A stretch of 64,000 nt of DNA from an uncultured Bacteroidota bacterium. GTDB lineage: Bacteria; Bacteroidota; Bacteroidia; 2-12-FULL-35-15. Made by a program: the position numbers and the translations under genes. Within the stretch, counting starts at the first letter, position 1; the number at the start of each line of letters is the position of its first letter. The notes below the pieces were generated by a model. The model was not told where the DNA came from. It worked only from the letters and a program-made list of their open reading frames with translations, and ran no database searches. Location of the stretch: NCBI GenBank assembly GCA_903847205.1, contig CAINDA010000037.1:1-64000 (forward strand), given 5' to 3'. Shown piece after piece: positions 1-64,000 of this stretch.

Positions 1-3000
1 ATTGGTTTTTGATGTACCGGCTGAAAGCACGGCAGGCTGTGTAATTACAACTGAATTGGTAGCTGTACAGCCTCGTGAATCCGTCACTGTTACTGAATAG
101 GTGCCGGCTGTTAAATTTGTTACTGATGCACTTGTGATTCCTCCCGATGCCCATAAATAGGTATAACCTGCTGTCCCTCCCGAAGCGCTTGCTGTTACTG
201 CCCCGTTACTGCCTCCAAAACAGCTTACATTGGTCTGTGATGTGAAACTTATTGCTAATACCCCCGGTTCGGTGATTACTGCATTGGCTGATGCGGTGCA
301 TCCTTTTAAGTCTGTTACTGTTAACGTATATGTTCCTGATGATAAATTCGAAATTGTTCCGCTTGTCTGAAGACCCGGCTGCCACAAGTAAGTATAACCG
401 CCGTTACCGCCCGAAGGTACTGCTGTCGTTGTGCCGTTATTTGAGTAACTGCAGGTTTCATTAGTATTTATTGTACTTGCGGAAAGCAATGCAGGCTGGG
501 TGATAACAACCGAATTCGACCCTATACATCCCTTCGAATCAGTAACTGTAACCATATATGTTCCAGCTGATAAATTTGTTTTGGATGCTGTGGCTGCTCC
601 ACCGGATGACCAAGAGTAGGTATAGACCGGAGTACCTCCTCCAGGACTTGCAGTAACTGAACCGTCATTACCGCCAAAGCAATTTACATTTGTTTCGGCA
701 GGAAAACTTATTACTAAAGGTGCAGGCTCAGTAATCACTGCAAATGCAACAGATGTGCATCCTTTCGAATCTAGTGCTGTTAAGGTATAAGTTCCGCTTG
801 ATAAACTATTTATATTCGCTGATGTAACCGCACCAGGCTGCCATATATATGTATAACTAGCGGTACCGCCTGTTGCTGTCGCTGTGGCAGTGCCGTTATT
901 CAGATAATTGCAGGTTTCATTCGTGCTTGTTATACTCGCATTAAAGCTTGAGGGCTGCGTTATTGTTACAGAATTAGATGCTGTACACCCAGAATTATCT
1001 GTAACTATTAATGTAAAAGTGCCTGCCTGCAATCCAGAAGCATTAGGGGATGTAGCTCCTGAACTCCAATTGTATGAGTAAGGAGGTGCTCCACCTGATA
1101 TCACAGAATTGGCAGTTCCGTTAATACCGTTAAAACAATTGACTGGAATAGGTGTTAGTATTATTGAGACAGGAGCCGGCTGACTAATCGTGTATAATGA
1201 AGTTAATTGACAAGAATTAAAATCAGTAATTGTTACTGTATAAGTGCCGGCTGGCTTGCTGGTTATTGATGAGGATGTTTGATTTCCCGGACTCCACAGA
1301 TAAGTGAAAGGAGCAATACCTCCCGATGGGGTTATTGAAATTGAGCCGTTATTTCCCCCTGAACAGATTACATTCGTTATTGAAGATGCTAGTGCTATAG
1401 GTGCCGGCTGCATTATTGTAACTGAATTTACAGAAGTACATCCAATACTATTTGTAATTGTTACCGAATAAGTGCCGATGCTTAAATTTACTGCAGTTGC
1501 GGCGGCTTGTGCCGGTGCGGTATTCCATGAATAGGTATATGGAGGAGAGCCTCCTGTAATGATTGCTGAAGCAGACCCATTGCTGCCTCCTGAACATTTC
1601 ACAGGGCTTGGAGTAACACTTACAGCTCCTGTAAATCCTAAATAATTAATCTTAACAGTATCTGTGCCGGGAGTACAGGAGCCATTTCCCGTTGTGGTCA
1701 ATATCAATTTTACAAACCCTGCTGCCAGTTCGGCTGCGGTAGGGGAATATGACGCTGCAAGCGTTGTATTGTTAGGACTGAACACGCCTCCCCCGCCTGA
1801 CCAAATACCAGTATTTGTTCCGGTAACAGAACCGCTTAAAATTGTAATTGGATTTTGTTTACAAATTGTTTTGTCAGCACCGGCATTGGCTGAAATGGCA
1901 ACTGAAAAAGAGGTAACTGTAACGGTTGCGTAGGCAGGCGGACAGTTTGAGGCATCCGAAAGCTTGACAGTATATGTTCCATTGCCTACCGTGATACTTT
2001 GAGATGGATTAACATTATTCCATAAATAGCTGTATGGAGTTGTACCGCCGCTACCAGTAGCAGTTAGAGTTGTAGAAGTTTGTCCGATGCATATGGCCGG
2101 CACAGCGGGAACAATATTTACAACCAAGGTTGAATGAAAAAAAACTCTGACCGTATCACAGGCAGGCAGATGATTGCAGGCAGCCGATAAACCGCAGATT
2201 TGGTAATCAACATAAGGCGGTGCTCCCGCCTGGCCGGTGGCCGCCGGATTTAAACATCCGGAAGAGCAGGACAGATAGTTATTATAGGCACCTAAAGCAC
2301 CAGGATATACAGAATTCCATGCAACAGTGGAAGGCGTATATCCGCTTGCTGTCATCGAAGCTGTGCATCCCTGATTTACAATTATATCGTTACCGGCAAA
2401 AGGAGGAGGAGGCTGCGGGCAATTCACGACATTAAATTGAAAATCCCTCAGGGTTTCACCGATATAAATTCCATTGCGGTATTCTTTCACCATAACACCA
2501 ACAACAAATTGCCCGAGTGCAGTCGGTGTTCCAGTTAACAAGCCAGTTGATGGATTTAAACTAAGAGCTGCACCTCCAAGTGGGTTTAGAGCCGAATACC
2601 CGGGCTTCCATACAATCGGAGTAAAAGTAGGGTTGTTTCCAGGAAAAGTCGGATCTAACGGCCCCGGGCCGGTATCGCCGTCATATGGCGTATAAAGAGA
2701 ATAAACCAATGAATCGCCATTTGAATCTGTAGCTGCATGATCAAATGTAAAAGGGCTTCCAACGCAAAGAAAAAGAGGAGGAAATTGATTAAAAACAGGA
2801 TTGTTATTTGGAACAAAATCATTACAAGAAACAATCACATTATCAAATTGGAATATTTCACTAGAAGGTGAACTTGAGTTATAATGGACTCGAATTAAAA
2901 TCTGTACCGTGTTTCCTGATAATCCTGATGCTGCAGCAACAGCCGATACAAAATTTCCAGTTTTTATTCCGCTGACTGGAAACAAAGTCAGCGGTCCGCC

Positions 3001-3753
3001 ATTCAATCGGTAATATACCAATATAGAATCACCGGCATCTACGTTTCCAAGCTGGGCTAAATCTACACTCAAATTAAATGAAGAGCAAGAAGAGGTCGTT
3101 ATGATTTGCGATGTCCAGGTTGCTTGAGCGTTATTCGCACCGGATATTTCGAAAAGATTTCCATTCACTTTAGCATAGGCAGGAGGAATAGTCCCAAGAG
3201 TTCTTGTCCATGCAGTTGATCCAGCATCTGCCACAGTACCATTAGCAAGTGTGAAATCTTCTCCATATGTAACCGTAGTGCCCGGGATATATGCGTAAAA
3301 ACTTGCTCCAATACAGCTGCATACAGAATTAACATTTGATAAACTTAGATTTCGCGCAACTACCTGATAAGTTAAGTGATAACCGCCGGGATTAGGAGGG
3401 AGATTATTTACAGTTTTCGTATAAACTCCCTGCTGCACACAAGGCATGGGGTTAGGTGCAATAGCACAAGGATCTAATACTGGGGGAACCATTGTAACTG
3501 CTCCCAGATTTATTGTTATATCTCTACTCGGAGAAAAAGCAGCACCATTATAACCCTCTACATTAATATCTACACTTCCGGGGAAGGCGGCTGTACCGGC
3601 GCTGCAATCGCGGAAAAGTTTAAGCGTAATTGTATAACTTGAGCCCCCATTATAAACATACGTTAAAGTACCGCCGACTATATGTGTAGAAAATGCAAGA
3701 GATGATATGCAAAGAAAAACGCACGTAAACCATATATGTAAAGACTTTTTCAT
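1..3753 (-). CDS. SprB-repeat secreted surface protein (3' end off the left edge)
   Basis: Open minus-strand frame of 1251 codons that runs off the left edge without a stop, so the C-terminus is missing. It starts at ATG 3751-3753 with a clear signal peptide (MKKSLHIWFTCVFLCISSLA) followed by THIVGG, a start typical of large Bacteroidota exported proteins. Residues about 25-550 are a non-repeat N-terminal region. From about residue 570 there are roughly nine repeats of about 70-80 residues with the pattern CxGxxxGS...GGxxPYTYxWxxG...LxxGTYxVTVTDxxGC, which match SprB repeats (PF13573) of gliding-motility adhesins. Such proteins are exported by T9SS and usually end in a type A or B sorting domain; that part lies outside the window. 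Role in adhesion or gliding is inferred from family only. Confidence 0.88.
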   Translation of the reverse strand, partial: MKKSLHIWFTCVFLCISSLAFSTHIVGGTLTYVYNGGSSYTITLKLFRDCSAGTAAFPGSVDINVEGYNGAAFSPSRDITINLGAVTMVPPVLDPCAIAPNPMPCVQQGVYTKTVNNLPPNPGGYHLTYQVVARNLSLSNVNSVCSCIGASFYAYIPGTTVTYGEDFTLANGTVADAGSTAWTRTLGTIPPAYAKVNGNLFEISGANNAQATWTSQIITTSSCSSFNLSVDLAQLGNVDAGDSILVYYRLNGGPLTLFPVSGIKTGNFVSAVAAASGLSGNTVQILIRVHYNSSSPSSEIFQFDNVIVSCNDFVPNNNPVFNQFPPLFLCVGSPFTFDHAATDSNGDSLVYSLYTPYDGDTGPGPLDPTFPGNNPTFTPIVWKPGYSALNPLGGAALSLNPSTGLLTGTPTALGQFVVGVMVKEYRNGIYIGETLRDFQFNVVNCPQPPPPFAGNDIIVNQGCTASMTASGYTPSTVAWNSVYPGALGAYNNYLSCSSGCLNPAATGQAGAPPYVDYQICGLSAACNHLPACDTVRVFFHSTLVVNIVPAVPAICIGQTSTTLTATGSGGTTPYSYLWNNVNPSQSITVGNGTYTVKLSDASNCPPAYATVTVTSFSVAISANAGADKTICKQNPITILSGSVTGTNTGIWSGGGGVFSPNNTTLAASYSPTAAELAAGFVKLILTTTGNGSCTPGTDTVKINYLGFTGAVSVTPSPVKCSGGSNGSASAIITGGSPPYTYSWNTAPAQAAATAVNLSIGTYSVTITNSIGCTSVNSVTIMQPAPIALASSITNVICSGGNNGSISITPSGGIAPFTYLWSPGNQTSSSITSKPAGTYTVTITDFNSCQLTSLYTISQPAPVSIILTPIPVNCFNGINGTANSVISGGAPPYSYNWSSGATSPNASGLQAGTFTLIVTDNSGCTASNSVTITQPSSFNASITSTNETCNYLNNGTATATATGGTASYTYIWQPGAVTSANINSLSSGTYTLTALDSKGCTSVAFAVITEPAPLVISFPAETNVNCFGGNDGSVTASPGGGTPVYTYSWSSGGAATASKTNLSAGTYMVTVTDSKGCIGSNSVVITQPALLSASTINTNETCSYSNNGTTTAVPSGGNGGYTYLWQPGLQTSGTISNLSSGTYTLTVTDLKGCTASANAVITEPGVLAISFTSQTNVSCFGGSNGAVTASASGGTAGYTYLWASGGITSASVTNLTAGTYSVTVTDSRGCTATNSVVITQPAVLSAGTSKTN

Positions 3754-4314
3754 AAATTTCCATGCAACAAAACTTTATATTAATTTATCTTAAATATTTA
3801 AATACGTATTCAATAAATAATAAAGCCCTTTATTTTGATTAATTTGAATTAAAAAAGTTAAAAAAAACACTGATTCACTGATTTGGTACGCTAATGGCCG
3901 ATAAAATGTTGCCATATGTTAATACTTTAAATAAAAAGTTAACAAACAAAATTTTAATTAAAATTATTTTAAACCTTTTCAATTCACCTACACAGGGTGC
4001 ACTGCCTAAGATATTTAATGAAGATTATTAAAATGCTTTCTCTCTTTTTCTCTGCAAATAAAAACAAAGATGCTGCATTTTAAAATACAAAGTGTTACAC
4101 TACCTTTGAAATTAGCTGCACAATTCAAACATTTTTGTTTGACAAAAAAGTGCATGAACATATTGGAGACTGCCTAATTGCCGACAAATGGCTTTCAGTT
4201 ATCCTTGAGAGGTATTCAATTGCTGATGAAATTCATAAAGCTGCGCAGATATATTTTTTATTGAGGAATGAAAAAATTATATTTATTTTAAGATTAAGTG
4301 ATTTTTTGAAAAAT
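3754..4314. other. AT-rich intergenic region, no gene seen
   Basis: Stretch of 561 bp between the start of the adhesin gene and the end of the carboxypeptidase gene, both on the minus strand. It is very AT-rich and should contain the promoter of the adhesin gene. An 85-codon plus-strand frame at 4135-4392 runs antisense into the carboxypeptidase C-terminus and has no recognisable features, so I do not call it. No convincing terminator hairpin or RNA gene was found. Confidence 0.5.
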
Positions 4315-6735
4315 TTATTTCAATACAACCATTTTTACCATTTTAGAATGAAAACTCTCATTGCAGATTTGATAAAAATAAGTGCCGTTTGAAAGCGAGC
4401 CAGCATCAATCAATACAGCAGTCTGCTTGTCTGAAATTTTATCTTGTTTAACAAGCTGCCCCAGGGAATTATAAATATTAAAAATTAAATTTCTGTTATT
4501 ACCCAAATTAAAATTTACCAAAGTTAATCCAGCAGCAGGGTTTGGAATGTTTTGTGAAATTATATTTTCGCTGTTTTTCTTCTCATTAATGCCTGCAATT
4601 GATACGGGTATTATGTTTATTGAAAGATCATCAAAATAAAACCCATCATAATTTACAGCCAGATCACTCACTAACTTGTAACGAATTTTTATACTTTGCC
4701 CGACATAATTATTCAGACTCATTTCTTCCCAAACCCAGCTTGACTGAGTACCATCATACAAAGGATTTCCAGTATCCTGACTGCTGCTGCCGGGCTTTGT
4801 ATATTTTCCGCAAAGAGGTGTCCATGAATTGCCGTCATCGGCAGAAGCCAGCACTTCAACATAATCGTAGCCGGCTTCAAGATCCCATTTTGCCCAGAAA
4901 TTTAATGTTGCAGCTGACGCTGAAGTTAAATCTACTGCGTTGTTCAGTGTAAATGTTTTATTACTGTTATCGGCATAATTACCGATGGGACTGTCGGTAA
5001 TTGAACTTGGGGAAGAAACATATTGCGTATTTGAAATGCCCCAATTACCGCCGGCAGAAGTAAAGGCCGCAACAGAAGATCCATTGTTAGTATAAGCTGG
5101 TGTAGTCTGCCCGAAATTTTTTGTAATTGTATCATTGTAATCGTAAAGCCCATTATTAACCCGGAGTACATATCTGAATGCCTGCCCAGAAACTATGGAT
5201 GGATTAAAAGTATATGAAATTGAATCGTTTCTGCTCTGCAATAAACTCATATTTGAATATACTTTAGGTGAGCCAGCTGAGGCAATCCAATTGTCTAAAG
5301 GAATAATTGAAACTGTGTAAACGGCAGGGCTGTCGAGCCCTAATCTTTTTACAGAATATTTTAAATATCCGTTCAAGCCTGTTAAATAAGGAGGCGACAG
5401 ATCTTTCGCTGCAGCATATTTACCAATCAGTTCTGCACCATAAATATTCTGCCACAATGAATTCTGGCAAATAGGAATAATCATATTCTGCGCAGGCCAG
5501 AAACCATCGCTGGAAGCACCTACTTCAGGGGTCATGGAAAGAATTTTCGGTTTGGTATTATGTTCGCCGTATCCCCAATCGTCAGAATCGCCGTTGGTAA
5601 CATATTGCACAGTTTGATTTCCTGTACCTGCAGTAAAATGGTTCTGTGATGTCATCAGCCTGGTGTGCTCAACAAACACAGCAGAATCCGGAGTGTAAAG
5701 ATTTGCAATATATCCCCAGGGATAAATTAAATCGTTGCCAAACGTATGATAATTTACTGACATCTTAAATTGGTGATGTTCATCAAACCATTTGACAGCC
5801 TGTATTTCAGGCTCTGAAAATTCGGCTGTTCCTCTATATGTTTCATCGCTCGAATTTTGCGACGATCCAATATTATCATATCCCCAATCAAAACCATAAT
5901 TTCTATTTAAGTCAACACCAAAAGTACCGTCGTTATTATTCCGCCTGTTTTTTCGCCACATCCCTCCCCCATTAGGGTCTGTACTTTGATTATATAAATA
6001 TCCATCCGGATTAACGCATGGGATAAAATACATTTCGGTATTATCAACCAATGCTTTTATTTCGGGATTTGTATTATAATTTTCGAGGAGATAATACATG
6101 TAAAAAATCATCTGGGACAATGAGGCCGGCTCACGAGCATGATGAAGAGCAGTGTATAAAATCTGCGGTTCGTTTTCACTTACGTTTGGGTTATCAGAAA
6201 TTTTTAACCAATAGATGGGACGGCCTTCAATCGAATGGAACGTATCAATAGCCTGCTTTGCAGTTATTAAATTAGGAAACCTGGCAGACATGCTGTCTAA
6301 AATATTAATCATTTCACTGTAAGTGAAATAACCTCCCATAGAACCCAATTGAAAATTTGATGGAATAGCGATATCGGCAGCTGCTGAAGAATTGCAGTTA
6401 AAATCAAGGCTGCTGCGGCTTATTTCGGAATTTTCTTTTTTTTTTACCGGCTTATTTTTATTTTGACCGGCATAATATGCTGCCACATCGTCAATTAAAA
6501 TTTCTACTTGATAGCCGTTTTCTTTTGCTTTGTTAATTTCCTGTTCGGAAAAATCTGAAATAAAATAGGTGTTCTTTTTTCTTTCCCCATGATCCACAGC
6601 CAAACCGAGCCGGGCAAGATTTTGTAATGTTTTTTCTTTACTGTCTAAATAAATTTTTGCTCTCGAATGCTTTACCTGCTGTCCGAAAATGACAGTTGAA
6701 AAGGCAAGTAATATAAGGGTAAGTATCTTTTTCAT
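4315..6735 (-). CDS. T9SS-exported zinc carboxypeptidase, M14 family
   Basis: An 806-residue secreted metallocarboxypeptidase. Residues 1-18 are a signal peptide. The M14 domain spans about residues 135-430 and shows the zinc ligands H199 and E202 in HAREPAS, a third ligand H330 in SVNYHTFG, the substrate-binding LNRN (R278) and the general base E404 in TPEVG, so the active site looks intact. A jelly-roll or MAM-like region follows (about 565-705) and the last about 75 residues are a T9SS type A sorting domain (IPNPA, then GQLV, ending KMVVLK). It should be exported and cleave C-terminal residues from peptides outside the cell. It stands alone, with its own upstream region at 6736-7004. Confidence 0.92.
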   Translation of the reverse strand: MKKILTLILLAFSTVIFGQQVKHSRAKIYLDSKEKTLQNLARLGLAVDHGERKKNTYFISDFSEQEINKAKENGYQVEILIDDVAAYYAGQNKNKPVKKKENSEISRSSLDFNCNSSAAADIAIPSNFQLGSMGGYFTYSEMINILDSMSARFPNLITAKQAIDTFHSIEGRPIYWLKISDNPNVSENEPQILYTALHHAREPASLSQMIFYMYYLLENYNTNPEIKALVDNTEMYFIPCVNPDGYLYNQSTDPNGGGMWRKNRRNNNDGTFGVDLNRNYGFDWGYDNIGSSQNSSDETYRGTAEFSEPEIQAVKWFDEHHQFKMSVNYHTFGNDLIYPWGYIANLYTPDSAVFVEHTRLMTSQNHFTAGTGNQTVQYVTNGDSDDWGYGEHNTKPKILSMTPEVGASSDGFWPAQNMIIPICQNSLWQNIYGAELIGKYAAAKDLSPPYLTGLNGYLKYSVKRLGLDSPAVYTVSIIPLDNWIASAGSPKVYSNMSLLQSRNDSISYTFNPSIVSGQAFRYVLRVNNGLYDYNDTITKNFGQTTPAYTNNGSSVAAFTSAGGNWGISNTQYVSSPSSITDSPIGNYADNSNKTFTLNNAVDLTSASAATLNFWAKWDLEAGYDYVEVLASADDGNSWTPLCGKYTKPGSSSQDTGNPLYDGTQSSWVWEEMSLNNYVGQSIKIRYKLVSDLAVNYDGFYFDDLSINIIPVSIAGINEKKNSENIISQNIPNPAAGLTLVNFNLGNNRNLIFNIYNSLGQLVKQDKISDKQTAVLIDAGSLSNGTYFYQICNESFHSKMVKMVVLK

Positions 6736-7004
6736 TACAATTTTTTTATAAGTAAATATAGAAAATCTATTTTGATAAAAACACAGAGAATAATTTCAAA
6801 TCAGAAAAAAGCTAACAATTTGTTCATAAATTGTGATTAATATATTTTCGTTTTAAAGCCCGAATAAAATATATTTGTCAATTCCACTTTGCCTCTTTGT
6901 GGAGCTGGATATGAAATATGGAAGGCAAAATTCTTTTTTTTTACTGAAGTACTAAAAAAAACTAAATTTAAAAAGGCTTAAAAAATTTAATAAAAACAAA
7001 ATTT

Positions 7005-9473
7005 ATGTTCAAAAAAACCATTCTTATTTTATTTATTGCATTTAATGCTTCTGTGAATTTCGCACAAAAAAAAGCTTCCGACAAACCTGATTCTCAAAAA
7101 AAATCAACAGAAAAACCTGAAGCAAAAAAGAAGACAGATGAAAAAACCGAATCTGGACCCAAGACTGATTCTAGTAATGTAATTATCGGCAGGCTCATAC
7201 TACAGGGTTTGAATAAAATACGCAGCGAAAATAATATTGATTCACTTGAGTTTAATCCGATACTTGTAAAAGCGAGTGATATTCAATCGGAAAACATGGC
7301 TGACAACGGCAAGGCTGTTTTAGAAAACAGCAAGGGGAAATATAAAAATACTGCTAAACGTGTTGTTTCGATAGGAGGTACAAAAAATGCAGAAGAAATA
7401 GTTATAAGCTTAGGTGCGCTGAAAGGAAAAAATCCAATGGCACCACAGGAGATTGCCGATGCAGCACTACTAAAATGGTCTTCGGGTAAAAAAGAACAGG
7501 TTATTATTAAAAACGGGAATTATGTTTATGCGAGCCCGAGTGTTGCTATGGACGGGACGGGCAAAAAGGCATTCATTTCTGTTGTTTTCGGCAGTTTCAA
7601 TACTTTTAACGCAGGCGTAAAAAAGAGAAAAGAAATGAAGGTGAGGTTCACCAAAAAGAATAAAAAGATTAAATCTCCTGATGATAAATCCTGCAAAAAC
7701 TGCGAAAAATTTACGGATTACGACGGGCTTCTAAAAGGAGTGTATGTTGAGGATAAAAAAATATTTCTGAAATATGATAACTTAAAATCTTTATCAAAAT
7801 TAATCGGAAAATCAGGCGACGGATTAGCGGTAGATATTATTCAGCGCGAGCAGTATGAAAAACCTGATTATAATATTATGAACAATAATTTATTAAGCAA
7901 GGGCGTGCTTACTAAAACGGTTTCGTTAAGTAAAATGGAAAGTAAAAACCGAGCCGAAGCTGATAAGAAAGGCGGTAAAATGAGCAAATTAGATGTACAG
8001 ATAGGAATGCTTCCAAAGAAACTTACCGGTGCTTACGAAATAAATCTGCTTGTTATTCAAGACGGGAAATTATGCAGAACACTTGTAAAATCATACATTG
8101 AGCAAGGCGAGCAGAATTCAAACAATGTACTCAAAATGCTTTTGATGCCAGACAGCGCAGCATATTTTAAACCGCCATTTTCGCCAAAGGCTGATGATGC
8201 AATACTAAACTTCAGTCTGCCTTTCGAAAAAAATAAATTTGAATACAAAGAGGAAGATATTACACCATTTTTATCTGCCCTCAACGAACCTGATTTTATT
8301 ATTTCATCACTTTATATTACAGCTTACTCTTCTATAGAAGGCGATGCAGCAGCAAATGTTAAACTTCAAAAGAATCGTTCAGAAAATATCATCAAAGCAT
8401 TAGGAAAGATGCAGAAGACTGGTGTTGTTACTTCGATAAAAACAAACGATTCGTGGGACATGTTTAAAACAAGCATGGCAGGCGGACCTTATGATACTTT
8501 AACAAAAATGACCAAAGACCAGGCTATTCATGAAATCAATACAAAAAAAGGGCTTTCAACTGAGTTAGAACCCTTTTTAGCAAAACAGCGTTTCGCCGAA
8601 ATTGTGATGGAAGTTACTTATGATATCAGCGGTCCGAAAGAAGAGAAATTTTCACTGAGCAAATTTAATCAGGCAGCAAAAAAAGCTGATATTAAACAGG
8701 CGCTCAAAATACAATATTATATAGGCAGCCAGGTGAGAGCGAAAAAATATAAACCTGAAGTATTCACCAAAATGGAGATTCCGAATGATGCAAAATTTTC
8801 GGGTGTATTGAATAACCAGCTGGTACTTCATTCTATGGCAAATAATAATACTGCCGATCTGGAAGATTATAAACAATTGAAAAAACTTTCGACACTTGAC
8901 CCGTCAAATAATATAGTAGCATTTAATACTATTTTCTGCGCCCTGAAATTAGACAGCACCATTGGCGACAGAAAAGAACAATCTGCAATGCAAGGCCGTA
9001 TTGATGCACTTTATAAAACCAATGTACCTAAAAAAACTGTTGATGCTTTGAATATTGAATGGCAGTTTAAAATTATTACTGCACTTGATACAGGCGCCAG
9101 CAACGCACCTATAATTGCTGCCTGCACCGAAAAAGTAAAATCGTTTTATAATTTAAAAGAATCGAACTGGCAGAATAACTTAAAACTATCATACGTGTTT
9201 GCCCGCTTTAGAGACTATAAATATGCCTGTAACTTATTAGCCCCGTTTGTTAAAAAGGATAAAACAAATGAGCAGGTTTTATTTGCATATATTTCATTCT
9301 GCGCGCAGGTGCCCGAATTAGTTAAGTCGCATTTATTTGTTACCGCATTACAGAAAGCAGAAAAAATAAATCATGCCAGATACTGCAAATTATTCGGCGA
9401 TCCTTTTTTAACTTTCCAGGTATTGGATAATCCTTTTGTAAAGGATGATTACAATAAATTTAAATGTAATTAA
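7005..9473 (+). CDS. Exported protein with CAP domain and OmpA-like region
   Basis: An 822-residue exported protein. Residues 1-20 are a signal peptide (ending NFAQ), followed by a lysine-rich linker to about residue 55. Residues about 60-205 look like a CAP/SCP domain (LNKIRSENNIDSLEFNPILVKASD, then SENMADNG and ISVVFG). After a middle region that includes a CKNC pair, residues about 395-490 resemble an OmpA-like peptidoglycan-binding fold (FEKNKFEY...LYITAYSSIEGD...KNRSENIIKAL). The C-terminal third is alpha-helical and unassigned. The combination suggests a periplasmic or cell-envelope protein. The domain calls rest on pattern recognition; the CAP assignment is firmer than the OmpA one. 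A strong terminator follows the stop. Confidence 0.8.
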   Translation: MFKKTILILFIAFNASVNFAQKKASDKPDSQKKSTEKPEAKKKTDEKTESGPKTDSSNVIIGRLILQGLNKIRSENNIDSLEFNPILVKASDIQSENMADNGKAVLENSKGKYKNTAKRVVSIGGTKNAEEIVISLGALKGKNPMAPQEIADAALLKWSSGKKEQVIIKNGNYVYASPSVAMDGTGKKAFISVVFGSFNTFNAGVKKRKEMKVRFTKKNKKIKSPDDKSCKNCEKFTDYDGLLKGVYVEDKKIFLKYDNLKSLSKLIGKSGDGLAVDIIQREQYEKPDYNIMNNNLLSKGVLTKTVSLSKMESKNRAEADKKGGKMSKLDVQIGMLPKKLTGAYEINLLVIQDGKLCRTLVKSYIEQGEQNSNNVLKMLLMPDSAAYFKPPFSPKADDAILNFSLPFEKNKFEYKEEDITPFLSALNEPDFIISSLYITAYSSIEGDAAANVKLQKNRSENIIKALGKMQKTGVVTSIKTNDSWDMFKTSMAGGPYDTLTKMTKDQAIHEINTKKGLSTELEPFLAKQRFAEIVMEVTYDISGPKEEKFSLSKFNQAAKKADIKQALKIQYYIGSQVRAKKYKPEVFTKMEIPNDAKFSGVLNNQLVLHSMANNNTADLEDYKQLKKLSTLDPSNNIVAFNTIFCALKLDSTIGDRKEQSAMQGRIDALYKTNVPKKTVDALNIEWQFKIITALDTGASNAPIIAACTEKVKSFYNLKESNWQNNLKLSYVFARFRDYKYACNLLAPFVKKDKTNEQVLFAYISFCAQVPELVKSHLFVTALQKAEKINHARYCKLFGDPFLTFQVLDNPFVKDDYNKFKCN

Positions 9474-9490
9474 TTGAAGGTTCAATTAAA

Positions 9491-9522
9491 AAAAGCAGGC
9501 TTAATTAAAGCCTGCTTTTTTT
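9491..9522 (+). terminator. Rho-independent terminator after the CAP-domain gene
   Basis: Hairpin with stem AAAGCAGGCTT pairing with AAGCCTGCTTT followed by a run of T, 17 bp after the stop codon. Confidence 0.85.
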
Positions 9523-9702
9523 TGTTTCAAAATTTCTGATTTTTTCTTCTCAGCGCATTTGCGTCGGAGTTTATCCTGACAAAGGAAGGGCGACATTTTT
9601 TTAATAAAATCGTCTAATAAATAAGCTCCATTTGTATAAATTTATTTGAACCAAAGATTAAAATATACGTCCGTTTGCAGATTTTTGACCTCCGAATTAT
9701 AA

Positions 9703-9914
9703 AAGTAAACGAATGTTTGTTTCAAGTAAACAATTGTTTATTTGAATCAAACAAACAAATATTTTAATCAAACAAGCATTTATCTGGAATAAACTGTCCT
9801 CAAATTAAAAAAAACGGGAATATTACTTAAAGTAAACGGAAGTTTGATTGAAGTAAACGGATAAATACTTTGATCAAACAAATGTTTTTTTTAATCAAAC
9901 ATTATAATATTTTT
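9703..9914. repeat. Cluster of about 21-bp phased AAGTAAAC/AATCAAAC repeats
   Basis: Lies in the 690-bp gap between the terminator at 9522 and the next start at 10164, which has no gene. Units begin with AAGTAAAC or AATCAAAC and end in GTTTGTTT-like sequence at about 9703, 9724, 9745, 9766, 9830, 9851, 9873 and 9893, so spacing is 20-22 bp. A spacer at 9788-9829 interrupts the array. Inverted remnants (CCGTTTACTTTATTC, CCCGTTTATTGA) continue to about 9975. Two helical turns per unit and many AAAC/GTTT half sites suggest a protein-binding or decaying minisatellite array. Confidence 0.7.
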
Positions 9915-10163
9915 ATGATTCACTACCCGAATTTTCAAAAAAATCCGTTTACTTTATTCAAACACCCGTTTATTGAGGCAATTAAAATGTTAAAAGGCGC
10001 TATACTGATGTTATATTTAATAATATAAGCAATAGCTTTATTCATTGGGCTAGGCGGTTCTTTTAATTTATCCTTAAACAAGTGAAAATTAATAAATCGG
10101 TGGCTTCGTCTTTTGTTTTTGGGTAGATTTGTAGGGAGGAAAACGATTAAAAATCAACAAACA

Positions 10164-11459
10164 ATGAAAAAACTGCTATTTTTTTTATTTCTTATAATCA
10201 GCGGCAGTAATTTATTTGCGCAATTGGGCACAAACTCAAACTTTTCACCTTTTACAGATATTCAAAAATATGATCATTGGAAAATAAAAAATCGGGACAC
10301 TTCGCTTTTAAAAGAGTCATACCAATTTGATGAAAAAGGAATCTTAAACAAAAAAATTAAGATTAAATATTATGGAGAACCGAGAGAACTAACCGTTTAT
10401 TCGTTTGACAATCTAAAATTCCCAATTACTGTATCCTCATTTAAAGAAACTGAGTTAGAAAATATTTTTGATTCTTTTGAGAATAAATGTTTTTATAATA
10501 AAAGAGGATTGCTCGACAGTGTAGTTTCAACTAGCTCCTATCCCATTTTTGATTACATATCAGTTGATAAAAAAAATGATTCTTTAGCGAATTTAAAAAA
10601 CATCAAGGAGTTTGATGAACCTAGCCTTTCTGTGCCCCCTTCCAGTATTTTTGATGAAACCAAGACTACAACTACAATTAATGGCAAAATGGTTACTGGA
10701 CATACTAAAGTTAAGAAAATGATAGTGCTTAAGAGGCAGGAAACCTATATAGCATCAAAACTTATATTTCATTATAATGCCAAAGGTCAAAGAATAAATG
10801 AATTTATGGATTCTGACGAGAGCAAATTTTCTGGAAATACTTTTTTCACCTATGATGAAAAAGGACGCATGAAAGAGATTTGCTATTATTATCAGAATTC
10901 TTACAAATTAAAAAATGGTGCTAAAAATGATTCTATTGATAAATGGAAAAATTTATTTCGAGGAGACAGCATCCGCGCAAAAGAGCAAACTCAAAAACAG
11001 ATAAATGAAGAATTGGCCGACACAATAATTCGTTATAATGCTAAATTCCAATATAACAATGATGGTTCAACAATTGAAACAGTAGTTTTTCCCAATAGAA
11101 TATATAAATTAATTTATAACAGAAATCAAAAGGGGCAAATTGTCAAATCAATACTAACAGAACTCTATGTTCAAAATAAATATTTAAATGGAAGATTTAT
11201 TCCCACTGACACTAGATTAATTGCAGATTCACTTTTTTCATTATATGAAACAACATCTATTTATCAATATGACTCATTAAACCGTATTATAAAAATAGCC
11301 CATTCTTTTAGGGAAAATAAAAAGGGTAAAGAAAAGGAAGATTACTGCATATTCAAATACAGCGATAATCGCGCTTTAATATTGCCAGAATCTGAATATA
11401 TAGATTTCATTCGTGAAAACGATTATTGGTCACAACAAGCTTGGCCTTATTATCATTGA
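10164..11459 (+). CDS. Exported protein with YD-like repeats, function unknown
   Basis: A 431-residue protein starting at ATG 10164, chosen because it gives a proper signal peptide (MKKLLFFLFLIISGSNLFAQ); the frame is open to 10113 but those residues would bury the signal. The body has beta-rich segments resembling isolated YD/RHS or MORN-like text: YNAKGQRI, YDEKGRMKEI, YNNDGSTIETV, YDSLNRIIKI. No enzymatic motif or sorting domain is visible. It is probably periplasmic or outer-membrane associated. The large gap upstream and the gap downstream suggest it is monocistronic. Confidence 0.75.
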   Translation: MKKLLFFLFLIISGSNLFAQLGTNSNFSPFTDIQKYDHWKIKNRDTSLLKESYQFDEKGILNKKIKIKYYGEPRELTVYSFDNLKFPITVSSFKETELENIFDSFENKCFYNKRGLLDSVVSTSSYPIFDYISVDKKNDSLANLKNIKEFDEPSLSVPPSSIFDETKTTTTINGKMVTGHTKVKKMIVLKRQETYIASKLIFHYNAKGQRINEFMDSDESKFSGNTFFTYDEKGRMKEICYYYQNSYKLKNGAKNDSIDKWKNLFRGDSIRAKEQTQKQINEELADTIIRYNAKFQYNNDGSTIETVVFPNRIYKLIYNRNQKGQIVKSILTELYVQNKYLNGRFIPTDTRLIADSLFSLYETTSIYQYDSLNRIIKIAHSFRENKKGKEKEDYCIFKYSDNRALILPESEYIDFIRENDYWSQQAWPYYH

Positions 11460-11510
11460 TATTATAGGGCTTCTCATTCAATTGATAAAAAATTTAAAGA
11501 ATAGTCTCTA

Positions 11511-11539
11511 TTGTTAATCCTTCAATTTTTATAATTTTG
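11511..11539 (+). promoter_or_regulatory. Predicted Bacteroidota promoter of idi
   Basis: TTG at 11511-11513, an 18-bp spacer and TAATTTTG at 11532-11539, matching the TTG/TAnnTTTG consensus. The ATG is only 7 bp after the -7 box, so the mRNA may have little or no leader (inference). Confidence 0.55.
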
Positions 11540-11546
11540 GCGAAAT

Positions 11547-12059
11547 ATGGAAATCCAGCAGGTTATATTGGTTGATGAAAATGATGTCCCTAAAGGGACA
11601 ATGGAAAAAATGGAAGCCCATCAAAAAGGGCTGCTTCACAGGGCTTTTTCTATTTTTGTATTTAATGATAAAGGCGAATTACTGCTTCAAAAAAGAGCTT
11701 TAAACAAATATCATTCCGGCGGCTTATGGACAAACACCTGCTGCAGTCATCCCCAGCCTCAAGAAAATCTGGATATATCAGCACATAACCGCCTTCAAAA
11801 TGAAATGGGTTTCGACTGTACACTCCAAAATGTATTTCATTTTACTTATAAAACAAAATTAGATAATGAATTAACCGAGCATGAGTTAGATCATGTGTTT
11901 ACAGGGCTTTATAATGCTGCTCCAAAAATAAATGCACTTGAAGTAATGGATTGGAAATACATGGCCGTAAAAGAAATCCAGCAGGATTTAAAACTGCATC
12001 CCGAAAATTATACCTCCTGGTTTAAAATAATTTTAGATACAGTTTTAAAACATATTTAA
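11547..12059 (+). CDS. idi: Isopentenyl-diphosphate delta-isomerase, type 1
   Basis: A 170-residue Nudix-fold enzyme that interconverts isopentenyl and dimethylallyl diphosphate in isoprenoid synthesis in the cytoplasm. The sequence shows the start typical of the family (ILVDENDVPKGTMEKMEAH), the catalytic cysteine motif NTCCSHP, a Nudix-like helix with conserved acidic residues (NRLQNEMGF) and the second active-site motif HELDHVF. Length is normal for bacterial type 1 Idi. The downstream acyltransferase starts 56 bp later on the same strand and may be co-transcribed. Confidence 0.95.
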   Translation: MEIQQVILVDENDVPKGTMEKMEAHQKGLLHRAFSIFVFNDKGELLLQKRALNKYHSGGLWTNTCCSHPQPQENLDISAHNRLQNEMGFDCTLQNVFHFTYKTKLDNELTEHELDHVFTGLYNAAPKINALEVMDWKYMAVKEIQQDLKLHPENYTSWFKIILDTVLKHI

Positions 12060-12115
12060 ATTTTTCTATCCATTTTTGATTCAATTTTCCAAAATATTCA
12101 GCCCCGGTAAATTTT

Positions 12116-13185
12116 ATGAATGATACAGGATCGAAAGAAACAAGAATACTTGAGTTAGATGCTTTGCGGGGTATTGCAGCACTTTCAGTTGTTTTTTTTC
12201 ATCTTACCATGTTCCGTCCGCAGAGCCGTCTGGGGTTTAATCTGGGAGTTACAGGAGTTCATTTGTTTTTCCTGATCAGCGGTTTTGTTATTTTTAAATC
12301 TATAGACAATTCAGTGTCCTGGAAAAAATTTGCTATCAGTCGTGTTTCCAGGCTTTACCCCACGTATTGGGCTTGTGTAACTTTTACTTTTTTAATAATA
12401 CTGCTCGACACCATTTATCATCACACTTATAATTCAGATTTGATTTATAATTATTTTTTTAATCTCTATATGGTTCATTATTATTTTAATGTGCCCAACT
12501 TAGATAATGCTTACTGGACTTTGGTTATCGAAATGCTTTTTTACATTTTGATGATAGTGCTGATTATAATTAAACAGTTGAAAAGAATAGAAATGGTCGG
12601 CTGCATCGGGTTATTAATTGTAGGTATTTATTCCTTTTTATTGAATGTAAGGTTTCCTTTTTTGTTTGAAACCATCTCTCATTTTTTTCCTTTGATAAAG
12701 TATTTCCCATTGTTTTTTGCCGGCATCCTGTTTTATAAGCTGAAAAACAAATCCTTTCAAATAAACAGATATGTGATGTATATTATTATTTTGGTTTGTC
12801 TATGCCTGCAAATATCTCTTTATGGCAAAGGGATTGTAGATGAGTATTCTGTTTCCTTTCAAGAATACGCTGTAATGATTGGCATTTATTTTTTCTGTTT
12901 TTTCTTTTTGTTAATAATATGCTTGCCTTTATAATATCTCCGGTTACATTATTTTTAGGTTCTATTTCTTACGCTTTATATCTTATACATCAAATCGTAA
13001 GTCTGCATATTATTCTGCCTTTTTTCACCACAAGCTGCGGGTGGACATATTGGCCTTCTGCCCTGCTTACAGCGGTTATAGCAATTATCCTGGCCAGCCT
13101 TGTAACTTTTTATATTGAAAAACCTGCCGGCAGAAAAATGAAAGCATGGTTAACAAAAACATTTTATACTAATAGTTTGGATTAA
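12116..13185 (+). pseudogene. Acyltransferase 3 family membrane protein, split by a -1 frameshift
   Basis: Two overlapping frames together make one integral membrane O-acyltransferase of about 355 residues. The first (12116-12934, 272 residues) carries the family start LELDALRGIAALSVVFFHL, LFFLISGFV and FAISRVSRLYPTYW, and six or more membrane helices. The second (frame of 12919-13185) carries the conserved end FLGSISYALYLIHQ and the last helices. The break lies near T6 tracts at 12889-12894 and 12898-12903; a 1-base loss would explain it. Both tracts are phased as T-TTT-TTC, so -1 slippage could in principle restore the full protein. A sequencing error in a homopolymer is equally possible. 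The substrate is unknown; family members acylate sugars or lipids. Confidence 0.8.
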
Positions 13186-13217
13186 ACGGGGGGCTTTTCT
13201 TTTGAAATTAATGATTG

Positions 13218-13318
13218 ATATATTTTATTTTCTGCCTGCAATTGATAAATTTATATATTTTTGCAGCATAAAACGATTTCGTAGCTCAGCTGGTAGAGCA
13301 ATTGACTCTTAATCAATG
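13218..13318 (+). repeat. Left attachment site of element 1: 101-bp direct repeat, copy A
   Basis: Identical over 101 bp to 27171-27271. It comprises about 57 bp upstream of tRNA-Lys, including a TATTTTTG box, and the tRNA 5' half through the anticodon stem. Identity stops sharply at 13319. The upstream part is next to chromosomal genes, so this is taken as the native promoter side. Confidence 0.9.
13275..13318 (+). pseudogene. Truncated tRNA-Lys(CTT), 5' half only
   Basis: The first 44 nt match the complete tRNA at 27228-27303 exactly: acceptor strand GATTTCG, D arm, and anticodon arm with loop CTCTTAA. The T arm and 3' acceptor strand are missing because element 1 begins here. Its promoter is intact, so a 5' half-tRNA may be transcribed into the element. 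Confidence 0.88.
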
Positions 13319-13374
13319 CTACAAAGCCATACTTTACAGTGTTTACAGCCATTCAGCCTCCTCTCTTTCCTATT

Positions 13375-13394
13375 GTGCAAGTGATTTGCAAGTT
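13375..13394 (+). repeat. Left arm-type repeat of element 1
   Basis: GTGCAAGTGATTTGCAAGTT matches 18 of 20 bases of 27039-27058 (GTGCATGTAATTTGCAAGTT), which overlaps the integrase upstream region. Paired repeats near both ends next to the integrase fit arm-type integrase sites (inference). Confidence 0.5.
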
Positions 13395-13432
13395 TTAGCC
13401 TGGTTAATAATTGAATTTTCATAAATGTTTTT

Positions 13433-13873
13433 TTAAATCATTCCTTCGTCAGCAAAGCTGTAATACCCTTCATCAGTAATAATAATATGATCTACCAAAT
13501 GAATTTCTAAAACTTTTCCAGCCTCCTTAATATTTTTAGTGATTTTAATATCAGCATCTGAGGGCTGTAAATTACCGCTTGGGTGATTGTGACAGAGTAT
13601 TATTGAATTTGCATTTGCTTTTAAAGCAGTCTGAAAGATAACTTTTGTATCTACTACCGTTCCTGTAGTCCCTCCAATACTGATTTTAGCAAATCCAAGA
13701 ACCTTGTTAGCCCTGTTGAGTAATAGGATATACATTTCTTCTATATACTGGATTTTATCACTCCACAGCCCTCTAAATTGTTTTTCTGCATCTTTGGAAG
13801 TAACAACTTTGGGACAATCGGATAGTTTAAATAGCGGTTTATAATTGATAGTTATTTCTGATAATGTTTCCAT
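13433..13873 (-). CDS. RadC-like JAB domain protein
   Basis: A 146-residue protein starting at METLSEITINYKPLF (ATG 13871-13873); the frame is open further upstream to 13987, but the extension is low-complexity and unlike the family. It contains the JAB/MPN metal site CHNHPSGNLQPSDAD and the ending HLVDHIIITDEGYYSF, which mark RadC (PF04002). This short, JAB-only form without the helix-hairpin-helix domain is common in Bacteroidota mobile elements; its biochemical role is unsettled. It is the leftmost gene of element 1. Its 5' leader resembles those of the next two minus-strand genes. Confidence 0.9.
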   Translation of the reverse strand: METLSEITINYKPLFKLSDCPKVVTSKDAEKQFRGLWSDKIQYIEEMYILLLNRANKVLGFAKISIGGTTGTVVDTKVIFQTALKANANSIILCHNHPSGNLQPSDADIKITKNIKEAGKVLEIHLVDHIIITDEGYYSFADEGMI

Positions 13874-14118
13874 GTTTTTAGGTTTAAGATTAATAAAAAA
13901 ATTAATGATTTGTAATTTGATACAGGTAATATAAATACATAGCTCCCCTCTGCATTTTTTAGTGCTTTTTATTGCACTACGTGGCATCTCACCAGTTTAG
14001 GAAGTAAATGGGCAACTAAACCTCAACTATGTATCTAATGTCATTTTAATCGGCTAAAATCGAGTAATTAAGCTATAAGAATATGGCTGTGTGCTTTTTG
14101 AATGAGTAGCTTATTGAA

Positions 14119-14394
14119 TTAATTAAAGGTTGTTTGGACAGCTGTAGCTTTGGAGATAATCATAAAATAATGGTGGTAATATCCTTCGCCCTTTATAACA
14201 TAAACCAGCCTGTAATCAATACTCATTTTAACCGCAATTACGATTACTTCCTGACCGATGATATAACTTTGTACCTCCTGAATACAGACAGCCTTAAATG
14301 GGCAATAAAGCCTATAAATGCCCTGCTTATTTACAACCAATAAGCTGTTATTTGAACAAAGCTTGGTGAGTTCAATAATGTTGTTTTGATTCAT
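14119..14394 (-). CDS. Small element-encoded protein, unknown function
   Basis: A 91-residue protein starting at MNQNNIIELTKLCSNNSL (ATG 14392-14394); a longer frame exists but lacks a better start. It is beta-rich with GIYRLYCPFKAVCIQEVQSYIIGQEVIV and a repeated SxDYRLVYVIKGEGYYHHYFMI, and ends in TAVQTTFN. I do not recognise a family. Its leader (ATTTCTAACATTAAAAAAC before ATG) resembles those of the RadC gene and of 14484-14816, which suggests shared expression control. Confidence 0.6.
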   Translation of the reverse strand: MNQNNIIELTKLCSNNSLLVVNKQGIYRLYCPFKAVCIQEVQSYIIGQEVIVIAVKMSIDYRLVYVIKGEGYYHHYFMIISKATAVQTTFN

Positions 14395-14483
14395 GTTTTT
14401 TAATGTTAGAAATTTAAAATAAAAAAAAGGGGAACCAAATCGGAACCCCTTAATCAATCACGTCTAACAAGCAAACAAACTAA

Positions 14484-14816
14484 CTAATCCCCCGAAAAGA
14501 CAGCTTGCTCAGCTCTTACATCAACTGCGATGTATTGGTATTGGTGATTTAAAACTATTGTATCATTTGTTCCGGGTACTTTGTAGTTGTAACCTTCGCA
14601 GTCAACTTTTTTAATCAGTCCCGGAAATTTTGTACCGATTAAAGCTTTACATGTTGCATCATCCAGAGTAGATGTTATTGAAGCTTTTCGAGCATGTGCA
14701 TAGAACTTGCCGGTATCTACAGCCTGAATAAGTTCTACCTCTCCTTGTAATTCAAGGGTGTTAAAATCCTCATCTTTTGAGTTTTTTCTTTTTTTAAAAT
14801 TGATTACTGTTACCAT
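14484..14816 (-). CDS. Small element-encoded protein, unknown function
   Basis: A 110-residue protein starting at MVTVINFKKRKNSKDEDFN (ATG 14814-14816). After a basic and acidic start it has a beta-rich body (LELQGEVELIQAVDTGKFYAHARKASITSTLDD) and ends LNHQYQYIAVDVRAEQAVFSGD. Proteins of this kind recur in Bacteroidota integrative elements, but I cannot assign a domain. The leader before ATG is TTAATCTAAATTCTAAAACA, close to that of RadC. It is probably a separate transcript from the divergent gene at 15012. Confidence 0.62.
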   Translation of the reverse strand: MVTVINFKKRKNSKDEDFNTLELQGEVELIQAVDTGKFYAHARKASITSTLDDATCKALIGTKFPGLIKKVDCEGYNYKVPGTNDTIVLNHQYQYIAVDVRAEQAVFSGD

Positions 14817-14999
14817 TGTTTTAGAATTTAGATTAAGTGCCGGGGGTGTTTCCACCGCTTACACTGAGCCGGGGTGCTTTTATGGTGGTGGTTGTGCTGT
14901 ACACCTATATTCAACTAGTTTAAAAAAAATAAAAAAAATAATTCTGCGTTTGTTGGGGGATTGCTAAAATTCCTAGCAAGAATACTGAACCGCTCTTTG

Positions 15000-15007
15000 T
15001 AACTTTG
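15000..15007 (+). promoter_or_regulatory. -7 promoter box before 15012 gene
   Basis: TAACTTTG matches TAnnTTTG exactly and lies 4 bp before the ATG, implying a nearly leaderless message. A -33 TTG at the right spacing is not evident. Confidence 0.4.
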
Positions 15008-15011
15008 CTGT

Positions 15012-15395
15012 ATGGAATTAATTTTAAAACAGCCGGAAAACAAACCTCCCTGTATCTGTATATTATTTGATAATAGTTATGAAGCTTCAAGACACAATCA
15101 AAAATTAGTCAGCCAGTACAGCATGTATCCTTTTACAATAAAATTGGAATTACAAAACTCAAAACTGGATTTGATACTTACTGTTGGAGGGCTTAATACC
15201 AGTTACAAGTATGAAGATTTAAAATTTGCGCCGGATAAACTCACTCGTTTTTTATTTAATACTAAGGATTCAAAAGCTTATAATTTCTGTCATGTTATTT
15301 TAAAGCAGGATAAACACTCTGTTGTACAAACAATGACTAATAGGCTTTTATGGGTGTTGAAGATTGATAGTGTTGAATTTGTTGAGGAATATTAA
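15012..15395 (+). CDS. Unknown 127-residue protein in element 1
   Basis: Plus-strand gene between the two minus-strand blocks of element 1. The protein is globular with no signal or membrane segment: PPCICILFDNSYEASRHNQKL, then FTIKLELQNSKLDLILTVGGLN, ending RLLWVLKIDSVEFVEEY. No family is recognised. A TAACTTTG box sits immediately upstream. Being convergent with the long minus-strand operon, it may be an independent accessory or regulatory gene. Confidence 0.6.
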   Translation: MELILKQPENKPPCICILFDNSYEASRHNQKLVSQYSMYPFTIKLELQNSKLDLILTVGGLNTSYKYEDLKFAPDKLTRFLFNTKDSKAYNFCHVILKQDKHSVVQTMTNRLLWVLKIDSVEFVEEY

Positions 15396-15426
15396 CGTAA
15401 AATCTAAATATGCTCTATTTTCTGGT

Positions 15427-16110
15427 TCAACAATACTCTTCAATTTTCTCCATACTCACCAATAGGTAGCCAAGCTCAACTATTCTTTTACCAACTTTCT
15501 CATAACATTCGTGCAGATATTCAAATCTCAAACTCATGTGACCACCAGCATCTGAGAATTTCTCCGCCGCTTGTAATTGACCAATATGCCTCCGGGTTAC
15601 ATTCCTTAAATAATCACTTCCAATTTTTTCTTTTTCTAAAAAATCAATTATTGCCTTTTTTATTGGAGCAATAGATATTAAAAGTGTTCTATTAAAATCA
15701 AGATCATCGTTATTGTGATATTCTCTAAGTGTGTTGTATCCATTTTTCAAATCTTCTTCATCTGCATTTGCAAAATTGTTAATACAAGACTTAATTTCAG
15801 TGATACACTCCTCTATTTTTTTAATATAACTACTTCCTAAATCATTGATGGCTGGGAGGTTTGATATTTTAACAGCCAAGTCCTTTAAAGAATCATTGAG
15901 CTTTGTATAAAAGCTTTCAAATAATTTACTATAAGCCTCTCGCACATCATCCGCATTCTTTCTTTCCTCTTCATTCTTAAATGGTTTAAAATTTAGTTTT
16001 GCCCTGTGTATCGTATAAGCTTCTTTTATTTTATCAGGAGAAGCATTTTTTTCTAGACCTACTATTTGATAATAATCTTTATTCATCACTTGTATTTTTA
16101 AATTATCCAT
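15427..16110 (-). CDS. J-domain-like protein without the HPD motif
   Basis: A 227-residue protein, last gene of the minus-strand operon, 10 bp after 16121-16588. Residues about 11-68 align with a J domain (KDYYQIVGLEKNASPDKIKEAY...NADDVREAYSKLF), but the loop that should hold HPD reads LNFKPF. HPD is required to stimulate Hsp70 ATPase, so this protein probably cannot act as a normal co-chaperone and may be a J-like interaction module. Residues about 70-227 are helical and unassigned. The ATG at 16108-16110 is used; a second Met at residue 9 directly before KDYY is an alternative start. Confidence 0.7.
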   Translation of the reverse strand: MDNLKIQVMNKDYYQIVGLEKNASPDKIKEAYTIHRAKLNFKPFKNEEERKNADDVREAYSKLFESFYTKLNDSLKDLAVKISNLPAINDLGSSYIKKIEECITEIKSCINNFANADEEDLKNGYNTLREYHNNDDLDFNRTLLISIAPIKKAIIDFLEKEKIGSDYLRNVTRRHIGQLQAAEKFSDAGGHMSLRFEYLHECYEKVGKRIVELGYLLVSMEKIEEYC

Positions 16111-16120
16111 TGTTATTGTA

Positions 16121-16588
16121 TCAATGTATTACCCTAGTTTCTACCAATGGTGCAAATATCTCCAAATCTTTACCATTCCATATTGCTTCTGCACAGGAAG
16201 CTCTATTTAGAGTTTTCACTGAATTTATAATAGTAGAAGCTCCAACAAAATCTTCAATTAAATCTTCAATAAAAACTTTTTGACCGATAAAAAGATCATT
16301 GGGAATTAAATAAGCTGACTGAGGTGATTTAAACCTGTAAAAAAAATGGTAGATATTATCAGTTACTTTTTTTATAATTTTCAAAAGAATATTACGCTCC
16401 GCTTTAGAAGAATCTACTTTCTTACTTTGAGATGATTGCTTACCAACTAGTGGAGAATAATAAACATTCCTGTTTAAAGTGATGTAGCCATTTTTTGAAT
16501 ATTTGTTAATGGAATCAATATCCCTGGCTGTTTTAATAACTCTTAAACACAATGGGTTGTTTTTTATATCCCAACTAGATGGCTCCAT
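16121..16588 (-). CDS. Unknown operon protein, 155 residues
   Basis: Cytoplasmic protein of unknown family in the minus-strand operon, 64 bp after the AAA ATPase and 10 bp before the HPD-less J-domain gene. Visible features are SSWDIKNNPLCLRVIKTARD near the start, a basic serine-rich stretch (GKQSSQSKKVDSSKAER) and a C-terminal half with FIEDLIEDFVGASTIINSVKTLN. No catalytic motif is seen. Operon position suggests it works with the ATPase and J proteins. Confidence 0.6.
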   Translation of the reverse strand: MEPSSWDIKNNPLCLRVIKTARDIDSINKYSKNGYITLNRNVYYSPLVGKQSSQSKKVDSSKAERNILLKIIKKVTDNIYHFFYRFKSPQSAYLIPNDLFIGQKVFIEDLIEDFVGASTIINSVKTLNRASCAEAIWNGKDLEIFAPLVETRVIH

Positions 16589-16652
16589 GATAAATAGTTT
16601 TATATTTCCTGATTGTGAACTGGCATGAGCAATACAGTAATCTTTCTATCCC

Positions 16653-17753
16653 TTATTCAACAGTTACTAACGGCTCATTTATTACAAACCCCAGTTTTTT
16701 ATCTGCATCATTGAACTCCTTGTCATTTTGATTAAATATTTCTGCAAGCGTCATTTCTTTATTAATAATAGTTTCAAATCCTAATGACGCTGATAATTGT
16801 TTGGATTTCTCAATACATAATGCACCAAAATTATATTTAGCTATCAATCTTCCTTTTCTCATAAGCGCCTTATCAACTTTAGAAATATCGGTATTGAAGG
16901 AACAAATAATTTGTATTTTAAGACAATCTGAAAGAAGTCCGTCAGAGAGATTAAGTAAATTAGAAATAGCTGAATTACCTCCGGCTTTTCGCTCTCCAAT
17001 TATATTCTCAGCATCTTCAATAACAATTATTGAATTTGGGTATTGACTAATCATAGAAAGAAATGTGGGAGACCCAATTTTTTCAGCAAATTCAGGGCTT
17101 ATATATATCATCCGCTTATTAACTACAGAAGTCAAATAACGAATATAACTGGTCTTACCTGTTCCCGGCAAACCATGAAGCAATATTAACCCTTTATCAT
17201 TTTTGCTATTTAACCTCTCCAGAATATTGTTGTGAATGGGTATAAAATCATCATTATAATTCTTTTCTAGGCTTATTGAATTATTTACGATATCAAAAGA
17301 CTTAATATCATCAGCATAACTTTGTTCCTGAAGCAGAAAAAGCTTGTTTAGATAAGGATTTACAGTTAAATGTGTTTTTATAATGCCTATAACCTTATCA
17401 AGTAATTTTTTATTTGTCTTTGGTGAATAGAGTAAATCAATTCTTTGTGAATCAGGATTAAAATGTATCAAAAGGTTATCCTTAACCGGAATAAGAAAAT
17501 TGTAAATCTCATATTTATCCTCCTCCTCTTTCACCTTATTTACCTGAATTATATCATCCTCATTTATTGAAAGCTCTGTTATCAGTAATTTGAAAAGTAG
17601 CTGTTTATCATAGCAGAAAAAACAGAGTGCATTAGGGATACAGCCATTAATTGTGAAAAACATATATGGAGCATGTATAAAATGTGAAGGCTCAAACATA
17701 TCAACCATTTTAGGATGGTTGCGGTAGTTTATTGGCGTTGTTTTTACACTCAT
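16653..17753 (-). CDS. AAA-family ATPase
   Basis: A 366-residue protein with an N-terminal domain of about 180 residues that I cannot assign, followed by a single AAA module: Walker A GLPGTGKT at 194-201, Walker B IIVIEDAE at 242-249, sensor-1 asparagine in SFNTD (N287) and arginine-finger candidates in LMRKGRLI (R299, R302). The arrangement resembles BCS1/FtsH-like AAA domains, which remodel or unfold proteins. Its start overlaps the stop of the 61-residue upstream gene by 4 bp (ATGA), so the two are translationally coupled. Within the operon it is the likely energy source. Confidence 0.85.
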   Translation of the reverse strand: MSVKTTPINYRNHPKMVDMFEPSHFIHAPYMFFTINGCIPNALCFFCYDKQLLFKLLITELSINEDDIIQVNKVKEEEDKYEIYNFLIPVKDNLLIHFNPDSQRIDLLYSPKTNKKLLDKVIGIIKTHLTVNPYLNKLFLLQEQSYADDIKSFDIVNNSISLEKNYNDDFIPIHNNILERLNSKNDKGLILLHGLPGTGKTSYIRYLTSVVNKRMIYISPEFAEKIGSPTFLSMISQYPNSIIVIEDAENIIGERKAGGNSAISNLLNLSDGLLSDCLKIQIICSFNTDISKVDKALMRKGRLIAKYNFGALCIEKSKQLSASLGFETIINKEMTLAEIFNQNDKEFNDADKKLGFVINEPLVTVE

Positions 17754-17935
17754 GATTCTAAAGATGTATTCTGATTACTTTTTTCTTCTTGACCCTTAAT
17801 TAATTTCAGGAGGTCAACTTCATCAGGTGTTTTTTGAATAGGATTTTCAGCTTCCTTTTTATTCCTGTCTCTAATTTCTTCCATTTCATAAATTAAAGCA
17901 GTTCCACATTTTCTACGTTCTGAGCGCATTGTCAT
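17750..17935 (-). CDS. Small charged operon protein, 61 residues
   Basis: Short, highly charged protein (RSERRKCGTALIYEMEEIRD, then ENPIQKTPDEVDLLKLIKG) with no known family. It starts 38 bp after the LPW-repeat gene and its TGA overlaps the ATG of the AAA gene, which supports it being a real gene. It may be an adaptor or simply a coupling peptide. Confidence 0.55.
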   Translation of the reverse strand: MTMRSERRKCGTALIYEMEEIRDRNKKEAENPIQKTPDEVDLLKLIKGQEEKSNQNTSLES

Positions 17936-17973
17936 AGTCTTTTTTTTAAGTTAATTATTAAATTATTGGCTTT

Positions 17974-19293
17974 TCAATTATCTATTCTTTTCATCACTAT
18001 ATCAATCATTGCTTCATCAACAAATGGTTTAAATACTTTTTCCCATACCAAGTCATTACTGCTTATGTAATCCCAAATCCATTTGTTATCAAAATTTTCA
18101 AGTAGCTCGATTGACCAAGGGAAATTTTCATTCCCGTGAGATAGCCAATTCCAATCTAATTTATTCTCAAATGTTTTAATTAATTCAAACGACCAAGGAA
18201 GTTGCTCGTTAGCGCTTAAACGGCTCCAATCCCAATGGTTTTCAAATTTTTTAATTAGTTCAATTGTCCAAGGTAAACTCTTATTTTGGCTCAAAAAATA
18301 CCACTCCCATCTATCTTCAAACTTCTTTATTAAGTCAGTATCCCAAACTTGTTTTCCAACATTTGAATTAACCCATCCATAGACATCTTCAAACAAAGGT
18401 CTTCTTTCTATTGGGTTTTTGTAATATTCGTTTACCTTATATTTTTCAACATATCCACTAAATTTTTTTTCCGCCGGTTTTGGAGATTCGTGATACTGCA
18501 AAACAATTTTATTTTTAAATTCCTGCATAATTTCTAATGGTAAACTTAGTTCCGTAAGGAGTTTCCAGTTCCATTTTTGCTCAAATGCTTCAATTAATTC
18601 TACTGACCAAGGCAACCCTCTATTTTTACTTAAGCAATTCCAATCCCATTTATCTTCGTATATTTTAATTAATCCTATTTCCCATGGTAAATTTTTGTTT
18701 GCGCTTAAACCACCCGGGTAACTTTTGCCCCAGTTGTCAATATCACTTGAAATTGCCCAGCTCCATTTATTTTTAAATAACTCAATTAGTTCTGCCGACC
18801 AAGGCAAGTTTTGACTCATGCTTAACTCTTCCCAATCTAATTTTGATTCATACTTTCTCAACAATTCAATTGTCCATGGCAAATGTTTATTAGCGCTTAG
18901 CCCGTTTTGTCCCCAATGCCATTTTTCTAAAAACATTTCTATTAATTCAATTGACCACGGAATAGACGAACTGTTACTTAAAGAATAATAACGATCATTC
19001 CAGTTCCAATAGTCACTAAATCTTTTTAGTAATAGACCAGACCAACTCAAATTTTTATTTTGACTTAATTCATTCCAATCCCATTTATTAATATATTTTC
19101 CAATAAGCCTATCATTCAAAGGATAATAGCGTGGAATGATTTTTATAAAAAAATCGGGATGGCTTAAAAAAAAATTAATAATTTTTTGATTTTCAACCAT
19201 TGCTAATAACTTGCTTGTAATCGCAATGGAATTAGTAACCTTTTGCAAAGCATCGCCTTCAAATTTTATTAGTTTATTTTCTTCCATCTTCAA
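17974..19293 (-). CDS. LPW-repeat protein (about twelve 25-residue repeats)
   Basis: A 439-residue protein built almost wholly of repeats with consensus LPWSxELIxxFExKWDWxxLSxN. About twelve copies run from residue about 55 to the end, interrupted near residues 270-310 by a linker rich in K, E and P. Each unit has an invariant Trp pair and a helix, suggesting a solenoid scaffold. Residues about 5-30 (NKLIKFEGDALQKVTNSIAI) form a separate N-terminal motif. I know no function for this repeat. The start overlaps the upstream J-domain gene by 20 bp, so the pair is coupled. A second Met two codons downstream is an alternative start. Confidence 0.75.
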   Translation of the reverse strand: MKMEENKLIKFEGDALQKVTNSIAITSKLLAMVENQKIINFFLSHPDFFIKIIPRYYPLNDRLIGKYINKWDWNELSQNKNLSWSGLLLKRFSDYWNWNDRYYSLSNSSSIPWSIELIEMFLEKWHWGQNGLSANKHLPWTIELLRKYESKLDWEELSMSQNLPWSAELIELFKNKWSWAISSDIDNWGKSYPGGLSANKNLPWEIGLIKIYEDKWDWNCLSKNRGLPWSVELIEAFEQKWNWKLLTELSLPLEIMQEFKNKIVLQYHESPKPAEKKFSGYVEKYKVNEYYKNPIERRPLFEDVYGWVNSNVGKQVWDTDLIKKFEDRWEWYFLSQNKSLPWTIELIKKFENHWDWSRLSANEQLPWSFELIKTFENKLDWNWLSHGNENFPWSIELLENFDNKWIWDYISSNDLVWEKVFKPFVDEAMIDIVMKRIDN

Positions 19294-20173
19294 ATTGACT
19301 TAGCTGTTCCTGTAGTTGTTGTTTAATTAACGTAAAATATTCATCCCAATCTTTAATTGTAGTTATTTTTTCAAATGTGTCACTTGTTTTTATAACTCTA
19401 ATTTCCTTTGCCAACACCTGCAAATTCATGCGTAAACGTTCTAATGTTGCTTGAAGGCTGGTTTTTTCATTTGTATTATCTGACTTGCTTTTGAAAGTTT
19501 TCCCTTGTTGTAAGTTGTCTAAAATTTCAGAAACTCTTTTTAAATCGTTTTGTTCGTATGCAGTATTTAGTTCTGTAAATATTTTATGCGCTTCTTCTTT
19601 TTGTTCCTCAGTTACTATATCAGGATGGCAGAGTTTACTTGCCCGGCGGTATTTTTCTTTAAGCACTTTTTTTTCATCATCCGTTAAAACTAAAATTTGT
19701 TCGTCCTTAGTAGCTTCGTAGTTTGAATGAAAATCTTCATAGTCTTTATTTGTTTCTTTTTCCTGCGGTGTATCTTTGTATTGCTCTTTTCGGAATTTTA
19801 AAATCTTTAATATCAATTCACCCAACTCCTGATTGTGCCGTACTCCAAACTCATGAATCAACTTTTCTAATTCTGCTTTTTCATCACTCAGTTGCTGTAA
19901 TTGTGCTTCTAATGCTTTGGCTTCAAAACACAGGGCTTCAATTTCTGGGTCAATATAATTAGCTACCTGCCGGTGTTGGTTTATAAAGTTTTCTATTGCA
20001 GTCAAAGCTTTACCAAAAGCCTTGTTTTGAAGATAGACTATAATGTTTTTTACATCATCATTCAACTCTAAAGCTTGTAGTTTCAATACCTGTGAAGCAA
20101 TTTCTTCTTCCTCCTCCAATGAAATCAGATTCTTTATTAATTCAAGCCGTTTAATTATTTTCTGATTTTCCAA
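19274..20173 (-). CDS. J-domain protein with coiled-coil N-terminus
   Basis: A 299-residue protein. Residues about 1-130 are helical with a charged coiled coil (LEAQLQQLSDEKAELEKLI). Residues about 165-222 form a J domain with an intact HPD (183-185) in KYRRASKLCHPDIV, followed by FTELNTAYEQNDL. J domains recruit and activate Hsp70, so this protein could connect the operon to the host DnaK. The C-terminus is another coiled coil. The gene follows 20222-21229 by 48 bp and overlaps the LPW-repeat gene. It lacks the zinc-finger and substrate domains of true DnaJ. Confidence 0.82.
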   Translation of the reverse strand: MENQKIIKRLELIKNLISLEEEEEIASQVLKLQALELNDDVKNIIVYLQNKAFGKALTAIENFINQHRQVANYIDPEIEALCFEAKALEAQLQQLSDEKAELEKLIHEFGVRHNQELGELILKILKFRKEQYKDTPQEKETNKDYEDFHSNYEATKDEQILVLTDDEKKVLKEKYRRASKLCHPDIVTEEQKEEAHKIFTELNTAYEQNDLKRVSEILDNLQQGKTFKSKSDNTNEKTSLQATLERLRMNLQVLAKEIRVIKTSDTFEKITTIKDWDEYFTLIKQQLQEQLSQFEDGRK

Positions 20174-20221
20174 TGCGCTTAATAGTTAATTATTATGAGA
20201 GATCATCGTTGTAGTTGCCGA

Positions 20222-21229
20222 TCAATCAATTTTTTTTCCAGTCTTGGAATCTCCCAAAAATTTATCTTCTGCCTTCTTAGTAGCAAGAGCTTTAGCTGCA
20301 AGTCTGTTTCTTTTATATAACTCATGCATATCAAGAGCCTCTTGCATCTTCGCAGCATTTTCAATAAATAATGCTTGCGCTAAGACCTCTGGGCTTGGGG
20401 TAACGTTTAATTCAAACCATAGCCAATTCAAATTCCTATCTGCATTTTCAAATACGTAATACAATTTTTCTTCTTTCTGATTTTTATTTATTAATTCATT
20501 GAACGTAAAATTGTGCTTCACTTTTTTAGAAAAATAAATTGTTGAAGCCACTTCTTTTTTGTAGTTAAGGATTACAAGTTTTCGATTCTTAAAATCAATT
20601 TCAATGTTAACTCCATTAATTTCATTATAATATCTGTTGAATGGCTTTGACGTTGATGTGGCGATATTTATTTTATTAATATCAAAATCTTTTCTTTTAA
20701 AATGCTCTAGATGCGGTTCATCTTTCTTAATATCCGATTCAAATTGACCATATTCAATTCTAACTTTTTCCAAGTCTTCTCTATTTTTATCATCCCTCTT
20801 TTTATTTTCTTCCTGTCTTTTTTTTAACTTTTCTTCTTTTGCAATAATAAAATGATGCTTTGCTGTTTTATTTTCTTCTGCTATTATTAAAAAATCGTAT
20901 AAAACGGATGTAATTCTTGGTAAATCGTTTTCTTCATCAATTCTCACAATTAGTGCATGGAAATCGAAGGTGTACATTATTTCATCCTTAATTGTTTTTA
21001 TAGCAGAGTAGTTGTCGTTATCAATTGTGCGTAATATTGAGTCAAATTCAATGTTTTGCATGAAAAATTGTTCAAGTAAATCATAAACAGCTTTTCTTGC
21101 CTCATCAATCTTGTCGCAAAATCTAGATACACTCATTCCTGTACACCCATTTTTCAACATGAGTGGAGCTTGTCTACCATTAAGCGTATTTAAAATCTCG
21201 CTTGCCAATAGATCAATTTTATTCGTCAT
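20222..21229 (-). CDS. Unknown coiled-coil protein, first gene of the operon
   Basis: A 335-residue protein with a helical N-terminal domain (residues 1-130), a charged coiled coil about 130-165 (KEEKLKKRQEENKKRDDKN), a beta-rich middle (GVNIEIDFKNRKLVILNY) and a helical end (AAKMQEALDMHELYKRNRLA). No family is recognised. It is the promoter-proximal gene of a seven-gene minus-strand operon and starts 28 bp downstream of the tRNA-like element, so that element may lie in its leader. Confidence 0.65.
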   Translation of the reverse strand: MTNKIDLLASEILNTLNGRQAPLMLKNGCTGMSVSRFCDKIDEARKAVYDLLEQFFMQNIEFDSILRTIDNDNYSAIKTIKDEIMYTFDFHALIVRIDEENDLPRITSVLYDFLIIAEENKTAKHHFIIAKEEKLKKRQEENKKRDDKNREDLEKVRIEYGQFESDIKKDEPHLEHFKRKDFDINKINIATSTSKPFNRYYNEINGVNIEIDFKNRKLVILNYKKEVASTIYFSKKVKHNFTFNELINKNQKEEKLYYVFENADRNLNWLWFELNVTPSPEVLAQALFIENAAKMQEALDMHELYKRNRLAAKALATKKAEDKFLGDSKTGKKID

Positions 21230-21256
21230 GATTATATTTTATTATAACTGAATTGG

Positions 21257-21383
21257 TGGTCTCCCATATGGGACTTGAACCCACGACCTCTAGCATGTGT
21301 TTTGCTAGCACTCTAACACTCATTATCCTCGAAACAAAATTTAAAATGATACCTCGACTTAAACTTTTCTGAGCTAATGGGAG
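21257..21383 (-). tRNA. Aberrant tRNA-like gene with about 50-nt insertion in the D region
   Basis: Reading the minus strand, CTCCCAT pairs perfectly with ATGGGAG, followed by discriminator A and an encoded CCA. There is TA then GCTC (D stem, pairing with GAGT), a CTAGC/GCTAG anticodon stem, variable AGGTC and a normal T arm (GTGGG, TTCAAGT, CCCAT). Two things are wrong: the D loop is about 50 nt too long (total 127 nt) and the anticodon loop is 9 nt (AAAACACAT) without U33, so no anticodon can be assigned. It is probably a non-translating tRNA-like RNA or a decayed tRNA, lying just upstream of the element-1 operon. Confidence 0.5.
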
Positions 21384-21486
21384 CTGTTTTATTAATCAGA
21401 TGTTTAGTAAAAATATTATTATTAAATCAAACTGACAAATACGTCATTAATAAATATGATTGAATTAATGAACATTGCTTCTGATA

Positions 21487-21711
21487 ATGAAGCATCAAAT
21501 CAAGAATACAGCACTTTTAAAAAGAATTAGCAGGCGAATAAAAGCTTTGAGGGAAAGGCAAGGCGTTACGCAGGAGGATTTTTATAACGATACAAATATT
21601 CATCTTGCAAGGATTGAAACTGCAAAAGGTAACATTACTGTAAGCACACTTGATGCAATCTGCAAATACTTCAAAATCTCGATAACTGAATTTTTTGAAG
21701 GCTTGGAATAA
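21487..21711 (+). CDS. XRE-family helix-turn-helix regulator
   Basis: A 74-residue protein from ATG 21487 (an in-frame TTG lies 12 bp earlier). It is essentially one HTH_3 domain: ISRRIKALRERQGVTQEDF, IHLARIETAKGNITVSTLDAI and YFKISITEFFEGL. Such single-domain repressors often control element genes. It is divergent from the minus-strand operon and precedes the polymerase-like gene, so it could regulate either. Confidence 0.88.
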   Translation: MKHQIKNTALLKRISRRIKALRERQGVTQEDFYNDTNIHLARIETAKGNITVSTLDAICKYFKISITEFFEGLE

Positions 21712-22206
21712 CTATTATTCCGTTGGAAATTTGAGTTCGACATTTTTATCAAGCCCTTTTGTACCAATTTTTTTAAAAACCAAGGATTTTCAATGTTTTA
21801 TTACTAGCTGATATTTAATAACTTATAAAAATAATTAAATTTTGTTGTAGAAAAATTACATTTTATCCAGTTATTATTAGTAATTTTGTCTTTTAATTCG
21901 TATATGGCTTCAAAACGCGAATAATTAGCCTTCAAATTTCCTACAAATTAGTTTCCGCAATTAGCTTTTCTCTTTTAAGAACAATTAGTTTTCCTGCATT
22001 TAGTAATTAGTTTGGACTGGCGCTGCGCCTTTTCAAAAACATCTTTAGAATTTTTTTTTATAAATCTTAGTAAATACTTCAATTAGGTTGAATCTTAATG
22101 GTTCAACAACTATTTTATCTGTGATTGGTGGGGTTGGTTCTGCGTGGTAGATTATTATTCCTCAAAAAATAAATTAAATAAAATATTAGAAAAAAGTAAA
22201 TGAATA
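21712..22206. other. Non-coding region with iteron-like repeats before the polymerase-like gene
   Basis: 495 bp between the XRE regulator and the polymerase-like gene, without a gene. It is AT-rich and contains the AATTAG repeat cluster at 21923-22010 and a short overlapping frame (ATG 22200, about 18 codons) that crosses the TTG start of the next gene. It is a candidate origin or operator region. Confidence 0.5.
21923..22010 (+). repeat. Iteron-like AATTAG repeats
   Basis: Five direct copies of AATTAG start at 21923, 21946, 21959, 21983 and 22005, giving spacings of 23, 13, 24 and 22 bp, close to one or two helical turns. Most are followed by a pyrimidine-rich TTTYC. Iterons of this sort are bound by replication initiators or repressors; their position 200 bp before a replication-like gene supports that reading. 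Confidence 0.45.
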
Positions 22207-23520
22207 TTGAAAATATATTTACCAGAAAATCTGGACTTGGAATCAGTGATTATTGATTACGAGGAAAAGTACAAAGAAAAGTATCAGTGGATTATTCATA
22301 CCATAGTAAGTCAAAAGTATAAAGTCAAACCCGGGATTGGGGATTACGTAAATCTTGACCAAGTAACACTAAGGAAATTCCTTGGAGAGCGTTACTGCAA
22401 GGATATACTTAAACAATTAGAGAGTAGCGGGATAATAAAAATCAACTCGAAGTATTCAGCAAATAAATTTTGCATGTCTTATAAACTCACTGAAAAATAT
22501 GGCTCTTCCGGTGTAAAAAGTGTCGATTTTACAGGGGATAAGGCAATCAGATACATTTATAAATTAAACGATTTTGATGAAAAGCGTTTAGCAGAACAAT
22601 TGAAAAACCCTGCCGTTGCTCAATTATTCAAAAATGTTTATAAAATTGATATTGATAAACAAGGCGCTCTTACCTATGCTGCCAAATCGTATAATAAAGG
22701 TGAGATTAACATTGAACAGTATATTTCTGCTTTTGTATCAATCGAAAATATCAGCAATAAGGATGAAAATTATTTTTTTACCGTTGATGAAAAGACCGGC
22801 AGGGTATATCATTCAATAGCTAACTGTCCGCGTTATTTAAGACAATTTCTGTCTTATGAGGGCGAACAACTTTTCCAAATTGATATTGCCAATAGCCAGC
22901 CGATGTTGTTTTATTCGTTGATTTTGGATTTTCTTGAAAACAGGAAGTCAATAAATGAACACATATTATCAAATAATACTAATGATACATATTTATCAAC
23001 TACACTTAGTCCCTATGTTGAGACAATTTCAGATAATGAGCTTCCTGCGGATGTAATTAGATACAAAGAAAAGACTTCAACAGGTCTGTTTTATGAAGAC
23101 CTGATGATTGAATTTGGAATTCCAATCAATACAGAAAGCAGAATAGCTTTTAAAACAAACTTCTTTGGAACGATATTTTTCAGTAAGGTACATGGTAGTT
23201 GGGAATATCCAGAATCAAAAAAATTCAAAGTGGTTTACCCAACCGTTATTGACGCTGTCATTTGGCATAAAAGATTTAGTCATGCTGACCTAGCCTTAAA
23301 GCTTCAAAAAGTTGAAAGCGATATTGTGATTAAGGGCGTTTGTGGTCGTATAGTGGAGGAGAATAATGCTGATTCTGTGCCGTTTTTCTGCACCGTACAT
23401 GATTGTATTGTTTGCTTAAACAAAGACGTTGATTATATAAAAGGACTGCTGGAAGGGGAGCTAAAAGCGGTTATGGGGTTTGTCCCAATGGTTAAAACGA
23501 GTGCTTTTGCTAAAAATTAA
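22207..23520 (+). CDS. Compact family A polymerase-like protein
   Basis: A 437-residue protein with no exonuclease domain. I read three motifs of family A nucleic-acid polymerases: motif A FQIDIANSQP (223-232, catalytic D226), motif B RIAFKTNFFGTIFFS (312-326), which has the exact R-x3-K-x3-FG-x2-F/Y spacing of the Pol I O-helix (R312, K316, F320), and motif C TVHDCIV (D399). Residues 1-110 look like a winged-helix or template-binding domain (LRKFLGERYCKDILKQLESSG). The frame is closed by a stop at 22201-22203 and the first usable start is TTG 22207. It probably copies the element DNA or synthesises a primer. The palm assignment is pattern-based inference. Confidence 0.7.
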   Translation: MKIYLPENLDLESVIIDYEEKYKEKYQWIIHTIVSQKYKVKPGIGDYVNLDQVTLRKFLGERYCKDILKQLESSGIIKINSKYSANKFCMSYKLTEKYGSSGVKSVDFTGDKAIRYIYKLNDFDEKRLAEQLKNPAVAQLFKNVYKIDIDKQGALTYAAKSYNKGEINIEQYISAFVSIENISNKDENYFFTVDEKTGRVYHSIANCPRYLRQFLSYEGEQLFQIDIANSQPMLFYSLILDFLENRKSINEHILSNNTNDTYLSTTLSPYVETISDNELPADVIRYKEKTSTGLFYEDLMIEFGIPINTESRIAFKTNFFGTIFFSKVHGSWEYPESKKFKVVYPTVIDAVIWHKRFSHADLALKLQKVESDIVIKGVCGRIVEENNADSVPFFCTVHDCIVCLNKDVDYIKGLLEGELKAVMGFVPMVKTSAFAKN

Positions 23521-23531
23521 AATCAAATCAA

Positions 23532-23738
23532 ATGAAAAGGAATATTACGTTATTGGTTAATAAAAATGGGATTGAGGGTTATGTTGATAGCCTTGGAAAT
23601 GGTTTAATAGTAAGGGGGATACTTGATTGCAATGATGATATTATAATGCGTTTTAATTCGCACTTTGAAATAAATGGCGGGTTTGACTCATTGGATATAT
23701 CAGGGCTATATTGTATGTATTTAAAGGGTTTAAGGTAG
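23532..23738 (+). CDS. Small protein downstream of the polymerase-like gene
   Basis: A 68-residue protein starting 11 bp after the polymerase-like stop, same strand. It is beta-rich (NITLLVNKNGIEGYVDSLGNG, then LDISGLYCMYLKGL) with no recognised family. The tight spacing suggests co-transcription and a role with the polymerase-like protein. The IS4 copy inserted just after its stop, at 23767. Confidence 0.5.
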   Translation: MKRNITLLVNKNGIEGYVDSLGNGLIVRGILDCNDDIIMRFNSHFEINGGFDSLDISGLYCMYLKGLR

Positions 23739-23766
23739 CCAAAATAACTCTCTATATATATAACAT

Positions 23767-25069
23767 ATCATTAGCGTCCTAATATAATTAGAACATTTTC
23801 AATTGATTACAGTTTTGTTCTTTGAAATCTTGTAGTAAAGCGTCTTCAAACAGTTGATTTATTTGAGTTTTATTCAAAAGTGTAATGCTGAGTATTTGCA
23901 ATATTTCGTAATGGGATTGTTTTAATTTCAATTTTTGTTTTGTGATTACAATAGTCAAAAATGTAATAAGTGCACAGTACACTTGGGTTTTCACTGCGTT
24001 TTCAGAGTATCCCCAAAACGATTTGACTTTTAAATGTTGTTTTATCCATTTAAAAAACAATTCGATTTTCCAACGATGCTTGTATAGATGTGCTATCTGC
24101 AAAGCTGTGAGTTCAAAATTATTAGTGATGAATACGAATTTCTTTTTTGTTTCTTGATCTGTGTATTTGATGCGTCTAAAGCTTTCTGGATACTCTTTTT
24201 TAGCATAATGATTTACCAATTTAATAGTTTGATCACATTGCACTCCGCTTGATTTGGGAGTTTTAGAAGAGTCTACTCTTTTAAATTTTATGTTGGTCTT
24301 TGCTCGGGTAACGAAATAGGCTTTGTTTTTATGAATGTTGTACAATCGTTCGTAATCTACAAATCCTCTATCCATTATGTAAAACCCATCAGCTTCATAA
24401 ATAATTCTATCAAGAACATTTACTTCATGCACTTTGCCATCAGTAATATACATATAACAAGGTATTTCTGTTTTAACATCAAGCATGGTGTGAAGGCGAA
24501 TCGCTCCTTTTTGTTTACGGAATTTTGCCCACCAAAAGACACTTAAACATAAATCAATTGTAGTGGTATCAATCGCATAGATAGAATTATTGGCAACATA
24601 ATCTAGCTCTTCATTGTTAGTGCCACGATTTCTTGCACATGCAATAAGGTTTGTTGCAAAGTCAGCAAAGATTCGCCAATCTCTATGTTCATTGGCATAA
24701 GCAAGATTGGATTTCGATATGCTATTACCTAAACCCAAATGATACCATTTGCTTCGTTGGGTTTTCAGACATAACAATAAATCACTAAGACTATCTCGAT
24801 TACTCAACTGGCCAAACATCATACAGAGTAACTGATGCCAACAAGTAAATTGCTTTACCTTGTAATTACCATTGTAATTATCAACGCATTTATTAAAATC
24901 ATTCGCATCTAATAAAGATGTTATTTGAGAAAAAACATATTTGCCTGTATTCATTCAGCCAATTTACTTTTAAGTAAATTGAAATCGTTTGAGTTCAGGT
25001 TTTACACCAAACGCTTTACTATCAATATTTTCAAAGAACTTTTAATTTCGTCTTTAGGACGGTAATGAT
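23767..25069. mobile_element. IS4-family insertion sequence (1303 bp)
   Basis: Ends are imperfect inverted repeats: ATCATTAGCGTCCTAA on the left and, read from the right, ATCATTACCGTCCTAA (15 of 16). The flanking AACAT at 23762-23766 and 25070-25074 is a 5-bp target duplication, which fixes the boundaries. It encodes one transposase on the minus strand and lies inside element 1 without breaking a recognisable gene. Confidence 0.88.
23788..24954 (-). CDS. IS4-family transposase
   Basis: A 388-residue DDE transposase. It starts with the N-terminal domain typical of this group (FSQITSLLDANDFNKCVDNY, FTCWHQLLCMMFGQLSNRDS) and has the catalytic acids in YAIDTTTIDL, the second D in FYIMDRGFVDY and the glutamate in HRWKIELFFKWIKQHLKVKSF, which corresponds to the Y-R-E-K signature. 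Length and motifs are complete, so it is likely active. It fills the insertion sequence at 23767-25069. Confidence 0.95.
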   Translation of the reverse strand: MNTGKYVFSQITSLLDANDFNKCVDNYNGNYKVKQFTCWHQLLCMMFGQLSNRDSLSDLLLCLKTQRSKWYHLGLGNSISKSNLAYANEHRDWRIFADFATNLIACARNRGTNNEELDYVANNSIYAIDTTTIDLCLSVFWWAKFRKQKGAIRLHTMLDVKTEIPCYMYITDGKVHEVNVLDRIIYEADGFYIMDRGFVDYERLYNIHKNKAYFVTRAKTNIKFKRVDSSKTPKSSGVQCDQTIKLVNHYAKKEYPESFRRIKYTDQETKKKFVFITNNFELTALQIAHLYKHRWKIELFFKWIKQHLKVKSFWGYSENAVKTQVYCALITFLTIVITKQKLKLKQSHYEILQILSITLLNKTQINQLFEDALLQDFKEQNCNQLKMF

Positions 25070-25230
25070 AACATATATATATTAAATAACAATTATTTAA
25101 GTTTGGATATAATACCCCTATGTTGAGACATTTGTACTAACGTCAACAAATCAATTTTGATAACATTAAAGAGCTGGCAGGATTAATTATTCTGCTGGTT
25201 TTTTATTTCAAAAAGATAGTATAAACGATC

Positions 25231-25656
25231 TTAGCTACATGCTTTAAGCATAGCAATGAGAACCACGGCTCCTTTAATTATTTTAAAAAGTGTTACACCA
25301 ATAAAAGAAAGAATTCCTAATGAGTGCATCCTGTCGTAATATCTTATTTTTAGTTTTGTGTACCAGTTATGATAAAACCAATGATTTCTAAACATAAGAT
25401 ATAAACGGATTCTCTGACGCCGGCTCAACTTTACATAATATATTCTTGAATCGTCAGCTAGTATTATTTCTGCGTTTATTTTTTTATTAGAATATATTTT
25501 GATTTTTGAAATTCTGTAATAAAACGAAAGTTTAATAAATTCAGATATTCTTTCATTTCTTATTAGGTCAGACAAAAGGTACTTATCAGCTAGGTTGAGT
25601 TTTCCTATATATTTTTGCTTTTTAGAATCTAAATTTTCGTAATACAGGACTTTCAT
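25231..25656 (-). CDS. Unknown protein with C-terminal hydrophobic segment
   Basis: A 141-residue protein from ATG 25654-25656; a TTG at 25735-25737 would add 27 hydrophobic residues and is less convincing. The body is basic and aromatic (YYENLDSKKQKYIGKLN, SRRQRIRLYLMFRNHWFYHNW) and the end has a probable membrane helix (FIGVTLFKIIKGAVVLIAML). No family is recognised. It lies between the IS and the integrase of element 1. Confidence 0.55.
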   Translation of the reverse strand: MKVLYYENLDSKKQKYIGKLNLADKYLLSDLIRNERISEFIKLSFYYRISKIKIYSNKKINAEIILADDSRIYYVKLSRRQRIRLYLMFRNHWFYHNWYTKLKIRYYDRMHSLGILSFIGVTLFKIIKGAVVLIAMLKACS

Positions 25657-25801
25657 TTGTAATATTTCATTAATAAATACAATGCTGGTTTCAAAAATTA
25701 AAACTATCGAAAACTTAAAAATTCCTTCTATTTTCAAATGTACTCATTTAAGAACATTACAAATAAAAACACCAACCTTTTAGAGCTGGTGCTTTGTTCT
25801 G

Positions 25802-27013
25802 TTAAACGGCAGTAACTTTTTCATTCATCTGATCTATTACTTCATTGCCGTAGTTATCCAAATAGATGCCTGTTACTGAATTTCCGAAGCTGTGACCAAG
25901 GGATTCAGCGATTAAATCTTTTGAATACCCTGAAAATCTAGCGATGTTAGCCCAACTATAACGTGCTACATAGGTAGTTAAAGGGATTTGAAGCTCCAAA
26001 GGTTTTAACTTACCAAGCCGTTTTAGAAATTTATTGCAGGTTTTAAGTTTTAAATGGATTGCCTTTATTTCTTGGGCTTTAATAACACCATCAATATTAA
26101 AATGAGAAATCAAATATTCACTACCTTCCTTTCTATAGATATTTATGATTCTCTCTGCCTCCGGCGTCACTTTAATACTATAGATTTTACCCGTCTTTCT
26201 GCGCTTATAAACAACTCTCCCATTCTGAATGCTGTTATGCTTCAAAAGGGCTAAATCAATGAAGGAAATGCCTATTAAATTGAATATTAAAAAGAATATA
26301 TTCCTGCTGTGCCATTCTTCCGTTCCTTCAATTAATGAAAGGTTTTTAAGCTTCTCCAAATCACTTCCGGTTATCGCCCTGCTCACAGTCTTCACAGATT
26401 TAATTTTATAGTTATTGAACGGATATTTGTTTTTATCCAACAACTCCTTTTTAATAGCCTTATTAAGCAGAGCTCTTATTTCACGCATATAAACAGCAAC
26501 ACTGTTCCGGCTTAATCCTTCTTTTACTAATAGAACATCAAAATCAGAAATTACGGTATAAGTTATTTTATCTAAAGCGATATTCTTACCTGTAAATTTA
26601 ATAAGGCGGTTAACAGCAGCCTCGTAGGATTGGGCGTTTCCATATCTTTCTTGATCTCTCAGAAGCTTAATTTCATTGGTAGCAAAGTCATAGAAGGTAA
26701 TAACAGCCACTTTATTTTCATTCAACAGTGCCTTCTTTAAGTCTAATACATTTAGCTCTCCAAGCTGTGCAGTGATTTCTAATTGCTTCTTTTCTAAATC
26801 ATACAGCTTTTGTTTTAGATGGAGATTCAGATTTATAGAATTGGGGTGATTTTTTGTTACTTTACCTTTAGCAGCGTCCCATTCTTTATCAAACAATTTA
26901 AGCCCGGATTCAATTGAAGTGCTTTTTGTATTTGAAGTCAATCTAAAGATAATAGGGTATCTCCCATCAGAGTAGGGACGCCGGTTATCCATAGTTAATT
27001 TTAATGTTGCCAT
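25802..27013 (-). CDS. Tyrosine recombinase, integrase of element 1
   Basis: A 403-residue integrase starting at MATLKLTMDNRR (ATG 27011-27013); an upstream Met adds 14 unlikely residues. It has an N-terminal arm-binding domain of the Bacteroidota type (RPYSDGRYPIIFRLTSN), a SAM-like core-binding domain (about 115-210) and a catalytic domain with VYKRRKTGK, the ARYSWANIAR box, LGHSFGNSVTGIYLDNY and the nucleophilic tyrosine in YLDNY. It lies at the right end of element 1, 158 bp from the 101-bp repeat, and should catalyse integration and excision at tRNA-Lys. Confidence 0.93.
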   Translation of the reverse strand: MATLKLTMDNRRPYSDGRYPIIFRLTSNTKSTSIESGLKLFDKEWDAAKGKVTKNHPNSINLNLHLKQKLYDLEKKQLEITAQLGELNVLDLKKALLNENKVAVITFYDFATNEIKLLRDQERYGNAQSYEAAVNRLIKFTGKNIALDKITYTVISDFDVLLVKEGLSRNSVAVYMREIRALLNKAIKKELLDKNKYPFNNYKIKSVKTVSRAITGSDLEKLKNLSLIEGTEEWHSRNIFFLIFNLIGISFIDLALLKHNSIQNGRVVYKRRKTGKIYSIKVTPEAERIINIYRKEGSEYLISHFNIDGVIKAQEIKAIHLKLKTCNKFLKRLGKLKPLELQIPLTTYVARYSWANIARFSGYSKDLIAESLGHSFGNSVTGIYLDNYGNEVIDQMNEKVTAV

Positions 27014-27038
27014 ATTTTGAGATTTATGGCTAAAACTT

Positions 27039-27058
27039 GTGCATGTAATTTGCAAGTT
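27039..27058 (+). repeat. Right arm-type repeat of element 1
   Basis: GTGCATGTAATTTGCAAGTT, 18 of 20 identical to 13375-13394. With the preceding ACTTG it also forms an interrupted palindrome (ACTTG...CAAGT). It sits directly upstream of the integrase start, where integrase binding could repress its own gene (inference). Confidence 0.5.
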
Positions 27059-27170
27059 GGATGGGAAATCTAACTTTTTGAAGAAGTAGAAAAATTATAC
27101 AAATATTTCTAGAAAAGGATAGCTAAAAATATAAAATCATGTAGAACGCTGTTATATCAGCCTTTTCTAA

Positions 27171-27271
27171 ATATATTTTATTTTCTGCCTGCAATTGATA
27201 AATTTATATATTTTTGCAGCATAAAACGATTTCGTAGCTCAGCTGGTAGAGCAATTGACTCTTAATCAATG
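27171..27271 (+). repeat. Right attachment site of element 1: 101-bp direct repeat, copy B
   Basis: Exact copy of 13218-13318. Here it leads into the complete tRNA-Lys, so element 1 appears to have supplied the upstream region and 5' half of that tRNA. Confidence 0.9.
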
Positions 27272-27303
27272 GGTCGAGAGTTCGATCCTCTCCGAAATCA
27301 CCA
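27228..27303 (+). tRNA. tRNA-Lys(CTT), complete
   Basis: 76 nt with encoded CCA. Acceptor GATTTCG pairs with CGAAATC, D arm GCTC/GAGC, anticodon stem ATTGA/TCAAT with loop CTCTTAA (anticodon CTT, reads AAG), and T arm GAGAG/CTCTC with TTCGATC. All stems pair. It reads lysine codons in translation. It is the only complete copy of this tRNA in the window and lies exactly at the junction of the two elements. Confidence 0.97.
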
Positions 27304-27311
27304 GTAAAATC

Positions 27312-27347
27312 AAACGCTTTAGACTTTTAAGAGTTTAAAGCGTTTTT
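27312..27347 (+). terminator. Terminator of tRNA-Lys, supplied by element 2
   Basis: AAACGCTTTA pairs with TAAAGCGTTT, followed by T residues, 9 bp after the tRNA. It lies inside element 2, unlike the terminator at 35727-35758, which follows the truncated copy. Confidence 0.75.
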
Positions 27348-27369
27348 AATTTGCACAAAATTTGCACAA
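27348..27369 (+). repeat. Left 22-bp repeat of element 2
   Basis: Two tandem TTTGCACAA units, identical over 22 bp to 35534-35555. Location near both ends, the right copy beside the integrase start, fits arm-type integrase sites. Confidence 0.6.
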
Positions 27370-27469
27370 TAACTACCCTCTAAACATCAAAAGCACAATT
27401 AAGCGTAAAAGCTGATATAGACTTGGGGGCTGGTCTATTGCTGAGGTGAAAGTAAGAAGATATTTATTG

Positions 27470-28546
27470 CTATTCCAAATCCGTATTAATATTATTATCT
27501 AAAATAGCCATTAATTCAGAGGTAAGAACATAACCAGTGAGTAACTGGTCGGAATCTTCGGCATTTATCCAGTCGGTTTGTTTTGGACTGTGTATCCATT
27601 CATCGTATTGAGTTGTAATAAGTGCTTTTCCGCCCTTTATTTTTGGTTTCGCTGGTAAGTCGAACCCGAACCTATCAAAAATCCTACGGCCTTTCATTGC
27701 CCATATAATGTTATCAATGGCGGAAACATAGATAACGGGAGCAACTTTTTTTTCAGGCTTCTTTATCATATCCGGTGCAGTAAATATTTTACTAAAATAC
27801 TTTATGATTTCTATTAAGCATTTTTCAGGATCGTTTACCTCCCGAATATCCTGCCCTGATTTATTTGTAATGCCATATCCCCAGTATTTGCACCACTCTT
27901 GCATAAGTAGGTTGGCGGTTGCTTTGTCCGGAGTTATTATATGAAAATGCGGATTATACGTCTTTTTTACTGGATTGAAATTGCACTCTAAAGATTTTAC
28001 CCCGGCTAATTTTATGCTTTTGCCTTTTGTATGCCATTTACGAAACTTGTCTATGATTTTTCTAAATGCAATAAACATATCAATAATCCTTTTTTTTAAT
28101 TGATTTGCAGGAACGGCTTTAAGTGTTAAGGTTACGAAATGAGGGGCTTTCCATTTCTGAATTGCCGGTAAATAATTATTTATTATTTCCGCTTTTCTTA
28201 TACCGCAGCATACCGGGCAAAATCGGTTCTTACAATATTTGCCATATACCCGCCCCCCCGAACTATATATGCGGTTTTGACAATGCCATGTATTCCAATA
28301 TGCTTGTATTCGTTCTTGCTCCCCCTTCTTAATAGCAACATCAATTAAGCACAATATTAATTTTTGAGTTATGGTTTTCTTTTTCGACCTGTTTCTCATT
28401 GCCCTGCTATTGCTCAATTCCGTACCTGATCCTTTAACTGTTATTGGCGGTTTGTCTTTGAGTTTTGTTATTGGGGCTGTGCCACTTTGTGCTAATGTAT
28501 TGAATTGCCCTCCCGCAAAGGGAGAAACATTTTTCACATTTTCCAC
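27470..28546 (-). CDS. Rolling-circle replication initiator (HUH Rep)
   Basis: A 358-residue protein of the Rep_1 type. It has a cysteine cluster CKNRFCPVCCGIR (C105, C110, C113), motif 1 HFVTLTLK (about 136-143), the HUH metal motif YNPHFHII (H200, H202) and a catalytic tyrosine motif EIIKYFSKIF (Y250). These enzymes nick a double-strand origin and start rolling-circle replication. The start is GTG 28544-28546, one base after the HTH gene stop. It indicates that element 2 can replicate as a circle after excision, or has plasmid ancestry. Confidence 0.88.
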   Translation of the reverse strand: MENVKNVSPFAGGQFNTLAQSGTAPITKLKDKPPITVKGSGTELSNSRAMRNRSKKKTITQKLILCLIDVAIKKGEQERIQAYWNTWHCQNRIYSSGGRVYGKYCKNRFCPVCCGIRKAEIINNYLPAIQKWKAPHFVTLTLKAVPANQLKKRIIDMFIAFRKIIDKFRKWHTKGKSIKLAGVKSLECNFNPVKKTYNPHFHIITPDKATANLLMQEWCKYWGYGITNKSGQDIREVNDPEKCLIEIIKYFSKIFTAPDMIKKPEKKVAPVIYVSAIDNIIWAMKGRRIFDRFGFDLPAKPKIKGGKALITTQYDEWIHSPKQTDWINAEDSDQLLTGYVLTSELMAILDNNINTDLE

Positions 28547-28547
28547 G

Positions 28548-28877
28548 CTAAGAACTTTTCTTTTTTAAATAAGTATTAGCTTCACTATTAATTTCGGCAA
28601 TAGTTTTTTTACGCCCGGTTTTTACCCAGTCCATAAGTTCCTGTTTTGAGAAATACAAACGCTTTCCTTTTTTGGAAAAAGGAATATCGTTACGGCTCAC
28701 ATAACCATAAAGAGTTGGTACAGAAAGTTTGATTAATAATCCCACCTCCTGAATGGTAAGAAGTTGGTCGGTTTCGGGTTGATTGTTTCGGTTACTTAAT
28801 AACCTTTCGATATTATCTAACTTAGTAGATAATTCACTTACTGCATGGGGCAGGTTTTCAAATGTAATTTCAGTCAT
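28548..28877 (-). CDS. Excisionase-like HTH_17 DNA-binding protein
   Basis: A 109-residue protein. After a short helical start it has a MerR/excisionase-type helix-turn-helix: LLTIQEVGLLIKLSVPTLYG, then IPFSKKGKRLYFSKQELMDW. It is encoded immediately upstream of the Rep gene in the same direction. Such proteins bend att DNA to favour excision or act as regulators of the Rep gene. Confidence 0.88.
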   Translation of the reverse strand: MTEITFENLPHAVSELSTKLDNIERLLSNRNNQPETDQLLTIQEVGLLIKLSVPTLYGYVSRNDIPFSKKGKRLYFSKQELMDWVKTGRKKTIAEINSEANTYLKKKSS

Positions 28878-28969
28878 TGCGCTTTTCTATATTGATTATA
28901 GCGCAATGTTACTATCAACAAATACCTTCAACCGGTTGCAACCGGTTGAGAATATTTGTTTAATATGCT

Positions 28970-30277
28970 TTAATTACATTTTTTTATGAAGGAATCAATT
29001 TTTTTTATGGTGTCCGAATCTGCTATATAGGACTTAATATTTTCTAAATATTTTTTTGAATATTTATGTTGGTAGATTTCCTTTCCGTCTTCCACTATTC
29101 TTTTGTAATGGTCTGAATAAAGCTTTTTCCCGGCATTTTCTTGTTGGTGCTTTTCTGCAAAAGTATCTTGGTTTCCAATAGTTATTTTTTCATTTTTAAA
29201 ATAGTACAATAAGGCAATTTCTCTTAATGACAATTTATCAGTTTCAGTTTTAATTAGCTGAGGTGATAATTCTTTCATTACAGGAGAAATCTCATCAATA
29301 AATTTTTTTTCATCCTTAAACCATTCCTTTAATATATTTCTGTATCGTTGTTCCTCATTAGGCGAACTGTTATAATAGCCTTGTTTTAATTTCATTTTAC
29401 GGCTATTAATAATCAACTCCATTTTAATTTTTAGAGGGTCTGTTAATTGTCCTTTTTCGTAAAGTATTAACCCATTAAGTCCTGTTAAGAGGTCGTTTGT
29501 TAAACTAATCAACGCTTCAGTCAAACTACTTTTGGTGTGCATCTTTGCTTTAGCTATTCCCGAATACATATTTACTTCGGGCTTCCCATTCAGTATTGGT
29601 AACTGTTTTTCAAAATGTTGTTTTATGTTACTGAAATAACTTATTTCAAATGGAAATATTTTTAACCACTTTTCATAAGTTCCTATAAGTACATTAAAAT
29701 CGGTGGTAGCTTTTTTATTTGGTTTAAAATAAAGGTTTATATACTCCATTAGCTTATCCTTTTTATTTGGAGGAACATCTTCACATCCCTTTAATAAATT
29801 AGTAGTGTAGTCAAAATAATCACTTAAAAAGAGGGCTTCTCCACATCCTTTTGGCATTTGCCCAAAACTGCAAATTATATTTTCCATGTAATCCGTTATG
29901 ATTTTATACCAATTATCACTTTCAAAATTGTTTTTGATATGTTGACTGGTATAAATAATTTTATGTGCAACCATAACAGGAACTTCAGTAAAAGAAGCCC
30001 TATCAAATTGCTTTATATTTAAAAGATTTACATGGTAAGTACAACAAAACGGAAAACCTTTTTTGTCTTTTGTGCCTTCAAACTTTTCTGTTAAACGGTT
30101 AATTAATTCTTTTAAATTATTTTGACAGTTTTCACATTTATTAAAATCATGTTCGCCTTCAGTTGGCCTTATTTCAAATGGTAATTCAAAAACACTACCG
30201 GAAACTTCAAACATTTGAGTATTACAAAAATTGATAGTTTTAACGCTATCCGCAAAAAATGTGGTATGCCTTTTCAT
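28970..30277 (-). CDS. Unknown 435-residue cargo protein
   Basis: Follows the restriction-modification gene by 11 bp and so is probably in the same operon. It has possible metal-binding cysteines near the start (NKCENCQNNL and FPFCCTYH), a helical middle and an end with LSLREIALLYYFKNEKIT and ENAGKKLYSDHYKRI, a pattern I have seen in other Bacteroidota mobile-element proteins but cannot name. It could be a specificity or defence accessory of the RM enzyme, or an independent defence gene. Confidence 0.62.
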   Translation of the reverse strand: MKRHTTFFADSVKTINFCNTQMFEVSGSVFELPFEIRPTEGEHDFNKCENCQNNLKELINRLTEKFEGTKDKKGFPFCCTYHVNLLNIKQFDRASFTEVPVMVAHKIIYTSQHIKNNFESDNWYKIITDYMENIICSFGQMPKGCGEALFLSDYFDYTTNLLKGCEDVPPNKKDKLMEYINLYFKPNKKATTDFNVLIGTYEKWLKIFPFEISYFSNIKQHFEKQLPILNGKPEVNMYSGIAKAKMHTKSSLTEALISLTNDLLTGLNGLILYEKGQLTDPLKIKMELIINSRKMKLKQGYYNSSPNEEQRYRNILKEWFKDEKKFIDEISPVMKELSPQLIKTETDKLSLREIALLYYFKNEKITIGNQDTFAEKHQQENAGKKLYSDHYKRIVEDGKEIYQHKYSKKYLENIKSYIADSDTIKKIDSFIKKCN

Positions 30278-30288
30278 TGATATTAATG

Positions 30289-33200
30289 TTATTTGGTGGA
30301 AGCCATTTCACTAATTATTTTCATGGTTTCCACGCTTACGGTGCAAACTTTTTTCAGCAGATCAATAACCTGGTCTTTGTAGTTTGCAAATTTGTATGTA
30401 TTGAATTTCTCTGCAATAGTGGGGTCTGAGGGCTTTTTTTCTTTGTATTGGTCAAGTACCCATTCTAAAGCAGAACGGTTGCCCAGTTTGTAATTCCACG
30501 CCTCAGCGGGTACACCTGAAAGTGTTGACACCTCATCTAAAGTGATTATTCCTGTTTCTTTATCGGCTTTTAGTTTGCATTTTGGATTTTCAATATCTTT
30601 TGCGGTCGTTTCTTTTAGTGCAAAAGGTTTAACAGTTTCATAGTTGAGGTGCAAATCCATTAAGGTTTTGCCCCAGTCGCTCCACTTTTTAAAATCTGCA
30701 TAAAATGGTATCCGTGGAAACTCTCGTTTTAAATTCAATTCGTATTTTTTACAATATGCTGGATTGTGCAATACTGCATATACATAATAAAATATTGTCT
30801 CTTTGCTTATTCCTTTTTTGCCATATTGCTTTACAAACTGATTAAACCCCCAGTCAGTAATATTTTCAATACGATTGCCTTTTTCATCATATTGGTAAAA
30901 TGAAAAGGAAAATGCCGGTGCTGGCATAAAAATGTTTAAATCTGAAATCGTATTAGAGGCAAGTAAACATAAAGGAATCCGTTCACTATTAGAAATTGAA
31001 ATCGTATAATTTTCTGCATTAACATTAGGATAAAAAACCGGAAATGATCCCTTCATATCTATTGGTATATATCCAAAGTATAGGAGTTTTTTAGAAAAAG
31101 GACGATATAATGTTTTTCTAATATCTTCTTTCGAGTATTCCGCAATTTTACCTTTACGAAGTTTATCTCTTTTAATCATTTTACTCCATTTGATAAAATT
31201 TCTCTCACCGAGAAACTTATCTAATACGGGATTTGATTCTTCTTTTATATCAATGTAACCTTTATCTTTTTTATACTTCTCCCATCTTTTTACCTCACTA
31301 TTGTATTCGTCAATAAAGTATTTTATTTTATTTTCAAGTGAAACAGCAGACAAATCATATACCCACTCATCTCTATTTGTCGATAAGCCATTTGAATATT
31401 CATTAATAATTGATTTTGATTTAGTTCCTTTTACTACCAAAGGAATTAATGTTTCAAAATCATTGTCACTAAGTTCTAACCATTGATTTTTTTTATCGGG
31501 AATTACTCTTTCAAATTCAATATTTTCAAATTGAGTAGTTGCAAGAAATTCTAATTTTTCACTTGACTTACTTGTTGGAGCTTTAGAGTATCTAATATCA
31601 CAAGGCAATTTTGATATGCCTTTCTTAATCATAAAAGCTATACATACCCCAACCTTAATCCCGAAAACATTTTCTTCTTTATCAGTTCTAAAGTCACCCG
31701 CTAAATCAATTATATAGCAGTTTGAAAACTCATTTGAAATAGATTTTCTAAATCCATCGAACCCGTCAGCTTTCACAAAAGAATTATTTGTGACGAAGGC
31801 AATAATTCCATCTTTGTCAATTCTATCCATTGCCCATCTATAAAAACGAGCGTATGGGTCGTAAACTTTTGTTTTCTGTGCAGTGCTATCTTTAACAAAT
31901 GTGTCTTTTATCCGCTTGTCAATTTCTGGATATTCACGATTTTTGTTATTATCGTTTTCATTTGCTTGGTTTGCATTATATGGAGGATTACCAATAACAA
32001 CGGAAATTTTCTTGGTATTCTGTTTATAAATCCTTTTAGAATTTTCCTCTGAAATGGTTTCAAACATATTCATTTGTTTGCCCCTGAATGCAAAACCCAT
32101 ATTATCTAATGTATCTACAAAGCAAAGGTTTTCAAACTCCGAATATTTTCCCATTTTTTGCGTGTAGGTAAATTCAATGTTTAAGTTTGAAATATAGTAA
32201 GGTAATATTGCTACTTCGTTGGCGTGTATTTCGTTTTTGTATTTGTATTCCAGTTTTTCTTTGCGGAGGTAATCAATTATATCGCAGATAAATGTTCCTG
32301 TTCCGGTTGCGGGGTCTAATATTTCAACTCCTTTATCTTCCAAAAATTTACCGAAATGTTTATTCAAAAGGTAATCGGTACTTTCAATCATAAATTTCAC
32401 AATCTCATTAGGAGTGTAAACAATACCTAAGCGGTCGGCGGATTTAGGATTGTAACTTTTGTAAAATGCTTCATAAATCACTTTTAAAAATTTCTGTTTT
32501 TCGTGGTGGTCGGCAATACCCGCAGCAGCAGCATTAATTGCCTGTGAATAATGTTGTAATGTTGAAAGAGCGGTTCGTTTTACAGTGCCGGTAAAAAAGG
32601 TATTGATAACACCCTCTAATTGATGGGCAATATTGTTTTCACGGTGAAATTGTGTTTCGTCAAATATCGTGTTAAAAATATCTTCGGTAAGAATGTGTTG
32701 TATTATCATTTCCCGAACGTCCGCTTTTGTTACTTCGGGATTAATGCTGTCGTGGCAGAGTTTTAAAAATTTATCTCTTTCTTTTACGAACTTTTTATTC
32801 TCTTTTTCCTGCACGTCCAGCATATCCCGCAGTGTATCTGTAACTTTAGGAATATCCTGTTTAAACAACTCAATTGCTTTGCGAAAGTTTTTTACTTCGG
32901 GGCGTTCAAAATTTATAAAGCTGTGTATTATGTGATCGAGAGCTTCGGCATCACTCATTTTTATTCGCCGCACCTCAGCACCGTTTTGAAACAAAACGGC
33001 TGTTTGGCTGTCCTCAAAAATGATGTTATCAGATGGGTATCCCTTATCAAATTTCTTTTTTATCTCGTCATCTATAATGTCGGCTTCGTCTTTGCTTTCC
33101 CAGTAGCCCCAATCCTGACGAAGTGAATCTTTAAGCGTGCCGTCCGGTGTTACGTTTTTTCCTTTGGGGGTTTTAATTGTTACTTCGGGAACAAGCATTA

Positions 33201-33333
33201 AGCCTTTTTGCTTTGCATATTCATTAAGCAAATGATAAAAGGCATTGCGAATAGCTGTTTCTTTTTTAGTACCTCCGAAATGAATAATTTTTTCAACTTC
33301 GGATTGGTATTGTTTTATAGCGTGGATGCTCAT
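30289..33333 (-). CDS. Single-chain restriction-modification enzyme (type IIG/ISP-like)
   Basis: A 1014-residue protein. The N-terminus has a PD-(D/E)xK nuclease pattern: TPDGT (D64) and WESKDE (E79, K81). A helical connector follows. The N6-adenine methyltransferase domain has motif I LDPATGTGTF (340-346 core) and motif IV NPPY (449-452). The C-terminal 450 residues should recognise target DNA. One polypeptide thus cuts unmodified DNA and methylates host sites. I see no helicase motor, so a type IIG-like enzyme fits better than full-length type ISP. The gene is 20 bp downstream of the Abi gene. Confidence 0.87.
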   Translation of the reverse strand: MSIHAIKQYQSEVEKIIHFGGTKKETAIRNAFYHLLNEYAKQKGLMLVPEVTIKTPKGKNVTPDGTLKDSLRQDWGYWESKDEADIIDDEIKKKFDKGYPSDNIIFEDSQTAVLFQNGAEVRRIKMSDAEALDHIIHSFINFERPEVKNFRKAIELFKQDIPKVTDTLRDMLDVQEKENKKFVKERDKFLKLCHDSINPEVTKADVREMIIQHILTEDIFNTIFDETQFHRENNIAHQLEGVINTFFTGTVKRTALSTLQHYSQAINAAAAGIADHHEKQKFLKVIYEAFYKSYNPKSADRLGIVYTPNEIVKFMIESTDYLLNKHFGKFLEDKGVEILDPATGTGTFICDIIDYLRKEKLEYKYKNEIHANEVAILPYYISNLNIEFTYTQKMGKYSEFENLCFVDTLDNMGFAFRGKQMNMFETISEENSKRIYKQNTKKISVVIGNPPYNANQANENDNNKNREYPEIDKRIKDTFVKDSTAQKTKVYDPYARFYRWAMDRIDKDGIIAFVTNNSFVKADGFDGFRKSISNEFSNCYIIDLAGDFRTDKEENVFGIKVGVCIAFMIKKGISKLPCDIRYSKAPTSKSSEKLEFLATTQFENIEFERVIPDKKNQWLELSDNDFETLIPLVVKGTKSKSIINEYSNGLSTNRDEWVYDLSAVSLENKIKYFIDEYNSEVKRWEKYKKDKGYIDIKEESNPVLDKFLGERNFIKWSKMIKRDKLRKGKIAEYSKEDIRKTLYRPFSKKLLYFGYIPIDMKGSFPVFYPNVNAENYTISISNSERIPLCLLASNTISDLNIFMPAPAFSFSFYQYDEKGNRIENITDWGFNQFVKQYGKKGISKETIFYYVYAVLHNPAYCKKYELNLKREFPRIPFYADFKKWSDWGKTLMDLHLNYETVKPFALKETTAKDIENPKCKLKADKETGIITLDEVSTLSGVPAEAWNYKLGNRSALEWVLDQYKEKKPSDPTIAEKFNTYKFANYKDQVIDLLKKVCTVSVETMKIISEMASTK

Positions 33334-33353
33334 AGTTAATGAATAAAATTATT

Positions 33354-34037
33354 TTACAAAGCATCTATTTTATTACATACCGTGTTTATATGATCTAAAC
33401 CGTAAAGTAATGCCGCTTCATTTATACCCATCCATTGAAATAATTGTAGAGTTAAAGCATAATGCTGTCTCACATAGGTAGTATCTTTAGTTGGATGTCC
33501 AATTAAAAAACAAATGGGTTCATGGTGAGCTATGCGATTTCTTATTTTATTTAATTGAGCCAATTGATTAAAAACAAATGTTTGATTGTACTGCATTGCA
33601 GGAGTGCTTGTTGGTTTAGCCGGAAAAATTTGTAATAAAGTTTTGCCTGTTGCTGTAAACTGGTGTTGTGCAAAAATGTACCGCCAAAAACCAAACCCCA
33701 ATTCGGCGACCAATTTATTATGAGTATATTGGTGATTAAGGCTTCTACAAGCATCATTAATACTTGTAGCAGTTAATCTACACTGATTATTATCAAAAAT
33801 ACCATGTGGAAGTGCTGCGTTTCTTAACCAATCATTTCCCAATGAATTAAGGCAATGCTCATTTATGGAATTGCGCAAGGTAATTTCAAAGCAACTAATT
33901 ACAGTAAATAATTCCTGTGAAAGATGCAGATTAAGACGATATAATGTCATAGCCTTTTTGCTATTCCCTCCACAAGCAGTTAAATAACGGCTCATTCGTT
34001 GGGCTGACATTATATTTTCAAACTCTTGATACCTCAT
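33354..34037 (-). CDS. Abi-like abortive infection protein (HEPN)
   Basis: A 227-residue all-helical protein of the Abi_2/AbiD-F type. It contains the family start (RMSRYLTACGGNSKKAMTLY, then FTVISCFEITLRNSINEH) and the HEPN ribonuclease motif RNRIAH in LNKIRNRIAHHEP. Family members cause abortive infection or act as HEPN toxins when phage infects. It precedes the RM gene by 20 bp, making a two-layer defence cassette. Confidence 0.85.
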   Translation of the reverse strand: MRYQEFENIMSAQRMSRYLTACGGNSKKAMTLYRLNLHLSQELFTVISCFEITLRNSINEHCLNSLGNDWLRNAALPHGIFDNNQCRLTATSINDACRSLNHQYTHNKLVAELGFGFWRYIFAQHQFTATGKTLLQIFPAKPTSTPAMQYNQTFVFNQLAQLNKIRNRIAHHEPICFLIGHPTKDTTYVRQHYALTLQLFQWMGINEAALLYGLDHINTVCNKIDAL

Positions 34038-34258
34038 TATTTGTTATTTATTGAATATTTAATTAAAAATTATTATTAAATATTTGCATAGGCGCAATCC
34101 AATACGTATATTTGTGTCATCTTATTCCCGATAGTCCCTGAAGCAATTCAAACTATCGGGTTTCGTTTTTTATAAGCATTTCTGTTTCTTTTATTGGGTA
34201 GATGTGCTTAAGAGACACATCAACTGTTTTACAAAGCTAACTTATTTTAGCCGGCTGT

Positions 34259-35506
34259 CTAAAAATCCATTAGTTTTTGCATAAATTCCTTTTTGTCTTT
34301 ATCCTCAAACCCGGCAAAGTAACCTACTGTTGTTTTCATATTGTTATGGCTCAAAGCCTCCATTACAAACTCCATACTTGCCCCATTACGGATTGAATTA
34401 GTCGCAAAGCTATGTCTTGCCCAATAGGTTGAAATATCGCTCGTAATCCCTTCGTTAATGGCTAATTTTTTAAGGTTTTGGTTTATGAATTTAGTAAAGT
34501 TATTGATCTTATTATAGTTTATGAGTGCGGTTTCTTTATCTGAAATAATTGAAAAAATGTATTCATTTTTATTGGTGTTTATATTGCCGTATTTCTTAAT
34601 AACCGTTTTTGAAAAATCATTAAGGTAAACCGTTACCGGTCGCAAATCAGTTTTTGATGTATTGATAGTTTTAGCCCTGTAAAATATTATTTTGTCATCC
34701 TGCATGTTTTCATATTTAAGCATTGCAATATCTTTTACATTCATCCCATTACAGGCATAACTAAAAAACCAAAAATCTTTTGCTTTGCTTTGCTCCGGTG
34801 TTAAAGGTTTTGCTTTAAATAATTGCTTTAATTGAATTTGGCTTAATGCTTTTTTTACATTGCGTACTGTGGGTATTTGGTATTTTTTTGCACCGAATGG
34901 GTACACCTCATCATTAATTTCCTTTTCAGCAATTGCAGTGTTAAAAATGGCTCTGAGAGGTCTTAAATAAATCCCTACTGTGGTTCGACTGCGTTTTATG
35001 GTGTTAATCATATAGCTTTCATATTTTTGCAGAAATTCGGGGGTAATATCTGTAAATGCCACTTTTAATGGCTCTTTCCCTTTTGAATGAGTTATAAAAT
35101 TCAAAATTGATTTTAAACTGTGATTATAATTATTTGCTGTCCCGATCCTGTTTTCTGATTTTACCCGCTTAATTGTTTGATTGTATTGATATATGATATT
35201 ACCGCCGTCCCCAGTATTACGTAAATATTTTTTCTCAAATTGAATGAATGAAAAAGGACTTAATGTTTTACAAACTTCGTCCGCCCTCAATTCTATTGCT
35301 TGCAATTCGTTTCTAATTTCTTTGTGTTCTTTTCGTGGCTTTTCAGTTTCCCAAATGCTTGCAAAATCCTTTTTACTCAAATCGTACTTTGTAGCATATA
35401 GCTTTTTTATCTGCAATTGAGTTGAGTAAACTCTCAGTTTAACTGGATACGTACCCTTATCTTTTGGTCTGCGGGTGTCTAATACTATTGAGGTTAAATA
35501 TTCCAT
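34259..35506 (-). CDS. Tyrosine recombinase, integrase of element 2
   Basis: A 415-residue integrase with the Bacteroidota arm-binding N-terminus (LDTRRPKDKGTYPVKLRVYS), a SAM-like core-binding domain (about 105-205) and a catalytic domain with the ARHSFATNSI box, LSHNNMKTTVGYFAGF and the nucleophilic tyrosine in GYF. It is 168 bp from the right attachment site, with the 22-bp repeat directly upstream of its start. It should drive integration at the tRNA-Lys anticodon-to-3' region. It differs clearly from the element-1 integrase. Confidence 0.93.
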   Translation of the reverse strand: MEYLTSIVLDTRRPKDKGTYPVKLRVYSTQLQIKKLYATKYDLSKKDFASIWETEKPRKEHKEIRNELQAIELRADEVCKTLSPFSFIQFEKKYLRNTGDGGNIIYQYNQTIKRVKSENRIGTANNYNHSLKSILNFITHSKGKEPLKVAFTDITPEFLQKYESYMINTIKRSRTTVGIYLRPLRAIFNTAIAEKEINDEVYPFGAKKYQIPTVRNVKKALSQIQLKQLFKAKPLTPEQSKAKDFWFFSYACNGMNVKDIAMLKYENMQDDKIIFYRAKTINTSKTDLRPVTVYLNDFSKTVIKKYGNINTNKNEYIFSIISDKETALINYNKINNFTKFINQNLKKLAINEGITSDISTYWARHSFATNSIRNGASMEFVMEALSHNNMKTTVGYFAGFEDKDKKEFMQKLMDF

Positions 35507-35533
35507 TTGTAATTATTTTTGTGCAAATATAAC

Positions 35534-35555
35534 AATTTGCACAAAATTTGCACAA
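35534..35555 (+). repeat. Right 22-bp repeat of element 2
   Basis: Identical to 27348-27369. An inverted TTTGTGCAAAT lies next to it at 35517-35527, so the integrase upstream region holds several TTTGCACAA sites. Confidence 0.6.
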
Positions 35556-35673
35556 AAAAGCAATTAATAACCGAATAATAAACAAATAGTTAATTGTCAA
35601 TAATATCAGTAAAAATGCTATGTTTGTAACGGTTTGAGATAGAAATGAGATAAAATTAAGATAGCTAATATTA

Positions 35674-35719
35674 TGACTCTTAATCAATGGGTCGACAGTT
35701 CGATCCTCTCCGAAATCAC
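35674..35719 (+). repeat. Right attachment site of element 2: tRNA-Lys 3' fragment
   Basis: 46 bp matching 27256-27301 with one mismatch (C at 35696 for G), from the anticodon arm to the first base of CCA. The mismatch breaks the T stem, and there is no 5' half, so this copy is inactive. The chromosome resumes to its right. Confidence 0.92.
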
Positions 35720-35726
35720 TTCAGAT

Positions 35727-35758
35727 AAATGCAGGAAATATTTTTTCCTGCATTTTTT
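35727..35758 (+). terminator. Probable native terminator of tRNA-Lys
   Basis: AAATGCAGGAAA pairs with TTTCCTGCATTT, followed by T residues, 8 bp after the truncated tRNA copy. It is now separated from the complete tRNA by element 2. Confidence 0.75.
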
Positions 35759-35836
35759 ATTTCATCGATTTTGTTTTTTACTACCTAAGAAATTATAAAA
35801 ATCCTTAAATTCATTCGCCATTTAAAACAAAACAGC

Positions 35837-38353
35837 ATGAAAAAAATTTTACTCTTATCTGCCTTCTTCCAAATTGCCTGTTATACATTGATTGCTCAGC
35901 CCGCATCATGGTCTCCCCGCGGAGTCGGCGGTGGAGGAGCATTTTTCTCTCCAAGTATTAATCCCGGTAATAACAATGAATATTACATTGCAAGTGATAT
36001 GAGCGAAGTTTTTCATACCACCGATTTTGGACTAAGTTATTCTCAGTTAAATTTTTCGCAGTTCATGGGCGGGCATAATTCCAAAATGTGTTATACTTCA
36101 ACTGCAAATCTTCTTTACAGCATCAGTTATTCTATTGCTTCACAAACCGCGATACCAGTAAAAAGTACTGATAACGGTTTAACATGGACTCCCCTTGCGG
36201 GAAATCCTGACTCTACTACTGATGTATGGACAATGAATGTTGATTACACAAATCCAAGCCGAATAATTATTTCAACTTACGGCAATATTTATTTTTCAAA
36301 TAATGGCGGAACATCGTTTACATCCATTCACACCTGCATAAATAACGGGGCTGGAAATATTGTCGGCGGCGTTTTTTATGATGGATTAAATATTTATATC
36401 GGAACAAATGACGGCTTGCTGATTTCAGCAAACGGCGGAACTTCCTTTACTGTATCTGCTATCACAGGCATTCCGGCAGCAGAAGCAATTTTTTCTTTTG
36501 CTGGAGCGAAAGCTGGCGGAACCACACGTTTTTTCTGTCTTACCGGAACAGCTGCCAATATGTATGTTGGTTTGCAGGGCAGTGATTATTATGGTTTTAT
36601 GGCTGGAGTTTATTCCTGCGATTTCGGCTCAAGCCAATGGGTGCCCAAAATGACAGGTATTACGATGGGAACAGATTACCCCATGTTTGTTGACATGGCT
36701 GAAAACGATATAACTACAGCATACCTTGCGGGAAGCAATTCAAGTTCGTATCCTGATATTATGAAAACTGTAAATGCCGGCGGGGCATGGAATCATGTGT
36801 TTAACACAAACAATAATCAGAACATAACTACAGGCTGGAGCGGTTATCAGGGCGATGTAAACTGGAGCTGGGGCGAATGCCCTTTTGGTTTTGATGTGGC
36901 TGCAAATAATAAAGACGAAGTTATTTTCGGCGATTTCGGATTCTGTCACAAAACCAATGACGGCGGATTAAGCTGGACACAGGCCTATACAGGAGCAGCG
37001 GACCAGCACCCTGCAAATGCCCCAACTCCCAAAAAACAGAACTACAGCAGCATTGGTTTGGAAAACACATCCTGCTGGCAGGTGCTGTGGCCGAATACAA
37101 CAACAATGTGGGGTGCGTATTCTGATATAGGAGGCATCCGCTCAACGGATGGAGGCAGCAATTGGTCGTTTAACTACAGCGGTAACTCAGTGAATTCAAC
37201 ATACAGGGTTGCGAAGGGAGCAAATGGAACTTTGTATGCGGGCACTTCCAACATTCATGATATGTACCAGAGCACACGTCTGGCTGATGCACAGCTGGAT
37301 GCCGCTGATGCTGCCGGAAACATTGTGTACTCAACAGATAACGGATTTACATGGCTGCCGATTCATTCCTTCGGACATCCTGTTTTTTGGGTTGCGCTTG
37401 ACCCAAACAATACTACACGCGCTTATGCAAGCGTTATTAACCATGCAGGTGCAGGTGCTGCCGGCGGAGTATATCGTTGCAACAATTTAAATAATCTGGG
37501 AACTTCCACCTGGACATTGCTGCCTGCGCCGCCACGTACGGAAGGCCACCCAGCCTGTCTGGTTGTACTCAATGACGGCAAGCTGATTGCTTCCTTTTCC
37601 GGCAGACGGACAACCAGTTTCACTCAAAGTTCAGGATGTTTTATTTATGACCCCGTGGCAAATTCATGGACTGATGTTTCTGATCCGGGAATGGACTATT
37701 GGACAAAAGATATTGTTGTTGATCCGAATGATGCAGCTCAAAACACTTGGTATGCCGGCGTTTTCAGCGGATGGGGCGGTGCTCCCAACGGATTGGGCGG
37801 TTTATACAAAACAATAAACCGCGGCGCTTCATGGACAAAGCTCACCGGCTCAACCCTTGACAGAGTTACTTCCTGCACATTTACACCTGGCAATGCGAAC
37901 CAAATTTATTTAACTACCGAAACTCAGGGCTTATGGATGAGCAGCAATATCAATTCAGTCACACCTATTTTTTCGAATGTGAGCAATTATGCTTTCCGAC
38001 AGCCGGAGCGGGTTTTCTTTAATCCTTACAATGCCTCTGAAATGTGGGTGACGAATTTCGGAAACGGAATGAAGATGGGAACATTGAGCGCCACTGGCAT
38101 CTCTGATTTTTCTTCTGATGAAGAATTGATTGTTTATCCTAATCCTTCAAATGGGATTGTTGATCTGCATCTAAATAAATATGAAAATGTTCAGTTAAAA
38201 ATTTATTCTATTTATGGAACGTGTATTCAGCAAGGCATTGCCAGATCATCAGATTTTCAAATCGATTTAACCTCCCAGCCTTCCGGAATTTATTTCATCG
38301 AAATAAAAACAGAACAAGGCACTGAAGTCAAAAAAATTATTATCCAAAAATAA
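35837..38353 (+). CDS. T9SS-exported beta-propeller (BNR/GH74-like) protein
   Basis: An 838-residue exported protein. A signal peptide (ending TLIAQ) is followed by WSPRGVGGGGAFFSPSINPG and many BNR/sortilin-type blades with SxDxGxxW patterns (STDNGLTW, STDGGSNW, TINRGASW). This matches GH74 xyloglucanase-like or VPS10-type propellers; the catalytic acids of GH74 were not verified. The last about 80 residues are a T9SS type A sorting domain (VYPNPSNGIVDL, then GIYFIEI and KKIIIQK). It is probably a secreted or cell-surface glycan-acting or binding protein. It is the first chromosomal gene right of element 2. Confidence 0.85.
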   Translation: MKKILLLSAFFQIACYTLIAQPASWSPRGVGGGGAFFSPSINPGNNNEYYIASDMSEVFHTTDFGLSYSQLNFSQFMGGHNSKMCYTSTANLLYSISYSIASQTAIPVKSTDNGLTWTPLAGNPDSTTDVWTMNVDYTNPSRIIISTYGNIYFSNNGGTSFTSIHTCINNGAGNIVGGVFYDGLNIYIGTNDGLLISANGGTSFTVSAITGIPAAEAIFSFAGAKAGGTTRFFCLTGTAANMYVGLQGSDYYGFMAGVYSCDFGSSQWVPKMTGITMGTDYPMFVDMAENDITTAYLAGSNSSSYPDIMKTVNAGGAWNHVFNTNNNQNITTGWSGYQGDVNWSWGECPFGFDVAANNKDEVIFGDFGFCHKTNDGGLSWTQAYTGAADQHPANAPTPKKQNYSSIGLENTSCWQVLWPNTTTMWGAYSDIGGIRSTDGGSNWSFNYSGNSVNSTYRVAKGANGTLYAGTSNIHDMYQSTRLADAQLDAADAAGNIVYSTDNGFTWLPIHSFGHPVFWVALDPNNTTRAYASVINHAGAGAAGGVYRCNNLNNLGTSTWTLLPAPPRTEGHPACLVVLNDGKLIASFSGRRTTSFTQSSGCFIYDPVANSWTDVSDPGMDYWTKDIVVDPNDAAQNTWYAGVFSGWGGAPNGLGGLYKTINRGASWTKLTGSTLDRVTSCTFTPGNANQIYLTTETQGLWMSSNINSVTPIFSNVSNYAFRQPERVFFNPYNASEMWVTNFGNGMKMGTLSATGISDFSSDEELIVYPNPSNGIVDLHLNKYENVQLKIYSIYGTCIQQGIARSSDFQIDLTSQPSGIYFIEIKTEQGTEVKKIIIQK

Positions 38354-38489
38354 AAAGCACATAAACTGATTGATATAAAAATTCAGGAAATTCAATGCTT
38401 TAATAAAATTGCATTAAGTTAAATTAATTAATTTCGCAATTGAAAATTTGCAGCAGGCAGATCGTACTATTTATTAAACTTATAAAATA

Positions 38490-39404
38490 ATGAAAAATAT
38501 TGCAGTAGTTGGTTCCGGTACAATGGGAAATGGTATAGCGCATACATTCGCGCAGCAAGGTTTTAATGTAGCATTAATAGATATTTCACAGCCTGCTTTG
38601 GAAAAAGCAATGGCAGTAATTTCTAAAAATTTAGACCGAATTGTAAGCAAAGGTATTATCACTGAAGCTGACAAAATAAAAACATTAAAAAACATCACTA
38701 CTTATACCGTAATGACTGAAGGTGTTAAAAACGCTGAATTAGTGGTAGAAGCGGCAACTGAAAATGTGGAAATAAAACTGAATATTTTCCGCGATTTAGA
38801 TAAAATATGTTCCCCTGAAACTATTTTTGCAAGCAACACTTCCTCTATCTCAATTACAAGGATTGCTGCAGTTACCAAACGTGCTGATAAAGTAATAGGC
38901 ATGCATTTTATGAACCCGGTTCCTGTAATGAAATTGGTTGAAGTAATCCGCGGGTACTCCACATCTGATGAGGTAACAAATCTGATTATGGAAACTGCAA
39001 AAAAATTAAATAAAATTCCTGTTGAAGTAAATGATTATCCCGGCTTTGTGGCAAACAAAATATTAATGCCGATGATCAATGAGGCCATTATTACGCTTCA
39101 TGAAGGTACTGCTGGTGTTGAAGAAATTGACACAGTAATGAAATTAGGAATGGCTCATCCGATGGGCCCGCTGCAATTGGCTGATTTTATCGGTCTGGAT
39201 GTTTGTCTGTCAATAATGCGTGTATTGGAGGATGGTTTCGGCAATCCGAAATATGCACCCTGCCCATTATTAGTAAATATGGTAATGGCTGGTCAATTGG
39301 GAGTTAAATCAGGGCAGGGATTTTACACATATACCGCAGGCTCAAAAGATTTAGTACCTGCAGCCAGGTTTAAAAGCAAAACTAAAGCCCCGGTTAGTTT
39401 TTAA
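38490..39404 (+). CDS. hbd: 3-hydroxyacyl-CoA (3-hydroxybutyryl-CoA) dehydrogenase
   Basis: A 304-residue NAD-dependent enzyme oxidising L-3-hydroxyacyl-CoA to 3-ketoacyl-CoA in fatty-acid or butanoate metabolism. The Rossmann motif is VGSGTMGNGIA (7-17), the catalytic histidine H139 is in GMHFMNPVPVMKLVEV, and NDYPGFVANKILMPMINEA links to the C-terminal dimerisation domain. Length is normal for short-chain Hbd. It lacks a fused enoyl-CoA hydratase. The symbol reflects family level; substrate chain length is not shown by sequence. Confidence 0.93.
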   Translation: MKNIAVVGSGTMGNGIAHTFAQQGFNVALIDISQPALEKAMAVISKNLDRIVSKGIITEADKIKTLKNITTYTVMTEGVKNAELVVEAATENVEIKLNIFRDLDKICSPETIFASNTSSISITRIAAVTKRADKVIGMHFMNPVPVMKLVEVIRGYSTSDEVTNLIMETAKKLNKIPVEVNDYPGFVANKILMPMINEAIITLHEGTAGVEEIDTVMKLGMAHPMGPLQLADFIGLDVCLSIMRVLEDGFGNPKYAPCPLLVNMVMAGQLGVKSGQGFYTYTAGSKDLVPAARFKSKTKAPVSF

Positions 39405-39482
39405 TAGAATAACTACTGAACGTGCAGTCACAAATGGTGGAATTAATATTTGTAATCCGCCGGCATTTTTAATTGCTTAAAA

Positions 39483-40121
39483 CTAAAAATCGCCGCTTTC
39501 AATCAGGCCGATGGCCTGCTCAATGTCTTTATCTTCGCCATCTCCATCGTAATCATCCTTAAGGCTGGAGTTGAATAATACTGCCAACCCCTGCCACATA
39601 AATGCAGAAAATGAACCGCGCATTTCCTTTACCACCTCATAAGCTGTAGCTCCGGTTTCGCGGTCTATCAGTTTAATTAATATACGGCCCTGGGTCATGC
39701 TTAAATTTTTCAATTCCTCGCCAAACTGAGCTTTCAACTGCTGTTCGGCAAGTTTGGTATATTTCTTTTTGTCGGCTTCAAGAGGGATAGTTGCTAAAAT
39801 ACGATCGTACTCCTTCAGTTTCGCGGCGGCCAAAATAGCATAAGGATATACTTTTTTCACATTATACCTTGTTCTGTCCCACGCTGCTTTCTGCCTCTCA
39901 TTTTTAAAAACGCGGGGAACATAACACACAATAGGAGCCAATCTTGCATAGGGAATGGTATCGCCGTTATAAATAACAGCATGAACTAAAACAGCATTTT
40001 CAGGCAGTACCAGCCCCTGGGCTACTTTGGCCGACACCTGTTCAATAACCGTACCTTCGGTCTGTCCCCATGTGAAAAGGGGCATAAAAAGCAATATAGA
40101 TATGACTACATGTTTTGTCAT
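39483..40121 (-). CDS. DUF4294 exported protein
   Basis: A 212-residue protein with a signal peptide (ending FTWGQ). The mature part has YNGDTIPYARLAPIVCYVPRVFKNERQKAAWDRTRYNVKKVYPYA and ELKNLSMTQGRILIKLIDRETGATAYE, the signature of DUF4294, a Bacteroidota-specific family. It ends in an acidic tail (DDYDGDGEDKDIEQAIGLIE). Function is unknown; the conserved set and periplasmic location suggest an envelope role. It is convergent with hbd and upstream of nothing obvious on its strand. Confidence 0.9.
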   Translation of the reverse strand: MTKHVVISILLFMPLFTWGQTEGTVIEQVSAKVAQGLVLPENAVLVHAVIYNGDTIPYARLAPIVCYVPRVFKNERQKAAWDRTRYNVKKVYPYAILAAAKLKEYDRILATIPLEADKKKYTKLAEQQLKAQFGEELKNLSMTQGRILIKLIDRETGATAYEVVKEMRGSFSAFMWQGLAVLFNSSLKDDYDGDGEDKDIEQAIGLIESGDF

Positions 40122-40282
40122 CAGGCTTTATGAAACAAATCCTATACCCTTTTTTTAATTTGAGATTTGGAAATTTTTTGATTTAGAAAATTTAATAATT
40201 TGATGCAGTTAAAGTTTCAATATTTTTTGTCTTCTATTTCTCAAAGTATCTATTTTTCTAAACTCTGTTTCAAAAAATCAAA

Positions 40283-41770
40283 TTAAAGCAGTCTGTTGAC
40301 TTTCCATTTCGAATTGTTTTCGAGGGGGTCCTGATCTTTGTTTTTTACTGATGCTTGTTTTGTTTCTGTCAATTTTGCAGCAAAAAGAGCTGCAATAACT
40401 ACCTCATCATCCTTTTCGACAACAAGCATTTCGGGAGAAAAATGCTGCTTAACAAAATGTGTATCAAAATTACCGGAAGTAAATGCCTTATGATTCAAAA
40501 CGAACCTGCAAAAGCTCAATGTAGTTTCTACGCCGATGATTCTGTAATCATCGATAGCACGGATCATCCTGTTTATGGCCTCTTCCCTATCCTTTCCAAA
40601 AGATACCAGCTTGGCAATCATCGGATCATAATAAATGGGAATATCCATACCTTCTTCAAAACCGTCATCAACACGTACTCCCAGCCCCTGCGGGCGTTTG
40701 TATGTGATTAACTTACCAATATCCGGCAAAAAATTATTTGAAGGATCTTCGGCGTACACGCGTACTTCAATGCTATGCCCGTGGATTTTTAAATCAGACT
40801 GGGTGAAAGATAATTTTTCGCCGCGTGCTGCTTTAATCTGTTCTTTCACTAAGTCAATACCTGTAATCATTTCAGTTACCGGATGCTCCACCTGAAGGCG
40901 GGTATTCATCTCCAAGAAATAGAAATTTTTATTTTCATCCAGCAGGAATTCAACTGTACCAGCCCCTTCGTAATTACAAGCTTTTCCTACATTCACCGCA
41001 CATTCACCCATAGCCTTTCGGATTTCGGGAGTAAGAACGGATGAGGGAGCTTCTTCAATTACCTTCTGGTGGCGCCTTTGAATGGAACATTCCCGTTCAA
41101 ATAAATAAACGATATTTCCGTGAGAGTCGCCCAAAATTTGTATTTCAATATGCCTTGGCCCTGCAACGTAACGTTCAATAAATACCGAGCCGTCGCCGAA
41201 TGCTGATGCAGCTTCGCTTACAGCTAATTTCATCTGCTCTTCAAATTCTTCAATATTCTCAACAATACGCATTCCCTTGCCGCCGCCCCCTGCACTTGCT
41301 TTAATTAATATAGGAAAACCTGTAAGCACCGCTGTTTTTTTTCCTTCTTCAACACTCGTGATTGCACCTTCAGACCCGGGCACCATAGGAATATTATATT
41401 TTTTAGCGGCTGCTTTCGCAGATAGTTTATCACCCATCATTTTCATCGCTTCAGGCGATGGGCCGATAAATATGATTCCTGCTTTTTTCACTGCTGCTGC
41501 AAACCCTGCGTTTTCAGATAAAAATCCGTATCCCGGATGAATACCGTCAACACCAAGCTTTTTAGAGACCTCAATAATTTTATCTCCCAGTAAATACGAT
41601 TGATTAGAGGGCGGCGGGCCGATGCAAACCGCCTCATCAGCATATTTAACAAAGGGTGCATTTCTGTCGGCTTCGGAATAAACTGCAACGGTTTTAATAC
41701 CCATCTCCCTGCAGGAACGCATGATACGCAATGCTATTTCTCCGCGATTGGCAACTAATATTTTATTCAT
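40283..41770 (-). CDS. accC: Acyl-CoA carboxylase, biotin carboxylase subunit
   Basis: A 495-residue ATP-grasp enzyme that carboxylates biotin on its carrier protein. It has the N-terminal LVANRGEIALRIMR, the ATP-grasp glycine loop KASAGGGGKGMRI, ERECSIQRRHQKVIEEAPS and EMNTRLQVEHPVTEMITG. The C-terminal extension (SVKNKDQDPLENNSKWKVNRLL) exceeds standard AccC (about 450) and is common in Bacteroidota acyl-CoA, often propionyl-CoA, carboxylases. No carrier or transferase subunit lies nearby, so acetyl versus propionyl specificity is open; the symbol is used in the family sense. Confidence 0.92.
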   Translation of the reverse strand: MNKILVANRGEIALRIMRSCREMGIKTVAVYSEADRNAPFVKYADEAVCIGPPPSNQSYLLGDKIIEVSKKLGVDGIHPGYGFLSENAGFAAAVKKAGIIFIGPSPEAMKMMGDKLSAKAAAKKYNIPMVPGSEGAITSVEEGKKTAVLTGFPILIKASAGGGGKGMRIVENIEEFEEQMKLAVSEAASAFGDGSVFIERYVAGPRHIEIQILGDSHGNIVYLFERECSIQRRHQKVIEEAPSSVLTPEIRKAMGECAVNVGKACNYEGAGTVEFLLDENKNFYFLEMNTRLQVEHPVTEMITGIDLVKEQIKAARGEKLSFTQSDLKIHGHSIEVRVYAEDPSNNFLPDIGKLITYKRPQGLGVRVDDGFEEGMDIPIYYDPMIAKLVSFGKDREEAINRMIRAIDDYRIIGVETTLSFCRFVLNHKAFTSGNFDTHFVKQHFSPEMLVVEKDDEVVIAALFAAKLTETKQASVKNKDQDPLENNSKWKVNRLL

Positions 41771-41985
41771 AAAATGTAATTAATAAATTCTAATTTTAAA
41801 TTCTCAAAATCAGTTGTAAAACGGTAAATACCGCAATTTATTTGAGTTCATACAAACCTAATAAAAAAAGCTTAATTCGGGATAAATGTATATATGATAA
41901 ATTTCCTTTTCTGCGACATGATTTTTTTTTATAAAACTTCAGGGGCCTTATCGGAAAACAATTTTGTAAAATTTAAAACAACGCA

Positions 41986-42558
41986 ATGGAAGCCGCAAAT
42001 CATGAAAATAAAACGTTTGAGAAAATTTCTTTTTCTCAAAAAGAGCTGAGGAACAGGACATTTGAAAAATGTGAGTTTAAAAACTGCGATTTTTCGAACA
42101 GTAATTTATCGTCAAACAGTTTTAATGAATGTGTTTTTAACAACTGTAATATGGCTTTAACAAAGCTTAATAAAACAAAACTTACAGATGTGTTTTTTAA
42201 GGAATGCAAATTAATCGGCATTAATTTTTATGAGTGCAATGACTTTATGTTCAGTGTAAAATTTGAAAACTGTCTTTTAGATTATGCTTCTTTTGCAGCA
42301 AAAAAAATGGCTAAAACTAAATTCATGAACTGTTCTTTAAAAGAAGCTAATTTCTCTAATGCTGATATTTCAGGTGTTTTGTTTCAAAACTGCAGTTTGG
42401 AAGGAACAGTATTTAATAAAACAATCTTAAAAGATACTGACTTTACAAGTGCTTTCAATTACAGGATTGATCCGAATGTAAATTTTATGAAAAAGGCAAA
42501 GTTCTCGAAAGACGGGTTAGAAGGGCTTTTGACGCAGTATGATATTGTTGTTGAATAG
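41986..42558 (+). CDS. Pentapeptide repeat protein
   Basis: A 190-residue protein made largely of A(N/D)LXX-type pentapeptides (CEFKNCDFSNSNLSSNSF, then LKEANFSNADISGVLFQNC), which fold as a right-handed quadrilateral beta helix. The last about 35 residues (NFMKKAKFSKDGLEGLLTQYDI) match the usual C-terminus of cytoplasmic members. Some family members mimic DNA and inhibit gyrase, but there is no evidence for that here. Expressed alone, divergent from the carboxylase. Confidence 0.92.
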   Translation: MEAANHENKTFEKISFSQKELRNRTFEKCEFKNCDFSNSNLSSNSFNECVFNNCNMALTKLNKTKLTDVFFKECKLIGINFYECNDFMFSVKFENCLLDYASFAAKKMAKTKFMNCSLKEANFSNADISGVLFQNCSLEGTVFNKTILKDTDFTSAFNYRIDPNVNFMKKAKFSKDGLEGLLTQYDIVVE

Positions 42559-42639
42559 TATTTTAATATCGAATAAAATCAAAATGCAGACGATGCTATT
42601 TAATTTGCCTTCTCTTGAAGGATTTGACAAACTATTTTT

Positions 42640-42720
42640 TTTTCTGAAACAAACTGTTTATTTTTCTTAAACAAACAAACAAACAAACAAACAAAACAAA
42701 CTGTGTATTTTCTTTTTTCT
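42640..42720. repeat. AAAC microsatellite and related 21-bp-like units
   Basis: Within the 437-bp gap 42559-42995, which has no other gene. GAAACAAACTGTTTATTTTTC is followed by about seven tandem AAAC units (about 42669-42696) and AAACAAACTGTGTATTTTC. The unit resembles those at 9703-9914. Slippage-prone. Confidence 0.65.
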
Positions 42721-42928
42721 TAAAAAAAAAGAAACAAAAATTCAAGAACAAACGATTGCTCCCCTCAAGCAGCACAGCATCGCGTTTGTTCAATCCTAAC
42801 GCACGTTTCCCTAAGTAGATTTCTGCAAAATACTCTAAAGTTTATTCTAAATGTTCAATCATTTTATTTACCATATTTCCAGAAAATAAAAGTTTAATCT
42901 TTTATCTATAAAAATTATGGCATACTAA

Positions 42929-42959
42929 TTGGATTGAGGTAAGAGAATAATTACTTTTG
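42929..42959 (+). promoter_or_regulatory. Predicted promoter of the lysine-rich small protein
   Basis: TTG at 42929-42931, a 20-bp spacer and TACTTTTG at 42952-42959, a good match to the Bacteroidota consensus, 36 bp before the ATG. Confidence 0.6.
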
Positions 42960-42995
42960 CAAACGAAATTAATACTAACTAAAAAAACTAAAATC

Positions 42996-43355
42996 ATGAA
43001 AAAGATCATTGCATTATTTACTGTGTTTGCTTTTATGCTAAACATGGCTTGGGCTCAGGAAAAACCTAAAACTGAAAAGAAAGAACCGGTTAAAACTGAA
43101 AAGAAAGAAAAAGTAAAAACTGAGAAAAAAGAAAAAGCTGCTAAAGAAGCTAAAAAAGAAGAAGCTAAACCAGCTGACGTAAAAAAAGAAGAAGCTAAAC
43201 CAGCAGGAACTAAATTGAAAAAAGATGGTACTCCGGATAAACGTTTCAAAGAAAACAAAGAAGCTAAACCTGCTTCAGGCCCTGTAAAAAAAGACGGTAC
43301 TCCTGATAAACGTTTCAAAGAAAACAAAGAAAAAGCACCGGCTGAGAAAAAATAA
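42996..43355 (+). CDS. Small exported lysine-rich repeat protein
   Basis: A 119-residue protein from ATG 42996, chosen because it starts a signal peptide (MKKIIALFTVFAFMLNMAWA); the frame upstream is open but not needed. The mature part is mostly K, E, P and A, with two repeats of KKDGTPDKRFKENKE. This motif recurs in small Bacteroidota exported proteins of unknown function. It has a strong promoter and terminator, so it is probably abundant; a structural or cell-wall-associated role is only a guess. Confidence 0.85.
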   Translation: MKKIIALFTVFAFMLNMAWAQEKPKTEKKEPVKTEKKEKVKTEKKEKAAKEAKKEEAKPADVKKEEAKPAGTKLKKDGTPDKRFKENKEAKPASGPVKKDGTPDKRFKENKEKAPAEKK

Positions 43356-43394
43356 TTAGTTTTTTAGCTTGTTCCTTTTCTGGAATTAATAAAT

Positions 43395-43426
43395 AAAAAA
43401 GTCTGCTTTTGAAGCAGACTTTTTTA
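43395..43426 (+). terminator. Terminator after the lysine-rich protein gene
   Basis: GTCTGCTT pairs with AAGCAGAC around a TTG loop, flanked by A and T runs, so it could work in both directions. Confidence 0.88.
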
Positions 43427-43439
43427 TTTACCAGGAAGT

Positions 43440-43604
43440 TGTTTTCAATTATAAATAAAGCAGATTAAAACAAGATCCCTCGCGGAAAGCTCGGGATGAC
43501 AGCCAGTATAACCATACTTATTTTTCAAGAATTTTTTTTTCAATTATAAATATCTTCTGATTCAACAAGATCCCTCGCGAAAAGCTCGGGATGACAGCTG
43601 TATA
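43440..43604. repeat. Tandemly duplicated intergenic repeat (two about 68-bp copies)
   Basis: Copies at about 43442-43509 and 43537-43604, 95 bp apart, share TTTTCAATTATAAATA, ACAAGATCCCTCGCG and AAGCTCGGGATGACAGC. The second half resembles a dispersed repeat often found between genes. No coding content. Confidence 0.75.
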
Positions 43605-43613
43605 TCTAGTGAA

Positions 43614-45020
43614 TTATCCGAACATTTTGCCGGGGTTTAGAATTGCTTTGGGGTCGAAGAGTAGTTTAATTCCTTTTTGAATTTCTAATGCTTTTTCGGA
43701 GAAAACTATCCCCATATAATCCTGCTGAATAAGGCCTATGCCATGTTCACCGCTGATGGTTCCGTTCAGCTTTTTGCAGATTGTAAATATTTCGGCTATA
43801 GCATCTTTAATGTACTTTCCGTTCCACTGTTCATCTGTTAAATCGGTTTTTATAATACGGATATGCAGATTACCATCGCCGGCATGGCCGTAGCAGACAG
43901 ATTTAAATTTATATTTTTCTCCGACTTGTTTTACTCCTTTTACAAGTTTGGGAAGTTCGGCGCGAGGGACGACAGTATCCAGCTCTTTGCTTACTGCATT
44001 GGCTTTTACAGCTTCATTAATTTTCCGGCGCAGCTTCCATAATTCCTGTTTCTGAGATTCTGAATCTGCAAATAAAATATCAGCGACATTATATCCGGCC
44101 ATCAATTCAGAAACCGATTCCATCTCTTTCATCAATACTTCCAAATCATTACCGTCTGTTTCAATCAATAAATGAGCTTGAATATCGTCTTCGAGTTTTA
44201 CAACAGAGCTTTCAGTATATCTGCTGACCCAATCGAGGGCATCGCGGTCCATCAGTTCCATTGCACTGGGGATGAACCCTGCACGGAATACTTCACTCAC
44301 TGCAGCGCAGGCTTCATCCAAAATCCGGAAAGGCACCAGCATCAATAAATTATGTTTAGGATATGGCAGCAGTTTCACAATTATTTTTGTAACAATACCA
44401 AGTGTTCCTTCGCTGCCAACCATTAACTGGGTTAGGTTATAACCTGTTGAATTTTTCAACGTATTTGCTCCTGTGTAAATTATTTCGCCCGTAGGCAGCA
44501 CCACTTCTAAGTTGAGAATATAATCTTTGGTAGTACCGTATTTCACGCATTTAGGTCCGCCGGAACTTTCAGCCACATTGCCTCCTAAAAAGCAGCTTCC
44601 TTTGCTTGCCGGATCAGGCGGATAAAATAAGCCGAGTTCTTTTACAGCATTCTGGAATGCTTCATTGATAACACCCGGCTCTACTGAGGCCTGAAGATTT
44701 CTTATATCAATTTCAAGAATTTCATTAAACCGTTCCATGGAAAGAACAATACCTCCGTGTATCGGTAAAGCCCCGCCGCTTAAGCCTGTTCCGGCTCCGC
44801 GTGGTGTTACAGGGATTGATTCTTTATTTGCAATTATTAATATTTCTGAAATCTCCTTTGCTGTGCGGGGTTTTAGAACTGCTTCGGGAAGAAACAAAAG
44901 TTTTTCTGTTTCATCGTGGCCGTAATTGGAAAGAGTTTCTGAATCGAATTTAAGGTATGTTTCTCCGACAATCTGCTGGAGCTGCTTTATAATAAGAGGT
45001 GATATTTTATTGTAAATCAT
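43614..45020 (-). CDS. FAD-binding oxidase, GlcD/D-lactate dehydrogenase type
   Basis: A 468-residue enzyme oxidising a 2-hydroxy acid. The PCMH FAD-binding domain shows VTPRGAGTGLSGGALPIHGG, NVAESSGGPKCVKYG and GYNLTQLMVGSEGTLGIVTK. The C-terminal FAD-oxidase domain has CYGHAGDGNLHIRI and the terminal NGTISGEHGIGLIQ...LDPKAILNPGKMF. These match glycolate oxidase subunit GlcD and D-lactate dehydrogenases. No GlcE or GlcF lies nearby, so it may act alone, probably passing electrons to the quinone pool. Confidence 0.92.
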   Translation of the reverse strand: MIYNKISPLIIKQLQQIVGETYLKFDSETLSNYGHDETEKLLFLPEAVLKPRTAKEISEILIIANKESIPVTPRGAGTGLSGGALPIHGGIVLSMERFNEILEIDIRNLQASVEPGVINEAFQNAVKELGLFYPPDPASKGSCFLGGNVAESSGGPKCVKYGTTKDYILNLEVVLPTGEIIYTGANTLKNSTGYNLTQLMVGSEGTLGIVTKIIVKLLPYPKHNLLMLVPFRILDEACAAVSEVFRAGFIPSAMELMDRDALDWVSRYTESSVVKLEDDIQAHLLIETDGNDLEVLMKEMESVSELMAGYNVADILFADSESQKQELWKLRRKINEAVKANAVSKELDTVVPRAELPKLVKGVKQVGEKYKFKSVCYGHAGDGNLHIRIIKTDLTDEQWNGKYIKDAIAEIFTICKKLNGTISGEHGIGLIQQDYMGIVFSEKALEIQKGIKLLFDPKAILNPGKMFG

Positions 45021-45111
45021 TTTATTTGCGATATGTTAAAATTAAAATAACAACGGAGGCATGGAGTTCAGGGAGAAACACGGAGATAAAGTAAAAAAAC
45101 TGTGTTTATTT

Positions 45112-45144
45112 AAACCTGTCAGGTTTTGAAAACCTGACAGGTTT
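45112..45144. repeat. Perfect palindromic hairpin between two minus-strand genes
   Basis: AAACCTGTCAGGTTTT and AAAACCTGACAGGTTT are perfect 16-bp arms around one base. It could terminate 45164-48691, but the lack of a T run and the perfect dyad suggest a dispersed palindromic repeat. Confidence 0.7.
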
Positions 45145-45163
45145 GTACGCTTCACTACCATCG

Positions 45164-48100
45164 CTATCTTTCAAGGTTTACAAAACCATTATATTCAATA
45201 ACTTTATCAGAACAGTTTGTTTTACCGGTTACCATCCAATAATAAACGCCTGTGTCGCATTTTTTATTTTTTAAATTGTTACCGTCCCAGCCTTTGGTTG
45301 ATTCGCCGGTTTCAAAAACTTTATTCCCCCATCTGTCGAATATCTGCAGGTTATAAGTTACGAAATCGTATGTTTTATGAGGATTTGCGAGTTCTACGAT
45401 AGGAAAAAACAAATCGTTTATACCGTCGCTATTAGGCGAGAAAACATTTGTGGGTGTGGAGCCCGAGAACTGCTGAAAAACCGAGCTGTCGATAGCTGTT
45501 GTTTTAAACATACAGCCGTTATGAAACCATGTAAATGAATAATTATTTAATCCGTTTATAGGCGCGTAATAATTAGTCTGGTTTCCTCCTGCCAAAGCAA
45601 CACCTGCATTATACCATTGAAACGGCGCTGCAGCAATAGCTATCCCGGCATCGGATAAAAGGAGCACCACATTTTTTTCTCCCTGACAGTAAGTGGTATG
45701 GATATTCATTGTATCAATTGTCGGGTTTGATAAAATAGTAAACGAGGCAGATGCAGTGCAGGAGCCGGTTGTAACAGATAATGCATAAGTGCCAGCCGGA
45801 ATATTATTTAAAACATTGGTGTTATTGCCCGGATATCCTGTCCAGTTATACTGATAAGCACCGCCTGTACCGCCGGTTACAGCTGCTGTAACCGAACCGC
45901 TTGTTCCGTTTGAGCAGGTTTTGGTTACTGTTCCGTTTATCTGCAAAGGCGTGTAAACATCAATAGTATCAACTATTACCCTGACACATTGATTGCTGTC
46001 GGAAATTGTTAAGGTATAAATTCCGGAGCCTACTCCGCTGAGTATATTGGTGATATCGGCCGGAAAGCCTGTCCATGAATAGGTATAAGGAGTTATGCCT
46101 CCGGAGGCAGTAACGGAGATATTTCCTGAATTTACAATTGCACAGTTATAATTTGCTGACGATACTGCTGTGAGCGGAAGAGGCTGTGTTAATGTATAAC
46201 CGAAAGCCTGGATGCATCCTCCTGCATCGGTAATTGTGCCGGCATAGTTACCGGCATGAATGCCGTGGATCTGGGTGCCTGTTACTGCAGGAGAAGTCCA
46301 GTTAACAGTATAAGGACCTGAACCTCCTGTTGGTATTATTTTTAAAGTGGTGGTATCATTAAAGCATTTGAGTGATCCTGTAAAAGAATAATTTATAGGA
46401 GTCGGGATATTCACTACTAATGCCTGATACACGTTTCTGCAGCCTCCGTTATCGGTAATTGTAAGTGTATAAGTACCGGGAGCAAGGCCGGTAACCGAAT
46501 TGGAGTTGGGCAGTCCGTTTGACCATACATAATTAAAAGGCGGAGCGCCGTTTTGAGTTGTAATTGTAATGGCCCCGCTGTTTACAGTACCTCCGCATCC
46601 GGTAGTAACAACTGCTGTAGAAGAAAATGCACCGGGCCCGGCATTAATCACAACTGTATCATGAACTACCTGCTGCAAACATGAACCTTCTGAAACAGTA
46701 ACAATATATGTTCCCGGAGGAATGTTTGTGATTGTTGTTCCGTTTTGAACGGGAGAAGTATTCCAGACAATGGTGTAAGGAGGACTGCCCCCGGTAATAA
46801 CTGCTGTTGCTGAGCCGGGAGAAGCACATGTAGCATCGGTTGACGATGTTGTAACTGCCAATGTTCCGCCGCTAGTGCAGGCTACAGCGCCTGTTGGCAC
46901 AAGAGCAGAAACAAATCCGTGACCGCATACATACAGCACGCCGTTATCACTCCAGTTAACATCAAATACCACATCGGGCATTGTATAGGTATTAACCAAT
47001 GTTAAAGCGGTATCGTATTGTTTTACAAAATTATTGTTTCCTAAAAACAAATTGCCGCAATCATCAGCAGAAACGCCGCCCCAATACATTAATGAGGAAT
47101 CGTTGGCAGCGGGAAAACTTATTCTTTTATATCTTAATAAATTCCCTGTAGGGCCGTCCCATTTTTTTAAAACATATCCATCGTAGGAATACACAATTTT
47201 ATTTGAGGTTGTTAACCCGTTGTACCCATTTGAGAAACTGGAGCCAGTATAATAAGTAACACTGGAACATTCCTTAAATGAATAATTTGTATTTACGTTA
47301 TAGGTAACCGGAAGCAATGACGGCAGAGGTAGTTTTACCAATTGATTTTCATAAAGCCCATCGGCAAAACCGGCAGATAAATTAGTTTCCTGGTAACAGT
47401 TGCCGTAATTATCAAGGGTTAACAAGCCAACATCGTGGCAGCAGTTGGCTGTGGGGATATACTGCACGGGCGAGAGATTGACCAGACTTGAATCTAAAAA
47501 ACATGTTTGATAGGTGGGCGTTGTAACTCCACCTCCTGCAATAACGGCTTGATGCGTGCATCGGCTGAAGCCTATGCGCCACATTTCTTCGAACTGTGAA
47601 TTGCCCGCGAACGTAGCTAATACAGTGGAATTTGAATTTATTTTTATAACCTGGGCGCCGGAGGAGCTGTTAAAACCTTCAACAATATAAATGTTATTTG
47701 AATTTCTGTCAACTGCAAAATCGCCGTAATAGCTCGAAAACAAAGTGGGCGAAAATGACCATATCAGCGCGCCTGCGGGACTGTATTTTAAAACTTCAAA
47801 AGGGCCTCCGCCTGTTCCGCCGTAAGCGTAGGCATTTCCCTGATTATCAAAATCAACATCGTAAGCATCATTGCCGCCTGCAAAATTAGGAGTGGCTGTC
47901 CAGGGGTCGATAACAATGGTTTCGGATGTATTATTTTCAATATCAAAACCTATTTGATTGTCGGTAATTTTAAATCTGCTTTTTACAATAATTCTTGTAT
48001 TTTGAACATAAGCGGCTGGCTGGTGATGAATTATTTTTCCGAACTCGGAATAGACTTCTATGTTATTTTTTTTGAGTTTAAATTTTGAGTTATCAGGAAA

Positions 48101-48691
48101 AAACATTTTTATTTTCCGCGCATCAGCACCGGGATGCAGGTAAAAACTGTATTCGATGCCTGATGAATCTTTGGGAAATTCAAACACTACGTCAATATCA
48201 GGATAGATATTTTTATAAATTAATTTCGCGAAAGCATCGGCTTTAATGGTTCCTTTTTTATTCTTGCTTTTTAAATCGGAATAGGAATAAAAATTACTCA
48301 CTTTGTTTTCGGCAGCTACTGCAGCGTTTGATTCGTCGAATTTTAGTTCACAAAACTTTTCTGAGAGTTTGAAAAGCATATCCTTTTCTGGTTCATCTTC
48401 ATTTTCTGGAAACGTATTTTTGTTTTCTTTTTCTTCCGCTTCAGTTTTATTCTTTTTTACTTTTTCTTTGCGGCTGATGGTATAGCCCGATTTTGTGAAG
48501 TAATAACGTACGCCGTCGATTTTAGCAGTAAATAAAACAGCTTCGTTATTTGGTAATTTAACATCATCAAACTGTCCTTTATTTTCAATAAAGTTTTTTT
48601 GTTCGAACGGATTTTTCTGAACCCATTTGGTTTGAGCATTCAATAATTGAAGGCTTAATAGTAGAAGAATAGTGCTGTATCGTTTTAACAT
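45164..48691 (-). CDS. Large SprB-repeat adhesin with gliding-motility C-terminal domain
   Basis: An 1175-residue exported protein from ATG 48689-48691, which begins a signal peptide (MLKRYSTILLLLSLQLLNAQ); 26 residues further upstream are open but unlikely. Residues about 20-270 form a conserved N-terminal domain (NFIENKGQFDD, RYYFTKSGYTISRKE, SGIEYSFYLHPGADARKIKM). A propeller-like region follows, then about six SprB-type repeats (GGSPPYTIVWNTSPV, LAPGTYTLTITDNGGC). The last about 90 residues are the gliding-motility-associated T9SS type B sorting domain: FSPNSDGINDLF, LQIFDRWGNKVFE, GWDGNNLKNK. It is likely displayed on the cell surface. Confidence 0.92.
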   Translation of the reverse strand: MLKRYSTILLLLSLQLLNAQTKWVQKNPFEQKNFIENKGQFDDVKLPNNEAVLFTAKIDGVRYYFTKSGYTISRKEKVKKNKTEAEEKENKNTFPENEDEPEKDMLFKLSEKFCELKFDESNAAVAAENKVSNFYSYSDLKSKNKKGTIKADAFAKLIYKNIYPDIDVVFEFPKDSSGIEYSFYLHPGADARKIKMFFPDNSKFKLKKNNIEVYSEFGKIIHHQPAAYVQNTRIIVKSRFKITDNQIGFDIENNTSETIVIDPWTATPNFAGGNDAYDVDFDNQGNAYAYGGTGGGPFEVLKYSPAGALIWSFSPTLFSSYYGDFAVDRNSNNIYIVEGFNSSSGAQVIKINSNSTVLATFAGNSQFEEMWRIGFSRCTHQAVIAGGGVTTPTYQTCFLDSSLVNLSPVQYIPTANCCHDVGLLTLDNYGNCYQETNLSAGFADGLYENQLVKLPLPSLLPVTYNVNTNYSFKECSSVTYYTGSSFSNGYNGLTTSNKIVYSYDGYVLKKWDGPTGNLLRYKRISFPAANDSSLMYWGGVSADDCGNLFLGNNNFVKQYDTALTLVNTYTMPDVVFDVNWSDNGVLYVCGHGFVSALVPTGAVACTSGGTLAVTTSSTDATCASPGSATAVITGGSPPYTIVWNTSPVQNGTTITNIPPGTYIVTVSEGSCLQQVVHDTVVINAGPGAFSSTAVVTTGCGGTVNSGAITITTQNGAPPFNYVWSNGLPNSNSVTGLAPGTYTLTITDNGGCRNVYQALVVNIPTPINYSFTGSLKCFNDTTTLKIIPTGGSGPYTVNWTSPAVTGTQIHGIHAGNYAGTITDAGGCIQAFGYTLTQPLPLTAVSSANYNCAIVNSGNISVTASGGITPYTYSWTGFPADITNILSGVGSGIYTLTISDSNQCVRVIVDTIDVYTPLQINGTVTKTCSNGTSGSVTAAVTGGTGGAYQYNWTGYPGNNTNVLNNIPAGTYALSVTTGSCTASASFTILSNPTIDTMNIHTTYCQGEKNVVLLLSDAGIAIAAAPFQWYNAGVALAGGNQTNYYAPINGLNNYSFTWFHNGCMFKTTAIDSSVFQQFSGSTPTNVFSPNSDGINDLFFPIVELANPHKTYDFVTYNLQIFDRWGNKVFETGESTKGWDGNNLKNKKCDTGVYYWMVTGKTNCSDKVIEYNGFVNLER

Positions 48692-49015
48692 GTTCGTTGA
48701 TTTAATTAAGAAAATAAAAATAGGATGCTGATGACGCAGATTATTATGATGAACAAAGATAAAAATCATTTTTTATTAAGAGCTATGGGTATTATCAGTG
48801 TAATTTTTTTAACCGCAAAGACGGAAAGGCGCTAAGTTTAATTAAATATTATCTCGCAAAGACGCAGAGACGCAAAGAAAAAGTTTAATCCCCCTGCTTC
48901 GCGCCGGCATACGCACCCCCCTTTGCTTTCACACATGCGGGCGCTGAAGGGGGATTAAGACGCTGAGTTTAAATAAATAATTAGCCTGCTTCACACTTGT
49001 GCGCGGAAGGAAATT
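48692..49015. other. Intergenic region with degenerate repeats
   Basis: 324 bp with no gene. It holds short near-repeats (CGCAAAGACG, ACGCAGAGACGCAAAG) around 48812-48885 and an inverted pair TAATCCCCCTGCTTCGCGC...GCGCTGAAGGGGGATTA (about 48888-48958). These are dispersed intergenic repeats; the upstream region of the adhesin gene is at the left. Confidence 0.5.
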
Positions 49016-50167
49016 TTATCCCCTCCGTATTTTTTGAATTGTAATTTTTAATTCTTTTTCAATGGTTTTTAACCTGTCCATTTCAGAACTTGTAACTAAG
49101 CTTATTGATAATCCTTTTTTACCTGCGCGGGCTGTGCGTCCGCTGCGGTGAGTATAATATTCGAGCTGTTCGGGGAGCTGGTAATGAATCACAAACTGAA
49201 GGTTATCCACATCAATACCGCGTGCAGCCATATCGGTAGCTACCAGAATCTGAACTTTTTGATTTTTAAAGGCTCGCATTACTTTTTCGCGGTCGCGCTG
49301 CTGTAAGTCGCCGTGAAGGGCTTCGGCAAGGTGGTTGCGGGCAATCAGCTGTTTGGCTAGGGACTGGGTTCCGTCTTTGGTTTTGCAAAATACAATGCCG
49401 CGGCCTTTACCTGCTGTCCGAAGAAATTCGAGCAGGGTATTTAATTTATCTTTGGTATCAATACACTGCACATACTGGTGTTCGATATCGCGGTTCACTA
49501 CATTTTTTACATCAACCACAACTTTATAGGCATCTTCGGCCATGTAGTTCTGAATAATTTCCGTTAACGATTCAGGTATAGTTGCCGAAAACAGCCATGT
49601 ATAACGCTGGCCGTTGGTCTGTTTTAAAATTGTATCAATGCTGTCTTTAAAACCCATGCTGAGCATTTCGTCGGCTTCGTCCAGCACAATGGTTTTAACA
49701 TGTTTTAAACTAATGGCGCGACGCTCTAATAAATCAATCAGCCTGCCGGGAGTAGCTACTACTATATGTGTAGGACGGTTTAAACGGCCTATCTGAATTT
49801 CAATAGGCTCTCCGCCGTAAACGGCTTCGGTAAAAATACGGCTGGGATTATACCGCGCAATGCGGAACAGCTGTTTAGCAATCTGCTGGCCGAGTTCGCG
49901 GGTAGGACATAATACCAGGGCCTGAATTTTTTCGCTTGTTGTATCAACTCCCTGAAGCAATGGAAGTCCGAAAGCTGCTGTTTTGCCGGTGCCCGTCTGC
50001 GCCTGACCAATAAAATCAGTGCCTTCCTTTAATAAAAACGGAATTGATTTTTCTTGTATTTCGGTTGGGGTAATAATGTTGTTTTCGACAAGACCTTGGA
50101 TTAATTCTTTGGTGATGCCTAATTCGGAAAAGGTTGACACAGCTGCTGGATTTAAAATGAATGACAA
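49016..50167 (-). CDS. DEAD-box RNA helicase
   Basis: A 383-residue ATP-dependent RNA helicase. Motifs in order are the Q motif (TPTEIQEKSIP), I AQTGTGKTA, Ia PTRELGQQI, Ib TPGRLID, II VLDEADEM, III SAT, IV-V ATDMAARGIDVDNLQ and VI HRSGRTARAGK. It has only a short basic tail, so it is a core-only helicase of RhlE-like size rather than full DeaD. It unwinds RNA in ribosome assembly or cold response. The longest frame starts at TTG 50165-50167; a GTG nine codons in (50138-50140) is an alternative. Confidence 0.93.
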   Translation of the reverse strand: MSFILNPAAVSTFSELGITKELIQGLVENNIITPTEIQEKSIPFLLKEGTDFIGQAQTGTGKTAAFGLPLLQGVDTTSEKIQALVLCPTRELGQQIAKQLFRIARYNPSRIFTEAVYGGEPIEIQIGRLNRPTHIVVATPGRLIDLLERRAISLKHVKTIVLDEADEMLSMGFKDSIDTILKQTNGQRYTWLFSATIPESLTEIIQNYMAEDAYKVVVDVKNVVNRDIEHQYVQCIDTKDKLNTLLEFLRTAGKGRGIVFCKTKDGTQSLAKQLIARNHLAEALHGDLQQRDREKVMRAFKNQKVQILVATDMAARGIDVDNLQFVIHYQLPEQLEYYTHRSGRTARAGKKGLSISLVTSSEMDRLKTIEKELKITIQKIRRG

Positions 50168-50333
50168 AGATAATGGAATTATAAGGCGGGCAGGGGGGGA
50201 AAGAAATTGAAATGATGGGTTTGCAAGACCTCAGACTCGGCGCTTCTTCTTGAAATAAGGAGAAGGGTTTATTTTATTATGGAAAATTATATCTTTACAA
50301 AAAAAATTATTGTAGAACCCATAAAGTAAAATC

Positions 50334-50543
50334 ATGAAAAAAACATTTGTAATTTTTACTGTCCTAATTTCAACAACACTGTTTTCCTGCAAAAAAGATT
50401 ATATATGCACTTGTACAACTACAATTCCAGGTTATACCAGTTCTACTTCCAATACTATTAAATATACTTTTAAGAAAAATGCAGTGAAGAATTGTGAACA
50501 AAATAATTCAGCCACCAACAATACTGTTTGTGTTCTAAATTAA
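50334..50543 (+). CDS. Small lipoprotein
   Basis: A 69-residue protein with a lipoprotein signal (FVIFTVLISTTLFSC; lipobox LFSC, lipidated cysteine 19). The mature part is short with four further cysteines (YICTCTTTIPG, KNCEQ, VCVLN), possibly two disulphides. The family is not recognised; similar small cysteine-bearing lipoproteins are common in Bacteroidota. It lies upstream of a TapB-like gene on the same strand, but 165 bp apart. Confidence 0.75.
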   Translation: MKKTFVIFTVLISTTLFSCKKDYICTCTTTIPGYTSSTSNTIKYTFKKNAVKNCEQNNSATNNTVCVLN

Positions 50544-50708
50544 ATATCCGGACAAGCCGAATATTGAACCTAATAACATGGCATAGCATTGTTATTAAAA
50601 AAAAAATTTAAGATTAGGCTGAAATATATAGAGTTTCAAAAACTTTGCATTTATTAATTATATTCGCACCCTGATTTTTCAGGCACCATAAAATATAAAA
50701 TCTTTATT

Positions 50709-51380
50709 ATGAAAAAACTTAGTTTGTTTTGTTTGTTTTTAATCTCGGGCTATACATATTCTCAGGATTGCAAAGGATATTATTTTTTACAAAATAATAA
50801 AACCGTTGAAGTTACAGTGTATGATAAGGATGGAAAAGAGAATGGCAAAGTTGTGCATAAAGTAAGCAATGTTACTGCTATCAGCAATGGAGTAAGTGCT
50901 GTTATCAATACCGAAAATTTCAATAAAAAAGGGAAATCAACTTCTACGGCATCAAATACTATTAAATGTGCAGGCGGAGTAATGATGATGGATATTAAGA
51001 TGGGCCTCTCAAAAGAACAGCAGAAGCCTTATGCTGCAACAGCTCAAACCGACAATGCTTTTATTGAATATCCGGCAAATTTAAAAACCGGCGATAACCT
51101 GAAAGATGCTGCAATTAACCTGCATAGTAATTTAAACGGGATGGAACAAAGTACTGAGATGCAGACTACAAACCGGAAAGTACTGGCAAAAGAAACAATT
51201 ACATCGCCGGCCGGAACATGGGAATGTTATAAAATAAGTTATTCTTGCAAAATTACTACTAAGGTGATGTCGATGAGTATTCCAATAAATGTGGAAGGCA
51301 CCGAATGGTTTTCACCTGGTTTTGGAATCGTGAAAACGGAAACCAAATACGGAACTACTCTGGTTACTTCAATTCAATAA
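50709..51380 (+). CDS. TapB-like (DUF3108-related) exported protein
   Basis: A 223-residue protein with a signal peptide (LFCLFLISGYTYSQ). The body has KGYYFLQNNKTVEVTVYDKDGKENGK, then LKTGDNLKDAAINL and the closing TITSPAGTWECYKISY...WFSPGFGIVKTET, which is typical of TapB/DUF3108-like beta proteins in Bacteroidota. It is probably periplasmic. Function is unknown. Promoter-like TATATTCG lies about 42 bp upstream. Confidence 0.8.
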   Translation: MKKLSLFCLFLISGYTYSQDCKGYYFLQNNKTVEVTVYDKDGKENGKVVHKVSNVTAISNGVSAVINTENFNKKGKSTSTASNTIKCAGGVMMMDIKMGLSKEQQKPYAATAQTDNAFIEYPANLKTGDNLKDAAINLHSNLNGMEQSTEMQTTNRKVLAKETITSPAGTWECYKISYSCKITTKVMSMSIPINVEGTEWFSPGFGIVKTETKYGTTLVTSIQ

Positions 51381-51539
51381 TAAATCCTTTTTAAGGAAGG
51401 CTGCTTATTATCCTATTTCTTCGTTCTGATATTTTAACGAAAACCTGCTCTAATTTAAATTGAGGCGCTTAAGGATGCTGTTTTGCTATCCTGTTTCTGC
51501 CTGCACAATAAAATTATTGTATTCTTTTAAAGCAAAGGG

Positions 51540-51612
51540 AAAGCGGGGGTGTTATGCCTGTGAGACCTCATCCCCCGCCCTTCTCCTTGAAAAAAGGAGA
51601 AGGGGGTGTTAT
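51540..51612. repeat. Dispersed intergenic repeat
   Basis: Contains two GGGGGTGTTATG copies (about 51546 and 51602) and the hairpin CTTCTCCTTGAAAAAAGGAG. A related hairpin (CTTCTTCTTGAAATAAGGAG) lies at about 50241-50268. It fills the gap after the TapB-like gene together with unassigned AT-rich DNA. Confidence 0.6.
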
Positions 51613-51641
51613 GTTTAAATTTCTATTCGAAGGAGCACCAT

Positions 51642-52052
51642 TCAAGTAAAGAACATGGCTACCCCAATTAATAATACAGGTAAAATTAATGATTTAGCGA
51701 AATATGTGATAAAAAGTTTTCCATTATAGGAAGTGGAATACCTCTTCAATAAAAACTCATACCTTTTATTATAAAAAATAAGCAAATAATTTATGACTAC
51801 GCATGGCAATATAAATAGAACAATAAAAGAAATAGCATTATCCAATTCCCTTGGAAGAAACGTAAGGTTTAACTTATAAAAATAAAAGCCCACTACGTAC
51901 TTTTGTAAAATCGTCATTATTAATGCCAAATTCATCATCATTGCTAATGACATTAATAACATAGTGCCTAATTTCCAATTATTCTTATTGGCTGGCAATG
52001 ACTTTGCTCTTGCCATACCATCCACCCAAATTCTATAATAAAGACCTATCAT
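51642..52052 (-). CDS. Small integral membrane protein, unknown
   Basis: A 136-residue protein with three predicted membrane helices (about 32-50, 73-93 and 115-134): MLLMSLAMMMNLALIMTIL, ISFIVLFILPCVVINYLLIF and SLILPVLLIGVAMFF. It starts LYYRIWVDGMARAKS with a cytoplasmic basic segment NKNNWKLGT. The pattern recurs in uncharacterised Bacteroidota proteins. It may be co-transcribed with the upstream gene at 52131. Confidence 0.68.
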   Translation of the reverse strand: MIGLYYRIWVDGMARAKSLPANKNNWKLGTMLLMSLAMMMNLALIMTILQKYVVGFYFYKLNLTFLPRELDNAISFIVLFILPCVVINYLLIFYNKRYEFLLKRYSTSYNGKLFITYFAKSLILPVLLIGVAMFFT

Positions 52053-52130
52053 TTCTATTCCGCACTTGTTAGTGTAGTATGAGCACTGCTATTGCAGGGC
52101 CTTCTTTTCTAATCTATATTAATGACTAGT

Positions 52131-52679
52131 TTATAGTTGTTGCTTTTTTTGACGAAAATTTTCTAAATCATTATATATATCTATTAATGCACCCATATTA
52201 TCAATTTCAATAATTTTTCGCTGATTTTCGGATAACAATAATTTTACTTTTTCAATATTATTATCACTAATAAGAATTTCTTTTAAAATTTCTCCTATTA
52301 GAACAAAATCATTTTTTTTAGGGATACTTCCATTAAAAAAAACAATACTAATAGCATCTTCATGATCTACTATTCCTATTTTTTTATCATTGTATGTTGC
52401 ATCCAGCTCCAATTCATAAACAAATAATTCATTATACTTATTAAATATATTTAAAAGGTAATCTACTAATGCATGAAAACTTGTTATTTTAGGATTATTT
52501 TCACTTGAAAAGCATCTATAACTTTCACCTTTGCCAACTTCAAGAAAATAATACAAATCATTTAGTAAATTATCCTTAGGGAAGAGTTTTAATAATTTAA
52601 AAATATTTAAATCTTCTAAATAGAAGACTTCTCTATCTTCTAATATTGTATATGATAATATAAATTCTTTTTTTTCCAT
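52131..52679 (-). CDS. Unknown cytoplasmic protein
   Basis: A 182-residue acidic protein (MEKKEFILSYTILEDREVFY, then FKLLKLFPKDNLLNDLYYFL and DHEDAISIVFFNGSIPKKND). It has no signal or catalytic motif and ends in a helical segment NMGALIDIYNDLENFRQKK. No family is recognised; the look is that of SMI1/immunity-like or uncharacterised small proteins, which is a guess. It is more AT-rich than its neighbours. Confidence 0.6.
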   Translation of the reverse strand: MEKKEFILSYTILEDREVFYLEDLNIFKLLKLFPKDNLLNDLYYFLEVGKGESYRCFSSENNPKITSFHALVDYLLNIFNKYNELFVYELELDATYNDKKIGIVDHEDAISIVFFNGSIPKKNDFVLIGEILKEILISDNNIEKVKLLLSENQRKIIEIDNMGALIDIYNDLENFRQKKQQL

Positions 52680-52986
52680 ATTAATTAAAAAGTATATTCA
52701 GCTATTTCAATCATTTTTCCCCCTGCAATCCGCAAAATTTATAACATCATTTTTTATATTAATAAACCCAACCCAAAAGTATTAAATTCTTAACTGCAAG
52801 ATTGAAATTATCTTATACCTATATAATATCTTGCTCCCCCGCTTGCTTTCTAAAATTTATGCTTTTCATTTCGCATTTATTCCAAATTCGTCATAAAACA
52901 ATCTGCTTTAAATCATATTATCTATAAACGGATGCCAATATTTTTGAGCGCAATTTATTTATTCACAAATTTTAAAATCAATTTAA
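52680..52986. other. Divergent intergenic region
   Basis: 307 bp between divergently transcribed genes. AT-rich; it must contain promoters for both 52131-52679 and the cytochrome gene. No repeat, RNA gene or terminator seen. Confidence 0.45.
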
Positions 52987-53973
52987 ATGAAAAAACTGAA
53001 AAAAATTTTGTTCTGGTTAGTACTTATAATAATAGTAGTTATTTCGGGTGCAATGACGTATTGCAAAACTGCACTGCCCAATGTAGGCCCTGCGGTTGAA
53101 ATGAAAATTGACGGCACACCTGAACGTATTGCCCGGGGTGAATATCTGGCCAACCATGTTACTGTATGCATCGACTGCCATTCGAAACGCGACTGGACAA
53201 GATTTTCGGGTCCGCCGCTTGAAGGAACCCTTGGAATGGGAGGCGATGCATTTGATCAAAAATATGGATTTCCGGGTGCTTATTATGCCAGAAACATAAC
53301 TCCGGCAGGTATCAGCCGTTATACCGACGGCGAACTTTTCAGGGTAATAACTACCGGTGTTGATAAAGAGGGCAAAGCAATGTTCCCTATTATGCCCTGC
53401 GCAACCTATGGCAGAATGGATGAAGAAGATATTAAATCAATAATAGCCTATATCCGCACGCTTAAGCCGATAAAAAATGAAGTTGCTCAATCATCATCTG
53501 ATTTTCCGATGAATTTTATTATCAATACCATTCCTGAAAAGGCACATTTTACAAAACGGCCTGATAAAACCGATGCAGCTGCCTACAGCAAATATATTAT
53601 TTCGGCAGCAGGCTGTATTGAATGCCATACCAAAGCCGATAAAGGAAAATTAATTGCCGGTACCGAATTTGGCGGCGGAAGAGAATTTCCTAACCCGGAC
53701 GGCTCAATGGGCCGCTCAAGCAATATTACACCCGATAACGAAACCGGAATTGGCAGCTGGACCAGCGATATGTTTATTAATTTGTTTCATACCCATTCCG
53801 ATTCTTTAACCTTAACTACCAAACTTAAACCGGGAGAATTAAATTCGGTGATGCCATGGACTATGTATGGTAAAATGACTAACGACGATTTAACTGCTAT
53901 TTTTAATTATTTAAAAACTGTTAAACCTATCAGCAATAAAGTTGAAAAATATTCGGTTACTGCTAAAAAATAA
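52987..53973 (+). CDS. Membrane-anchored dihaem cytochrome c
   Basis: A 328-residue protein with an uncleaved N-terminal anchor (ILFWLVLIIIVVISGAMTY) and two CxxCH haem sites: CIDCH (61-65) and CIECH (210-214). Each is followed by a domain of about 100-140 residues with candidate axial methionines (MFPIMPCATYGRM and VMPWTMYGKM) and the repeat NITPxxxxGIxxxTDxxF, like the cytochrome subunit of alcohol or aldehyde dehydrogenases. It faces the periplasm and transfers electrons. No dehydrogenase gene is adjacent. Confidence 0.92.
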   Translation: MKKLKKILFWLVLIIIVVISGAMTYCKTALPNVGPAVEMKIDGTPERIARGEYLANHVTVCIDCHSKRDWTRFSGPPLEGTLGMGGDAFDQKYGFPGAYYARNITPAGISRYTDGELFRVITTGVDKEGKAMFPIMPCATYGRMDEEDIKSIIAYIRTLKPIKNEVAQSSSDFPMNFIINTIPEKAHFTKRPDKTDAAAYSKYIISAAGCIECHTKADKGKLIAGTEFGGGREFPNPDGSMGRSSNITPDNETGIGSWTSDMFINLFHTHSDSLTLTTKLKPGELNSVMPWTMYGKMTNDDLTAIFNYLKTVKPISNKVEKYSVTAKK

Positions 53974-54004
53974 AGGAAGCGGATGCTTTGATTATTGCAT
54001 TTAC

Positions 54005-54037
54005 AAATGCGGATTCTTGATAAAAGAGTCCGCATTT
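54005..54037 (+). terminator. Terminator after the cytochrome c gene
   Basis: AAATGCGGA pairs with TCCGCATTT, with a partial CT/AG extension and loop TGATAAAAG, 31 bp after the stop. Confidence 0.7.
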
Positions 54038-54068
54038 TGTATTTTAAGGATGTATGGGAGGGGATTAT

Positions 54069-54152
54069 AAGTGTTTTTATTAATCTCGGGATTGGGAGTT
54101 TGACTAAACTAAGTGTTTTTATCAATCTCGGGAATAGGAGATGGACTAAAAC
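54069..54152. repeat. Two 42-bp tandem repeats
   Basis: AAGTGTTTTTATTAATCTCG at 54069 recurs as AAGTGTTTTTATCAATCTCG at 54111, period 42 bp, and the rest (GGAGTTTGACTAAAC / GGAGATGGACTAAAA) also matches. The period is twice 21 bp. Confidence 0.7.
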
Positions 54153-54825
54153 ACCTGTTTTTGCCTGTTTTAAATTTTATTTACAGATGCTGTCACTCCA
54201 TTTAAAAGGTTTTACAGGTATATATACCCCCGGTAGGCGCGAAGTTGTGGGAAGATAAGAGGGTAGATACTTCGTGTCATTTGTAAAAGGTAAGCTGCGC
54301 TTACCATACAAAGAACGTCACAGGAAGCTTGAATTCATTCAGCAGATAAATTTATAAAATCCCCCTTAAGCGCTCAGCTGTGCTTTTGTCATTCGCAGCT
54401 TGCAGGCTCTGCCCTTTTCATCATTCCACATTTTTGTGCAGCATAAAATAAGGTAAGCAATGAAAGCTCAATTAAATTATTTGAAAAATTGAAATAAGGT
54501 TTTATTTTTATCCCGCAAAAACAGATTAATGAAAAGGGTTAGCAAAGCTTATAGTAATTATCACTTAGCAGAGCTTAGCGCCCAATGTCATTGAGTTAAG
54601 AAACACCTCGCACATATTTCGACAAGCTCAATATGACTGGCGCGCGAGTCAGTCTGAGCCTGTCGAAGACCTGAGTCAGGCTTTGTGTACAAAAAATCTT
54701 TAACTTAATTACATCGGCTTAGCGCCTGCGGGGGCGGCTTTTCCAGCGAACCTTAGCACATCATAGCTGATAAAACAGAATTGAAAAAACATATACTATT
54801 AATAAAACAAAGGATTTCTTAATTA
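54153..54825. other. Gene-free region with dispersed repeats
   Basis: About 670 bp. A repeat at about 54366-54450 (GCTTTTGTC, GCCCTTTTCATCATTCC, TTTTGTGC) recurs at 56650-56727. An inverted pair TTTCGACAAGCTCA...TGAGCCTGTCGAAGAC at about 54617-54671 is a typical dispersed palindromic repeat. No coding frame is convincing; an 87-codon frame at 53995-54258 only covers the terminator and the 42-bp repeats. Confidence 0.55.
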
Positions 54826-55404
54826 ATGCTCGAAAAAATTTCAGACGCCTTAAAAGAATTTACATTTTTGAGTCCGAAGGACTTGTTTCAGCTTGCTTCA
54901 ATTGCAAAATTAAAATATGTGTCAAAAAACGAACACATAGTTAAAGCCGGCGAATATAATTACCAAGCCATAAAGGTTATCAAAGGCTTATTAAGCCATT
55001 ATGTTATTGATAAAAACGGTTATGAAAGAACATTGCTTTTTGTTCCTGAAAAGATGAACTCAGGTTCGCTTCAAACAACAATAAACCGAAAACCTTCTGA
55101 TGAAAACATAGTTGCATTAGAAGATAGTTTGCTTTTAACTATTGATATAAGGGAACTTGAAAAACTTGCATCTGCCAGCATCAATATACTTAAATTGCTA
55201 AACCAAAACTATAAACAAATTATAACGGAAGCCGCTTTGCGGATTAAATTTTTGATTGTACACAGCCCCGAGGAAAGATATGTACATTTCTGCCAAACCT
55301 ATCCTCACCTTGAACAACGCATAAAACAAAAGCACCTTGCCTCCTACCTTGGTATAACTGTGAGCTCGCTTTCGCGGATAAGAGCAAGAATTTCTAAGCA
55401 ATAA
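54826..55404 (+). CDS. Crp/Fnr-family transcriptional regulator
   Basis: A 192-residue protein with an N-terminal cNMP-binding fold (LKYVSKNEHIVKAGEYNYQAIKVIKGLLSHYVI, about residues 10-120) and a C-terminal helix-turn-helix (HLASYLGITVSSLSRIRARI, 171-190). The cNMP phosphate-binding RxA motif is not evident, so the ligand may not be a cyclic nucleotide. It precedes DUF4395 and TMEM175 genes on the same strand and may regulate them. Confidence 0.9.
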   Translation: MLEKISDALKEFTFLSPKDLFQLASIAKLKYVSKNEHIVKAGEYNYQAIKVIKGLLSHYVIDKNGYERTLLFVPEKMNSGSLQTTINRKPSDENIVALEDSLLLTIDIRELEKLASASINILKLLNQNYKQIITEAALRIKFLIVHSPEERYVHFCQTYPHLEQRIKQKHLASYLGITVSSLSRIRARISKQ

Positions 55405-55492
55405 ATAGTATCACCTCGCTTTCGAAATTGCCTTAAGACAATTTTTTTCTGAATTCTTCAGCAGAAATTCACCGTTCTAAAATTCAAATCGA

Positions 55493-55945
55493 ATGATACA
55501 AGGTCTTGTTTGCCCAATTTCTAATGAAAAAACAGATGGTAATGTAAGTCGGCTTACCATATTCATTAGTATAATACTAGTTGTTATTTTTATTTTTACA
55601 CATCATCCGTTGTATTTGTATATAGCAGCTTTCGACTATTTTATCAGAGCATTTTTAAAGGTAGAATACAGCCCTTTGCGTTTTGCTGCGCTCAACATTT
55701 CTAAATTATTAAAGTGGAATCCGAAATTAATTGACAAAGCACCAAAAGTGTTTGCATCCCGCTTAGGGTTTATCTGCTTATTTGTATCGGCTGTACTAAT
55801 TAATCTTGGTGCATCAACAGCATCAATAATTACAGCAGCAATCGCCTCGTCTCTTTTCTTACTTGATGCATTGGGAATTGTTTGTGTAGGCTGCTTAATA
55901 TATCATCATTTAGTATTCCCCCTATTTAAAAATAGTATTGATTAA
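55493..55945 (+). CDS. DUF4395 membrane protein
   Basis: A 150-residue protein with four predicted membrane helices. It begins with GLVCPISNEKTDGNVSRLT and has FDYFIRAFLKVEYSPLRF, FASRLGFICLFVSAVLI and LLDALGIVCVGCLIYH, the pattern of DUF4395. The paired cysteines near the end (VCVGC) are conserved in this family. Function is unknown. It lies 88 bp after the regulator and 29 bp before the TMEM175 gene, probably in one transcript. Confidence 0.88.
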   Translation: MIQGLVCPISNEKTDGNVSRLTIFISIILVVIFIFTHHPLYLYIAAFDYFIRAFLKVEYSPLRFAALNISKLLKWNPKLIDKAPKVFASRLGFICLFVSAVLINLGASTASIITAAIASSLFLLDALGIVCVGCLIYHHLVFPLFKNSID

Positions 55946-55974
55946 TTTAATTATTTCATCATAAAAAGAATTTA

Positions 55975-56631
55975 ATGAAAACGGTTTTTACAAAGAACGA
56001 ACGATTAAGTGAGACAACAAGAATTGAAGCATTCAGTGATGGTGTTTTTGCCATTGCAATTACACTGTTAATTCTTGAAATAAAAGTGCCTGATAGCAAA
56101 GAGTTAGAATCGGGCTTGTTGAGCGCATTATTAGAAAAATGGCCAAGTTATCTTTCTTTTTTTATTGGTTTTTTTACTGTACTTGTCTGCTGGATTAATC
56201 ATCATTATATGTTCAATAGAATTAAAACCTCCAGCCATTCCTTAATACTTGCAAACAGTGCAGTGCTTTTTGCAGTCAGCTTTGTTCCATTTCCTACTGC
56301 AGTATTATCTCAAGCATTTAAAGGCGGCGATTTACGCGCTGCTGTTCAATTATATGGCCTTGCCTATATTTTAATGGCAATTGTTTATAGAACACTTTCT
56401 TCTTTTGTATATAATGATAGAGGAGTTACTCATACTGCGGAAGAAATAAAATATAGAAAGGGAATAACTACAATGTATGCAATGTCAATTGTTCACACAG
56501 TTATCACTTTTATTATTATCTATTTTAGTGTATTTGCAAGTTTATTAATGTACATTTTGCTTTTTAGTATGTTTTTGTTTCCTGTTTGGTACACCCGCCT
56601 TATTATGAAATTTCAAAAGAGTAAAAACTAA
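55975..56631 (+). CDS. TMEM175-family potassium channel
   Basis: A 218-residue membrane protein with about six helices. The first helix carries the signature RIEAFSDGVFAIAITLLILEIKVP, including the FSDG motif that lines the pore of bacterial TMEM175 channels (DUF1211), and the third region has CWINHHYMFNRI. The family conducts potassium without a P-loop filter; two six-helix units per channel are usual, and bacterial members like this one form tetramers. Confidence 0.93.
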   Translation: MKTVFTKNERLSETTRIEAFSDGVFAIAITLLILEIKVPDSKELESGLLSALLEKWPSYLSFFIGFFTVLVCWINHHYMFNRIKTSSHSLILANSAVLFAVSFVPFPTAVLSQAFKGGDLRAAVQLYGLAYILMAIVYRTLSSFVYNDRGVTHTAEEIKYRKGITTMYAMSIVHTVITFIIIYFSVFASLLMYILLFSMFLFPVWYTRLIMKFQKSKN

Positions 56632-56649
56632 TAAAAATAACGGCCGGCT

Positions 56650-56727
56650 CTAAGCGAGGCTTTTGTCTTTCGGAGTGTGGATGCTCTATCTTGCCCTTTT
56701 CATCATTCCTATTTTGTGCGGAATGAA
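56650..56727. repeat. Diverged copy of the 54366 intergenic repeat
   Basis: TAAGCGAGGCTTTTGTCTTTCG, GCTCT and GCCCTTTTCATCATTCC line up with the copy at 54366-54450. It occupies the start of a 369-bp gap (56632-57000) that otherwise holds only a gene fragment. Confidence 0.6.
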
Positions 56728-56798
56728 ATTTTCTCAAATATTTCAAAGTGTCAATTTTTTTATCTGTCTTTGATTCTTGTAATTTTATAATTTTGTTT

Positions 56799-56897
56799 AT
56801 GAAAAGGCAGCGTCATTCAGCTAATTGTCAGCTTAAGCATGTACATATCCTTGATACAGAAGGAAACAAAATTCAACTGTGGGAACCAATTGATTGA
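56799..56897 (+). pseudogene. C-terminal fragment of a VOC (glyoxalase-like) gene
   Basis: A 32-codon frame ending HILDTEGNKIQLWEPID then TGA. This matches the typical C-terminus of VOC/glyoxalase proteins (D-P-x-G-N-K-I-E-L-W-E-P). The rest of the gene is absent, so it is a remnant, not a working gene. Confidence 0.55.
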
Positions 56898-57000
56898 GTT
56901 AGAATAAATCGTTGGCGGCGAAACCAAATGATGGGTCAAAAACAAAGACAGCCAAATTGCTGAGTCAATATCAGCGGAATATTAAACACAAACAATCCTC

Positions 57001-57621
57001 ATGAAACTAACCACACTATTTTTAACACTTATTACTTTAACTATTTTTTCCTGCAGTCCTATCGACCCTAATAAACAGATAGACGAAGGAAATGTAAAAG
57101 GAGAAATTTATGAAAGTAAAGAAATAGGCTGGTCAATTGAAATACCCAACAGCTGGGCAGTTACTTCTAAAGACAAAATAGAAGCAAGTGATCAAAAAGG
57201 AAAAGATGCACTCGAAAAATCAACAGGCCTAGAGCTGAATACAAAAGAACTCAAACATTTAATCAGCTTTCAGAAAAATCAATTCAATATTTTTGCTTCA
57301 ACATCCGAACCTGTTAAAGAAGCCTTTCCGGGAGAATATCAAAGCAGTTACAAAACATTAAATCAATTAATTTACCAGACTTTTATTGATCAGGGAATAA
57401 AAGCAGATTCATCATCCGGTAAAGAAATGATTCAAGGGCTTGAATTCAATACATTCTATACAACAATATACGGCCCTAACGGCAAAGTACTTCTTAATCA
57501 AATAATGTACAGCCGGTTAATGAACGGTTTCGACTTTGGCGTAAATATTAATTATAACAATGAGCAGGACAAAAAAACAATGATTGACGCCTTTAAAAAA
57601 TCAAAATTCAGCACTAAATAA
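57001..57621 (+). CDS. Lipoprotein, unknown function
   Basis: A 206-residue lipoprotein: signal FLTLITLTIFSC with lipobox and cysteine 18. The mature part has GEIYESKEIGWSIEIPNSWAV, then KNQFNIFASTSEPVKEAF and GFDFGVNINYNNEQDKKTMI. The IGWSIEIPxxW start resembles PsbP-like/DUF1795 fold proteins, which is tentative. It is probably outer- or inner-membrane anchored in the periplasm. Confidence 0.78.
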   Translation: MKLTTLFLTLITLTIFSCSPIDPNKQIDEGNVKGEIYESKEIGWSIEIPNSWAVTSKDKIEASDQKGKDALEKSTGLELNTKELKHLISFQKNQFNIFASTSEPVKEAFPGEYQSSYKTLNQLIYQTFIDQGIKADSSSGKEMIQGLEFNTFYTTIYGPNGKVLLNQIMYSRLMNGFDFGVNINYNNEQDKKTMIDAFKKSKFSTK

Positions 57622-57829
57622 TACTTGCCGATTTATCAAAAACATATATAGGTTATCATACATCAAGCCCTTATACAGGGGCATAGCTGATAACAAAAAA
57701 AATTCAAGGGAAATGGATTAATTGATTAGAGTTGTATATTTGTTTAATATTATTTTTAGAAATAACGCCTGCATGTTATCAAAAAACAAACACCTGACTT
57801 TGCAGCAGCTTAACAGAAAAAAACAGAAT

Positions 57830-58747
57830 ATGAAAAAAAAGGTATTCATATCTGCGATGCTGACTTTAAACTTTGCATTCGCATCTCTAAATTCTTTTTC
57901 TCAGGCCAATGGCGGTTTTGAAAACTGGAGTATGGTGTATGGTCTTCTGGAACCCAATAACTGGCAGACATTTAATTTCCTCTCGCTTACCACACCTCCC
58001 AATCCTCTTTCAGCATTTAAAGCCACAGGCATAGATAAACATTCGGGTAATTATGCTTTAAAATTACAAACAGTTTATTTAAATAATAATCCCGATCCGG
58101 GGGTATTGAGAGATACCACAAGCGGTATTTTTACAGGAAAAATAAATATTTCTCCATTCAGATATGATTATGGTTTTCCTTATACCGGGCGTCCTCAAAT
58201 ATTAGAGTTCTGGGCTAAGGCTTCACCCATCGGCAATGATTATGGTGCAGCGTTTGTTGTTCTCCTAAAATGGAATGGAGTAAAGCGTGATACCATAGCA
58301 GCCAGCTCTGTTAACATTCGGGCATCAAATTCATACACCCTGTTTCAGGATACTCTTACCTACTTTTCAACAGAAATACCCGATTCAGCTGCTATTGCTT
58401 TCACCCCCAGCAGGTGGCCTAATTTAGCGCGGGTGGGAAGCACAATATTTGTAGATGATGTTGCATTTATATTTCCGGCTGGGATTAGCGAACCTAATAT
58501 TTTTGCCGATAAAGTAAACCTATTCCCTAACCCGGCAAAAGATAATATAACTATTCATGCCGAGATTAATGAGGCCGGCAATGTGCTCATAATTGATGCT
58601 TCAGGTAAACAGGCAGGCATTTACAAAATTCAAAATTATACTGCCGAAATAAATACCAGCGCATTCGCTGAAGGTATCTATTGCTGCGAAATACGGGATA
58701 AAAAAAACACCACTCTTACTAAAGCCAAGTTTACAGTTATTAAATGA
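57830..58747 (+). CDS. T9SS-exported protein with carbohydrate-binding-like domain
   Basis: A 305-residue protein from ATG 57830, chosen because it begins the signal peptide (VFISAMLTLNFAFASLNSFSQ); the open frame upstream to 57722 is probably untranslated. After NGGFENWSMVYGLLEPNNWQTFN it has a jelly-roll-like domain (about 25-225: HSGNYALKLQT, FWAKASPIGNDYGAAFVVLLKW, STIFVDDVAF) and a T9SS type A sorting domain (VNLFPNPAKDNITI, then EGIYCCEI). It is likely secreted or surface-attached. Substrate unknown. Confidence 0.85.
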   Translation: MKKKVFISAMLTLNFAFASLNSFSQANGGFENWSMVYGLLEPNNWQTFNFLSLTTPPNPLSAFKATGIDKHSGNYALKLQTVYLNNNPDPGVLRDTTSGIFTGKINISPFRYDYGFPYTGRPQILEFWAKASPIGNDYGAAFVVLLKWNGVKRDTIAASSVNIRASNSYTLFQDTLTYFSTEIPDSAAIAFTPSRWPNLARVGSTIFVDDVAFIFPAGISEPNIFADKVNLFPNPAKDNITIHAEINEAGNVLIIDASGKQAGIYKIQNYTAEINTSAFAEGIYCCEIRDKKNTTLTKAKFTVIK

Positions 58748-58928
58748 GTTGAAATTTATTCTCCACCTCTTAATATCTTAAAGCTTATTAAGCTATAAGT
58801 AATCCGGTAATCAACCACATGGCCGGAATTTGCACTAAGGCAGACAAGCAGTAGTATTAATTATATTTGCAAGTTGTAATTTCAAAAATAATTCTTCATA
58901 CATTTATTTCTAACAACACAATTACCTT

Positions 58929-59291
58929 ATGGAACAACCAATATTAGAAACCGCCCCGCCTTTTGTAATTAAAATATACGAAACCTATTTCCATATTTCC
59001 GGCGATGCTGACTCTGATAAGGAGGAAGATAAATATCCTTACGAAAAAATTAAATCAATAGAAATAGTAAAAGAAAACCTGCAGCCTACAGTATCAGAAG
59101 GTATCGGCACATTTCTGCTTGGTTTACTGCTGAATAAAAACATGCCTTCAGGAGATGAAATCGTAGACGAGCTCTTAATAGAATTTAAATCGGGTAAAAC
59201 TGAAAGGCGCTATTTTAATGGTGTATCCTCTCATCAATATGTTGATGCGATAGAATTATTAAAAACCAAAATAGCAGAGTACAGCAAATGA
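58929..59291 (+). CDS. Unknown protein coupled to an alpha/beta hydrolase
   Basis: A 120-residue cytoplasmic protein with no signal: PFVIKIYETYFHISGDADSD, YEKIKSIEIVKEN and DELLIEFKSGKTERRYFNGVSSHQY. The central part could be a PH-like fold (bPH/DUF304-like), which is a guess. Its stop overlaps the ATG of the next gene (ATGA, 59288-59291), so the two are translationally coupled. A TATATTTG box lies at 58862-58869. Confidence 0.65.
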   Translation: MEQPILETAPPFVIKIYETYFHISGDADSDKEEDKYPYEKIKSIEIVKENLQPTVSEGIGTFLLGLLLNKNMPSGDEIVDELLIEFKSGKTERRYFNGVSSHQYVDAIELLKTKIAEYSK

Positions 59292-60238
59292 AAACAGCAA
59301 AATGGATAGTTTTATTTTTAATTACAGCTTTTTCATCACAGGCTGAAGAATTATATACCGCGGCATACGGAAGTAATACTAATCCTGCAATAATTTTTTT
59401 TCACGGCGGGCCAGGATTCAACTCTACTACTTTCGAATATACTACCGCGCAGGAATTGGCCGATAAAGGATTTTATGTTATCATTTATGATCAACGAGGC
59501 TCAGGCAGATCAAAAGATGTTTCGCCTGCCGAATATACATTTGAAGAATGTAATACCGATATTGAATTTCTTTATAAAAAATACAGCCTCAGCAAAGCCG
59601 CATTAATGGGACACAGCTGGGGCGGAACAGTTGCAATTAAATATGCATCTGCTCATATCGGCAAAGTTACAAGCATTATATTAATCAGCTCGCCAATAAT
59701 CTATCAGCAGACTTTAAAATCCATTGCTGATAAGTGTAAAAAAATATATGCTGCCAGGCCTTCTGAAAAAGACTATATCGCCATTTTTGATAAGATGGAT
59801 ACCACATCATTAGATTACGCTTTATTTTGTTTGAAACATGCAGTGAATATAAAAACCGGATTTTATTCCCCCGAAAATCCTACTGAAGATGCGCAAAAAA
59901 TATGGAGAAGGTATATGCGAAAGTTAATGGACTCTGATGATTCAAATTTATCTGATGAGAACAGCGACCCGATAACCGGTTTTTATAAAAATGAACATTG
60001 GACAACTCTTGATTTATCAGCTTCTTTAATTGAATTAAACAAAAAAGTAAACATCTACGGCATCTATGGAGCCGAAGACGGACTATTTGAAAGCCCTCAG
60101 TTAAATAAATTAAAATCTATTATCGGAAATAAAAACTTTTTGCTGGTAGATAATTCTGCCCATTCTGTTTTTTGTGATCAGCAGGAAACTTTTCTGATGT
60201 TTGTTTCGGATGCATTAAAAAACGGTAAGCCACACTAA
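59288..60238 (+). CDS. Exported alpha/beta hydrolase, prolyl aminopeptidase-like
   Basis: A 316-residue hydrolase with a signal peptide (WIVLFLITAFSSQAEE). It has the oxyanion-hole motif FFHGGPGFNSTTF, YDQRGSGRS, the nucleophile elbow GHSWGG and the C-terminal histidine region NSAHSVFCDQQETF. HGGPG plus DQRGxGxS is characteristic of the prolyl iminopeptidase/S33 group, so peptide or ester hydrolysis in the periplasm is likely. Coupled to the unknown upstream gene. Confidence 0.88.
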   Translation: MKTAKWIVLFLITAFSSQAEELYTAAYGSNTNPAIIFFHGGPGFNSTTFEYTTAQELADKGFYVIIYDQRGSGRSKDVSPAEYTFEECNTDIEFLYKKYSLSKAALMGHSWGGTVAIKYASAHIGKVTSIILISSPIIYQQTLKSIADKCKKIYAARPSEKDYIAIFDKMDTTSLDYALFCLKHAVNIKTGFYSPENPTEDAQKIWRRYMRKLMDSDDSNLSDENSDPITGFYKNEHWTTLDLSASLIELNKKVNIYGIYGAEDGLFESPQLNKLKSIIGNKNFLLVDNSAHSVFCDQQETFLMFVSDALKNGKPH

Positions 60239-60280
60239 GAAACCATACTTTTTTTGAGAATGTAAAAAAAGTGTGTAGTA

Positions 60281-60448
60281 GGTTTTTCATTTTCTTGTGC
60301 AGGAAAATCATTTTCTTGTTCAGGTTTTTCATTTTCCTGTAAAGGTTTTTCATTTTCTTGTACAGGTTTTTCATTTTCTTGTACAGGTTTTTCATTTTCC
60401 TGTAAAGGTTTTTCATTTTCTTATACAAGAAAATCATTTTCCTGCACT
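60281..60448. repeat. 21-bp minisatellite, eight units
   Basis: Eight perfectly phased 21-bp units such as GGTTTTTCATTTTCTTGTACA, with variants GGAAAAT at the start and CCTGTAAA at the end. Total 168 bp. No stops occur in several frames, so spurious seven-residue-repeat frames appear on both strands. It lies in the 496-bp gap between two genes (60239-60734); the rest of the gap is a possible gene remnant (to 60605) and a promoter. Confidence 0.9.
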
Positions 60449-60673
60449 GGTTTTATTTGTTCCAAACCCTTATCTTACTGCTTTAGGATGCAATCTTTTA
60501 CTTTTAAGAGAATATTTTACTCCTTATTATGACCAGGGTATTTATTATGTACGCTCCATCAACGACTCAGGCGATATAGAAATTAAAAAACTGCTGAAAC
60601 AATAAACAAGGTTTTACAATCATTTAACATCTCTATTCCATCGATGAACAACATTTTGTTAATTAAAAATTTA

Positions 60674-60702
60674 TTGCTTTAAAAAAAATTATATTACTTT
60701 CG
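60674..60702 (+). promoter_or_regulatory. Predicted promoter of the 60735 hydrolase
   Basis: TTG at 60674-60676, an 18-bp spacer and TACTTTCG at 60695-60702, one base off the TAnnTTTG box, 32 bp before the ATG. Confidence 0.5.
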
Positions 60703-60734
60703 CACCGTCTAACCCCTAAAAACCAATCAAAACC

Positions 60735-62309
60735 ATGAGAAAAAAATTACAATTAGTTGCCACCTTTTGCCTTATAGCTTTTTCAATCAACAGCTATGCT
60801 CAAAGGTATTTAACCGAAATGTTTACCGGCGTTACGGTAACATCAAATGTTATTTATGGAAATAACATTGCAGTTTTAACTGGTGTACCAAGGGATACCA
60901 ATTTATTTATGGATATTTACAAGCCTACAGGAGACACAGCCACTGCACGTCCTTTGGTTGTCGTACTTCATACAGGCAACTTCCTTCCGGCTATAGTAAA
61001 TGGCGCACCAACAGGAGATAAAACTGATAGCGCTGTAGTTGAAATGTGTATGCGTTTCGCAAAAAGAGGTTATGTTGTTGCTGCTCCTGATTACCGTTTA
61101 GGATGGAATCCTATTTCTACTAGTCAGGATGTTAGAACAGGTACTTTATTAAATGCAGTTTACCGTGCTATTCAAGATGCTAAAAACTGTGTTCGTTTCT
61201 TCAAAAACGACAAAGCTACAACTAACACTTATAAAATAGATACAGCTGCAATTGCTGTTGGCGGCTTAGGTTCCGGCGGATATGTTGCATTAGCTTACGG
61301 ATCACTGGATGTAGTTGCAGATATTCAGCTAACAAAATTCATTGATAACTCACAAAATCCACCAGCTCCTTATGTAAATCAGTTATTATCTGGTAATTTC
61401 GATGGAACAAACACAACTCCTATTAATCTTCCTAACTTTGCCAGCCATACTTCTACTGTTAAAATGGTATTTAATGTTGGCGGTGCAATAGGTGATACTT
61501 CTTGGATTCGCCACGGCCAGGTTCCAGTTGTTGGTTTCCACTGCACTAACGATCCATTTGCACCTTATAAAACAGGAGCCGTTATTGTTCCCACAACCGG
61601 TGATTTTGTTGTTGAGGCAAGCGGAAGTTACGATGTTTTAAGAGTTGAAAATAAAACAGGGACAGGCGTTAACAATATTAATAATAATGCAATTTTCCAT
61701 AGTTCTGTTTTTAATGATGTTTATACAACCAGAGCTAATCAGAATAATCATGGTTATGAAGGTTTATTTCCTTTTGTGACTCCAGTACCGGGTGCTACAC
61801 TAGGCTGCGGAGCTCAAACACCTCAGGCAAGTCCTTGGGATTGGTGGAATTCAACTGCTTTTGTTGCAATGTATAATGGATACACAGGTACAACAAATGG
61901 TATTGGTGCAAATTGCCTTCAAATGAATAGCAACCCAGATATGTCTGCAGCTAAAGGCAGAAAATACATTGATACAATTCAGGGTTACTTAAACCCGCGT
62001 ATGGTTTGTGCCTTAGGTTTACCGGGCTGCGTGCCAAATACCGCTGGGATTAAAGAAAATTCAAATGTATCAGAAGTCCTTATTTTCCCTAACCCTTCAA
62101 CTTCTAATATCAATTTTTCTGTAGTTGGATATAATACTATTCAAACTGTTGAATTATATGATATCACAGGAAGATTAGTAAAACAAATTACCGGCTTAAA
62201 TACACAGGATTTTATTTTACAGCGTGAAGGACTTACTTCAGGTTTGTACATTACTAAAATAATGTTGAATAAAGGCGGGGTTGTTTCTAAAAAAATTATT
62301 TTACAATAA
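60735..62309 (+). CDS. T9SS-exported alpha/beta hydrolase (esterase/lipase-like)
   Basis: A 524-residue protein: signal peptide (FCLIAFSINSYAQ), then an alpha/beta hydrolase domain to about residue 420 with LFMDIYKPTG, PLVVVLHTGNF, VVAAPDYRLGWN, VYRAIQDAKNCVRFF and a nucleophile elbow GGLGSGG. The DxYxP start and the A-Q/R-D-A-xxxxRF pattern are those of carboxylesterase/BD-FAE-like enzymes. The last about 80 residues are a T9SS type A sorting domain (FPNPSTSNINFSV, then GLYITKI and KKIILQ). The likely function is ester hydrolysis outside the cell. It is followed by a strong terminator. Confidence 0.88.
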   Translation: MRKKLQLVATFCLIAFSINSYAQRYLTEMFTGVTVTSNVIYGNNIAVLTGVPRDTNLFMDIYKPTGDTATARPLVVVLHTGNFLPAIVNGAPTGDKTDSAVVEMCMRFAKRGYVVAAPDYRLGWNPISTSQDVRTGTLLNAVYRAIQDAKNCVRFFKNDKATTNTYKIDTAAIAVGGLGSGGYVALAYGSLDVVADIQLTKFIDNSQNPPAPYVNQLLSGNFDGTNTTPINLPNFASHTSTVKMVFNVGGAIGDTSWIRHGQVPVVGFHCTNDPFAPYKTGAVIVPTTGDFVVEASGSYDVLRVENKTGTGVNNINNNAIFHSSVFNDVYTTRANQNNHGYEGLFPFVTPVPGATLGCGAQTPQASPWDWWNSTAFVAMYNGYTGTTNGIGANCLQMNSNPDMSAAKGRKYIDTIQGYLNPRMVCALGLPGCVPNTAGIKENSNVSEVLIFPNPSTSNINFSVVGYNTIQTVELYDITGRLVKQITGLNTQDFILQREGLTSGLYITKIMLNKGGVVSKKIILQ

Positions 62310-62322
62310 TAATTTATCTGAT

Positions 62323-62361
62323 AAAAAAAGTCCCGTTCTTCCTTTAAGAACGGGACTTTTT
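62323..62361 (+). terminator. Terminator after the esterase gene
   Basis: AAGTCCCGTTCTT pairs with AAGAACGGGACTT, flanked by A and T runs, 14 bp after the stop. Confidence 0.92.
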
Positions 62362-62405
62362 TATGAACTATAAAATGATTCTTTAATTAAATTTCCAAAA
62401 TAAAG

Positions 62406-62942
62406 ATGACAGTTTTACTATCAATACTTAGAGGCATCAATGTAAGCGGACAGAAAAAAATTCAGATGACGGATCTAAAAGTCTTGTATGAACAGCTGAA
62501 TTTTAAAAATATTACAACTTATATCCAGAGCGGTAATGTTGTTTTTAAAGCAGAAAACAGTAAGAATCTGAATAAAAAAATTGAGCAGAAAATTTTCGAG
62601 AAATATAATTTTGATGTCCCGGTAATTATTAGAACAACTGTAGAAATGCAGACCATCATTGAGGAAAATCCTTTTCTCAAAAGAAAAAATATTGATCCCG
62701 AAAAATTGTATGTTACGTTTTTAGAGGAGCGTCCGTCAAGTGACCTGATTGAGAACATCAGCAAAATCAATTATGAACCCGATACATTTATAATCTGGGA
62801 CAAAGAAATTTATTTATACTGCCCTAATGGATATGGAAATACTAAATTGAATACCAATTTTTTTGAAAACAAACTAAAGGTAAAAGCAACAACCCGTAAT
62901 TGGAAAACTGCAAATGAGCTGCTGGCACTTATGCTGCGGTAA
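62406..62942 (+). CDS. DUF1697 protein
   Basis: A 178-residue protein with the family start LLSILRGINVSGQKKIQMTDLK, then FKNITTYIQSGNVVFKAE and an ending TTRNWKTANELLALM. These are diagnostic of DUF1697, a widespread cytoplasmic family of unknown function. Length is typical. Its stop directly abuts the stop of the convergent ftsY gene. Confidence 0.93.
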   Translation: MTVLLSILRGINVSGQKKIQMTDLKVLYEQLNFKNITTYIQSGNVVFKAENSKNLNKKIEQKIFEKYNFDVPVIIRTTVEMQTIIEENPFLKRKNIDPEKLYVTFLEERPSSDLIENISKINYEPDTFIIWDKEIYLYCPNGYGNTKLNTNFFENKLKVKATTRNWKTANELLALMLR

Positions 62943-63902
62943 TTAGTCCTGCTGTTTAAATAATGAATCAACAAATTCATTTCTGTTAAACACCTGCAGA
63001 TCTTCCATCTTCTCTCCCACCCCGATATATTTAACAGGTATTTTAAAAGTATCTGAAACACCAATAACAACACCGCCTTTTGCTGTGCCGTCAAGTTTAG
63101 TCAAGGCAAGCGCATTTACATCTGTAGCCAGTGTAAATTGTTTGCACTGCTCAATAGCATTCTGCCCGGTAGAAGCATCTAAAACCAATAAAATTTCATG
63201 AGGTGCATCCGGAATAATCTTGCGCATTACATTTTTAATTTTGGTAAGCTCATTCATTAAATTCACTTTGTTATGCAGCCGGCCTGCAGTATCAATAATC
63301 ACAACATCAGCCTTTTTTGCAGCTGCAGAAGTAAGTGCATCAAAAGCCACCGAAGCCGGATCAGCATTCATTCCCTGGGACACCAGCGAAGCTCCCGTTC
63401 TTTCTGCCCATATTTTTATCTGGTCAACTGCTGCTGCACGGAATGTATCAGCAGCACCTATTACAACACTCTTGCCGGCCTTTTTAAATTGAAAAGCAAG
63501 CTTACCGATGGTAGTGGTTTTGCCCACTCCATTTACGCCGACAACCATTATTACATAAGGCTTTTTATCGCTGGGCAGTTCAAAATCCGGTTTATCTTCA
63601 GCACCATTGGATATGAGTAGGTCGGCAATTTCTTCCCGTAAAATTTCATTGAGTTTTGATGTTTCAATTTTACGCTGCTGAGCCACTCGTTTTTTAATCC
63701 GTTCAATAATACGGAGCGATGTTTCTACACCTACATCAGAAGTTAAAAGTATCTCTTCTAAATTTTCAAGAACTTCGGTATCAATCACAGCTTTACCCAA
63801 AATGGCATTAGCCAGTTTGCTGAAAAAACTTTGCTTCGTTACAAAAAGTCCTTTATTTAAACTCTCTTTTTTCTCTTTGCTGAAAAAACTAAAAATACCC
63901 AT
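62943..63902 (-). CDS. ftsY: Signal recognition particle receptor FtsY
   Basis: A 319-residue SRP GTPase that docks ribosome-nascent chain complexes at the membrane. It has the NG domain only: the N domain (about 10-95) then G1 GVNGVGKTTTIGKLA, G2 DTFRAAAVDQIKIWAERTG, G3 DTAGRLHNK, G4 TKLDGTAKGG and G5 GVGEKMEDLQVF. The acidic A domain is very short, as usual in Bacteroidota. A partial gene on the same strand ends 21 bp upstream. Confidence 0.96.
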   Translation of the reverse strand: MGIFSFFSKEKKESLNKGLFVTKQSFFSKLANAILGKAVIDTEVLENLEEILLTSDVGVETSLRIIERIKKRVAQQRKIETSKLNEILREEIADLLISNGAEDKPDFELPSDKKPYVIMVVGVNGVGKTTTIGKLAFQFKKAGKSVVIGAADTFRAAAVDQIKIWAERTGASLVSQGMNADPASVAFDALTSAAAKKADVVIIDTAGRLHNKVNLMNELTKIKNVMRKIIPDAPHEILLVLDASTGQNAIEQCKQFTLATDVNALALTKLDGTAKGGVVIGVSDTFKIPVKYIGVGEKMEDLQVFNRNEFVDSLFKQQD

Positions 63903-63922
63903 ACTGCTTTTCTTTATGCTGT

Positions 63923-64000
63923 TTATTTAATGCCTCCAAATTTTAAAAATATTTCCTTAAGAGGAATAAATCTTAAAAAATGTTTTTGAGAAGCAATGTT
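63923..64000 (-). CDS. C-terminal end of a gene cut by the right edge
   Basis: A minus-strand frame enters from the right edge and reads 25 residues (ending FIPLKEIFLKFGGIK) before TAA at 63923-63925, 21 bp before the ftsY start. Too little is visible to name it; the spacing suggests an operon with ftsY. It could also be untranslated leader. Confidence 0.3.
   Translation of the reverse strand, partial: NIASQKHFLRFIPLKEIFLKFGGIK

Follow-up and report, generated by a model that had tools for sequence, protein, structure and literature searches.

An A-family polymerase-like protein without an exonuclease domain on a tRNA-Lys island of an uncultured Bacteroidota bacterium

Background

A gene of an uncultured Bacteroidota bacterium encodes a protein of 437 amino acids whose motifs recall those of DNA polymerase I, and it raises the questions of whether this protein is an A-family polymerase, to which known group it is related, and what it may do for the mobile element that carries it. 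The gene lies at positions 22207..23520 on the + strand of the window, the whole stretch of 64,000 nucleotides that we analysed. The initial annotation had described its product as a minimal element-borne replicase or primase of the superfamily that includes Pol I and T7 RNA polymerase. As described below, fold, residues and genomic context bear out the place in the superfamily, while the enzymatic activity is argued by analogy.

The tRNA-Lys island and its polymerase gene

The gene appears to be carried by an integrated element of about 13.95 kb (13319..27271), recognized by a flanking 101-bp repeat and by an integrase gene beside a tRNA. The left attachment repeat (13218..13318), which holds the promoter side and the 5' half of tRNA-Lys, is identical to the right one (27171..27271), a perfect copy that overlaps the intact tRNA-Lys (CTT; 27228..27303, + strand, called by ARAGORN), the integration target. 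No empty attachment site was found among 36 genomes of the genus. The integrase is a tyrosine recombinase (25802..27055, - strand) that matches the Pfam models Phage_int_SAM_5 and Arm-DNA-bind_5. A second element (27272-35720) adjoins the first on the right at the same tRNA-Lys; it encodes an integrase (34259-35506), a Rep_1-like protein (27470-28546), a type IIG restriction enzyme (30289-33333) and an HTH_17 protein, and repeats the 3' half of the tRNA in a nearly identical copy of 47 bp (35674-35720). Within the first element, the - strand at 21258-21330 resembles the 3' part of a tRNA, is not called by ARAGORN and has no other copy in the genome; it may mark a former attachment site.

At the left end of the island is a RadC-like JAB-domain protein (13433..13987, - strand; Pfam RadC, E 2.5e-40), whose sequence cluster (cluster 8) is present in 6 related loci. 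A cargo block (15427-21229) follows with two J-domain proteins, an AAA ATPase, a W-rich-repeat protein and others without a family. Upstream of the polymerase lies a Cro/C1-type HTH regulator (21475..21711, + strand; Pfam HTH_3, E 1.7e-8), and HTH_3-type genes occur within 9 kb of the polymerase in 14 related loci. An ORF of 68 amino acids with no family match (23532..23738, + strand) lies downstream, and the interval between polymerase and integrase holds an IS4-family insertion (23765..25071, - strand; NCBIfam transpos_IS4_1, E 1.7e-81), which has a terminal inverted repeat, encodes its transposase at 23788-24954 and sits about 245 bp 3' of the polymerase gene.

The polymerase ORF starts with a TTG codon at 22207, only one codon 3' of an in-frame stop codon, and ends at 23520. 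The start site is common to the relatives, whose alignment opens with 'M-K-x-x-Y-x-P-x-N-L-D-L'. Two features that the initial annotation had seen around the gene did not hold: the upstream region has no iterons, its repeats being weak, AT-rich and present in just two copies, and the gene described as small and coupled is the downstream ORF of 68 amino acids, at whose position relatives have no recurring gene cluster. As a single query the 437-residue protein gave nothing significant in Pfam, NCBIfam, PHROGs or PDB (a DnaD_N match at E 0.04 falls short of significance), and its N-terminal region searched alone had no match. Pattern scans with the single protein gave nothing useful, and those with two alignments, which are too diverse, gave no patterns.

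Relatives in Bacteroidota and in huge phages

Of 295 genomes sampled from the same class, whole-genome searches found a family match in 16 (about 5%), and the host genome itself encodes a second copy. A profile-guided scan extended the family to 80 loci in named genomes, almost all of them Bacteroidota, plus 15 viral contigs. Members are found on a Hymenobacter plasmid and in huge-phage genomes of 595-735 kb. After removal of near duplicates and fragments, the main alignment consists of 72 diverse sequences with about 20-29% identity. Two members carry C-terminal domains of homing-endonuclease type, one (L049:9968-12028) with NUMOD1 and a weaker GIY-YIG match, the other (L084:1506-3305) with NUMOD4 and HNH_3.

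Of 97 related loci, 56 encode an integrase of one sequence cluster no more than 9 kb from the polymerase. The integrase gene often follows the polymerase directly, on the other strand, and about 29 of the 56 loci also have a tRNA within 400 bp of the integrase. The abutting tRNAs have many specificities. Given these frequencies, the order polymerase-integrase-tRNA is a design that recurs across Bacteroidota. The neighbouring cargo differs among the loci, while the polymerase-integrase pair recurs.

Several members are encoded beside a second A-family gene. On three huge-phage contigs (L026:5995-8441, L034:7992-10441 and L035:8001-10471) the family gene shares a 4-bp overlap with a second small gene of DNA_pol_A type; this second protein has 429 amino acids, and the copy tested (L035) matches DNA_pol_A (PF00476) with E 1.5e-21. 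On a fourth huge-phage contig, 267 bp separate the family gene from a Pol A gene of 429 amino acids. The coupling of two A-family genes suggests a division of labour, and the overlap makes the family protein unlikely to be the only elongating polymerase of those phages. The second host copy (L163:10648-16717, on host contig C61) is about 1 kb from a Pol A gene of 606 amino acids on the opposite strand, beyond which are a helicase-like ORF of 565 amino acids and a small possible SSB ORF.

We considered whether the polymerase might be the initiator of a plasmid replicon. This idea was dropped, since the Hymenobacter plasmid with a family member also encodes an ordinary annotated replication initiator.

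Predicted fold and active site

An AlphaFold2 model built from the 72-sequence alignment has a mean pLDDT of 88.2 and a pTM of 0.86. Its best Foldseek matches in the PDB are Klenow-type enzymes, with E from 4.5e-6. VIA-align superposes about 260 residues, from about residue 118 to the C-terminus, on Pol theta, the apicoplast polymerase (apPol), Taq, Bst, Klenow and T7 DNA polymerase, with Z of 14-16 and rmsd of 3.2-4.1. TM-scores over the whole chain are low (0.3-0.45), which we attribute to the placement of domains and to the missing exonuclease. The fold search on the predicted structure thus recovered the right-hand palm that the earlier motif assignment called for, and the modelled fold is confidently that of a Pol A right hand with palm, fingers and thumb. 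All PDB matches listed for the model are DNA polymerases, with no RNA polymerases among them. The best matches among viral structures (BFVD) are phage proteins of 403-409 amino acids, one of them named putative DNA polymerase I, and further matches include proteins of an Aeromonas phage and of Rheinheimera phage Barba31A.

The model divides into a putative N-terminal domain (residues about 1-117), thumb-like helices (about 118-190), and palm and fingers (about 190-437). The protein was said to lack a 3'-5' exonuclease domain, and this agrees with the model, where the N-terminal region of residues 1 to about 117 is followed only by thumb, fingers and palm.

Conservation across the family is concentrated in the residues expected of a polymerase active site. 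R199, D226, Q231, Y296, K316, Q367, E370 and D399 are invariant in all 72 relatives, H398 is kept in 71 and S230 in 69; position 312 holds R in 56 sequences and K in 13 (69 together). The motifs follow one another as (G)R-x-H-T, D-I-x-N-S-Q-P, R-x3-K, L-Q-x2-E and H-D-S, an order that, read from the sequences, is that of A-family polymerases. In the last motif, motif C, S is present in 70 of 72, and the island copy has C. Residue equivalence to Pol I, divPolA2 and TV-Pol (groups described below) is based on profile alignments: that with the host Pol I, at a weak score, places R312 and K316 on R-x3-K and H398 and D399 on H-D-E, and those with divPolA2 and TV-Pol identify R199 as the motif Arg and D226 as the first Asp.

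The motifs A, B and C named in the initial annotation are therefore real and conserved, with D226, K316 and D399 invariant in the 72 sequences. However, the exact 'FG' spacing of motif B is partly accidental. Family-wide, only K and an aromatic residue at K+8, the spacing of Pol I, hold in this motif, and the motif B helix of the island copy is longer by one inserted residue, so its exact F-G spacing arises partly by chance. In Pol I the steric gate is Glu710, five residues past the motif A Asp. All 72 relatives have Gln at this +5 position (Q231) instead of the Glu of Pol I, and with this replacement sugar preference could go either way.

Relationship to known A-family polymerases

PF00476, the Pfam model of DNA polymerase I, matches none of the 72 family members, and a family profile had no match among PDB sequences. 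A PF00476 match is the usual annotation criterion and not a structural one. Profile-profile comparison with the host Pol I reached only P 0.05-0.09, so that the direct link to Pol A rests on structure. The island protein shares the right-hand fold and the catalytic residues of Pol I (PF00476) and T7-type RNA polymerases. In contrast to DNA polymerase I, it is less than half the size, has no nuclease domains and carries Gln in place of the steric-gate Glu.

A much closer relationship was found with divPolA2, a divergent Pol A of unassigned role described in barbaviruses, ICP1-like and related phages (Yutin et al. 2024, PMC11348598). We compared the family by hhalign with an alignment of eight divPolA2 proteins, which include barbavirus and vibriophage ones and the published reference AUR84708, and obtained P = 3.7e-13 and 6.1e-11. 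The matched region covers about residues 189-430 (189-424 at P = 3.7e-13), and the N-terminal part lies outside it. The Barba31A and Aeromonas phage homologues among the structure matches belong to divPolA2, which corresponds to phrog_4756; this model is matched by 19 of 72 family members (best E 2.7e-8), with the island polymerase itself below the PHROG threshold. Both groups have a size of about 430 amino acids, no exonuclease, and the common motif order GR...D, R-x3-K and HDS; divPolA2 has an N-terminal globular domain of its own, and the N-terminal region of the island protein may be one as well. They differ in that divPolA2 occurs in phages of Gammaproteobacteria and the island family on mobile islands and plasmids of Bacteroidota, and in the island family's motif A, D-I-x-N-S-Q-P. 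In addition, divPolA2 phages also have a regular DNA polymerase, which is not so on the island, although the huge-phage members adjoin a Pol A gene. The initial annotation had placed motif A closer to neither known subgroup; the profile comparisons show instead that the family is related to divPolA2 and probably, more weakly, to the TV-Pols (P = 3.6e-4 by hhalign against three TV-Pol-like proteins).

The TV-Pols, or transposon-virus polymerases, are predicted prim-pols; one subset is fused or adjacent to a D5-like helicase, and another has a helical N-terminal domain (Iyer et al. 2008, PMC2579912). Against the same three-protein set, divPolA2 itself scored P 1.8e-4. The set includes Ma-LMM01 MAP_030, picked as a TV-Pol by its motifs and probably the TV-Pol of a phage named in that study (PMC2579912). 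Like the TV-Pols, the island family consists of a minimal nuclease-free Pol A core and is carried by mobile elements, where an integrase or resolvase gene is often present as well; it shares with them the motif Arg, two Asp and R-x3-K and possibly, with one TV-Pol subset, an extra N-terminal domain. At motif C, however, it has HDS, where the three proteins compared have N or G variants. No D5-like helicase was found beside the polymerase among the island ORFs searched or the recurring neighbours, and a search of 198 genomes of the phylum, run with no positive control, did not find the TV-Pol-like protein P0004. Since Bacteroidetes species (Cytophaga hutchinsonii, Psychroflexus torquis and Polaribacter dokdonensis) are among the listed TV-Pols (PMC2579912), the island family may already lie inside the published set.

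Membership in the Pol A superfamily is based on the fold and on homology to divPolA2, despite the lack of a PF00476 match. Among A-family polymerases that lack an exonuclease, the family forms a Bacteroidota branch that has no model yet and neighbours divPolA2 and TV-Pol.

Proposed role and alternatives

The catalytic residues are intact, which argues for an active enzyme, and we lean towards an exonuclease-less A-family polymerase of a Bacteroidota integrative element that primes, or primes and extends, after excision. We infer catalysis, priming, substrate choice and step of action. The integrase would excise the element from tRNA-Lys, whereupon the polymerase would synthesize short primers de novo where single strands of the element are exposed, or prime and extend. 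Priming would let the element replicate, or turn incoming single strands into duplex, before re-integration.

Primase or replicase activity is plausible by likeness to CcPol, a TV-Pol family member of SCCmec whose primase activity, together with its partner MP, is proven (Bebel 2020, PMC7581432). CcPol-MP and the PolA-SSB primases of Bacillota are A-family polymerases on integrative elements and offer a working model of priming. Those enzymes, unlike the island protein, retain the 3'-5' exonuclease domain in whole or in part, and their genes share an operon with those for an OB-fold SSB and a helicase, whereas on the island the ORF of 68 amino acids adjoins and an OB-like candidate lies 7 kb off. 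Because the exonuclease is missing, the setting is mobile and CcPol-MP sets a precedent, priming or short synthesis seems likelier than bulk replication.

The OB-like candidate is a protein of 123 amino acids (14484..14855, - strand), encoded on the strand opposite to the polymerase. Its AlphaFold2 model has the order b-b-b-a-b-b, and its top Foldseek matches in the PDB are SSB, PriB and PrgE, none of them significant (E at least 0.028, Z 4.6). In 10 loci a relative of about 110 amino acids is encoded no more than 9 kb from the polymerase. The protein is a possible ssDNA-binding partner.

Several observations speak against this proposal. No D5- or Cch2-type helicase was found next to the polymerase, and most primase arguments for TV-Pol and CcPol lean on such an adjacent helicase; the OB-like candidate is distant, only weakly OB-like and also present in genomes without the polymerase; Gln at the steric gate could allow either sugar; and the Hymenobacter plasmid with a relative has its ordinary replication initiator.

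These observations leave some room for a primer-dependent DNA polymerase with no priming of its own that serves gap filling, second-strand synthesis or repair of the element, a possible role to which we give clearly less weight. The nearest solved folds are those of DNA polymerases, CcPol alone carries out only primer extension (Rice 2023, PMC10061031), and the island yielded no dedicated helicase and no firmly identified SSB partner. The huge-phage operon argues otherwise, as two small primer-dependent enzymes side by side would be redundant.

The family's H-D-S motif C, which is also that of T7 RNA polymerase, and the replacement of the steric-gate Glu would fit a single-subunit RNA polymerase that transcribes the element or makes RNA primers. 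The interval between the motif Arg and motif A is 37 residues in Pol I and 112 in T7 RNA polymerase; that of the island protein (R199 to D226) is 27, near the former and far from the latter. Yutin and colleagues considered an RNA polymerase role for divPolA2 (PMC11348598). The listing of DNA polymerases only among the PDB matches counts against such a role but is compatible with an RNA polymerase, and on balance we judge this reading improbable.

That the protein serves phage defence or element conflict as a polymerase-like effector, and is not a replication enzyme, is very improbable. Islands of this kind often hold defence genes, and this one carries uncharacterised J-domain, AAA and repeat proteins. 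However, the island neighbours tested match no PADLOC model convincingly, beyond weak ATPase similarity, the polymerase-integrase pair recurs while cargo varies, and huge phages carry the gene beside Pol A. A decaying, inactive remnant, to which the nearby IS4 copy and the inserted residue in motif B might point, is least probable of all, as the ORF is full-length with all invariant family residues intact.

Conclusion

In its widest form, the priming proposal would have tRNA-integrating elements throughout Bacteroidota replicate by their own single-protein, helicase-independent A-family primase-polymerase with a Gln gate, and huge phages would have acquired it to do the priming in an operon with two Pol A genes; this we regard as unlikely. 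A-family primases represent a third, little-studied way to start DNA synthesis, besides DnaG and AEP primases. The family described here, essentially invisible to Pfam, occurs on islands, a plasmid and huge phages and in about one in twenty sampled genomes of the class, and it links phage divPolA2, transposon TV-Pol and huge-phage enzymes. Its small proteins may serve to probe how a Pol I fold could start a strand with no primer, and how sugars are chosen with Gln at the steric gate.
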